A stretch of 34,757 bases of DNA from contig MTNR01000046.1 of assembly GCA_002011495.1 (NCBI GenBank), positions 11,898 through 46,654 of the forward strand, in the 5' to 3' direction. The notes under the pieces are model-generated. The model saw nothing but the letters and a program-made list of their open reading frames with translations, was not told the DNA's origin and searched no databases. Below, one piece after another: positions 1-34,757 of this stretch. Source of the DNA: Dehalococcoides sp. JdFR-56. GTDB lineage: Bacteria; Chloroflexota; Dehalococcoidia; Dehalococcoidales; RBG-16-60-22. Position numbers and translations under genes: made by a program. Numbering within the stretch: the first letter of the stretch is position 1; each line of letters begins with the position of its first letter.

Positions 1-352
1 GATAGCCACCACCCAGTATCCCCATCAGCACCAAACTCAGGATCAGCATCAGGTAGTTCTGGGAGAGGCCAGTTAAGAGCCCAGTCAGGGCCACGCCGCT
101 GATGCCTATGGTGAGCAGGGCACGGGGGCCGATGCGGTCAGCCAACCACCCGGCGGGTAGCTGGCTTGCGCCGTAGACCAGCCCGAAGGCGGAGATGACG
201 AAGCCAGCCCGGGTGTAATCAAGGGCGAATTCGTCCCGGATGAAGGGCAAAAGGGGTACCGGCAGCGCCGTCACCAGGTGATGGGAGAGGTGTGCCAGCA
301 CGAAGACGGGAACCAGCCCAGAAAAAAGTGAGCGCAAGCTGAACTTAATAAT
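1..352 (-). CDS. MFS transporter, N-terminal part (runs off left edge)
   Basis: Reading the minus strand from 352 gives about 117 codons without a stop up to the window edge. The protein is hydrophobic, with at least three membrane segments and the MFS loop motif GWLADRIGPR after the second one, so it is a major facilitator superfamily exporter or importer. The start of helix 1 (HLSHHLVTALPVPLLPF) resembles the drug/fosmidomycin-resistance branch, but the substrate cannot be told. No ATG, GTG or well-placed TTG lies near the N terminus. An in-frame stop (TAG) is about 50 nt upstream. The best-placed start is an ATT at 352-350, preceded by an AGGAA Shine-Dalgarno-like stretch. A TTG a few codons further in is the alternative. 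It lies about 90 bp downstream of the formate dehydrogenase gene in the same direction, so read-through from that operon is possible. Confidence 0.8.
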   Translation of the reverse strand, partial: MIKFSLRSLFSGLVPVFVLAHLSHHLVTALPVPLLPFIRDEFALDYTRAGFVISAFGLVYGASQLPAGWLADRIGPRALLTIGISGVALTGLLTGLSQNYLMLILSLVLMGILGGGY

Positions 353-375
353 GGTGGCTTCCTTTCCAGGTACTG

Positions 376-399
376 CGTAGCCCTCAGTGTCAGGCTACG
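376..399 (-). other. Inverted repeat between fdhA and the MFS gene
   Basis: A perfect 7-bp stem (CGTAGCC at 376-382, GGCTACG at 393-399) encloses a 10-nt loop. It lies in the 91-bp gap downstream of the formate dehydrogenase stop and upstream of the transporter start. No T-run follows on either strand, so it is not a classical terminator. It may be an mRNA processing or stability hairpin, or an operator. Confidence 0.4.
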
Positions 400-443
400 G
401 TATTAATGATACAATATTTGTCCGGGGGCTTGCCTGGGCCTGC

Positions 444-3122
444 CTAGCCAGAGGAGCCGTTTTTCTCGACCCTCACCGCGCATACCTTGAGCTCCGGTAT
501 TCTGGCCACCGGGTCGAGCGCTGGGTTGGTCAGCTGGTTGGTCGGGCTTTCGGCAAAATGGAAGGTCATGAACACCACGCCCACTGGTGAGGCCTGAGTT
601 AGTCTAGCTTTCGCTGTTACCTCTCCCCGCCGTGAGACCACCTTTACCGTATCCCCGTCAGCGATGCCCAAAGCTTCGGCATCCTGCGGGTTGATCTCCA
701 CTAGCTCCTCCCCCCGAAATACGTTGAGCCCTTTCACCTTCCGGCTCATGGTGCCAGTGTGGAAGTGGAATAGGCTGCGGCCGGTGGTCAGCAGCAGCGG
801 ATACTCGTCATCAGGTAGCTCCATAGATGGCTTAAATTCGAGCGGCATGAATTGTCCTTTGCCCCGGGTGAAGGCCTGGGTATGGAGGATGGGCGTGCCC
901 GGATGTTCTTTGGTCGGGCAGGGCCACTGGAGTCCCCCTTTCTCCAGCCGGCGGTAGGAGATGCCCCCGTAGCTGGGAGTGAGCCGGGCGATCTCATCCA
1001 TGATTTGAGAGGGACCGGCAAAATTGAAGCCTTGGCTCCCCATCTTCTTTCCAATCTGGCAGATAATCCACCAGTCCGGCTTGGCGTTGCCGATGGGCGC
1101 TATCGCCCTTCTTACCCGCTGCACCCGCCGTTCGGTATTGGTGAAGGTGCCATCCTTCTCGGCGAAGGTCACCCCGGGAAGAACGATGTGCGCCAGCCGC
1201 GCCGTCTCGCTGAGGAAAATATCCTGAACCACCAGGAACTCCAGCCTTCGTAGCGCCTCCTCAGCATGCTTGGCCTGAGGTTCGCTCAGTATCGGGTTCT
1301 CCCCCATGATATACATCGCCTTGATTTGCCCGTTATAGGCAGCTTCAAAGACATCGGTTACCGCCAGTCCAGGTTTAGTCGGCGGGAGTGAGCAGCCCCA
1401 TCCAGCCTCAAACTTTTCCTTGACTGCTTCGCTCGTGACCGCCTGATAGCCGGGGTAGACGTTGGGCAAAGCACCCATATCGCAGGCGCCCTGCACGTTG
1501 TTCTGGCCTCGCAGCGGATTTATCCCGCTCCCCGGCTTACCCACGTTTCCGGTGAGCATAGCTAGGTTAGCCGTGGCGATGACATTATCCGTGCCGTGGG
1601 AATGCTGGGTGATGCCCATGGCGTAGAAGATAGCCGCCGGGCGACTGGTGGCATAGAGACGGGCGGCAGCAACTATCTGTTCTTGGGGTACCCCGGTAAT
1701 CCGGCTGACAAAATCAAGGTCAAAGGCCTGGAGAGACGATTTCAAGGCGTCAAAGTTCTCGCAGCGCTCGGCGATGAAGGCGGCGTCAAACAGCCCCTCA
1801 TCGACGATGACGCGGCACATCCCCATGAGCAGGGCAACATCGCTCCCCGGGCGCTGCCGCAACCAGATATCGGCATGGCGGACAAGCTCTATCTCACGGG
1901 GATTGGCCACGATGAGCTTGGTGCCCCGGCGCACCGCCTTCTTCATCTCAAAGCCGATAACCGGGTGGGCCTCGGTGGTGTTGGTGCCGATGGCGAAGAT
2001 ACAGGCGGCATCCTTGATGTCACCGATGGAGTTGGTCATCGCCCCGCTGCCGAAGGTGGTGGCCAGCCCAGCTACCGAGGGGGAGTGGCAGAGGCGGGCA
2101 CAGTGGTCAATATTATGCGTCCCCAGCACGGCCCGCCCCAGCTTCTGAAGGAGGTAATTCTCTTCATTGGTGCACTTGGCTGAGGAGAGAATGGCTATCT
2201 CCTCGGGCTGGTAGCGTCTCAGTCTAGCGGCGACCTCATCCAGCGCCTCCTCCCAGCTAACTTCAGCAAACTCCCCGTTTCGTCTCACCAGAGGGCTAGA
2301 AAGGCGCTCCGGGTGGTGGATAAACTCGGTGGCGCCAAAGCGGCCTTTGACGCAGAGGCGGCCCATATTGACCTGATTATCTCTATCTCCGCGGACGCTG
2401 ATTATCTCCCCGTCTCTGATGCCCAGGTACATCTGACAGCCCACACCACAGTAGGGGCAGGTGGTCAGCACCTCGCGCGTTGGCTGGCGTGTCTCCTTGG
2501 GCACGAGGGCAGCTACCGGGCAGCGCACCACGCATTCGCCGCAGGACTTGCAGATTGATTCCATGAAGGGCTTATCACCAAAGGTAGCCACTTTGGCGGT
2601 GTAACCACGGTAGGCCAGGTCAATCGCCCCAACGCCGGTTACCTCATGGCAGGTGCGCACGCATTTGGCGCAGAGGATGCAGTAATTGCGGTCAAGGTCA
2701 AAGAAGGGGTTGGTGGTATCAACCGGGAAAGAGCGGTTGGTTCGGGGGAAGCGCCGCTCGGTGATGCCGAGGTAGGCGGCTACCTTCTGCAGCTCACACT
2801 GCTGATTTTTGCGGCAGGTGAGGCAGTCCATGGGGTGGTCGGCAATGAGCAAATCAATCACGGTGCGGCGTACCTCGTTGACGGCGGGGGTTTCAGTATG
2901 CACCACCATATTATCCGTGGCGGGGGTGGTGCAGGCGGTGGGCAGGCCGCGCATGCCTTCGATCTCCACCACGCAGAGCCGGCAGGACCCGTAGGGCTCC
3001 AGGTCAGGGTCGGCGCAGAGGGTGGGGATATAGATGCCCGCCGCCTGGGCGGCCTCCAGCACCGTCGCCCCCCTGTTCGCTTTGACTTTGATTCCGTTGA
3101 TGATTAGCCTGATTTCGCTCAT
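444..3122 (-). CDS. fdhA: Formate dehydrogenase catalytic subunit, Cys type, with NuoG-like N terminus
   Basis: 892 aa. Domains in order: plant-type 2Fe-2S ferredoxin (C36, C47, C50, C64); NuoG-type His/Cys cluster (H96, C100, C103, C109); two 4Fe-4S clusters (C148/151/154/158 and C191/194/197/201); then a molybdopterin-bisMGD oxidoreductase domain with its own 4Fe-4S cluster (C222, C225, C229, C257) and a C-terminal dinucleotide-binding domain. The active-site segment HCARLCHSPSV has Cys at about residue 345 followed by the conserved His. In E. coli FdhF and many acetogens that position is selenocysteine; here the codon is TGC. The enzyme interconverts CO2 and formate with Mo or W. I chose the ATG at 3122 because it gives the ferredoxin-type start MSEIRLII and overlaps the preceding stop as ATGA; the longer frame to 3215 adds an atypical, unconserved-looking N terminus. 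It is the last gene of the Wood-Ljungdahl operon and forms a complex with the three genes before it. Confidence 0.93.
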   Translation of the reverse strand: MSEIRLIINGIKVKANRGATVLEAAQAAGIYIPTLCADPDLEPYGSCRLCVVEIEGMRGLPTACTTPATDNMVVHTETPAVNEVRRTVIDLLIADHPMDCLTCRKNQQCELQKVAAYLGITERRFPRTNRSFPVDTTNPFFDLDRNYCILCAKCVRTCHEVTGVGAIDLAYRGYTAKVATFGDKPFMESICKSCGECVVRCPVAALVPKETRQPTREVLTTCPYCGVGCQMYLGIRDGEIISVRGDRDNQVNMGRLCVKGRFGATEFIHHPERLSSPLVRRNGEFAEVSWEEALDEVAARLRRYQPEEIAILSSAKCTNEENYLLQKLGRAVLGTHNIDHCARLCHSPSVAGLATTFGSGAMTNSIGDIKDAACIFAIGTNTTEAHPVIGFEMKKAVRRGTKLIVANPREIELVRHADIWLRQRPGSDVALLMGMCRVIVDEGLFDAAFIAERCENFDALKSSLQAFDLDFVSRITGVPQEQIVAAARLYATSRPAAIFYAMGITQHSHGTDNVIATANLAMLTGNVGKPGSGINPLRGQNNVQGACDMGALPNVYPGYQAVTSEAVKEKFEAGWGCSLPPTKPGLAVTDVFEAAYNGQIKAMYIMGENPILSEPQAKHAEEALRRLEFLVVQDIFLSETARLAHIVLPGVTFAEKDGTFTNTERRVQRVRRAIAPIGNAKPDWWIICQIGKKMGSQGFNFAGPSQIMDEIARLTPSYGGISYRRLEKGGLQWPCPTKEHPGTPILHTQAFTRGKGQFMPLEFKPSMELPDDEYPLLLTTGRSLFHFHTGTMSRKVKGLNVFRGEELVEINPQDAEALGIADGDTVKVVSRRGEVTAKARLTQASPVGVVFMTFHFAESPTNQLTNPALDPVARIPELKVCAVRVEKNGSSG

Positions 3123-5338
3123 CGCTGGACAGCTACCCTTTCTCGCCGCTGGTATTTGCTCTTGCCATGCTTGGGCGGCAGCGGTGGCGGGGTGATGAGG
3201 CACCTCACCGCGCACTGCAGGCAGCGTTTGCCTTCTTGGATGGCGTCAGCCTCCTTCAGGCCAAGCTCTACCTCCTCAAAGCCTTTGATGCGCTGTTCGG
3301 CGGGGAGAGCGGGCATCTTCACCCTGGGCAGGTTGAAGAAGCCCTCCGTCTTGCCCACGCAGGGGTCAAATTTGGCCTCTGGGGCTAGCACCTCTTCAAT
3401 ATCTCCGCTCCCGCCAAGGTACTTATCAATGGCCGCTGCGGCTCTTCGGCCGGCGGCAATCGCCTCAATCACCGAAGCCGGGCCACTCACCGCATCACCA
3501 CCGGCCCAGACACCTTTGACGTTGGTGGCCAGTGTGGTTGAATCGGCCTGGATGATGTTGCCTCTGCCAAGTTTTAGCTTGAAGCCATCGGGGATATCCG
3601 GCATCTGCCCGATGGCGGCGATCACCGAGTCAAACTCGGTGGCAAATTCGCTCCCTTTTAGCGGTACCGGGCGGCGCCGTCCGCTGGCGTCAGGCTCACC
3701 GAGCTCCATGCGGATGCAGGTCAGTTTTAGGCGCTTACCTGCCCGGTCGATTCGCACCGGCGCGGCCAGGTAGAGAATCTCAATGCCTTCTTCTAAAGCG
3801 GCCTCCACCTCCTCTGGGCTGGCGGGCATCTCCGCCCGGGTGCGGCGGTAGATAATGGTAACTTGCTTGGCTCCGATGCGCAGGGAAACGCGCGCCGCAT
3901 CAATGGCCACATTACCCCCACCGATGACCGCCACCTTTTCCCCGACGTCAACTTTCTTGCCCAGGTTCACCTCCCGCAGGAAGGTGGCGCCATCAAAGAC
4001 GCCGGGGTTATCTTCACCCTCCACCCCCAGCTTCATGCCACGGTGGGCTCCAGGGGCGGCGAAAACGGCGTCAAAGCCCTGCTCAAAGAGACTGTCAATG
4101 GACTCAACCCTGGTGTTCAGTTTGATTTCAACGCCGGCCTCTTTTATTATCTCAATCTCTTCATTGAGCTTTTCCGGCGGCAGGCGGTAATCTGGGATGC
4201 CCACCCGCATCATGCCCCCAGGCTCTGGGAGCGCCTCAAAAACGGTAACTGAATGTCCCTGTTTGGCTAGGTAGTAACCAGCGGTGAGTCCCGCCGGTCC
4301 TGAGCCGATGATGGCCACCTTTTTCCCGGTGGGTGGGGATTTCTTGGCGCGTTTCTTCCACTCCTCTCCGCCGCGCTCCGCCGCTGCCCACTTGAGGAAT
4401 TTGATGGAGATGGCTTCATTTAAGGCCTGGCGGCGGCAGGCCAGCTCACAGGGATGGATGCAGACCCGCCCCAGGACCCCAGGGAAGGGGACCCGTTCCC
4501 GAATCACGGCCAGGGCTTCAGCAAACTTGCCCTCACCGCAGAGTCTGACGTAGCGGGGGACATCAATGTGGGCCGGGCAAGCGTAGCTGCACGGGTTGGT
4601 CAGCTCCTCATGGTTGATCTCCGGCCGCCATTTGGCATCCTTGTCAATCAGAGCCCCGGTGGGGCAGACCTCAACGCAGGCGCAGCAGTACTTGCAGCCT
4701 GATTCGGCGAGGGTGCCATTCGCTGGCTCAGGCCAGCGCCCTTGCTCATGGTCAACCATCTTGATGGCTTCAATGCCCCGTATCTCCTTGCAGGCTCTGA
4801 CGCACCGGCTGCAGCTGATGCACAGGTTGTAATCTCGCTCGTAGAGGGGGTTTTCTCTGTCCACCGGGAGACCCCGGTACCTCCAGCTCACCTCCTCCCC
4901 CTCCAGCCCGATGTAGTCAACCACCTGCTGGAGCTCGCACTGCCCGTTGTAGGGGCAGAGCACGCAGCGCTGGGTTACCGCCACGTTGCGTAGACAGATA
5001 TCATACGGGCTGCAGCGGTGCCGGCGCTCGCAGGTAAGGCACTCGCAGGGATGATAGGCTAGGAGCTGCTTCAGTGCCTCCCGTCGTGCCTCCTGCAATT
5101 GGAAGGTGCTGGTGCGCACCACCATACCGTCAGTGGCCTGGGTGTTGCAGGCGGTGGGGAACTCCTCCATGCCCTCAATCTCCACTAGACAGAGCCGGCA
5201 GGAGTCATCTGGGGTCAGCATGGGGTGATAGCACAGGGTTGGAATGTAGATGCCCAATTTGCTGGCTGCCTCCAGCACCGTTGTCCCTTTGCTGACCTCA
5301 ACCTTTTTATGGTCGATGGTTAAAGTAATCATCTCCAT
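3119..5338 (-). CDS. Iron-sulfur flavoprotein: NuoG-type ferredoxin module fused to GltD/NfnB-type FAD oxidoreductase
   Basis: 739 aa. Residues 1-235 carry a 2Fe-2S ferredoxin (C36, C47, C50, C64), a His/Cys cluster (H96, C100, C103, C109), a cysteine-rich insert (C115, C125, C128, C134) and two 4Fe-4S clusters (C173/176/179/183 and C215/218/221/225). From about 245 it becomes a glutamate-synthase small-subunit-like protein: the linking Cys residues (C250, C254, C293, C297, C301), an FAD Rossmann motif (GSGPAG, 345-350) and a second Rossmann motif (GGGNVAIDAA) for NAD(P)H. A terminal Cys cluster (C706, C709, C713) follows. GltD-like proteins oxidise or reduce NADPH through FAD, as in NfnB. 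Here it probably connects NAD(P)H to the formate dehydrogenase and NuoEF-like subunits. The start at 5338 is preceded by AGAGG six bases away; Met3 is a second possible start. Its stop overlaps the fdhA start. Co-substrate and any bifurcation are inference. Confidence 0.88.
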   Translation of the reverse strand: MEMITLTIDHKKVEVSKGTTVLEAASKLGIYIPTLCYHPMLTPDDSCRLCLVEIEGMEEFPTACNTQATDGMVVRTSTFQLQEARREALKQLLAYHPCECLTCERRHRCSPYDICLRNVAVTQRCVLCPYNGQCELQQVVDYIGLEGEEVSWRYRGLPVDRENPLYERDYNLCISCSRCVRACKEIRGIEAIKMVDHEQGRWPEPANGTLAESGCKYCCACVEVCPTGALIDKDAKWRPEINHEELTNPCSYACPAHIDVPRYVRLCGEGKFAEALAVIRERVPFPGVLGRVCIHPCELACRRQALNEAISIKFLKWAAAERGGEEWKKRAKKSPPTGKKVAIIGSGPAGLTAGYYLAKQGHSVTVFEALPEPGGMMRVGIPDYRLPPEKLNEEIEIIKEAGVEIKLNTRVESIDSLFEQGFDAVFAAPGAHRGMKLGVEGEDNPGVFDGATFLREVNLGKKVDVGEKVAVIGGGNVAIDAARVSLRIGAKQVTIIYRRTRAEMPASPEEVEAALEEGIEILYLAAPVRIDRAGKRLKLTCIRMELGEPDASGRRRPVPLKGSEFATEFDSVIAAIGQMPDIPDGFKLKLGRGNIIQADSTTLATNVKGVWAGGDAVSGPASVIEAIAAGRRAAAAIDKYLGGSGDIEEVLAPEAKFDPCVGKTEGFFNLPRVKMPALPAEQRIKGFEEVELGLKEADAIQEGKRCLQCAVRCLITPPPLPPKHGKSKYQRRERVAVQR

Positions 5339-5349
5339 GCTGCACCTCT

Positions 5350-7275
5350 TTAAGCTTGGGTATTTGGTTTTGCTGCTGCCACCGGGACTGGTTCCTTGGG
5401 AACCTCTATCTCCTCTCCAGAGACCTTGACCACCGCCCCAAACCGCTCTGGGCAGACGTCAAGGCAAGTGCCACATTTGATGCATTTATCTTGGTCAATC
5501 ACGTGCACCATCCGCTTGCCGCCAGCTATGGCTTCTGCGGGGCAGTCCCTCAGGCATATGCCGCAACCCTGGCATTTATCGGGCAGGATATAGTAAGAGA
5601 TGAGCTCCGTGCAGGCCAAAGCTGGGCAGCGTTTTTCCTTGATGTGCGCCTCATACTCCTCCCGGAAGTAGCGGATGGTGGTCAGTACCGGGTTGGGGGC
5701 GGTGCCACCCAAGGCGCAGAGTGAGCCGGCTTTGACCCGTTGGCTCAGCTCAAGGAGCAGGTCAATATCCTCAGGTTTGCCTTGGCCCCGGCAGATATTC
5801 TCCAGCATATCGAGCATCTGTTTGGTTCCCAGGCGGCAGGGAACGCACTTACCGCAGGACTCAGCTTGGGTGAAGGAGAGGAAATAGCGGGCCACGTCAA
5901 CGATGCAGGTATCCTCATCCATGACCACCATACCACCCGAGCCCATAATGGAGCCGGCCGCGGTCAGTGACTCATAGTCAACCGGGAGGTTCAATTGGCT
6001 TGCCGGGAGGCATCCCCCGGATGGGCCACCGGTCTGGACGGCTTTGAAGCGTTTGCCCCCAGGGATGCCGCCGCCAATATCATAGACGATTTTCTCCAAA
6101 GAAATTCCCATGGGCACCTCAATGAGCCCGGTGCGGTTTATCTTCCCAGCCAGGGCGAAGGTTTTGGTGCCCTTGCTTTTCTCGGAGCCGTAGCTTGAGT
6201 ACCAATCTGCGCCTCGCTGCATGATGGCCGATACATTGGCCCAAGTCTCCACATTATTGATATTGGTCGGTTTACCCCACAGGCCAGACTGGGCGGGGAA
6301 GGGAGGACGGGAGCGAGGCATGCCTCGCTTGCCCTCAATCGAGGCCATCATCGCCGTCTCTTCACCGCAGACAAAGGCTCCTGCCCCCTCCTTGATTTTT
6401 AGGTGAAGGCTTAAATTGGAGCCGAGGATATTATCACCTAATAGTCCGTACTCTGCCATCTGCTGGAGGGCCAGCTTCAGACGCTGGATGGCCAGGGGGT
6501 ATTCAGCGCGCACGTAGATATAGCCCTCGGTGGCCCCGATGGCATAGGCGCCGATGAGCATGCCTTCCAGAACCGCGTGCGGGTCTCCCTCCAGAAGCGA
6601 GCGGTCCATGAAGGCGCCTGGGTCGCCCTCATCAGCATTGCAGATGATATATTTTATAGTGCCCGGGGACTTACGGCAGAATTCCCACTTTAGCCCGGTG
6701 GGGAAGCCAGCCCCGCCCCGGCCCCGCAAGCCCGATTTCTTGATTTCCTCGATGACCGCCTCTGGCGATAGGCTCAGCGCCCTCTCCAGGCCGCTGTAGC
6801 CACCGTTGGCGATGTACTGATTGATGTTTTCTGGGTCAATAATCCCACAGTTGCGCAGGGCGATTCGTACCTGGGGTTTGAGCATGGGCAGTTCAAAGAG
6901 CTTGGGTATGCCCTCGATATCTCCCTCACCCAGCGTGCCCAGGGCCAAATCAGCCCGCGGGTTATCATGGATAAGGTAATCCTCTATCAGCTGGGGGATG
7001 ATTTCGGGGGTGACATTGCCGTAAGAGATGCGCGGACGGCCGGGTTTAACTATGTCAACCAGGGGTTCAGCGTAGCAAAGCCCGATGCAGCCCACCTGAG
7101 TGATGGTGGCTTCCAGGTTATGCTGGGCTAGGGTAGCCTTGATTGCCTCAAGCACCGGCCCAGCACCAGCCGCCCGGCCGCAGGTGGCGCTGCCGACCAA
7201 GATATGGGGTTTATCGCTTTTCCGCTGCGCTTCCCACTCGGCGATTGCCCGGTTTTTAATCTGAGTAAAGTTCAT
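5350..7275 (-). CDS. NuoF/HydB-like NADH-binding FMN iron-sulfur subunit
   Basis: 641 aa. The N terminus is a thioredoxin-like 2Fe-2S domain with only three obvious Cys (C32, C63, C67). The NADH/FMN-binding domain has the signature GRGGAGFPTG (about 185-194), followed by the SLBB region and the NuoF 4Fe-4S motif SCGKCVPC (C474, C477, C480, with C520). A C-terminal 2x[4Fe-4S] ferredoxin domain (C568/571/574/578 and C598/601/604/608) is typical of HydB of bifurcating hydrogenases and of NADP/NAD formate dehydrogenases, and is absent from plain NuoF. Role: electron exchange between NAD(H) and the iron-sulfur chain of the formate dehydrogenase complex in the cytoplasm. It sits 14 bp after the NuoE-like gene and 11 bp before the GltD fusion. 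No membrane complex I subunits are nearby, which argues against a respiratory complex I. Confidence 0.92.
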   Translation of the reverse strand: MNFTQIKNRAIAEWEAQRKSDKPHILVGSATCGRAAGAGPVLEAIKATLAQHNLEATITQVGCIGLCYAEPLVDIVKPGRPRISYGNVTPEIIPQLIEDYLIHDNPRADLALGTLGEGDIEGIPKLFELPMLKPQVRIALRNCGIIDPENINQYIANGGYSGLERALSLSPEAVIEEIKKSGLRGRGGAGFPTGLKWEFCRKSPGTIKYIICNADEGDPGAFMDRSLLEGDPHAVLEGMLIGAYAIGATEGYIYVRAEYPLAIQRLKLALQQMAEYGLLGDNILGSNLSLHLKIKEGAGAFVCGEETAMMASIEGKRGMPRSRPPFPAQSGLWGKPTNINNVETWANVSAIMQRGADWYSSYGSEKSKGTKTFALAGKINRTGLIEVPMGISLEKIVYDIGGGIPGGKRFKAVQTGGPSGGCLPASQLNLPVDYESLTAAGSIMGSGGMVVMDEDTCIVDVARYFLSFTQAESCGKCVPCRLGTKQMLDMLENICRGQGKPEDIDLLLELSQRVKAGSLCALGGTAPNPVLTTIRYFREEYEAHIKEKRCPALACTELISYYILPDKCQGCGICLRDCPAEAIAGGKRMVHVIDQDKCIKCGTCLDVCPERFGAVVKVSGEEIEVPKEPVPVAAAKPNTQA

Positions 7276-7289
7276 AGGCTGGCTCTTTC

Positions 7290-7769
7290 CTAATCTCTTT
7301 TCTTGTCACCCAGGATTTGGGCCACTTTTTTCGGGGTCATGCGCCCGTAGACATTGTCGTCAACCACCATGACCGGGGCCAGGGCGCAGGAACCAAAGCA
7401 GGCGATGGTTTCCAGGCTGTACTCCAGGTCATCAGTGGTCTCTCCCGGCTTGATGCCCAGGCGTTTCTCCACCTCCTCCAGGATGTGTGGCGCTCCCCTG
7501 ACATGGCAGGCTGTGCCACGGCACAGCCTCACCTTCTTTTTCCCGGTGGGGAAGAATTTGAACTGGGCGTAGAAGGTGCTCACCCCAAAAACGGCGCTCT
7601 CTGGGAGGTGCAGGAACCTGGCCACCTTCTGCATTGCCTCTTGGGGCAGGTAGCCGAGCGCTTCCTGAACTTCCTGCAGGATGGGGATAAGCTCATCCCT
7701 GTTTGCGGAATGGTGGGATAAAATCTCGTCTAATTTATCTTTGACCTCAGTTTCGGCCAGGATTATCAC
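7290..7769 (-). CDS. NuoE/HydC-like 2Fe-2S subunit
   Basis: 159 aa, the usual length of the family. The thioredoxin-like 2Fe-2S site is complete: C83-x4-C88 (CRGTAC) and C124-x3-C128 (CFGSC). This subunit partners the NuoF/HydB-like protein encoded next and feeds electrons to or from its FMN. The start is ambiguous. The GTG at 7769 overlaps the stop of the preceding gene as GTGA, but a strong AGGAGG lies right on top of it, ideally spaced for a non-standard codon slightly further in (ATC or CTG). I keep GTG because the overlap pattern matches the rest of the operon and because NuoE N termini vary. Confidence 0.92.
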   Translation of the reverse strand: MIILAETEVKDKLDEILSHHSANRDELIPILQEVQEALGYLPQEAMQKVARFLHLPESAVFGVSTFYAQFKFFPTGKKKVRLCRGTACHVRGAPHILEEVEKRLGIKPGETTDDLEYSLETIACFGSCALAPVMVVDDNVYGRMTPKKVAQILGDKKRD

Positions 7770-8425
7770 CTCCTGCTCTTTAGCAGTTTGACCAGCTTCC
7801 AGGCAGCGCTCTGGCAGAGATAAATGATATCCTCGGTGGGGAGGTAGTCACAGATGGTGCGGTCAAACATGATGTTTCCTTCGGGAGGGAATTCCTCATC
7901 GCCCCGCCACAGAACCAAGGTTAGCGGCACCCGTGGTAGGGCGTTTAAGGTGGCCGCGGCGTCGCCGAACTCAGCTTCCCGGCCACCCAGTAATTTGGCC
8001 ATCTCCACTAGGTGATGAGGCTCGCTGCCGAAGCTGCTGACCAGGGGCTTTACCGCTCGCTTGTAGAAGGTGGGGAAATAGCCAGCGCCCTCGGGCAGCT
8101 CCTTGAAGGATATCAGCTTGCCCGAGAGGGGCGTGCCCTTTGCCTGGGTGAAATAATGAAGGAGGAGGATTTTATCTGGCAGTGGCACCTCCTCACCTTT
8201 GTCCATGAAGGAGATGGTACCGTCAGGGATGGTGAGCAGATATGGCTGATTTAAATATGCGATGACCGCCGCTTTTTGGGCCTCCTGATACTGGGCGCCA
8301 CTTCGGCGGCATTGCTCCTCAATATCATCAATCTGGGCGAGCTCCTCACGGGCCAGCCGGAAGGCCAGCTCATAGCCATAGTCATCTTTTTGACTATTGG
8401 GTAGTGTCAACGTTCTCTTTTCCAT
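7766..8425 (-). CDS. DUF3786-like protein, function unknown
   Basis: 219 aa, soluble, with no signal peptide or membrane segment. It starts MEKRTLTLPNSQKDDYGYELAFRLARE. From memory the N-terminal YELA...A pattern and overall length fit the DUF3786 family, which I associate with anaerobes carrying corrinoid or acetyl-CoA pathway genes; a profile search is needed. There are only two Cys, far apart, so it is not an obvious metal or Fe-S protein. It lies between acsE and the formate dehydrogenase module. Its stop overlaps the NuoE-like start (GTGA), so it is translationally coupled to the electron-transfer subunits. An accessory or assembly role for the pathway is inference from position only. 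The upstream gap to acsE is 40 bp, the longest in the operon, and its ribosome binding site is weak. Confidence 0.72.
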   Translation of the reverse strand: MEKRTLTLPNSQKDDYGYELAFRLAREELAQIDDIEEQCRRSGAQYQEAQKAAVIAYLNQPYLLTIPDGTISFMDKGEEVPLPDKILLLHYFTQAKGTPLSGKLISFKELPEGAGYFPTFYKRAVKPLVSSFGSEPHHLVEMAKLLGGREAEFGDAAATLNALPRVPLTLVLWRGDEEFPPEGNIMFDRTICDYLPTEDIIYLCQSAAWKLVKLLKSRR

Positions 8426-8465
8426 CTGGTAACTGGTCTATTAATCCTGCGTAAACCTCTTAGAA

Positions 8466-9344
8466 CTATATTTCCAGCCAGGAGTGAGAGTAGAGCGACT
8501 CACCACTCAGCACCCGCACCGTTTTGGCGTATTTGACCTCCTCCTCAGTTAGGGAGGAAAAATCAGGCTTTTCCCCATCCATTATCCGGTGCACTAGCTC
8601 TACGATCTCCGGTTTTTCCCCTCTGGCGAGCTTAACTAGCTCAGCATCAAAGGCGTCAACGATAGCCGAGTACAGCCCGTAGCGCATCAGCATGACCATG
8701 TAGGTCCGGTTGAGCCAGGGCCGGAGGTGGGCGGGGGTGCCGTTGGAGATGTTAGATAGGCCCACCGTGGATTTGCAGCCTGGGGCGATCTCCCCCAGCA
8801 TGGCCATGAACTCTAGGCACGCCTTTACCTGGTTTATCTCCACTGACACCGGGCTGACGATGGGGTCAATCCAGATCTTCTCATTGGGGATGCCCAGTTC
8901 ATTGGCTTTATAGATGAAGTCAACGGTGTGCATGGCCCGCTCGTTGGCATCACGGGGCATTCCCTCGGCACCCCAGAGCAGCGCGATGACATCAGCATCG
9001 TACTCCTTGGCCAGCTTGAGCCCAGGCTCCATTCGGTCTGGCTGCAAGGATATGGAGTTAATCAGGGGCCGGTTCTTGGCCACCTTCAGCCCCGCCTCCA
9101 TGGCGGCCAGATTGGTGGTATCCAGGGATAAGGGCTTATCGGTGACCTCCTGTACTGTGTTAACTGCCCAGGTCATCAGTTCCTCTCCGGCCTTCCGGGC
9201 CGGGCCGATGTTGAGGTCAAGGTAGTCCACCCCGGCCTCGGCTTCCGCCTTGGCCAGTTCCTGAATCGGTTTGGGGTCCCGCTCTTTGAGCGCCGGGCCG
9301 ATGGTCTTTGACATAATGTTTATGTTTTCCCCAATAAGAACCAT
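8466..9344 (-). CDS. acsE: Methyltetrahydrofolate:corrinoid iron-sulfur protein methyltransferase
   Basis: 292 aa TIM-barrel pterin-binding methyltransferase that moves the methyl group from methyl-THF to the Co(I) centre of the corrinoid iron-sulfur protein. The start MVLIGENINIM and the motifs DLNIGP, LDTTN, WIDPIV and GLSNISNG are the pterin-site elements of AcsE/MeTr. The C terminus is longer than the roughly 262-aa Moorella enzyme: about 30 extra residues, ending LYSHSWLEI. The ATG at 9344 follows a strong AGGAGG. It is 9 bp after acsC, the gene for its corrinoid substrate protein. Confidence 0.96.
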   Translation of the reverse strand: MVLIGENINIMSKTIGPALKERDPKPIQELAKAEAEAGVDYLDLNIGPARKAGEELMTWAVNTVQEVTDKPLSLDTTNLAAMEAGLKVAKNRPLINSISLQPDRMEPGLKLAKEYDADVIALLWGAEGMPRDANERAMHTVDFIYKANELGIPNEKIWIDPIVSPVSVEINQVKACLEFMAMLGEIAPGCKSTVGLSNISNGTPAHLRPWLNRTYMVMLMRYGLYSAIVDAFDAELVKLARGEKPEIVELVHRIMDGEKPDFSSLTEEEVKYAKTVRVLSGESLYSHSWLEI

Positions 9345-9353
9345 CTTTCCCTC

Positions 9354-10700
9354 CTATGGTGTCCACGCCTTGACATAGGCTGGAATATGGGCGCCTTCTC
9401 TGGGGCCGATGAGAATCTGCCAGTCAGGCAGCTCCTCCTCCAGGCCGCCGCTTTCCACGGCGGCGTAGCCCGGGATAACCAGTTTGCGGTGCTTGATTTT
9501 GCTCTCAATGCCGCACTTCTTGACAAAGGGGGCGATGACATCAGCGCTGAACTTACCGGCAGCCCAGGCGGTCATCACGGAGAGCCCCTCGGTGTCCTTG
9601 ACCAGAAGCCAGCTGGGCACCCGGCTGGTCTCCAGATACCCAGAGACAAGGAAGTAAGTGAGCGAGAAGTTGGTGGTAATCAGCACCGGTGAATTCTCCG
9701 TCGGGCCACCGATCTCGTAGATGCCCTCCGAGGTGGCCAGCGGGCGCTGCGGGTCGGTGAAGATGTTCATCCTTTCCACGAGCAGCGGGAACAGGCTCTC
9801 CCCGCGGAAGTCAGAGAGGACGATGATGCCACCGTATTTGGCGATGAACATGGAGGCGATGACCGCCTCCTTCATCGGGTCATCGGTCATCTCGCAGGGG
9901 AAGGTGATGGTGGGAAAGCCGAAGGGGCGGAACTTTTTGTTCAGGGCGGCGCTGCGGATGATCACCTGGTCCTCAAATGCCTGGCGGGTGGTCCTGGCCC
10001 CGGAGTCAAGGACGATGTTCTTTAAGCCGGCCTGGGTCAGTTTGGTGGTGAGCTCAGCGAGCTCCTCAAGGCCGGCGGCCTTCACCGCTACCGGGCAGGA
10101 ATTCTCTTTGGCCAGCTCGGCCACGCGGTCTATATTATCCCTGGTGGCGGCATAAAGCAGTGGTTTTTCGCTGGCGCAGGCCTTCAGGCCAGCGGCCAAG
10201 ACATCAGGGTTATCGCTCATCAAAATCAAGCTCAAGCCACCCTTCTGCTTGGCTTGGCCCACCACACCTTCAAATTTTGCCGGGTCTCCAGACTCACCCT
10301 TTACCGCCACCAGCTCCGGGCGGAGGGTGAGCCCAACTCTCTCATACTGGAACTGACTTGCCTTCTCCAGCCTGGCCTTTATCTCGGCCTCATCCATGGT
10401 GTCCTTTATCAGGATGGCTATGCCCGGGGGATTCTCAAACCTTTTTTCGTGGCGGAACATCACCGTCTCCCCGCCGATTTTGAGGGCGCTCTCCCCAGTG
10501 CCGATGGTGACTGGCAGGATAGGCGGGGCCGACGCCTCAGCCAGTTTCTCTTTCGCCTCCTCGGAGACGTGGGGGCAGGCGGCTAGTTCCACCTTGCCTG
10601 AGGCCAGGCTCATGGCGAAGGCAAGACAGGTGGGCACGCCGCATTCCCCACAGTTGGTCTTGGGCAGTAACTTGAATATCTCAATTCCGGTAAGTGGCAT
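9354..10700 (-). CDS. acsC: Corrinoid iron-sulfur protein large (gamma) subunit
   Basis: 448 aa. The N-terminal 4Fe-4S motif has the exact C-x2-C-x4-C-x16-C spacing (C17, C20, C25, C42) that holds the low-potential cluster used to reactivate Co(II). It is followed by a TIM barrel and a C-terminal corrinoid-binding domain. With AcsD it carries the methyl group from AcsE to acetyl-CoA synthase. Good Shine-Dalgarno (AGGAG, 6-nt spacing). It lies 14 bp after acsB and 9 bp before acsE. Confidence 0.96.
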   Translation of the reverse strand: MPLTGIEIFKLLPKTNCGECGVPTCLAFAMSLASGKVELAACPHVSEEAKEKLAEASAPPILPVTIGTGESALKIGGETVMFRHEKRFENPPGIAILIKDTMDEAEIKARLEKASQFQYERVGLTLRPELVAVKGESGDPAKFEGVVGQAKQKGGLSLILMSDNPDVLAAGLKACASEKPLLYAATRDNIDRVAELAKENSCPVAVKAAGLEELAELTTKLTQAGLKNIVLDSGARTTRQAFEDQVIIRSAALNKKFRPFGFPTITFPCEMTDDPMKEAVIASMFIAKYGGIIVLSDFRGESLFPLLVERMNIFTDPQRPLATSEGIYEIGGPTENSPVLITTNFSLTYFLVSGYLETSRVPSWLLVKDTEGLSVMTAWAAGKFSADVIAPFVKKCGIESKIKHRKLVIPGYAAVESGGLEEELPDWQILIGPREGAHIPAYVKAWTP

Positions 10701-10714
10701 GGCAGACTCCTTTC

Positions 10715-12922
10715 TTAGCCCAGTATCGGCTCCATACTCAGGGCGGGATGCCCTTTCTCCTGTAGGAAGGGGAGAATCTCTTCCTCAGTAACGCCGATGG
10801 TCTCATCGGCGATCATCTCCAGCAGATTGGGCACCCCCATCTCCTCGGCCCTTACTTTCAGCCGCTCACCAATCTCCTCTTTGAGCATCTTGGGCATCCA
10901 GACCATTCGCAGTAGACCGCCATCGCCGATAAGGAATTTGCGCTGGGTGATGTTGTATTTGCCGTGGCCGACAAAGCCTGGGGTGCTCACTCCGCCGCCG
11001 ATCGTTCCGGCTAGGGTGGTGAACTTCATGCCGCAGGGGGTATCTCCGGTATATTCCCGGTTTACCGTCATCACCCCGTTGCACAGGGGCAGGATGGCGG
11101 CGATGCACTCGCAGCAGCCGCAGGTGGTCATCGGGTCGTGGACGATGCTGTAGAAATAGTAGTGGTCTATCTTGCCACGGGAGGCCTTGGTGACGAACTC
11201 GTCAACGCCCTTCCACCGCCCCAGCTTGGGGTCAAGGCACTCCCCCTTGGGCACCGGCTGATTCGGGCCGGTGGGGTTGATCTCATAGGCGGCCTTGCAG
11301 TCCATCCAGTTGTAGGAGCCGCAGAGCCCGGTTCGCTCCGGGCTGATGACGCAAACGTGGCTGGGGGCAAAGGACTGACATAGAGTGCAAGAGTAGTAGA
11401 TTTCGGTGGTTTCATCGGTCATGCCCTCAATGCGGGCATCCCGGGCGGCGTAAACCGCCTTGGCCTTCTCCACTATCTCTCTTACCTTATCCTCTTCGGT
11501 GTAGAGCTTCACCTGCATCTTATCAAAGATGCGACCGAAGTCCTGGTGCAGCTTGGCGTGGAGGATGGTGCCGATGTGAGATAGCTTGAAGCCCTTTTCC
11601 ACCGCCTGCTTGCTCACGCGCAGCCAGGCGATGTCCCTCTGCCCGATGTGCATCAATCCTTGGGCGTAGTTGATGAGGTGGTGAATCTGCCGCTCCAGGA
11701 TGGGCTCATAGTCCTCCTGCATGTTTCTCCCGGCGACCTCAACCGCTATGGCCAGGGGCAGTTGGGAGCCGGGGGGGACATCGGTTATCTCCGGCCCAAT
11801 CACCTCAATCTTGCCGTCCTCCACCTCCTCCATCCGCTTGCTGGTGACCCACTCCACCATCGGGGTTCGGCCGCCGCCGGCCTCAAGATAAATGTCATCC
11901 CCGCGCACCCTCTCCCCCTCAAAGGCCGGGCCGAAGGCGACTGGGATGGGCACTTCAGCCACGGTTACCTTGAGCCCTCTGACCTCAATGGCTTTGGCCA
12001 CGATCTGGTCGTGAGGGATGTTGGAGACGACGTGCTCGTAGGTGGTGATGCCGGTGGGCAGGACCTCAGGTATCGGGGTATCGGCGATGGTGGGGAAGCC
12101 AAAGTTTATCGCCCCGGCGGCGTTGGCGTACCACTCGTCGGTGACGAAGCCCAGGGGCATGGCGAAGGCGAAGATGCGGTCCTTATTGTAGATGAGCACC
12201 TTTCGGTAGTCGCCGGGCTCAATGCCACCGAAGGAGAGAGCCGCCCTGGTGGCGAAGCCCATGGCGAATACCGCCGAGGTTATATCTGGGCCGAAGGAGA
12301 CCAGGCGCGTGGGCCAGCCAATCTGTACCCCCGCCTCGACAAGCTGCTCGGCAAAGCGCTTCCCGTTATAGTCCGCGGCCATGAAGACGTAGATATTCTT
12401 CTGCTGGAGCTCCTGGGCGATCTGCGCCGCAATCTCCTTGGTTGGGGCTGCCCCCAGGATGGCGGCAAACCCCGGGGCGGTGCCATCAACAAACTCAATG
12501 CCACGCTTTCTCATGATGACGTCATCGGCCGCCCCGAGCCAGATCTTCTCATCGGTGACATCTTCCCCTTTGAGGTAGAAGTCAGGCTGCTCCAGGTATC
12601 TTATGGCTTCAATGATCTCTTCAGCGAAGAAGGTGGCCATGCCGGCATCAAGGGCAGGCGCCAGATAAGGCAGGGGATGCTCCTCCCTCACCGGTGGCGG
12701 GAGCAAGGCCTTACACCGCTTCAGTATCCTCTCCATATCCCCCAGCTTTTCCACCTTCTCCCCCAGGATCCCGTAGATCACCGGGAGATAGTAGGCGGTA
12801 TTGGGGAAGCCGACTGGTTCGTTGGCCCCCCATTTGTCCATGGCCTGCTGCCACTTTTCTTCGGCCTGGCCAACGATCTTATACGCGCCTCTGATCGCGG
12901 CTGAGGCAATAATCTTGGACAT
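10715..12922 (-). CDS. acsB: Acetyl-CoA synthase (CO dehydrogenase/acetyl-CoA synthase beta subunit)
   Basis: 735 aa, the full-length bacterial form including the N-terminal domain that docks on CO dehydrogenase; archaeal homologues lack it. The A-cluster ligands are all present with the Moorella spacing: C512, C515, C524 and C534 for the 4Fe-4S cube, and the Cys-Gly-Cys at 601-603 that holds the distal nickel. The enzyme condenses CO, the corrinoid-bound methyl group and CoA to acetyl-CoA, or runs in reverse. It is placed directly after the CO dehydrogenase gene, with a 33-bp gap. Confidence 0.98.
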   Translation of the reverse strand: MSKIIASAAIRGAYKIVGQAEEKWQQAMDKWGANEPVGFPNTAYYLPVIYGILGEKVEKLGDMERILKRCKALLPPPVREEHPLPYLAPALDAGMATFFAEEIIEAIRYLEQPDFYLKGEDVTDEKIWLGAADDVIMRKRGIEFVDGTAPGFAAILGAAPTKEIAAQIAQELQQKNIYVFMAADYNGKRFAEQLVEAGVQIGWPTRLVSFGPDITSAVFAMGFATRAALSFGGIEPGDYRKVLIYNKDRIFAFAMPLGFVTDEWYANAAGAINFGFPTIADTPIPEVLPTGITTYEHVVSNIPHDQIVAKAIEVRGLKVTVAEVPIPVAFGPAFEGERVRGDDIYLEAGGGRTPMVEWVTSKRMEEVEDGKIEVIGPEITDVPPGSQLPLAIAVEVAGRNMQEDYEPILERQIHHLINYAQGLMHIGQRDIAWLRVSKQAVEKGFKLSHIGTILHAKLHQDFGRIFDKMQVKLYTEEDKVREIVEKAKAVYAARDARIEGMTDETTEIYYSCTLCQSFAPSHVCVISPERTGLCGSYNWMDCKAAYEINPTGPNQPVPKGECLDPKLGRWKGVDEFVTKASRGKIDHYYFYSIVHDPMTTCGCCECIAAILPLCNGVMTVNREYTGDTPCGMKFTTLAGTIGGGVSTPGFVGHGKYNITQRKFLIGDGGLLRMVWMPKMLKEEIGERLKVRAEEMGVPNLLEMIADETIGVTEEEILPFLQEKGHPALSMEPILG

Positions 12923-12955
12923 ACTTCCGTAACCCTCCTTCTTTGGCGCTAGGGC

Positions 12956-14926
12956 TTAAACTGCTTCCAGCTCACGCCTCATCGCCATATCGTAGAGAAT
13001 CCTTTCTCTGGCCTTGTCAATGCCCAGAGCTTTGCGTTTCTTGTCAATGTGGGCGATCATGAGCTGGGCCATCTTCAATGGGTCGGGTTCAAAGGCCCAC
13101 ATACCACCGTACTTCTCTTCATAGTCCTTGAAGAGATAGTCAGTTACCTCTTTGCTGCCGATGGTGGGCCAGTTGACGCCAAACACGGTATAGACCCCCG
13201 AGGCGACGAAGTATTCACCGATGGAGATGGCTTTTTCGCTCATCCACTCGGGTGCGGCGCCGGCGGCGGGGAGGTCACTGATATCGTCACCCAGCCCGCC
13301 ATCCTTGACCATGGCGGTGGCGGCCATCAAAATGCGGCTGTTGTCAATGCAGGCGCCGAGGTGCAGCACCGGGGGAATCCCCACCGCCTCGCAGACGGAG
13401 GCCAGCCCCTCGCCGGCGTATTCCTTGGCTGCCTCGGGAACCATGAGCCCGGCCTTGGCACAAGCCATGGCGGCACATCCAGTCTCCAGAACCAGCACGT
13501 CATTCTTGATGAGTTCCTTGACCAGGGTAACGTGGATGTCATCGTGGGTGACCCGGACATTGTTGCAGCCAACCACCCCGGCCACGCCCCGGATGCGCCC
13601 GTTGATGATGTTCTCGTTCAAGGGCCGGTAGGAGGCGCGGAATAGCCCGCCCAGCAGGTAGTTGATGGTTTCGTGGCTGAAACCAGCGATGAGGTCCGTT
13701 TTGTGGCTCGGGATGCGGACGTTCTTGCCTCTATTGGGGTAATTATCGATCACGGCCCTTAAAATTGCCTTGGCTGAGGCCATGGCGTTGCGTTCGTCAA
13801 ACTCCATGTGCGTGGCGCCCTCAATGCGGGCTCTGGGGTCGGTGGTGATGATCTTGGTGTGGTAGCAGCTGGCGACTTCAGTCAGCCCCTGCATGATGCA
13901 CTGGACGTCAACCACCATCGCCTCCACGGCTCCGGTAACTATGGCCAGCTCCTGCTGGAGGAAATTCCCGGCGATGGGCACCCCGTGGCGCATCAGTATC
14001 TCGTTGGCGGTGCAGCACATGCCGGCCAGGTTGATTCCCTTGGCCCCCTTGGACTTGGCGTACTCAATCATCTCCGGGTCCTGCGCCGCCACTGCCAGCA
14101 TCTCGGCGAGGTGAGGCTCATGCCCGTGAATGATGAAGTTCACCTCATCTTCTTTGAGCACCCCCAGGTTTATCTGGCTGAGCACTGGCGCTGGGGTGCC
14201 GAAGAGGATGTCCTGCAGTTCAGTGGCGATCATGCTGCCACCCCAGCCGTCAGCCAGGGCGGCTCTGGTGCCCTGGCGAAGCAGGTTCTGGTAGTCTTGG
14301 TCAACGCCCATGTGGGTGCGGTGCATGATTTCCACCACTTCCCGGTCAATGCCCCGGGGGGCGACGCCCTGCTTACGCCAGATTTCCTGGCGCTTCAGGG
14401 GTGCTCGTTTTAAGAAAAGGAGCTCTCCTTCCTGTTTGCCGAACTCCTCCATCAGCTTTTCGCCAATATCAATGGCGATCTCATTATTAGAGCGGTCGCC
14501 GATCTCAACCCCCAGGTCCAGGGCTAGCTGAAGCAGCTTCTGCTCGTCTTTCACCTGAAAGTCAGCTGATTCTCCTCTCGCCGCCAGCAAAAAGGCCTCC
14601 ACTACTCGGCGGCCGTGGTCGCCATGGGCAGCAGCTCCAGCGGCAATCTTGCGGGTGAAATAGCGGGCGGCGATGGTCTCCGCGGTGGCCCCACAGACGC
14701 CGGTTCGCTTCTTCTTTTCCTCCGGTGTTTCCTCTTTTCCTTTGGGCATGGGCACCCGGCAGGGGCCCATGGCGCAAAGGCTGCAGCAGCTGCCCTCAGC
14801 CCCGATGGGGCAGGGTTTGATAGCCTCGGCACGCTCAAAGACGATTCTAACCCCATCCTGGGTGGCTTTCTCGATCATGTCAACGGTGGCTTGGTCAATG
14901 CTTTTAGCTTCCTTCTCCTCTGCCAT
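12956..14926 (-). CDS. cooS: Ni-containing CO dehydrogenase catalytic subunit
   Basis: 656 aa; in this context also called acsA. The D-cluster (C39, C47) and B-cluster (C48, C51, C56, C78) cysteines are in the N-terminal segment CPIGAEGSCCSLCAMGPC and onward. C-cluster candidate ligands are seen in order in HGHEPH (His), AGMCCTA, DVQCIM, VGCNNV, TGCAAMAC and LGACIDN. The enzyme interconverts CO2 and CO and passes CO through the internal tunnel to AcsB. The neighbouring acsB, acsD and two CooC-type ATPases support membership of the bifunctional CODH/ACS complex. Confidence 0.97.
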   Translation of the reverse strand: MAEEKEAKSIDQATVDMIEKATQDGVRIVFERAEAIKPCPIGAEGSCCSLCAMGPCRVPMPKGKEETPEEKKKRTGVCGATAETIAARYFTRKIAAGAAAHGDHGRRVVEAFLLAARGESADFQVKDEQKLLQLALDLGVEIGDRSNNEIAIDIGEKLMEEFGKQEGELLFLKRAPLKRQEIWRKQGVAPRGIDREVVEIMHRTHMGVDQDYQNLLRQGTRAALADGWGGSMIATELQDILFGTPAPVLSQINLGVLKEDEVNFIIHGHEPHLAEMLAVAAQDPEMIEYAKSKGAKGINLAGMCCTANEILMRHGVPIAGNFLQQELAIVTGAVEAMVVDVQCIMQGLTEVASCYHTKIITTDPRARIEGATHMEFDERNAMASAKAILRAVIDNYPNRGKNVRIPSHKTDLIAGFSHETINYLLGGLFRASYRPLNENIINGRIRGVAGVVGCNNVRVTHDDIHVTLVKELIKNDVLVLETGCAAMACAKAGLMVPEAAKEYAGEGLASVCEAVGIPPVLHLGACIDNSRILMAATAMVKDGGLGDDISDLPAAGAAPEWMSEKAISIGEYFVASGVYTVFGVNWPTIGSKEVTDYLFKDYEEKYGGMWAFEPDPLKMAQLMIAHIDKKRKALGIDKARERILYDMAMRRELEAV

Positions 14927-14958
14927 GCTACTTATCCCCCAATCTCTTCAGTTTCATC

Positions 14959-15906
14959 TTATTTCGTGGTAAGTTCAGTTATCATCTCCCGGATGAGCTT
15001 TATCGCCTCCGGGTGGCGCATGATTAAAACGTCAGCCCCCGCTAGTAACAAACACATGGCTGACATCGCCTCCAGCAAGATGCCTCTCTTTTTGGCATCC
15101 CCCATCTTGGGGTCTTCTGTCTCCGGGATTTTGACCTCCCGCGTCTTCCAGACCTCCTTGGCGATATTGCAGATGATGGGGAACTGGAGCTTCTCATCCT
15201 GCTGGGTCAGGGCGGCCATCCGCATTCGCTCCATCACCGAATAGGCGTACTCAATGCCGTAGCCGATGCCGCTGACGGTGGGGTCCATGATGATGAGCTC
15301 ATCGGGGACACCCAGATTGCCCAGAAGAATGTTGAGCTGCTTGGCCAGGTTGATATCTATCGGCGTTGAGGCGATCACGGTGTGCTGGTAGGCGATGGCC
15401 GCGGCGCCGATCTGCTTGTGGTCTCCTTCCTCAACCGGGCCGATGATCAGGTTCTTCCCGTGACAGAGCTCAGCCACCCTGCGGAAAACCTCAACGTCTT
15501 TGTCATGGTTGGCCGTGCCCCAAACGATGAGCGGGACATCGATGGCATCGGCCACCTTTTTCACCACCTGAGCCGCTTCATCAGCCCCACGGTCAAGGCC
15601 GTTGGGGTCGGTGCTGAGTAGCTGCAGGCAGATCATCTCCGCCCCGTAATCGTCTATACACTTCTTGGCCCAGGCGACCGGGTCATCGGTGACGCCGCTA
15701 AAGGGCTCCAAAGCGGCCTCAGGCCATTCCTCGGGAGGGCAGTCATAAACCTCCATGGCGATTCTGGGCGGATGGGGCATCTCGCCCTCAAAGAGGTAGA
15801 AGGGATAGGCGGTCTCCCCTCCGACGATGACCGCCTTGTCTCCCTGGCCCAGCTTTATCTCTTTGATCTTGCCGGTGTAGACGGTCTTTGGAATCTCAAA
15901 AGCCAT
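14959..15906 (-). CDS. acsD: Corrinoid iron-sulfur protein small (delta) subunit
   Basis: 315 aa TIM-barrel protein in the CdhD/AcsD family. Recognisable segments are AYPFYLFEGEMPHPP near the start, LLSTDPNGLD, and MDPTVSGIGYGIEYAYSVMERMR. It pairs with AcsC and caps the corrinoid. The ATG at 15906 has a clear AAGGAG six bases upstream. It lies 15 bp after the small unrecognised gene and 32 bp before cooS. Confidence 0.96.
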   Translation of the reverse strand: MAFEIPKTVYTGKIKEIKLGQGDKAVIVGGETAYPFYLFEGEMPHPPRIAMEVYDCPPEEWPEAALEPFSGVTDDPVAWAKKCIDDYGAEMICLQLLSTDPNGLDRGADEAAQVVKKVADAIDVPLIVWGTANHDKDVEVFRRVAELCHGKNLIIGPVEEGDHKQIGAAAIAYQHTVIASTPIDINLAKQLNILLGNLGVPDELIIMDPTVSGIGYGIEYAYSVMERMRMAALTQQDEKLQFPIICNIAKEVWKTREVKIPETEDPKMGDAKKRGILLEAMSAMCLLLAGADVLIMRHPEAIKLIREMITELTTK

Positions 15907-15921
15907 TGCTGTCTCCTTTGT

Positions 15922-16140
15922 TTAGGCTGGCGTTTTTCGCTTTTCGCTGCCAAACCAGTCTTTGCTGTACCAGTATCTCAGGGCGGTGCGCAGGTATTTG
16001 AGCTTTTCCTCCCGGCTCCCCAGTTTCTGGCACCACCTCCCCATCTCCTCGCCCTCTGGTTTACCTTTCTCAAAGGTGGCTCCCAGCACCTCCACTTTGT
16101 CTCGGCCGGGAGCGCTCTTCTCCTCAATCTGGTATTCCAT
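15922..16140 (-). CDS. Small unrecognised protein in the acs operon
   Basis: 72 aa. I do not recognise it. It is highly charged, with one Cys and an aromatic C-terminal half (YLRTALRYWYSKDWFG), and no membrane segment or signal peptide. It looks real because it fills the space between folD and acsD with gaps of 12 and 15 bp, is in the operon direction, and has one of the best ribosome binding sites in the cluster (AAAAGGAGGGTGAC before the ATG). It could be a small subunit or assembly factor of the corrinoid protein or CODH/ACS complex; that is inference from position alone. Confidence 0.72.
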   Translation of the reverse strand: MEYQIEEKSAPGRDKVEVLGATFEKGKPEGEEMGRWCQKLGSREEKLKYLRTALRYWYSKDWFGSEKRKTPA

Positions 16141-16152
16141 GTCACCCTCCTT

Positions 16153-17040
16153 TTAAGCGAGGCCAGCCGCTAGTTTAGCTGCCTTCACCGTATTCAGCAT
16201 GAGCATGGTTATCGTCATCGGCCCCACGCCGCCAGGTACTGGGGTAATGGCGCTGGCCTTCTCCTTGACCGTGTCAAAGTCAACATCTCCCACCAGAATA
16301 TCCTTGCCTTCGGCGGTCTTGCCCACCCGGTTGACGCCCACATCAATCACCACCACCCCTTCCTTGACCATATCGGCGGTGACCGCTTTGGGCTTGCCGG
16401 CGGCCACTATTAGTATATCAGCCCGGCGGGTATGAAAGGAAATGTCCCGGGTTCCGGTGTGGCACACGGTAACCGTGGCGTTGGCCCCTGGTTTCTTCTG
16501 GAGAAGGATATTGGCAATGGGCTTGCCCACTATATTGCTCCGCCCCAGCACCACCACCTCTGCCCCCTCAATTTTGACTCCGGAGCGGATTAAAAGCTGT
16601 TGGATGCCGTGGGGAGTGCAGGGCAGATAATCCGGCTCCCCGATCATCAGCTTGCCCACGTTTACCGGGTGAAAGCCATCAACGTCCTTCTTCGGGTCAA
16701 TGGCGTAAAGCACCTCGGTCTCATTGAGGTGCTTGGGCAGAGGTAGTTGCACCAGGATGCCGTGAATCTTGGGGTCTTTATTCAGCCGGTCAATCAGCGC
16801 CAGCAGCTCTTGCTGCGTGATTTCGGCGGGGAGGTCATGTCTTTCCGAATAAATGCCCAGGGCGATGGAGGTCTTCTCCTTCTGCCCCACGTAGACCTGG
16901 GAGGCTGGGTCCTCACCGACGAGGACCGTGGCCAGGCCCGGTACCAGGTTATGCTTTTCTTTCAGTTCGGCAATCTCCTGCTTTAACTCCTCCCGAATCT
17001 GCTTGGCGATCTCCGTGCCGCTGATGATTTTTGCCGTCAT
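16153..17040 (-). CDS. folD: Methylenetetrahydrofolate dehydrogenase / methenyltetrahydrofolate cyclohydrolase
   Basis: 295 aa. Carries the FolD signatures: substrate-site YVGQKEKTSIALGI with the catalytic Lys, QLPLPKHL, the DVDGFHPVNVGKL segment, the NADP-binding GRSNIVGKP, and PVPGGVGPMT near the end. The bifunctional enzyme converts methenyl-THF to methylene-THF and hydrolyses or forms 10-formyl-THF, which covers two methyl-branch steps without a separate fchA. The AAAGGAG site precedes the ATG at 17040. It lies 25 bp after cooC. Confidence 0.97.
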   Translation of the reverse strand: MTAKIISGTEIAKQIREELKQEIAELKEKHNLVPGLATVLVGEDPASQVYVGQKEKTSIALGIYSERHDLPAEITQQELLALIDRLNKDPKIHGILVQLPLPKHLNETEVLYAIDPKKDVDGFHPVNVGKLMIGEPDYLPCTPHGIQQLLIRSGVKIEGAEVVVLGRSNIVGKPIANILLQKKPGANATVTVCHTGTRDISFHTRRADILIVAAGKPKAVTADMVKEGVVVIDVGVNRVGKTAEGKDILVGDVDFDTVKEKASAITPVPGGVGPMTITMLMLNTVKAAKLAAGLA

Positions 17041-17065
17041 TTGTTTTGCTCCTTTAGGCTAAGTT

Positions 17066-17833
17066 TTAGGTATGGGCTCTCTCCATGAGCAGCTGGCTCA
17101 TCAGAGCGTCAACCGCCCCGGTGGCTTTGCCATCGGGCAGGCTGGTGAGTGGCTTTAATTTCAGGTCATACTCCCTTACCATCTCATCCAAGGGGATGAT
17201 GGCGGCGGGCTCAATGCCAAGCCTACCCAGCTCCTCTCTGACCAAGGGGTCTATCTTATCCGGGACCATATTGATGATGACTGACTCTCTTTTCACCACC
17301 AGCTTGAGCTCATCCACCAGCTCTCGTAAGCGAGCGATGGTGCGTACCCCCTTCACCGAGTGGTTGGTGATGAGGAGCAATTCGTCAATATTCTGGGTGG
17401 TCCTGCGGCTTAGGTGCTCCATCCCGGCCTCATTGTCCATCACCATGTAGGCGTAGTTCCCGGCTAAGTTGTCCATGAATTTCCTTAGTAGCATATTGGG
17501 GTAGCAGTAACACTCCGCCCCCTCGCCCCGGCCCATGGTAACTAGGTCAAGCCCCTGGCTCTCCACCAGGGCATCATTCAGCCTAAATTCTAGATAGGCT
17601 TCCTTGGTCATGCCAGCAGGGATGTTTATTTTCTCTTGATTGAAGGTGGCGATGATGGAGCCAATGGTCTGCCTTGGGCTAAGCCCCAGGCTCTCGCCCA
17701 GGTTGGCGTTGGGGTCAGCGTCAACCGCCAGAATTGGCCCCTTGCCGTTCCTTAGTAGGTAGCGGATGACCAGGCTGGCCACCGTGGTCTTGCCGCTACC
17801 CCCTTTTCCGGCGACAGCGATACTCACGCTCAA
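17066..17833 (-). CDS. cooC: CooC-type nickel-insertion ATPase
   Basis: 255 aa MinD/ParA-family ATPase with deviant Walker A GKGGSGKTT (9-17), Walker A-associated DADPNANL and the C-x-C pair (C108, C110, in ECYCYPN). In CooC dimers this pair binds Ni or Zn. It matures the nickel C-cluster of CO dehydrogenase. The TTG at 17833 overlaps the acsV stop as TTGA and has AAGGA six bases upstream; a GTG at 17827 is the alternative and would shorten the protein by two residues. A second family member heads the operon, so the two probably divide the CODH and ACS maturation jobs. Confidence 0.92.
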   Translation of the reverse strand: MSVSIAVAGKGGSGKTTVASLVIRYLLRNGKGPILAVDADPNANLGESLGLSPRQTIGSIIATFNQEKINIPAGMTKEAYLEFRLNDALVESQGLDLVTMGRGEGAECYCYPNMLLRKFMDNLAGNYAYMVMDNEAGMEHLSRRTTQNIDELLLITNHSVKGVRTIARLRELVDELKLVVKRESVIINMVPDKIDPLVREELGRLGIEPAAIIPLDEMVREYDLKLKPLTSLPDGKATGAVDALMSQLLMERAHT

Positions 17834-19800
17834 ACGTTTATCCTTTGCTCGGGATTACTGGCTAGTTCGGCCAGCCGCTTGCTTACCGTAGGGAAGGCAT
17901 TGGCATCGGTGTGGGGTAAGAACAGCGCGGCCACATAGTTATTCATAAACTCAACGTTTTCGCTCAGCTCAAAGTTGGTCATCATCTGGGCGACTCGGCG
18001 GGCATCATCCAAAAGATCAGTGGAGAAGGAGGTTAATCTAGCCCCCAGAAGCGAGCCATTGCCGATGAAGACGAACCTCTCCGGGGGTAAATCAGGTAGT
18101 AACCCAATGGTGATCGCCCGCTCAATGTTGATGTGGCTGCCGAAGGCACCGGCGATGATCACCTGCTCAAACTCGCAGCCGCCAAGCCCCACGCTCTTGC
18201 TCAAAGTTTGGCAGCCGGCATACATCGCGGCTTTGGCCCGCATCAGGTTATCAATGTCCACCTCAGTAATGACGATATCCTTGCCGGTCTGGGTTTCTGG
18301 CGCCCAGGCGAGGACGTATTCATAGCCGTCGCTACCTCGCCTCACCCGCTTGGTGGGCAGGTCAGGGTTGAATTTGCCGTTCTGGGCAATCACCCTGGCT
18401 TCAAGCAAGCCAGCCACGATGTTGATCAGCCCCGAGCCGCAGATTCCTTTTGGCTTGGCGCCGCCAATAGTGCCGAGTTCTGGCTCAAGGTTTGAGGGGT
18501 TGATGTTGAACTCCTCAATGGCGCCCTCGGAGGCCACGATGCCGTGCTTTATCCCGCCGCCCTCAAAGGCGGGGCCGGCGGAGCAGGAGGCGGTGGCCAT
18601 CCAGTCTGAATTCCCGATGACGATTTCCCCATTGGTGCCGATGTCCATAAACAGGGTCAGGGTTTTGCGCTGGTGTACCCCAGCGCCGACCACTCCGGAG
18701 ACGATGTCACCACCCACATAGCTGGCCACCGCTGGGAAGGTGAAGAGGTAGACGTGCTCATTGACCTTGATCCCCAGGGAGCTGGCGTTTACCGGGGGGA
18801 AGAAGTTGGCTACTGGAGTATAAGGGGCCAGTCTGATGTATTTGGGCTCCAGCCCGAGGAGGATCTGGGTCATGGTGGTATTGCCGGCCACCATAAGATG
18901 GCCCACGTGCTCTAGTTCAACCTGGCTCTGAGCCAAGAGCTCGGCGATGATATCATTGATGGTACTCACCACCGCCTGCTGTAACCTCTTCAAGCCGCCC
19001 GGCCTCTGGCAGTAGGCGATGCGGGTGATGACATCCTGCCCGTAGCTTATCTGCCCATTGTAGGCGATGCTCTCGGCGACCACGTTGCCCCGGTTGAGGT
19101 CCAGCAGTTGCCCACAGACCGTGGTGGTGCCGATGTCAAAGGCAAGGGAGTAATGCTTTTCTCTGGTGTCTCCTGGCTCGATGTTGATCAGCCTCGGCCG
19201 GCGCCGGTCCCCGGCGCGGGGCTTGACCGCGGTGACCAGAGTGGTCACGGTTACCCTCCAATCCCCCTCGCGCAGGGTCTTGGCCAGTTTTTTCACCACG
19301 CTGAAGTCCACGGAGAGGTTGCTCAGGTGATAGCGCTGCCGCAGCCCCCTCAGCAGGCGGGATAGGTCACTGGTGTTGTCCTCCAGGGTTGGTGGGGGGA
19401 GCTCCACGTAGAACTTGCTCAAAGGTGGAGTGAATCTCCAGCCGGTGGCTAGAACCTGGGATACTTTCTTCTCCTCGCGGGTGAGAACTGCCCTCTCCAG
19501 CCTTGACTCCACCGGCACGTAGACGCTGAGGTCGGTGAGCACCCGGCTCTGGCAGGCCTGCCTTATCCCCTGCTCATACTCCTCCTCGGAGAGCCTTTTG
19601 GTTCTGGTGGTCTCTACCTCCCCCTCTTCAATCAACACCTTACAAGTGCCGCAGGTGCCGGCGCCACCGCAGGAAGCGTGGATGCGCACCCCGGCGGCGA
19701 TGGCCGCCTGAAGCAAGTTCTCCCCCTGTTCCACGGCAATGTCAACATTGTCGGGGTCAAAGTGAACGTTTACTTTTCTCTTTGCTGCCGTTTTCCTCAT
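17830..19800 (-). CDS. acsV: Reductive activator of the corrinoid iron-sulfur protein (2Fe-2S / ASKHA ATPase)
   Basis: 656 aa. The N-terminal plant-type 2Fe-2S ferredoxin has C44-x5-C50-x2-C53-x29-C83 (HASCGGAGTCGTC). It is followed by a linker and a large C-terminal actin-like (ASKHA, RACo/DUF4445-type) domain with glycine-rich phosphate loops such as AFDIGTTTV and FMDIGTNGEIV. RACo proteins use ATP to drive one-electron reduction of inactive Co(II) corrinoid back to Co(I), here in AcsCD. The ATG at 19800 is preceded by AGGAAGG. It overlaps cooC at its 3' end and lies 35 bp after fhs. Confidence 0.93.
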   Translation of the reverse strand: MRKTAAKRKVNVHFDPDNVDIAVEQGENLLQAAIAAGVRIHASCGGAGTCGTCKVLIEEGEVETTRTKRLSEEEYEQGIRQACQSRVLTDLSVYVPVESRLERAVLTREEKKVSQVLATGWRFTPPLSKFYVELPPPTLEDNTSDLSRLLRGLRQRYHLSNLSVDFSVVKKLAKTLREGDWRVTVTTLVTAVKPRAGDRRRPRLINIEPGDTREKHYSLAFDIGTTTVCGQLLDLNRGNVVAESIAYNGQISYGQDVITRIAYCQRPGGLKRLQQAVVSTINDIIAELLAQSQVELEHVGHLMVAGNTTMTQILLGLEPKYIRLAPYTPVANFFPPVNASSLGIKVNEHVYLFTFPAVASYVGGDIVSGVVGAGVHQRKTLTLFMDIGTNGEIVIGNSDWMATASCSAGPAFEGGGIKHGIVASEGAIEEFNINPSNLEPELGTIGGAKPKGICGSGLINIVAGLLEARVIAQNGKFNPDLPTKRVRRGSDGYEYVLAWAPETQTGKDIVITEVDIDNLMRAKAAMYAGCQTLSKSVGLGGCEFEQVIIAGAFGSHINIERAITIGLLPDLPPERFVFIGNGSLLGARLTSFSTDLLDDARRVAQMMTNFELSENVEFMNNYVAALFLPHTDANAFPTVSKRLAELASNPEQRINV

Positions 19801-19835
19801 CCACCTTCCTGTTTTTGGGTCATCCCAGCCCAGCT

Positions 19836-21599
19836 CTAGAAAAGCCCCCGAACCTTGCCGGTCTTAACGTCAATGTCTATTCTCCTGAAGGCCGGGTCAG
19901 AGCAGGTGCCCGGCATCAGGCTGATGCTGCCAGCGCAGGGACAGAGGAACTTGGCTCCGGAGTAGACCAGCACATCGCGGATGGGCAGTGTCCAGCCCTT
20001 GGGGACTCCCTTGAGCGCCGGGTCATGGGTAAGGGAGAGATGTGTCTTCACCATCATGGTGGCGTATTCATTATATTTGGGGTCGGCCTCAAATGCCTTG
20101 GCCTTGGCCTCGGCCTCGGGGGTCCAGCTCACGCCATCAGCCCCATAGACCACCTTGGCGATCTTCTCCACCCGCTCTCGCAGCTTCGTCTCCATGGGGT
20201 AGAGGAAGCGCAGCTCATTGCCCGCCTCGCAGGCTTCTATCACGGCATCAGCCAGCTCCAGGGCTCCATCACCACCGTGGGCCCAGTGGGTGGATACCGC
20301 GCAGCGTGCCCCGGCTTCCTCGGCTGCCTTGCGCACCAGGGCGACCTCGGCGTCAGTGTCAGTGGCAAACCGGTTGATGCACACCACGGGATTAATACCC
20401 GCGGTCCTGATGATGTTGATGTGGTGCAGCATGTTGCATAGCCCCTTTTCCAAGAGCCCCAGGTCCTCTTTGGTGTATTCATCGGGTAGAGGAATGCCGG
20501 CCACCACCTTGGGGCCACCGCCGTGCATCTTGAGAGCGCGGATGGTGGTGGTGAGCACTGAGACGTGTGGTTTGAGGCCGCTTAAGCGGCACTTGACGTT
20601 CCAGAACTTCTCAAAGCCAATATCAGCGCCAAAGCCGCTCTCGGTAACGTGGTAATCAAACAGCTTCAGACCAAGCCGGTCGCCGATGATGGAGGATTGG
20701 CCCACGGCGATATTGGCGAACGGGCCGGCATGCACCATCAGTGGCTGGTACTCCACCGTGGAGCAGAGGGTGGGGTTGATGGTGTTGCGCATCCAGGCGG
20801 CCATGGCCCCGGCCACCTCCAGGTCACCGGTAGTAATTGGGTTACCCTGCCGGTCGTAGGCCACGGTGATGTGATTCAGCCTCTCCCGCAGATCAGCTAG
20901 GTCGTTGACGATGGACAGGATGGCCATGAGCTCGGAGCTGACGCTGATGGCGAATTTGGACTGCATCATGTAGCCATCCATCCTGCCCCCGAGACCGATG
21001 ATGATATTGCGCAGGCTCTGGGCGCAGAAGTCTATTACCCAGCCCATCTCAACTCGGGTGGGGTCAATGTTCAGGCGGCGCATCTTGGTCAGCCGCTCCA
21101 GCTGCTCATCGGTGTAATTGCGCTCGTGCTGCATGCGGGCGGTGAGGGCAACCATGGCCAGATTGTGGGCGTTGGTGATATCGTTGATGTCCCCAGTGAG
21201 GCCCATGGAGAACTCGGTGAGCGGGATGAGCAGGGCATTGCCGCCACCGGCGGCGGTGCCTTTGATATTCATCGTTGGGCCCCCAGAGGGCTGGCGGATG
21301 CAGCCACCGACGTTCAAACCTCGCTTGCCCAGCCCCTCGATGAGGCCGCAGGTGGTGGTGCTCTTCCCCTCACCCAGCGGGGTGGGGGTGATGGCGGTGA
21401 CCTCAATGTATTTGCCGTCTGGCCTGTCTTTGAGGCGCTCAATTATCTTCATGAAATCAAGCTTGGCGACTCTCCCGTAGGGGAGAATCTCATCCTTTTC
21501 CAGGCCCAGCCTCTCCCGCCACTCATCAGGGGTTGGCATGTTAGCCTCAGCTGCTTCGGCGATCTGCCAGTCCTTCATTTTGGTTGCGTCGTAAGCCAC
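19836..21599 (-). CDS. fhs: Formate-tetrahydrofolate ligase
   Basis: 587 aa, somewhat longer than the usual 555-560. The P-loop is [13 protein letters not shown] (71-83). Further family segments are [45 protein letters not shown], and the [17 protein letters not shown] stretch. It activates formate with ATP to 10-formyl-THF, the entry to the methyl branch. The start is GTG at 21599, with AGGAGG five bases upstream. It lies 23 bp after the first ATPase gene and ahead of acsV. The motif [12 protein letters not shown] differs a little from the more common QPSLGPVFGIKGG form, consistent with a divergent subfamily. Confidence 0.96.
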
Positions 21600-21622
21600 G
21601 GATACCTCCTGTCTTTCGTTTT

Positions 21623-22417
21623 TTATATGTTAATTTTTTGGTGATGGCTTGGTTGCTGACTCAAGAGCTTCTGGTAAATGTTCCTCACCTCGTTGGTCAC
21701 CTGTGGGCTGGCCTCAAGAAGGGAAAGATTGGCTAGCTCAGCATCAACGATGGCCTGGTCATAGGGGATAAAGCCGAGGAATTCAAGCTGGGGAAGGCTG
21801 GAGCGCAGGAATTCCTGGTCTTTTTGGTTGCGGATTTTGTTGCCCACCGCGCCCAGATTCTTGAGCCCAATGTCTTGGGCTAATTTGTTGATGGTCTGGG
21901 CGGTTTCCAGGCTGCGCCGGCCTGGCTCAACCACCACGATAAGCTTATCCACGGCGCCGGCGGTGGCCCGCCCCAGGTGCTCGATGCCAGCCTCCATATC
22001 CATGATGACCACCTCATTGCGGGCCAGAAGCAGGTGGCTGACCAGAGCTTTGAGCAGGGTGTTCTCCGGGCAGTAACAACCGCTACCACCCTTTTTGGCC
22101 CGTCCCATGACCATCAGCTTGATGCCGTCAAGCGCCTGCCAGTATTTCTCCGGCAAGTCATCAACCTTTGGATTGAGTTTAAAATAAGCGCCCGCTTGCC
22201 CTGGCTGGGCTCCCGTTCTCTCGGCGATGAGGTCTTTCATCTCAGAGATGGGGACGATTTTCTCCGGGTGGGGGAAACCAAGGGCCGCGGCCAGATTGGC
22301 ATCAGGGTCAGCGTCAATAGCGAGGACGGTGTAGCCAGACTGAGCGAAGGTGTGGGCGAGCAGCGATGCCAGTAGAGTCTTGCCTACGCCACCTTTACCA
22401 CTAATCGCAATTTTCAT
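21623..22417 (-). CDS. AcsF/CooC-like nickel-maturation ATPase (first gene of the operon)
   Basis: 264 aa from the ATG at 22417; a TTG one codon upstream is also possible. MinD/ParA-family fold with GKGGVGKT (7-14), DADPDANL and the C-x-C pair C114/C116 (GCYCPEN), as in CooC and AcsF. It is clearly distinct in sequence from the second ATPase at 17066-17833. By analogy with Moorella, one of the pair may load nickel into AcsB (AcsF role) and the other into CooS; the sequence alone does not say which. The ribosome binding site is weak. It is the first gene after the operon promoter and an approximately 88-nt leader that holds a hairpin. Confidence 0.9.
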
Positions 22418-22442
22418 CAATGTCTTGCTTCTGACATAATTA

Positions 22443-22475
22443 AAGCTGAGACTTTTTGTGAAAGTACTCAGGCTT
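22443..22475 (-). promoter_or_regulatory. Hairpin in the 5' leader of the Wood-Ljungdahl operon
   Basis: On the minus strand the leader can fold as AAG/CTT plus CTGAG/CTCAG plus ACTTT/AAAGT, thirteen pairs with two single-base bulges and a 5-nt loop. It ends about 25 nt before the first ATG. Only a weak U-rich run (CUUUAAUU) follows, so it may be an attenuator, a protein-binding or stability element, or chance. It matches no riboswitch class I know. Confidence 0.45.
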
Positions 22476-22511
22476 AGTGGAAGCTGGCCTTTATTGGTCG
22501 CCCAAACTCAT

Positions 22512-22540
22512 AGTTTATCCCATGCCCGCGGAAAAGTCAA
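22512..22540 (-). promoter_or_regulatory. Sigma-70-type promoter of the Wood-Ljungdahl operon
   Basis: Minus strand: -35 TTGACT (22535-22540), 17-nt spacer, -10 TAAACT (22512-22517). The predicted start near 22505 leaves an approximately 88-nt leader before the first ATG. It is the only strong promoter seen upstream of the sixteen closely spaced genes. Confidence 0.7.
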
Positions 22541-22541
22541 G

Positions 22542-22578
22542 AAAAAATGCCCCCGGCGAGAGGGGGCGGCTGGGGGCA
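22542..22578 (-). terminator. Intrinsic terminator of htpX
   Basis: Directly after the htpX stop codon the minus strand reads TGCCCCC, then a 17-nt spacer, GGGGGCA and TTTTTT. This gives a perfect 7-bp GC-rich stem followed by six T. A shorter alternative stem uses the inner C-run. The T-run ends one base before the -35 of the next promoter. Confidence 0.88.
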
Positions 22579-23544
22579 TCAGGTGGTGAGGGTGGATAGA
22601 TGCTTTATCCTTTTCAGCATGTTGGGGTGCGTGGTGAAAAGCTCCATCAGCTTCTGGGTGGTATCAAGCCGCACCTTTTTCTGGCGCAGCGCTAAGAGCT
22701 CATCATAGTCAATGGTGCCGCTCATGTCCAGGTCAACTTGGGCAAGTTCCCTTACCTCATACCACGCCCGTGAAGGGTCATTGACGAAGAAGGCCTTAAC
22801 CCCCTCCACCCGTCGCATCTCTGGGCTAGTTCGCATGCGGGCGTTGCCGTAGACCAGCTTGTAGAGAGCGGTGGCCAGGTGATGCGGCATATTGCCCATG
22901 CGCACGCTGCCCAGGTCAGCATAGTACTCCCGAATTCTGGAGCCATAGAGCACCAGGAGATTGGTGATGAAATAGAGGATAAAGGCCCCCAGCCCGATGA
23001 GCGCGGCATAGCCGCCGCCTTGTCTGCGGCCACCAAAGGCGCCTCCCCACATCATGCTGAAGGCTATCCAGTACATTATCAGCGGGATAACCGAGATGAG
23101 GGTGATGACGGCCATGTCACGGTGCTTGATATGGGCTAGCTCGTGCCCCAGCACTGCTTTTAGCTCCTCTTTGCTCAGCAGCCTCAGGATGCCTTGGGTA
23201 ACGCAGACCCGCCCGTCTTTCTGCGTCCGGCCGAAGGCGAAGGCGTTGGGTATGGAGAGCTGGGAGATGCCGACTTTGGGTTTGGGTAGATTCGCCCTCT
23301 CGGCGAGCTCCGCCACCATTCGGTGCAGCTCTGGGGCTTCTTGCTCTGAAACCCACTTTATCCTCATCGTCCAGCCGACAATAGCCGGGCTAATCAGATA
23401 CTGAATGCCGAGAAAGACGAAGGCCAGAATGATATAGGAAACCGCGCTGCCGGCGCCCATCCAGGTACCGATGCCGGCGATCACACCGTAAAGGATGCCA
23501 AATAGCACTGTGATGAGCAGGAACATTCTTGCCTGAAGCCACAT
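22579..23544 (-). CDS. htpX: HtpX-family membrane zinc metalloprotease with an EF-hand loop
   Basis: 321 aa, M48 family. Two N-terminal membrane helices (about 7-28 and 33-57) and two more (about 145-165 and 180-200) flank the catalytic HELAH (134-138); the third zinc ligand is probably E206 in EYYAD. It degrades damaged membrane proteins. The unusual part is residues 271-282, DLDMSGTIDYDE, which matches the 12-residue EF-hand calcium loop at positions 1, 3, 5, 6, 8, 9 and 12. It is inserted in the C-terminal cytoplasmic domain before the closing TTHPNMLKRIKHL segment. The ATG at 23544 has AGGAGG about ten bases upstream. The gene is monocistronic between its own promoter and terminator and divergent from thiC. 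Confidence 0.95.
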   Translation of the reverse strand: MWLQARMFLLITVLFGILYGVIAGIGTWMGAGSAVSYIILAFVFLGIQYLISPAIVGWTMRIKWVSEQEAPELHRMVAELAERANLPKPKVGISQLSIPNAFAFGRTQKDGRVCVTQGILRLLSKEELKAVLGHELAHIKHRDMAVITLISVIPLIMYWIAFSMMWGGAFGGRRQGGGYAALIGLGAFILYFITNLLVLYGSRIREYYADLGSVRMGNMPHHLATALYKLVYGNARMRTSPEMRRVEGVKAFFVNDPSRAWYEVRELAQVDLDMSGTIDYDELLALRQKKVRLDTTQKLMELFTTHPNMLKRIKHLSTLTT

Positions 23545-23568
23545 ACCTCAGTCACCTCCTAATTAAAT

Positions 23569-23597
23569 ATAATACAGGATAAGGGGCCGGGGGGCAA
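23569..23597 (-). promoter_or_regulatory. Promoter of htpX
   Basis: Minus strand: -35 TTGCCC (23592-23597), 17-nt spacer, -10 TATTAT (23569-23574). This gives a short leader of roughly 18 nt that includes the AGGAGG site. Confidence 0.55.
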
Positions 23598-23610
23598 TGG
23601 GTAGGGCAGA

Positions 23611-23639
23611 TTGCATTTTTGGAGGGCTTGTGCTATAGT
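23611..23639 (+). promoter_or_regulatory. Extended -10 promoter of the thiC unit
   Basis: -35-like TTGCAT (23611-23616), 17-nt spacer, -10 TATAGT (23634-23639) preceded by TGC, which makes an extended -10. The start would fall just upstream of the TPP riboswitch. Its -35 is 13 bp from the -35 of the divergent htpX promoter. Confidence 0.65.
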
Positions 23640-23654
23640 CAAGGTAGAAACCAT

Positions 23655-23738
23655 CCGCTAGGGGTGCTTTAAAGGGCTGAGAGGCACTAACGCCAACCCT
23701 GTGGACCTGACCTCGGTAATGCGAGCGTAGGGAAGCGG
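23655..23738 (+). promoter_or_regulatory. TPP riboswitch (THI element)
   Basis: The conserved THI-box parts appear in order: GGGGTGC, GGCTGAGA, ACCCT, GGACCTGAC, then GGTAATGCGAGCGTAGGGAAG. The P1 helix is CCGCT (23655-23659) with AGCGG (23734-23738). It binds thiamine pyrophosphate and lowers expression of the downstream thiC. A terminator hairpin follows at once, so control is probably at transcription termination. Confidence 0.95.
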
Positions 23739-23750
23739 CAGCAGCTTAGG

Positions 23751-23788
23751 CCAAGGGTCTTGAAGTCAAGCCGGAGCCCTTGGTTTTT
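23751..23788 (+). terminator. Riboswitch-controlled intrinsic terminator
   Basis: CCAAGGG (23751-23757) pairs with CCCTTGG (23777-23783) and is followed by five T. An inner CTTG/CAAG mini-stem lies in the loop. It sits between the TPP aptamer and the thiC ribosome binding site, the expected place for a ligand-induced terminator. Confidence 0.82.
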
Positions 23789-23796
23789 GAATTTGT

Positions 23797-23801
23797 GGAG
23801 G
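23797..23801 (+). promoter_or_regulatory. Ribosome binding site that fixes the thiC start
   Basis: GGAGG lies five bases before the ATG at 23807. The frame is also open to a TTG at 23780, but that start would fall in the terminator stem, so the ATG is preferred. Confidence 0.8.
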
Positions 23802-23806
23802 TGGCT

Positions 23807-25102
23807 ATGACGCAACTGGAAGCAGCCAAAAAGGGGATCATCACTCCGCAGATGAGGATGGTGGCTGAGGCGGAGGGGCTGGAGGCTGAGTTCATCCGGG
23901 AGGGTGTGGCCAAGGGGACCATCGTGATTCCGGCTAACATCAATCATGCCAAGCTTGTTCCCTGCGGCATTGGCCAGGGGCTCAGGACCAAGGTGAATGC
24001 CAATATCGGCACCTCCCCTGACTACGGCGATATCAATTCTGAGCTGGAGAAGCTGCGAGTGGCCGTTGAGGCCGGGGCGGATACGGTGATGGACTTAAGC
24101 ACCGGAGGCGATATCTCAGCCATCCGGCGGGCGATAATCGCCGCCAGCACCGTGCCCATCGGCACCGTGCCCATTTATCAAGCGGGCATTGAGGCCATTG
24201 AGAGGCATGGCGCTATCGTCAAGATGACAGCTGATGACCTCTTTGCCGTCATCGAGGAGCACGCCCGTGACGGCGTTGACTTCGCCACCGTGCACTGTGG
24301 GGTAACCCAATCCGCCATCGCCCGGCTGAGGCAGCAGGGGAGGGTGGCGGATGTGGTCTCGCGCGGGGGCGCCTTTCTCATCGCCTGGATACTGTATAAC
24401 GAGCGGGAAAACCCCCTTTATGAGTACTATGACCGCCTGCTGGAGCTGGCCAGGGAGTTTGACCTCACCTTGAGCCTTGGTGACGGGCTGCGCCCAGGCA
24501 GTCTGGCCGATGCCACTGACCGGGCCCAGATAGAGGAGCTGCTCACCATAGGGGAGCTGGTGCAGCGGGCCCAGGAGGCCGGGGTTCAGGCTATGGTTGA
24601 GGGCCCAGGGCATCTCCCCTTAAATCAGATCGAGGCCAATGTTCAGCTGGAGAAGTCCATCTGCAAGGGGGCTCCCTTCTACGTCCTGGGGCCGCTGGTG
24701 ACTGACATCGGTGCCGGGTATGACCATATCACTGGGGCTATCGGTGGGGCCATCGCCGCCGCCGCAGGGACCGATTTTCTCTGCTATGTGACGCCCTCCG
24801 AGCACCTCTCCCTGCCGGACCATGAAGATGTGAGGCAGGGGGTGATCGCTTCACGCCTTGCCGCTCATGCTGGTGACATCGTGAAAGGAGTAAAGGGCGC
24901 TGAGGAATGGGACCGGAGGATGTCCATGGCGCGCAAGAGGTTCGACTGGGAGGAGCAGGCCAGGCTTTCCCTTGACCCGGCACACGCCCGCCAGGTGCAC
25001 TGCCGGCATGCTTCGGCGAGCCCGGCCTGCAGTATGTGCGGGAAATACTGCGCCATGGAGCTGGTGGAGAAGTATTTAGGGGTCAGCTCGCCTAGATGCT
25101 AA
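23807..25102 (+). CDS. thiC: Phosphomethylpyrimidine synthase (HMP-P synthase), short form
   Basis: 431 aa. Radical-SAM enzyme that rearranges aminoimidazole ribotide to the thiamine pyrimidine HMP-P. Family segments present include [67 protein letters not shown] and CYVTPSEHL. The C-terminal cluster motif is C408-x2-C411-x3-C415 (CSMCGKYC), one residue tighter than the CX2CX4C of E. coli-type ThiC. It lacks the long N-terminal domain of E. coli or Caulobacter ThiC, so it belongs to the shorter group common in anaerobes and archaea. Controlled by the TPP riboswitch and terminator immediately upstream. Confidence 0.96.
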
Positions 25103-25115
25103 CCTCGGATAAAGC

Positions 25116-26240
25116 ATGGGTGGCGCAATCAATTTAGGCAAAATCTTCGGCATCCAGTTCCGCCTGCACTATACCTGGTTTTTCATCTTTGTTCTCATCA
25201 CGGTCTCCCTCTCCTGGCAGTACTTCCCCTCCTTCTATCCGGGCTGGGGTGCGCCAACCTACTGGGTCACCGGCATATTTACTAGTTTATTATTTTTCAG
25301 CTCGGTGGTGGCACATGAGCTGGCGCACAGCCTGGTGGGCCGAGCCAATGGCATCCCGGTGAGGAGCATCACCCTCTTTATTTTCGGTGGGGTGGCCCAT
25401 ATGACCCGGGAGGCAGCGCGCCACAGCGCGGAGCTCAAGATGGCTGCGGCCGGGCCCATCTCCAGTCTGGTCATTGGGGGGCTATTTTTTCTGCTCCATC
25501 TACTACTGGGGGGGATAAGTGAGCCCATAGCCGCCATGACCTTTTGGCTGGCGCAGATAAACGTGGTGCTGGCGGTCTTCAACCTCATTCCTGGCTTTCC
25601 TCTGGATGGCGGGCGCGTCTTTCGCTCCCTTCTCTGGCGCTTCAGCGGTGATTACCAGCGGGCCACCCGGATTGCCGCCCGGGTCGGGCAGGGCATCGGC
25701 TATCTCTTTATCGGCGGTGGCATCATTCTCATGTTCCTCTTCTCCCGTCAGTGGTTCAATGGTCTGTGGCTTGCCTTTATCGGCTGGTTCCTGACCTACG
25801 TCGCCGCGGCCAGCTACCGCCAGACGCAATATCAGCTGGCGCTGGAGGGGGTCACCGCTGCCGAAATGATGACCTCTACCTGCCCGGTGGTATCGCCTGA
25901 GGTTACGGTGAGCCACGTGGTTCAGGAGTATATCTCTGCCATTGGGCACCGCTGTTTCTTGGTTGCCGAGGATGGGGAGCTCAAAGGGATTCTGACCTTG
26001 GGGGACATCAAGTCGGTCGGCCGGCCAGATTGGGAGATAACCCGGGTGAGGAATATCATGACCCCGGTGGAGAAGCTAAAAGTAGCCTTCCCCGAGCAGG
26101 ATGTGCTGAGCATGCTGGAGCAGATGGAGGAGTATAACATCAACCAGATGCCTGTGGTCAGCGAGGGGAGGGTTGTTGGACTGGTCACCCGCGATGGCGT
26201 GGCCAGGTTCCTGCGCACCCGCTCCGAGCTGAGGGTATAG
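25116..26240 (+). CDS. Site-2-protease-like membrane metalloprotease (M50) with two CBS domains
   Basis: 374 aa. About six membrane segments. The zinc site is HELAH (H67, E68, H71), with the third ligand Asp in PGFPLDGGR (D164). Residues from about 245 form a tandem CBS pair (for example VSPEVTVSHVV and MTPVEKLKVAFPEQDVL), which in other proteins binds adenine nucleotides. Such proteases cut membrane proteins within the bilayer; the target here is unknown. The start is 13 bp after the thiC stop, with only a weak GGATAA ribosome site, so it is probably co-transcribed with thiC and therefore partly under TPP control. Confidence 0.92.
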   Translation: MGGAINLGKIFGIQFRLHYTWFFIFVLITVSLSWQYFPSFYPGWGAPTYWVTGIFTSLLFFSSVVAHELAHSLVGRANGIPVRSITLFIFGGVAHMTREAARHSAELKMAAAGPISSLVIGGLFFLLHLLLGGISEPIAAMTFWLAQINVVLAVFNLIPGFPLDGGRVFRSLLWRFSGDYQRATRIAARVGQGIGYLFIGGGIILMFLFSRQWFNGLWLAFIGWFLTYVAAASYRQTQYQLALEGVTAAEMMTSTCPVVSPEVTVSHVVQEYISAIGHRCFLVAEDGELKGILTLGDIKSVGRPDWEITRVRNIMTPVEKLKVAFPEQDVLSMLEQMEEYNINQMPVVSEGRVVGLVTRDGVARFLRTRSELRV

Positions 26241-26254
26241 ATAGCTTTGGCCTC

Positions 26255-26284
26255 GTCTTCCCCTTAAGTCAGGGAAGACTTCTT
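26255..26284 (+). terminator. Likely terminator after the thiC unit
   Basis: GTCTTCCC (26255-26262) and GGGAAGAC (26272-26279) form a perfect 8-bp stem with a 9-nt loop, followed by the weak T-rich TTCTT. The U tract is imperfect. Confidence 0.6.
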
Positions 26285-26312
26285 GTCCAGTTGGCCATTT
26301 GCGCCAGATAAT
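26283..26312 (+). promoter_or_regulatory. Putative promoter of the ThDP-dependent enzyme gene
   Basis: TTGTCC (26283-26288), 18-nt spacer, GATAAT (26307-26312). This gives a leader of about 45 nt ending in a GGAGG site seven bases before the ATG at 26364. Confidence 0.45.
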
Positions 26313-26363
26313 CCTTTGTGCTAAAGTAGTCTGCGCTGACTACGTCTTATCGGAGGTCTAGCT

Positions 26364-27974
26364 ATGGCTATGATGACCGGGGCGGAAGCCCTGACCAGTT
26401 CCCTGGCTCGGGAGGGAGTGGAAATCGTCTTTGGCCTTCCCGGAGTGCAGATAATGGAGGCGCTGGATGCCATCTATCGTCAGGGGAAATTGCGCTGGGC
26501 ATCAGTGCGCCATGAGCAAACCGCAGCCTATATGGCTTATGGGTATGCCCGTACCACGGGCAAGGTAGGCGTGGCGCTGGTGGTGCCCGGGCCGGGGGCG
26601 CTTAACGCCACCGCGGCCTTGGGGACCGCTTATGCCACCTCAACCCCGGTTCTCCTGGTCTCCGGGCAGGTGGAGAGCTATAACCTGGGCCAGCAGCGCG
26701 GGGCGCTGCATGAGGTGGCTGACCAGAGCCAGGTGTTCCAGCCTCTGACCAAATGGTGCCATTGTGTGCGCAAGGTGGAGGAGATTCCAGGGGCGGTGCG
26801 GCAGGCGATGCTCAAATTGAAGACAGGGAGACCCCGCCCGGTGGAGCTGGAGGTTCCCTGGGATGTAATGCAGGCCTCGGCGCCGGCGGAAATCCCAGAG
26901 CCAGAGCCGGTTTCCCCCGCCCCGGTGGAGCCGGCGCAGATTGAGGCAGCGGCGCAGCTACTCGCCTCGGCCCACCACCCCATCATCTGGGCGGGTGGGG
27001 GCGTTATCGGCTCGGATGGCTCAAGCGAGCTTACCGAGGTGGCACAGCGCCTGAACGCTCCCGTGATCACCACCCCCGAGGGCAAGGGAGCCATCCCTGG
27101 TGACCACCCCCTCTCACTCGGCACCTTCTACTATGGGTTCGGCCCGGCCAAGTGGGCGCTAGCGCAGGCTGATGTCATCCTCGTCGTGGGAAGCCGCCTC
27201 TATTTCCGCGGCGCTGCTCCTTGGGCCTTTGCTCAAGACCAGAAGCTCATCCAGATTGACATAGATGCCAGCGAGGTGGGCAGAAACCATCCCGTGCAGC
27301 TGGGAATCGTGGGCGATGCCCGCACCGTTCTCAGCACACTAGCCGAGGTACTGCCTCCGGCAAGCAGCAGCTGGCAGCCCGAGGAGCTAGAGAAGATAAA
27401 GGATGCCGTGACCGCGGAGCTGGAGGAGGTGGCTCCCCTTCAGCTCTCTTTGGTCCGGGCGATTCGTGCTGAGCTTGCCGAAGACGCCATTCTGGTGCCC
27501 GGGGTGACCAACGTAGCCTACTGGGGCCATCTGGCCTACCCGGTGAAGCGGCCCCGCACCTATCTCACCTCCTCATACTTCGCCACCTTGGGCTTTGCCT
27601 TCCCCACTGCCCTGGGCGCCAAGGTGGGCAACCCCAAGAGGCAGGTGGTGGCGCTCAGCGGTGATGGTGGCTTCATGTATGCCCTCCCTGAGCTGGCCAC
27701 GGCGGTGCAGGAGGGGTTGAGCGTGGTGAACATCGTCTTTGTGGACGGCGCCTTCGGCGCTACACTCCATGACCAGGAGCGGCGCTTCGGGGGCAGGATT
27801 ATTGGCACTCGCCTGCACAACCCTGATTTCGCCAGTCTAGCGGAGACATTTGGTGCCCGCGGAATCAAGCTCTCCCGGCCCGAGGAGCTGGGTGGGGCAC
27901 TGCGGGCGGCATTGGGCGAGAAACGCCCCACGGTGATTGAGGTGCCATTGCCCACCCTGGCCACGCCATTTTAG
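26364..27974 (+). CDS. Thiamine-diphosphate-dependent enzyme, acetolactate-synthase-like
   Basis: 536 aa with the three-domain layout of the acetolactate synthase / benzoylformate decarboxylase family: PYR domain with the catalytic Glu (E51, in SVRHEQTAAYMAYGYAR), central domain (about 190-330) and PP domain with GDG (433-435). Residue 461, where AHAS and benzoylformate decarboxylase have the metal-binding Asn, is Asp (FVDGAFG), and the preceding residue is Val. No regulatory ilvN subunit or other branched-chain gene is near, so it need not be the biosynthetic AHAS; an oxalyl-CoA- or glyoxylate-type carboligase/decarboxylase role is possible. It depends on the cofactor whose synthesis gene thiC lies just upstream. 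Substrate not determinable from sequence. Confidence 0.85.
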   Translation: MAMMTGAEALTSSLAREGVEIVFGLPGVQIMEALDAIYRQGKLRWASVRHEQTAAYMAYGYARTTGKVGVALVVPGPGALNATAALGTAYATSTPVLLVSGQVESYNLGQQRGALHEVADQSQVFQPLTKWCHCVRKVEEIPGAVRQAMLKLKTGRPRPVELEVPWDVMQASAPAEIPEPEPVSPAPVEPAQIEAAAQLLASAHHPIIWAGGGVIGSDGSSELTEVAQRLNAPVITTPEGKGAIPGDHPLSLGTFYYGFGPAKWALAQADVILVVGSRLYFRGAAPWAFAQDQKLIQIDIDASEVGRNHPVQLGIVGDARTVLSTLAEVLPPASSSWQPEELEKIKDAVTAELEEVAPLQLSLVRAIRAELAEDAILVPGVTNVAYWGHLAYPVKRPRTYLTSSYFATLGFAFPTALGAKVGNPKRQVVALSGDGGFMYALPELATAVQEGLSVVNIVFVDGAFGATLHDQERRFGGRIIGTRLHNPDFASLAETFGARGIKLSRPEELGGALRAALGEKRPTVIEVPLPTLATPF

Positions 27975-28034
27975 ACGCTGGCGCAAGTCTTCTCTCATTC
28001 CGGCCTCTCCCGCCAGGTGTGGCCCGGTATGACA

Positions 28035-28062
28035 TTGACATTTGGGTTCATAGTAGTAGAAT
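28035..28062 (+). promoter_or_regulatory. Promoter of the glmM-glmS block
   Basis: Consensus -35 TTGACA (28035-28040), 16-nt spacer, -10 TAGAAT (28057-28062). The expected start, about seven bases downstream, is only 0-4 nt before the glmM ATG at 28072. Confidence 0.6.
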
Positions 28063-28071
28063 GAGGACAAA

Positions 28072-29376
28072 ATGGGACTTTTTGGCACATCTGGCATCAG
28101 GGAGCTTTTCGGCGGCGGCCTGGTCGAGCTGGCGTTGAAGGTTGGGCTGGCGGTGGGCAGAATCTATAATGAGGTGGTGGTGGGCAGTGATACCCGCACC
28201 TCCAGCGAGGCGCTAAAGCACGCCATTATCTCCGGGCTGCTTGCCGCTGGCGCCAGGGGCGAGGACGCCGGGGTGGTGCCCACGCCGACACTGGGCTTTG
28301 CCGCCCGAAAGTTCGCCGCCGGGGTGATGATCACCGCCTCCCATAATCCCCCGGAATACAACGGCATCAAACTCTTAAGCCCGGATGGCGCCGCCTTTGA
28401 TGCTGAGAAGCGGGGGCAGATAGAGGATATGCTCTCAAGCGGCTCCCTTGATGCCGCCCCCTGGGACAAAGCGGGCCAAAGCGGCGTTTATGCTGATGCC
28501 ACCAGGCAGCACCTGGAGCGTATCTTAAAGGACTTTTCCACTGGACTCAAGCTCAAGGTAGCCCTGGATTGTGGTTGTGGTGCTGGCTCTGTGGTTACCC
28601 CGTATTTATTAAGAGAGCTTGGGTGCGAGGTGGTGGAGATAAACTGCCGTCCCAGCGGCTTCTTTCCCCGCGATATTGAGCCGACCCAGTCCAATCTGGG
28701 GGATTTGCTCCGGGCGACCAGAGAGTCGGGGGCTGATTTGGGCATCGCCCACGACGGGGATGCTGACCGCATGATGGCGGTGGATGACCGAGGTAGGTTC
28801 ATTCCCGGGGATAAGCTCCTTGCCATTTTTGCCCGGGTGATGGGGGCAAAGGAGGTGGTCACCACCCTGGATGCCTCCATGGCCATTGAGGAGATGGGGT
28901 TCCGTGTCCGCCGCACCAGGATTGGGGATACCTATGTATCTGAAGAGCTGAAGAAAGGCGGTGATTTTGGTGGTGAGCCATCGGGGAGCTGGATTTTCCC
29001 CGCTATTTCCTTCTGCCCCGATGGCGTCTATGCTGCGGCGCAGCTAGTGGCTATCGCCAGCCAGGAGAGACTATCTCGGTTGGTGGACGATATCCCCAGC
29101 TATCATCTTCTCCGGGGCAGCGTGGCGGGCCCGAGGACGGCGGTGTCAAGCCTGGAATCACCGCTGATGGCGCTTGAGCCGTTATCGCTGGCCAAGGCTG
29201 ATGGCCTGAGGCTCAGCTTCGAGGATGGTTGGCTCTTGGTCCGGGCCTCCGGCACCGAGCCCAAAATCAGGCTGACCGTGGAGGCGAAGAGCCAGGCGCG
29301 GGCGCAGAAGCTGTATGATAGTGCCCTCAAAGTGGTCATGGGCCATCTCGAGAACGTCAAGGAGCGAGCAAGTTGA
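28072..29376 (+). CDS. glmM: Phosphoglucosamine mutase (archaeal-like alpha-D-phosphohexomutase)
   Basis: 434 aa. Catalytic phosphoserine S90 in TASHNPPEYNGIK, metal loop D227-G-D229-A-D231-R, sugar-binding GEPSGSW and C-terminal phosphate loop RASGTEPKIRL. It interconverts glucosamine-6-phosphate and glucosamine-1-phosphate. The TASHNPPEYNG form is more like archaeal GlmM/ManB enzymes than E. coli GlmM, so phosphomannomutase activity cannot be excluded. The assignment rests on the neighbours: two GlmU-like genes and glmS follow. The ATG has a GAGG just upstream, but this overlaps the region between the -10 and the start point. Its stop overlaps the next gene (TTGA). Confidence 0.85.
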   Translation: MGLFGTSGIRELFGGGLVELALKVGLAVGRIYNEVVVGSDTRTSSEALKHAIISGLLAAGARGEDAGVVPTPTLGFAARKFAAGVMITASHNPPEYNGIKLLSPDGAAFDAEKRGQIEDMLSSGSLDAAPWDKAGQSGVYADATRQHLERILKDFSTGLKLKVALDCGCGAGSVVTPYLLRELGCEVVEINCRPSGFFPRDIEPTQSNLGDLLRATRESGADLGIAHDGDADRMMAVDDRGRFIPGDKLLAIFARVMGAKEVVTTLDASMAIEEMGFRVRRTRIGDTYVSEELKKGGDFGGEPSGSWIFPAISFCPDGVYAAAQLVAIASQERLSRLVDDIPSYHLLRGSVAGPRTAVSSLESPLMALEPLSLAKADGLRLSFEDGWLLVRASGTEPKIRLTVEAKSQARAQKLYDSALKVVMGHLENVKERAS

Positions 29377-30575
29377 AGGCGGTCATTCTAGCCGCGGGCG
29401 AGGGTAGCCGCATGCGCCCCCTCACCTACAGCAGGCCCAAGGTGATGCTGCCCATCGCCAATAAGCCCATCTTGGAGCACCTGCTCATTGAGGCTAGGGC
29501 AGCGGGCATCACCGAGTTTATCTTCGTGGTCGGCTACTGTGATGAGCCGGTGCGGGACTATTTTGCTGGTGGTGAGAAATGGGGGGTGAGGATAGAGTAC
29601 TCACAGCAGCGCCGGCAATTGGGCACGGCGGATGCGCTGAAAATGGTCGAGGGTCTGGTGGAGGGCAATTTCTTAGTGATGAACGGGGATGTTATCGTCA
29701 GCCGCGGGGATATCAGGAAACTTGTTCGCCGGGCGGGTAACACTCTGGGCATCATCGAGGTTGAGGATACCACTGGGCTGGGGGTGGTTGAGCTGAGCGG
29801 GGGGAAGCTAGCCCGCATCTACGAAAAGGAGGCCAGTCCCCCGTCTCGTCTGGCCAATGCCGGGATATACCTCTTCACCCCGGCCATATTTGAGGCGGTC
29901 GCCCGCACTGCCAAGTCACCCCGGGGGGAGTACGAGATAACCGATTCTTTACAGCTGATGCTGGCCGGTGGGCATGACATCGCCTGCCAGCGGCTCAGCC
30001 ACTGGCTCAACCTCAGCTATCCCTGGGACTTGCTCTCTGCCAATGAGCTGCTGCTCGCTGAGGCTAGGGCGCAGAACTTGGGTGAAGTGGAGGCGAATGT
30101 GGTCATCAAGGGTGCCGTTGCCATTGGCCGGAATACCGTGGTCAGGTCAGGCTCCTACATCGTGGGCCCGGTGGTCATCGGGGAGAACTGTGAGGTTGGT
30201 CCCAACTGCTACATTCGCCCCTGTACCGCCATCGGTGATGGTTGTCATATCGGCCACGCCGTTGAGGTGAAAAACTGCATCATCATGAGGGGCACTAAAC
30301 TCCCCCACCATAATTACTTTGGCGATAGCATTATCGGCGAGGGGTGCAATTTTGGTGCGGGCACTAAAGTAGCCAATCTCAGGCTGGACAAAAAGGAAAT
30401 CTCGGTCGCCGGCGTAAATACCGGGCGGCGCAAGCTGGGGGCGATCATCGGGGATAAGGTTGAAACTGGGATCAACGCCAGCATCAATGTTGGTAGCCTG
30501 ATTGGCAATAATACTTTTATCGGGCCAGGGGCGGTGGCCAGCGGGGTGATTTTGCCCAATTCAAGGCTATTTTAA
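29373..30575 (+). CDS. glmU: Bifunctional GlmU-like sugar-1-phosphate nucleotidylyltransferase / acetyltransferase
   Basis: 400 aa. N-terminal nucleotidyltransferase domain (about 1-230) with LAAGEGSRMRPLTYSRPKVMLPI and the metal-site NGD (D106). Then a left-handed beta-helix of hexapeptide repeats (about 240-400). The residues that line the acetyltransferase site of E. coli GlmU are all matched in spacing: K300, H312, Y315 and N326 (E. coli K351, H363, Y366, N377). This makes it the likely GlcN-1-P acetyltransferase plus UDP-GlcNAc pyrophosphorylase, of the archaeal (ST0452-like) domain size. The start is TTG at 29373, overlapping the glmM stop by 4 bp (TTGA). An in-frame ATG at codon 14 lies inside the nucleotide-binding signature and is too late. 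Confidence 0.88.
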   Translation: MKAVILAAGEGSRMRPLTYSRPKVMLPIANKPILEHLLIEARAAGITEFIFVVGYCDEPVRDYFAGGEKWGVRIEYSQQRRQLGTADALKMVEGLVEGNFLVMNGDVIVSRGDIRKLVRRAGNTLGIIEVEDTTGLGVVELSGGKLARIYEKEASPPSRLANAGIYLFTPAIFEAVARTAKSPRGEYEITDSLQLMLAGGHDIACQRLSHWLNLSYPWDLLSANELLLAEARAQNLGEVEANVVIKGAVAIGRNTVVRSGSYIVGPVVIGENCEVGPNCYIRPCTAIGDGCHIGHAVEVKNCIIMRGTKLPHHNYFGDSIIGEGCNFGAGTKVANLRLDKKEISVAGVNTGRRKLGAIIGDKVETGINASINVGSLIGNNTFIGPGAVASGVILPNSRLF

Positions 30576-30585
30576 GGAGCGGGCC

Positions 30586-31764
30586 ATGAAACAAGCGGTG
30601 ATTTTAGCTGCCGGTGAGGGACAGAGGCTGAGACCCTTTACCGTCAACCGGCCCAAGGCGATGCTTGCCATCGCCGGCAAGCCGATATTGCAGTACGTGG
30701 TTGAGGCGCTGGCGCAGAATGGCATTCGTGACATCGTGCTCGTTGTTGGCTACCACAAGGAGCAGGTGCTGGACTATATGGGCTCCGGGGAGCAGCTTGG
30801 TGTCAGATTGACCTATGTCACCCAGCCCAAGCAGCTGGGTACCGCCCACGCCCTTGCCCAGGCGAGGGGTTCTATCCAGGGTGACTTTCTCACCCTAGCC
30901 GGAGACAATCTGATTGAGGCGGATACCATCGCCTCATTCCTCAATATCAAGCCCACAGCGGTGCTGGTAAAGAGGGTGGATGACCCGATGAGATACGGGG
31001 TGGTGACCCTGGACCAGCGGGGCGAGGTAAAGGAGATCGTGGAGAAGCCCGCAGAAGCAAGGGGTAACCTGGTCAGCACCGGCATTTACGCCTTCAGCCC
31101 CCAGATTTTTGACTTCATTGAGCCGGAGCTTGACCTTCCTGACGTCTTGAACAAGATGATAGGGCAGGGCCACACCATTAGGGCTGAGGAGACGGAGGAT
31201 ACTTGGCTTGATGTCATCTATCCCTGGGATATCTTGAGCCTCAATGATGCCATCCTGCGCCAGATTCAGGCTAGCCTCGCTGGCACTGTTGAAGCCGGGG
31301 TGGCGCTTAAAGGGCAGGTCTGGGTTGGGAAGGGCACGGTGATACGCTCTGGCTCTTACATCACCGGGCCAGTGGTCATCGGGGAGGGCTGCGATATCGG
31401 CCCCAATGTTTGCATTCTGCCGGCGACTAGCCTGGGCAATAATGTGGTCATCTCCCCCTTCACCCAGATTAAGAACAGCGTTATCGGCGATGACGTCAGC
31501 ATTGGCCCCGGTGGTATCATAGAGGATTCGGTTATTGACCAGGGCTGTATCATCGGGGGGCATTTCACCGCCTGCTGCGGTCGGGAGGAGGTCAAGGTGG
31601 ACCATGAGCGCCACCTGGTGAGCGTGGGGGCGATGCTGGGTGAGGGCTGCAACCTGGGCAGCGGGGTGGTGGCTCAGCCGGGAGCGGTTGTCGGCAACTA
31701 CGCTCAGGTACACTCGCTGAAGCTGCTCAGCGGCAGGCTGCCTGACCGCAGCCTGGTATTTTGA
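30586..31764 (+). CDS. GlmU-like sugar-1-phosphate nucleotidylyltransferase lacking the acetyltransferase residues
   Basis: 392 aa, a tandem paralogue of the previous gene. The nucleotidyltransferase domain is intact (LAAGEGQRLRPFTVNRPKAMLAI, LAGDN, and YPWDILSLNDAIL at the domain end). The C-terminal half is again a hexapeptide beta-helix, but the stretch matching the acetyltransferase site reads IKNSVIGDDVSIGPGG, without the H-x2-Y-x-G-D of its neighbour. It probably makes a nucleotide sugar from another sugar-1-phosphate such as glucose-1-phosphate, or serves as a partner of the first. Good AAGGAG site, 10 bp after the previous stop. Confidence 0.85.
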   Translation: MKQAVILAAGEGQRLRPFTVNRPKAMLAIAGKPILQYVVEALAQNGIRDIVLVVGYHKEQVLDYMGSGEQLGVRLTYVTQPKQLGTAHALAQARGSIQGDFLTLAGDNLIEADTIASFLNIKPTAVLVKRVDDPMRYGVVTLDQRGEVKEIVEKPAEARGNLVSTGIYAFSPQIFDFIEPELDLPDVLNKMIGQGHTIRAEETEDTWLDVIYPWDILSLNDAILRQIQASLAGTVEAGVALKGQVWVGKGTVIRSGSYITGPVVIGEGCDIGPNVCILPATSLGNNVVISPFTQIKNSVIGDDVSIGPGGIIEDSVIDQGCIIGGHFTACCGREEVKVDHERHLVSVGAMLGEGCNLGSGVVAQPGAVVGNYAQVHSLKLLSGRLPDRSLVF

Positions 31765-31790
31765 AGCTATAAAGGGAGCATTTTTCGGCT

Positions 31791-33578
31791 ATGTGTGGCA
31801 TTGTTGGTTATGTTGGCCGGAGGCAGGCTGGCCCTGTCCTGCTCAACTGCCTGGGGAAGCTCGAGTACCGGGGTTATGATTCCTGTGGCATCGCCGTCTC
31901 CAGCGGTGACCTGGTGGTGTACAAGGATGCCATCCGGGTGAAGGCGCTGGCGGAGACCTTGCCCCGCTCCATTGAGGGGAAAGCGGGCATCGGCCATACC
32001 AGGTGGGCAACTCACGGTGAGCCGTCTCAGGTGAACGCCCATCCCCACTGCGATTGCACCGGCAGGATTGCCGTGGTGCACAATGGGGTAATCAGCAACT
32101 TCCAGAAATTGAGGGAGCAGTTGAGTGGTGAGGGGCATCACTTTGTTTCGGAGACGGATACCGAGGTGATACCGCACCTCATTGAGAAGTATTACGCCGG
32201 GGATCTGGCCAAGGCGGTGGAGCTGGCGCTGGGGGAGGTGGAAGGCTCCTATGCCATCGCGGTGCTGATGAGCGGGGAATCCAGATTGGTCGTTGCCCGC
32301 AAGGACAGCCCGCTGATCATCGGCATTGGCGACCGGGAAAATTTCATCGCCTCTGATGTGCCGGCGATACTGGATTATACCAGCCAGGTGCTCTATCTGG
32401 AGGATGGTGATATCGGCGTGGTCACCCCGGGCGGCGTTGAGGTCAGCCAGCACGGCAAGGTGGTTCGTCGGGAAAGGCATACCATTTCCTGGACGGTGGA
32501 GGATGCGCAAAAAGGGGGCTATGAGCATTTCATGCTCAAAGAGATACACGAGCAGCCCAAGGTGATACGGGATACCATTGGCGGATATGTCTCGGCGGCG
32601 GAGCCGCCGGCTCACCTTGCCACGATGGGTGACATCAGCCTTGAGGAGATACTCATCCTGGCCTGTGGTACCTCCTATCATGCCGCGCTCATCGGCAAAT
32701 ATCTCATGGAGGAGCTGTTCAAAGTGGCGGTGAGGGCTGAGCTGGCTTCCGAGTTCAGCTATTCGGGGCGGGCCTCTTCCGTCAGCCGGGCCATCGTCAT
32801 CACCCAGTCGGGTGAGACGGCAGACGCCTTGAAGGCGATAAGAAAGTTGAAAGGGGAAGGGTGCCAGGTGATCGTCATCACCAACGTGGTGGGCAGCACC
32901 GCCAGCCGGCTTGCCGACCAGACGGTCTATACCCGAGCCGGTCCGGAGATAAGCGTGGCCGCGACCAAGAGCTTCATCGCCCAGCTCATGGCGCTGTACT
33001 GGCTGGCCCTGCCCTACGCCAAGATAGATATCAGAAGATTGGACGGTCTGGTTATGGAGCTGAGGCAGCTACCCGGCAAGGTGCAGCGAGTGCTGGATAG
33101 CGAAGCCACGATTTCTGAGTACGCCCGGCAGCTAGCTAGGTGTGAGGACGTGTTCTTCATCGGTCGGGGGATAAACTTTCCAGTGGCCCTGGAGGGGGCG
33201 CTTAAACTAAAGGAAATCTCCTATATTCATGCCGAGGGCTATGCCGCCGGGGAGCTAAAGCATGGCCCCTTCGCCCTGCTGGGCAGAGAGACGCCCGTGG
33301 TGGCCATCGTGGCGCAGGATAACACCTACGAGGCGATGCTGACCAGCATCAAGGAGGTCAAGGCGAGACACTCTCCGGTGCTGGCGCTGGCCGAGGAGGG
33401 TGATGAGGTGGTGGGGGAGGTGGCTGACAGCGTCATCACGCTGCCCAGGGTTGATGCCCTCTTTTCCCCGGTGCTCAATGCAGTAGCCCTGCAGCTCCTG
33501 GCCTACTACACTGCGAGAGAGCGCGGTTGCCCCATAGATTTCCCGCGGAACCTGGCCAAAAGCGTTACCGTGGAGTAG
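31791..33578 (+). CDS. glmS: Glutamine-fructose-6-phosphate aminotransferase (isomerizing)
   Basis: 595 aa. N-terminal glutaminase domain with the nucleophile Cys2 (MCGIVGYVG), the segments LEYRGYDSCGIAV and HTRWATHG, and FVSETDTEVIPHLI. Two SIS sugar-isomerase domains follow (ITQSGETADALKA and TKSFIAQLMAL in the first, FIGRGINFPVALEGALKLKEI in the second). It ends with the conserved DFPRNLAKSVTVE. It makes glucosamine-6-phosphate, the substrate of the GlmM encoded upstream. The nearest Shine-Dalgarno-like GGGAG is about 12 bases from the ATG, longer than ideal. No glmS ribozyme fits in the 26-bp gap upstream. Confidence 0.97.
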   Translation: MCGIVGYVGRRQAGPVLLNCLGKLEYRGYDSCGIAVSSGDLVVYKDAIRVKALAETLPRSIEGKAGIGHTRWATHGEPSQVNAHPHCDCTGRIAVVHNGVISNFQKLREQLSGEGHHFVSETDTEVIPHLIEKYYAGDLAKAVELALGEVEGSYAIAVLMSGESRLVVARKDSPLIIGIGDRENFIASDVPAILDYTSQVLYLEDGDIGVVTPGGVEVSQHGKVVRRERHTISWTVEDAQKGGYEHFMLKEIHEQPKVIRDTIGGYVSAAEPPAHLATMGDISLEEILILACGTSYHAALIGKYLMEELFKVAVRAELASEFSYSGRASSVSRAIVITQSGETADALKAIRKLKGEGCQVIVITNVVGSTASRLADQTVYTRAGPEISVAATKSFIAQLMALYWLALPYAKIDIRRLDGLVMELRQLPGKVQRVLDSEATISEYARQLARCEDVFFIGRGINFPVALEGALKLKEISYIHAEGYAAGELKHGPFALLGRETPVVAIVAQDNTYEAMLTSIKEVKARHSPVLALAEEGDEVVGEVADSVITLPRVDALFSPVLNAVALQLLAYYTARERGCPIDFPRNLAKSVTVE

Positions 33579-33624
33579 ATTATCAGGGAACTCTCCACCT
33601 TGGGTATTTTACCATAGCTTCATG

Positions 33625-34757
33625 CTATTTGGTTTCTATCGGTATGGTGGTGAATCTTCTTGATAGCTTCTCCGTGGTTACTAGGATGGCTTCAGCATCG
33701 TGATTGAGCGGTGATATCAGGATGATGGTGGCCGGAGGTGGGGTTTGCCCGGCGACCTTCTCCAGAGCAAGGCTTGCCGGATGGTCTTTGGCCGCTTTCT
33801 CCAGCGCCTGGCGCTCAAAGTCAAGCAGGCTGAGCAGCCCTTGGGCTGATTCTGAAGTTGTTCGTCTCAGCTGATTTATATCTCGCTTGAGTCTGCTTAA
33901 GTCAGGTGGCGCTAGGCACCGAGTGAAGTCTCCGCAGGTGATCTCCTTCACCAGGGAGAGCGTCTGCTTGAGAATCTCCCTGGGGTCAAGGGCTATCGTG
34001 GTCAGGATAACCTGCTCGTGGTTATAGGCAGCTAGCGTGGTGGGGATAGCTTCCTGGGCCAGGGTCAGGGCGGTGGTGATGAGATGAAAGGCTATCTTAT
34101 CCGCCTCTTCAGCATCGCTGGCGGCCAGGTTGGCGGCGAGTATCGCTGTCTTGGCTCCGGTCTCGGCGAATTCTTTGACGATCAGCTTGTTCAGCTTCAG
34201 CGTATGTTTCCAGTCTATGTTCTTCAGTGGGTCACCGGGGTAGTAGCTTCGGCTTTCCAGGTATTCCACCCCTCCCCTCCGCCGCAGCCTGGCTCTGGAC
34301 GCTGCCGAGGCGAAGCTTTCTTTGTTTCCCGTCTCCTCCAGGTATCTCAGCGCCAGCCACTCGGCGTACTTTGCCCTCGGGATGACCTCTAGGCTTACTG
34401 GCGCAAGCATTTGATTTACCCCAAGCAACCCCCGCGGGTCCAGCGCGGCTAGCTGGATTTGGGGCTGTGATGGCCCGGCCAGTGGTGGGGTGATGGTGAG
34501 CTTGAGCTCTATTTCCCCCCCGTTTAAGCTGAAGTGCTGGGGGGTGGCCTCAACCCACGGGTCAGCGGGGATAACCAGGTTGTGCAACCGCGTCTCTCGC
34601 TTACGGGAGAGCGGCAGGGTGATATCGGCTGTGGTGCCGGCGATGACCCTTTTCATCCTGGTGGAAACATCAACGGGCGGCGAGGGGATGGCGAAGAGCG
34701 CCCAAGCCAGGATACTCAGCAGGTAGAGGATGAATATGGCGGCGCTGGAGAGAAGGG
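33625..34757 (-). CDS. DUF58-family membrane protein, N terminus beyond right edge
   Basis: The visible part is about 377 codons. The DUF58 signature YYPGDPLKNIDWKHT followed by LIVKEFAETG lies in the middle, then a long C-terminal region with a von-Willebrand-A-like character. The first in-frame Met is at 34656, but the frame stays open to the last base of the window. The extra 33 codons encode a hydrophobic stretch (AAIFILYLLSILAWALFAI) plus VDVSTRMKRVIAGTTADITL, the normal run-in of DUF58 proteins, so the gene very likely starts outside the window. DUF58 proteins usually sit next to a MoxR ATPase and transglutaminase-like proteins, which would lie to the right. It converges on glmS, 46 bp away. 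Confidence 0.88.
   Translation of the reverse strand, partial: LLSSAAIFILYLLSILAWALFAIPSPPVDVSTRMKRVIAGTTADITLPLSRKRETRLHNLVIPADPWVEATPQHFSLNGGEIELKLTITPPLAGPSQPQIQLAALDPRGLLGVNQMLAPVSLEVIPRAKYAEWLALRYLEETGNKESFASAASRARLRRRGGVEYLESRSYYPGDPLKNIDWKHTLKLNKLIVKEFAETGAKTAILAANLAASDAEEADKIAFHLITTALTLAQEAIPTTLAAYNHEQVILTTIALDPREILKQTLSLVKEITCGDFTRCLAPPDLSRLKRDINQLRRTTSESAQGLLSLLDFERQALEKAAKDHPASLALEKVAGQTPPPATIILISPLNHDAEAILVTTEKLSRRFTTIPIETK

Follow-up and report, generated by a model that had tools for sequence, protein, structure and literature searches.

Gene organisation of the locus

The analysed stretch of DNA (the window, 34,757 nucleotides) contains a Wood-Ljungdahl operon in which acsE and a DUF3786 gene are directly followed by four genes. 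The four genes are nuoE (7290..7769), a HydB/StnB-type nuoF with a ferredoxin domain (5350..7275), a NuoG-N/GltD gene (3119..5338), and an fdhA of Cys type that also encodes a NuoG-N (444..3122), all on the minus strand. The source bacterium seems to fix carbon anaerobically. The DUF3786 protein (7766..8425, minus strand; PF12654, 1.8e-55) is encoded by a fifth gene in the interval (7766-8425), which the earlier note had left out of a gene list that was correct for the other four. Several relatives likewise have a DUF3786 gene between acsE and the genes for formate dehydrogenase (FDH). The remainder of the Wood-Ljungdahl genes (8466..22420, minus strand) was assigned from NCBIfam and Pfam and consists of acsE, acsC, acsB, CODH, acsD, folD, a CooC-like ATPase, acsV, fhs, and a second CooC-like ATPase, where CooC-like is our own label for CbiA-type ATPases.

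The DUF3786 gene overlaps nuoE by 4 nt and the GltD gene overlaps fdhA by 4 nt. The nuoE and nuoF genes are separated by 14 nt, and nuoF and the GltD gene by 11 nt. The earlier description of all genes as translationally coupled suits the two overlaps and is slightly strong because the other two junctions are gaps.

An nfnAB-like pair is found elsewhere in the genome on contig C15, where a DHODB_Fe-S_bind protein adjoins a GltD protein of 464 aa. In the genome, which is 92.75% complete, no match to [FeFe] hydrogenase and no RnfC above the cut-off were found. A further NuoF of the operon type was also not found in the genome at E<=1e-180.

Domains and residues of the four subunits

The NuoE/HydC/StnA-type [2Fe-2S] subunit (159 aa, GTG start) matches PF01257 (4.6e-51) and PRK07539.1-2 (160.9 bits, above the cut-off of 141). 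It thus carries the NuoE domain of BfuC (IPR002023, which we take to be equivalent to PF01257). The NuoF/HydB/StnB-type subunit (641 aa) was characterised using Pfam, alignments to PDB chains 7t2r_B, 9bov_B, and 8oh5_B, and a motif count. It comprises a thioredoxin-like N-domain, an FMN/NADH site, a CxxxxC linker, and a C-terminal 2x[4Fe-4S] ferredoxin domain with two CxxCxxCxxxC motifs. The N-terminal [2Fe-2S] cysteines are retained. The bifurcating HydB/StnB chains align with NuoF over almost the full length, and the cluster cysteines are kept as judged by eye. BfuB is defined by FMN, SLBB, NADH_4Fe-4S, and ferredoxin domains (IPR011538, IPR019554, IPR019575, and IPR017896), to which we assume the Pfam matches of NuoF correspond. 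PF01512, PF10589, and Fer4 are clearly matched, and SLBB scores 23.9 bits, under the cut-off of 27.

FdhA (892 aa) is the catalytic subunit. Its best start is the ATG at 3122, which overlaps the GltD stop, and the GTG at 3215 from a mechanical ORF call was set aside. FdhA scores 872 bits against TIGR01591 (cut-off 666), possesses Molybdopterin and Molydop_binding domains, and is of Cys type as judged from its active-site motif ARLCHS. The NuoG-like N-domain matches Fer2_4, NADH-G_4Fe-4S_3, and Fer4_Nqo3, and the clusters assigned to it are a [2Fe-2S], a His-Cys3 [4Fe-4S], and two [4Fe-4S]; a proximal [4Fe-4S] follows. NuoG-N and the pterin FDH are therefore in a single chain as in Type 1 Fdh-Bfu enzymes.

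The NuoG-N/GltD protein (739 aa) is a predicted FAD and NADP(H) port based on Pfam, PDB matches, and a residue check. NuoG-N spans residues ~1-245 and GltD residues 248-710, and Rossmann motifs for both FAD and NAD(P)H are present. Its PDB matches are StnC, NfnA, and Nfn large subunits. The earlier assignments of all four proteins, namely a Cys-type FdhA with a NuoG-like N terminus, a NuoF/HydB subunit with FMN, an NADH site and an extra 2x[4Fe-4S], a NuoE subunit, and a NuoG-N/GltD fusion with FAD and a second Rossmann site, are borne out by these matches. The combination of [2Fe-2S] and ferredoxin-type domains that marks BfuA occurs in both FdhA and the GltD protein. The window also has a GltD subunit plus a NuoE/NuoF core when compared with Moorella-type NADP-dependent FDHs, which are NADP-specific and pair an FDH with an SfrB-type subunit; SfrB proteins are presumably GltD-like.

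GltD is located in a BfuA chain with the lysine near cluster C7, as in Stn enzymes (Nfn-Bfu). This lysine (residue 316) aligns with StnC K170, where NfnB has glutamate. By alignment-column counts, of the 66 GltD domains in the fetched loci, 65-66 keep the glycines of the FAD and GGGN motifs, 61 keep Arg-Arg, and 62 keep the K170 equivalent. A PyrK-like NfnA partner is absent among the identified operon genes. The Nfn-type reading of the GltD flavin, which the earlier note had raised, is unlikely and was set aside as the main idea because the StnC-type lysine is kept and no NfnA partner was identified in the operon. The GltD flavin is probably merely an NADPH port and not a bifurcating site.

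The NuoG-N of the GltD protein has four extra cysteines, located in the His-Cys3 domain, which scores 21.9 bits (under the cut-off of 27). A further [4Fe-4S] site at these cysteines is only a guess. They were considered as a marker of a NuoE/NuoF partner and rejected, since 21 of the 27 NuoG-N/GltD proteins carry them and the FdhA N-domain has the same insert form with and without NuoE/NuoF.

Module combinations among relatives

We surveyed 103 fdhA loci in the order (presumably Dehalococcoidales), where most genomes are drafts split into many contigs. In 37 of these loci, the same FDH has a NuoF as well as a GltD module beside it, mostly as a single NuoF-GltD fusion. There are 32 such fusion proteins, and 31 are encoded directly upstream of fdhA. 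An FdhA-GltD fusion is found in six loci, one of which (G145) has NuoE and NuoF with the ferredoxin domain upstream. The earlier note had called for a genome search for the four-gene set, and the set recurs with the same gene order in G131 and G124, rearranged in G004, and in G038 with a NuoF that lacks the ferredoxin tail. G014 and G134 are compatible with it, in loci cut by contig ends.

Partial sets are also common. FDH with NuoF and no GltD upstream is found in 30 of the 103 loci. FDH with GltD and no NuoF is found in four clear loci and in six cut at a contig end. G007, G017, G008, and G019 have FDH and GltD and lack both NuoE and NuoF. The FDH-NuoF and FDH-GltD pairings can work apart because each exists without the other. 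NuoE-NuoF-GltD is found without FDH in G036, and NuoF-GltD in G031 (cut contig). Lone GltD relatives (62-65% identity) are found in several family members. In G107, GltD is kept at the operon site with no adjoining fdhA and is followed by an MFS gene. Fifteen loci have a distinct GltD-only gene downstream of FDH, and 13 of them also have an NfnA-like match at 54-80%, so that some relatives seem to pair FDH with nfnAB instead or as well.

GltD stands in place of the ferredoxin tail in all 32 NuoF-GltD fusions, as counted on whole proteins. The tail is also missing from three unfused FDH-linked NuoF proteins (G038, G105, and G055). Many relatives therefore cannot use ferredoxin at that site. At least 10 swaps between ferredoxin and GltD tails are required on the NuoF tree under two-state parsimony, and the number is the same with nodes under 0.9 support collapsed. 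Three-state parsimony that includes NuoF paralogues without a tail gives 14 changes.

In G007, G017, G008, and G019, FdhA identity to the window is 56-64% in the N-domain compared with 78-81% in the catalytic part. The values are 80% and 78% in G004, where NuoE/NuoF is retained. Four other NuoF-bearing relatives show 62-72% and 69-77% (a gap of 2-10 points). The GltD N-domain is 74-77% identical to the window with and without NuoE/NuoF. This suggests that NuoE/NuoF docks on FdhA because the FdhA N-domain diverges more where NuoE/NuoF is missing and the GltD N-domain does not.

Comparison with known systems

Each single part is already known, and no description of the four-part combination was found in the literature searched. 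The counterparts of NuoE, NuoF, and GltD are found in the bifurcating transhydrogenase StnABC, and those of NuoE, NuoF, and FdhA in Type 1 Fdh-Bfu. StnABC (Sporomusa-type Nfn; PDB 8OH5/8OH9; PMC7483475, PMC10482914) is the nearest characterised enzyme. It shares NuoE, NuoF with the ferredoxin tail, and NuoG-N/GltD with the conserved lysine near C7, and the Stn genes of S. ovata are likewise downstream of a Wood-Ljungdahl cluster. StnC has GltD inserted behind its [2Fe-2S] domain and an inactive FdhF-like domain after that, whereas in the window a complete NuoG-N precedes GltD and the protein stops after it. The FDH of the window forms a polypeptide of its own, in which the active-site motif is intact. 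The earlier note knew of no characterised enzyme with exactly this set; the full combination was indeed not found in the literature searched, but the set is less isolated than was thought because three of its parts recur in StnABC, together with an inactive FdhF-like domain.

Type 1 Fdh-Bfu (e.g., Carboxydothermus hydrogenoformans) shares FdhA with NuoG-N, NuoF with the ferredoxin domain, and NuoE, but the available part of the source describes no GltD/NADP module (Schut et al., 2022; PMC9304861). The electron-bifurcating FDHs of Gottschalkia acidurici and Clostridium autoethanogenum likewise link formate with NAD(P)+ and ferredoxin by way of a NuoF-type core; their pterin subunit is not part of the BfuA chain (Types 3 and 2), and no GltD module is described in the same part of that source (PMC9304861). 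The NADP-dependent FDH of Moorella thermoacetica (SfrB2, SfrA2, and FdhF3) likewise works with NADP, but the accessible text describes no NuoE/NuoF core and the enzyme resembles the relatives with GltD and FDH only (PMC13040438). Fdh3 of Thermococcus onnurineus has been purified, contains an NAD(P)-binding subunit, and works with NADP+, NAD+, and ferredoxin; its subunits differ from those of the window, the paper names neither NuoF nor GltD, and its available part describes no bifurcation (PMC8965080). Other close PDB matches are 9BOV/9BP5 and 9N5U.

Proposed complex and alternative explanations

Acetogenesis meets its first energetic barrier when CO2 is reduced to formate, and the ATP yield is set by the carrier that pays for this step. 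On balance, the four genes more likely than not encode one soluble FDH complex with three carrier ports for NAD(H), ferredoxin, and NADP(H). FdhA is probably a bifurcating or confurcating FDH with an added NADP(H) port. The genes, motifs, domain layouts, fusions, and swaps are observed, and the formation, cofactor specificity, bifurcation, stoichiometry, and direction of this complex are inferred. Formate would be oxidised (or CO2 reduced) at FdhA, with electrons passing via the NuoG-N clusters to NuoE/NuoF. This HydBC/StnAB-type core would split them to NAD+ at FMN and to ferredoxin at the C-terminal 2x[4Fe-4S], or act in reverse. NuoG-N/GltD would plug into the same Fe-S network and exchange NADP(H) through a non-bifurcating FAD. 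The complex would allow formate/CO2, NAD(H), NADP(H), and ferredoxin to come to equilibrium where the pathway begins, and its NADPH could feed FolD.

The earlier suggestion of one formate/NADH/NADPH/ferredoxin system is supported insofar as the parts belong together in relatives, where the 32 NuoF-GltD fusions, the six FdhA-GltD loci, and the co-retention of modules through reordering (G004 and G038) point to one complex. The same evidence bears on a reading in which two enzymes share FdhA or just the operon, namely a Type 1 Fdh-Bfu (FdhA, NuoE, and NuoF) that serves NAD+ and ferredoxin and a separate NADPH oxidoreductase whose NuoG-N/GltD serves another partner or an alternative FDH complex. 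The occurrence of each partial set alone, the lone GltD relatives, the G107 GltD, and the nfnAB-like pair adjoining FDH in some relatives are in its favour, but both kinds of fusion at the same FDH, the 4-nt GltD/fdhA stop/start overlap, and the co-kept modules make it unlikely.

We regard it as quite improbable that an Stn-type bifurcating transhydrogenase (NuoE, NuoF, and NuoG-N/GltD) lies next to an independent FDH by chance, despite the strong similarity to StnABC and the FDH-free G036 locus. FdhA carries a NuoG-N that would call for an acceptor of NuoF or GltD type, and no other NuoF of this type was found in the genome at E<=1e-180; FDH and GltD also occur together without NuoE/NuoF (four loci). 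A free-standing transhydrogenase is unneeded because the genome has its own nfnAB-like pair. The window GltD protein also lacks the C-terminal FdhF-like domain, deletion of which blocked the purification of active StnABC. A single non-bifurcating complex that uses NAD+ or NADP+ independently, comparable to the non-bifurcating Rhodobacter FDH and the Moorella NADP-FDH, would fit the NuoF proteins of relatives that have lost the ferredoxin domain. It is very unlikely for the window, whose NuoF has this domain and the N-terminal [2Fe-2S] cysteines. Non-bifurcating homologues are reported to lack clusters B2-B5 (PMC9304861).

Beyond the favoured three-port complex, we tentatively suggest a single enzyme for four couples (formate/CO2, NAD, NADP, and ferredoxin) within a modular FDH family that has repeatedly exchanged the low-potential exit of NuoF between the ferredoxin domain and GltD. 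The fused forms might then bifurcate electrons from formate to NAD+ and NADP+, in place of NAD+ and ferredoxin. This is possible, though less than probable. If the three carriers are linked by one enzyme, the redox balance of these bacteria becomes testable, and the swap of electron ports among relatives suggests a modular solution to cellular electron balance. The ferredoxin tail, the GltD tail, GltD alone, and all together form a natural series on closely related cores, which could reveal the role of the ferredoxin domain in the debated FMN/Fe-S bifurcation mechanism.

A wider scan identified 12 related loci. Eight are from Pelagibacteraceae and match in the NuoG-N part only, and the others include L009, from a Dehalococcoidia MAG, and L010, from a Desulforapulum MAG.

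Gene set and homology

The block 444-8425 consists of five minus-strand genes, DUF3786 (7766-8425), nuoE (7290-7769), nuoF (5350-7275), the NuoG-N/GltD gene (3119-5338), and fdhA (444-3122). The four-gene observation of the earlier note (nuoE, nuoF, NuoG-N/GltD, and fdhA) is right. The coordinates give 4-nt overlaps for DUF3786/nuoE and GltD/fdhA, and the remaining gaps are 14 and 11 nt. Directly adjoining upstream are acsE, acsC, acsB, CODH, acsD, folD, two CooC-like ATPases, acsV, and fhs. DUF3786 is located between acsE and the formate dehydrogenase (FDH) genes in the window and in a number of relatives; a weak DUF3786 match also adjoins fdhA in a Desulforapulum MAG (L010).

NuoF aligns nearly end to end with chains 7t2r_B, 9bov_B, 9n5u_B, and 8oh5_B. 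Inspection of these alignments by eye shows conservation of the linker CxxxxC, of the cluster cysteines, and of the two [4Fe-4S] motifs at the C terminus (the ferredoxin tail). The GltD part matches 9bov_A, 9n5u_A, 8oh5_C, and Nfn large subunits. In the alignment, the window protein has lysine at the position of StnC K170, where NfnB has glutamate. Excerpts of PMC10482914 describe the StnC FAD as the non-bifurcating flavin and StnAB as the bifurcating part of the transhydrogenase StnABC; by homology only, the same roles would apply to the window proteins. The NuoG-N domain of the GltD protein also exhibits an insert (around residues 90-135) with four extra conserved cysteines, which is possibly one more [4Fe-4S] cluster. 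This insert form is found in 21/27 NuoG-N/GltD proteins.

Distribution among relatives in the order

The FdhA query matched 114 of the 156 genomes of Dehalococcoidales at E<=1e-230. The 120 stretches fetched for comparison leave out weaker paralogues and several fragments among the FdhA matches. A script classed 103 loci with FDH as the main match, including the window and excluding loci with FDH fragments (e.g. G017, G109, and G014). NuoE, NuoF, and a separate GltD are present in 5/103 FDH loci, the window among them. The other loci have a NuoF-GltD fusion (31, five near a contig end), NuoF with no GltD upstream (30, six near a contig end), GltD without NuoF (10, six near a contig end), an FdhA-GltD fusion (six), or no module found upstream (21, seven near a contig end). 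NuoF and GltD modules both accompany FDH in 37/103 loci, namely the five, the 31, and G145, which encodes NuoE, NuoF with a ferredoxin tail, and a 1390-aa FdhA-GltD fusion. Two further loci that look like four-gene sets broken by contig ends (G014 and G134) are outside the 37.

On the FDH tree, whose support is mixed, parsimony counts 27 changes of locus class, and closely related sister pairs (e.g. G050/G051 and G088/G089) exhibit different classes. The FdhA of the window is Cys-type (motif ARLCHS). The active-site codon across the 103 loci is Sec in 47 and Cys in 53, and the motif was not found in three.

Fusions and exchange of tails

The sequences of the NuoF-GltD fusions show that GltD begins where the ferredoxin domain would start, past the linker cysteines. 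The spacing between the NuoF and GltD matches is 3-6 residues in 32/32 fusions, and CxxCxxCxxxC is found in none of these 32 whole proteins. Two such motifs are present in 35/43 unfused NuoF-type proteins; the remaining eight are cut by contig ends (two), short second NuoF genes (three), or FDH-linked without a tail (G038, G105, and G055). The NuoF-core tree consists of 33 ferredoxin-tailed, 31 GltD-fused, and eight tailless proteins. Ferredoxin and GltD tails change at least 10 times on this tree, a minimum that stays the same once nodes with support under 0.9 are collapsed. Assembly errors in draft genomes may inflate these fusion and swap counts. The FdhA-GltD fusions exhibit the domain order of StnC, but their FDH domain still matches at 55-74%.

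One complex or separate enzymes

The existence of both NuoF-GltD and FdhA-GltD fusions points to modules that would form one machine. Many relatives have FDH alongside only one module, NuoF or GltD, which counts against one complex. Similarly, GltD is kept with no fdhA adjoining in G107, and several family members (L046-L054) have stand-alone NuoG-N/GltD genes (about 62-65% identical) that lack both FDH and a NuoE/F module in their vicinity; the one tested, L050, neighbours an ABC transporter ATPase and a Na+/H+ exchanger. A GltD-only gene is located downstream of FDH in 15 loci, and 13 of these also have an NfnA-like match with 54-80% identity (e.g. L117, L123, L129-L134, L136-L138, and L142). 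These neighbours suggest that classical Nfn beside FDH is another NADP route in the lineage. The four genes of the window most likely encode an FDH that bifurcates and has gained an NADP(H) port, as one of several modular variants found in this lineage.

NuoE/F is absent at the site in four relatives (G007, G017, G008, and G019), whose drafts are 69-95% complete. No NuoF of this type was found at E<=1e-180 in the genomes of G017, G008, and G019, and a weaker match is present in G007. The FdhA of these four is 78-81% identical to the window in the catalytic part (159 residues only for G017) and 56-64% in the N-domain. The corresponding values are 78% and 80% in G004, which kept NuoE/F, and 69-77% and 62-72% in four other NuoF-bearing relatives. 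The GltD N-domain is 74-77% identical in both groups. The comparison, although nine genomes are few, suggests that NuoE/F docks on the FdhA N-domain and that GltD binds independently.

Comparison with reported enzymes

Each part of the system is already known. Nfn-Bfu and Fdh-Bfu are separate types in excerpts of Schut et al. (2022; PMC9304861); its main text contains neither "fused" nor "fusion", and the sole match to "two BfuA" is "two BfuABC-containing gene clusters". A possibly bifurcating FdhAB has been proposed for marine Chloroflexi (Sewell et al., 2017; PMC5736913), where GltD is mentioned, in the excerpts seen, only in connection with Nfn. The Moorella NADP-FDH consists of SfrB2, SfrA2, and FdhF3 according to an excerpt of PMC13040438. 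Within the literature searched, the four-module set and the exchange of tails appear to be new; subscription journals, preprints, and supplements lie outside that literature, which precludes a firm claim of priority.

Wider distribution and the remaining genome

A NuoF-GltD fusion used as query matched 42 of 400 sampled Chloroflexota genomes at E<=1e-200. Query coverage and frame length indicate a full or nearly full fusion in 18 (two in the order, seven elsewhere in the class, and nine in other classes) and a partial fusion in two more. An FDH-type gene is nearby in five of the 14 fusion loci opened (G397, G530, G229, G336, and G260); the others have NuoG-like or unclear partners, or CODH nearby. 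A GltD-containing ORF also adjoins a NuoG-N FdhA on the opposite strand in the Desulforapulum MAG (L010:9506-14409).

The window's own genome (92.75% complete) contains an nfnAB-like pair, with no match to [FeFe] hydrogenase and no RnfC above the cut-off. Its contig C7 (L161:7942-11918) has consecutive genes for NuoG-N, NuoE, NuoF, a MetV-like protein, and MetF, and this MetF is apparently a methylene-THF reductase with its own NADH module. This arrangement is unlike the known Rnf- or Hdr-linked types of methylene-THF reductase. Further GltD-containing multidomain proteins are encoded in the same genome, at L160:7773-9896 and in a 1479-aa frame of L163.

Follow-up and report, generated by a model that had tools for sequence, protein, structure and literature searches.

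HtpX-type proteases are M48 zinc metalloproteases with a cytoplasm-facing catalytic domain (PMC9263693). In the related E. coli protease BepA, the HPx4R active-site plug functions as an on/off switch in which the plug histidine, H246, is the fourth zinc ligand and movement of the plug is required for activity, and this motif is conserved throughout M48, HtpX included (PMC7950410; PMC8423444). At least one pair of EF-hands is considered necessary for Ca2+-dependent activation (PMC3997525). Each of the three elements, HtpX, the EF-hand and the M48 plug, is already known; for an EF-hand within HtpX, neither a description nor a biochemical report was found in the open-licence literature searched, and the 2006 survey of bacterial EF-hands (Zhou et al.) may list such proteins.

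The stretch analysed here (the window, 34,757 nucleotides of a Dehalococcoidia genome; all coordinates are window positions and all features of this gene lie on the minus strand) encodes a 321-residue protein at 22579..23544, originally predicted to be an HtpX protease. Its translation and its match to the Pfam Peptidase_M48 profile (2.1e-42) agree with this, placing it in M48 as an HtpX-like enzyme. A genome scan followed by wider searches yielded 196 different M48 sequences in all, of which 112 unbroken, non-redundant sequences constitute the close family. The HExxH zinc-binding motif (residues 134–138, 23131..23145), the third zinc ligand E206 (22927..22929) and the HPx4R plug motif (residues 306–312, 22609..22629; role as in BepA, PMC7950410) are all invariant across the close family, with H134, E135, H138, E206, H306, P307 and R312 each found in 112/112 sequences. 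The enzyme therefore looks intact and is expected to be active. Two N-terminal hydrophobic stretches (residues 2–29 and 31–59, 23368..23541) are helical in the AlphaFold2 model and, from what is generally known of the HtpX family, presumably anchor the protein in the membrane. The best score against the curated NCBIfam HtpX equivalogs was 224.5 bits versus a cut-off of 341, and most NCBIfam HtpX models cease to match upstream of the EF-hand loop. The protein thus belongs to an HtpX-like M48 subfamily that has no NCBIfam model of its own and lies outside the curated equivalogs.

This protein was compared with the closest described systems. E. coli HtpX (b1829) has the same elements in the same order, namely N-terminal membrane helices, HExxH, a glutamate as third zinc ligand and the HPx4R plug, but lacks the stretch containing the EF-hand entirely by alignment, as had been claimed for the loop. 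BepA shares the M48 core and a plug whose histidine can occupy the zinc (PMC7950410), but is periplasmic, carries a TPR domain and has no EF-hand. The distance from the third zinc ligand to the plug histidine is 100 residues in the window protein (E206–H306) versus about 54 in E. coli HtpX (third-ligand position taken from the alignment) and 45 in BepA (E201–H246), indicating that the EF-hand sits in the linker leading to the plug. The additional sequence is an insert of about 40 residues, approximately residues 257–295 (22660..22776; edges approximate, from alignment with short-type and E. coli HtpX), located between E206 and the plug at H306–R312. In a PDB sequence search the window protein matched the HtpX domain 3cqb, and a Foldseek search with the full model returned M48 relatives only, the best being Ste24p and ZMPSTE24 (E = 1.7e-4 and 7.7e-4), which are larger membrane enzymes matched at a TM-score of only about 0.5. 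We know of no EF-hand insert in Ste24p or ZMPSTE24.

Residues 271–282 (DLDMSGTIDYDE) had been put forward as a canonical 12-residue EF-hand loop with glycine at position 6, a hydrophobic residue at position 8 and glutamate at position 12, and this description is upheld by the homologues, 111/112 of which fit the canonical pattern. The coordinates first given for it, 22698–22734, were right at their end and one base too low at their start, the exact span being 22699..22734. Pfam EF-hand_5 covers residues 267–285 (E = 1.1e-4) at 21.9 bits, just under the 25.9-bit cut-off, and in a phmmer search of the PDB the loop stretch separately matched calmodulins and calcium-dependent kinases (best calmodulin E = 0.0012). 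Like the calmodulin-type EF-hand, the loop follows the pattern D1, D/N3, D/S/N5, G6, I8, D/S9 and E12 and has predicted helical flanks. In contrast to calmodulin, it is single and lies within an enzyme domain, and its metal binding is predicted. A search for a second or degenerate EF-hand near the loop found none, each protein having a single motif, and the pairing that characterises canonical EF-hands is hence missing within the protein. Shuffled versions of the window protein contained the motif in 13 of 20,000 cases, so that the motif alone is merely suggestive and the homologues decide.

Their conservation follows the EF-hand pattern closely. Among the 112 close homologues, position 1 is D in 111 and Y in one, position 3 is D (87) or N (25), position 5 is D (55), S (41) or N (16), position 6 is always G, position 8 is I (106) or L (6), position 9 is mostly D or S and position 12 is E (102) or D (10). 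The Asp/Glu positions, whose lack of conservation would have counted against the original prediction, are thus conserved. Conservation covers positions 1, 3, 5, 6, 8, 9 and 12, while few residues of the protein vary as much as positions 2, 4, 7, 10 and 11, with a mean entropy of 0.63 bits at the EF-hand positions and 2.90 bits at the five free positions, against 1.44 bits for the whole protein. This contrast is reached by the EF-hand split alone out of the 792 possible 7+5 splits of the twelve positions, and residue 271 gives the best fit of the EF-hand template to homologue conservation among the 309 windows of the protein. Such a pattern is typical of a loop that has been preserved for the sake of its metal ligands. 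The Pfam EF-hand_5 cut-off is exceeded by 8 of 10 methanobacterial orthologues, so automatic annotation has probably already tagged the EF-hand in archaeal members; the EF-type HtpX is an undescribed subfamily, not an unseen one. The one close homologue altered at position 1 (L114, YLDQDGEISAND) comes from a Methanobacteriota genome. In a Dehalococcoidia homologue (L193, G657:C19:76908-77861), an in-frame TAG interrupts the coding sequence about 26 codons upstream of the EF-hand loop, which is itself intact; a recent nonsense mutation, an assembly error or recoding may account for it.

Flanking helices, the absence of which would have counted against the original prediction, are present in the metal-free AlphaFold2 model (mean pLDDT 79.8; about 80 locally). 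A predicted E helix spans residues 257–267 (22744..22776) and a predicted F helix residues 280–285 (22690..22707), whose start at loop position 10 matches that of canonical EF-hands. This model gives only moderate support for helical flanks around the loop. A model of the C-terminal fragment agrees on the helix–loop–helix, at a confidence (pLDDT 54.9) too low for it to be used. Foldseek matched the fragment model to two structures only, caltractin and the scallop myosin regulatory domain, at E-values of 5.7 and 7.5 that are too weak to serve as evidence.

The loop is found in both Bacteria and Archaea. Of the 24 loci returned by the genome scan, 20 carry it within an insert, and these derive from Dehalococcoidia and other Chloroflexota bins, NPL-UPA2, Psychracetigena, a Thermodesulfovibrionales bin, a Methanobacteriaceae archaeon and Jordarchaeum. 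The remaining four (Halarchaeum, Uliginosibacterium, Aminicenantes and a planctomycete) are classical HtpX, in which the preceding turn joins the STHP motif directly. The EF type occurs in 120 of 152 sampled Methanobacteriota genomes, with 18 having the short type only and 14 having no match, in 40 of 343 Dehalococcoidia genomes, and in about half of the genomes sampled from the window's own family. In the Asgard sample, the close type was found in 7 of 148 genomes, along with further paralogues bearing an EF-hand at the same place, while three Asgard lineages have kept the insert with the ligands missing. In the Nitrospirota the EF type was found in 1 of 198 genomes, one already in the homologue set, and this single case may reflect transfer or a binning error. 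The 18 short-only methanobacterial genomes are consecutive in the genome list (G446–G464) and probably form one group; only short HtpX without an EF-hand was matched in them, as though the gene had been replaced, and all three of those read lack the insert. Since this group and most Dehalococcoidia are without the EF type, the loop is dispensable for basic HtpX function. The HtpX paralogues from Asgard archaea that have an insert in the same position and no EF-hand ligands comprise L123–L131, L133–L135, L137, L139–L141, L143, L144, L202 and L203, and many of them are open frames of 560–580 residues with extra sequence.

In a tree of core residues 1–235, with the insert excluded, all 44 of 44 short proteins fell on one side of a branch and all insert-bearing proteins on the other (SH-aLRT 100; a quick, unrooted search without bootstraps), and the presence of the EF-hand costs four changes. 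The insert is considered derived because E. coli HtpX and BepA lack it, rather than from any rooting of the tree. The loop therein has been retained by selection in an old HtpX branch that extends across methanogens, Asgard archaea and Dehalococcoidia.

Judged from sequence, the EF-hand is real and conserved and very probably binds metal, making divalent-metal binding a well-supported prediction, and a regulatory role is plausible. The original suggestion of a protease tuned by calcium or another divalent ion is supported in part, and it had foreseen neither the large archaeal and Dehalococcoidia branch marked by the loop nor the position of the loop directly upstream of the plug. The loop should be cytosolic, given that HtpX has its catalytic domain on the cytoplasmic side (PMC9263693). 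The best reading, though we hold it tentatively, is that the divalent-metal site positions or gates the plug and so tunes the protease. Ca2+ (or Mg2+) would be bound by D271, D273, S275, the backbone at 277, D279 and E282, and the bound metal would fix the angle between the two helices flanking the loop. That angle would in turn cause the plug histidine to be held at, or freed from, the catalytic zinc, and the state of the plug would tune when the protease opens to substrate. The coupling of the EF-hand to the plug is suggested by its position, and the metal may change activity either up or down. Glutamate at position 12 of an EF-hand loop is the calcium-preferring form, and its occurrence in 102/112 homologues suggests Ca2+ as the ion over Mg2+. 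A bolder version, in which a single EF-hand moves the HPx4R plug so that cytosolic Ca2+ directly gates this old, archaeal-type branch, making it a prokaryotic calcium-switched membrane quality-control protease, seems to us rather unlikely. Several points speak against the preferred reading, plug positioning. The EF-hand is single and unpaired, and on its own it may have too low an affinity for Ca2+ at the submicromolar levels of the cytosol. No further EF-hands were recognised in the genome, so nothing there points to a broader calcium system. Basic HtpX function does not need the loop, three Asgard lineages have the insert without the ligands, and the metal-free model is of moderate confidence in this region.

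The main rival to plug positioning, and one nearly as likely, is that the EF-hand is a constitutive structural site, always loaded with Mg2+ or Ca2+, which staples the fold of the insert and senses nothing. The solitary, unpaired state of the EF-hand and its being the only one recognised in the genome are as expected for such a site, as are the loop-less HtpX proteins present in the same phyla, and cytosolic Mg2+ is millimolar. Against this, the calcium-preferring glutamate predominates at position 12, and the adjacency of the loop to a known regulatory plug hints at more than packing. Moreover, sister lineages have an insert without the ligands, so metal is not strictly needed to keep one in place there. 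It is improbable, by comparison, that the EF-hand acts mainly as a docking surface for a substrate, a partner or another protease molecule of the same kind, the metal serving to stabilise its fold. EF-hands normally pair, and two protease copies could pair theirs; in the deubiquitinase MINDY3, an inserted EF-hand functions as a ubiquitin-binding domain (PMC13354579). However, no conserved neighbouring gene outside the family offers a partner, and the loop varies freely except at its ligand and hydrophobic positions. Chance resemblance without metal binding, to which the sub-threshold EF-hand_5 score of the window protein and the recovery of the motif in shuffled sequences might point, is so improbable that we regard it as ruled out, because exactly the ligand positions are conserved across bacterial and archaeal homologues and archaeal orthologues exceed the Pfam cut-off.

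It is unusual for a prokaryotic membrane protease that faces the cytosol to contain a canonical EF-hand in its catalytic domain. If metal does gate the plug, as in the preferred reading, this would represent a simple control of membrane protein quality control by Ca2+ or Mg2+ in methanogens, Asgard archaea and Dehalococcoidia. It would also provide an example of how a small ligand can switch the plug mechanism general to M48. The family contains natural controls in the form of sister proteins that have the insert without the ligands and short proteins from the same phylum.

A CooC-type ATPase gene and Fhs lie beside the HtpX gene (19836–23544 including HtpX), an arrangement conserved solely within the window's own family, and a functional operon partner was discarded on the grounds that these neighbours are common only to that family. 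A large Wood–Ljungdahl cluster lies on the minus strand (444–22420) and includes NADH dehydrogenase-type and molybdopterin subunits, an ACS/CODH beta subunit, a prismane-type CO dehydrogenase, a RACo-like activator, CooC-type ATPases and Fhs. A second membrane metalloprotease gene, of the M50 site-2 type with CBS domains, lies nearby at 25116–26240, with a ThiC-like gene between it and HtpX. At another locus (L013:7202-8641), the EF-type HtpX is followed downstream by a LemA-like gene, recognised by eye, and by a second HtpX of roughly 400 residues without the loop.
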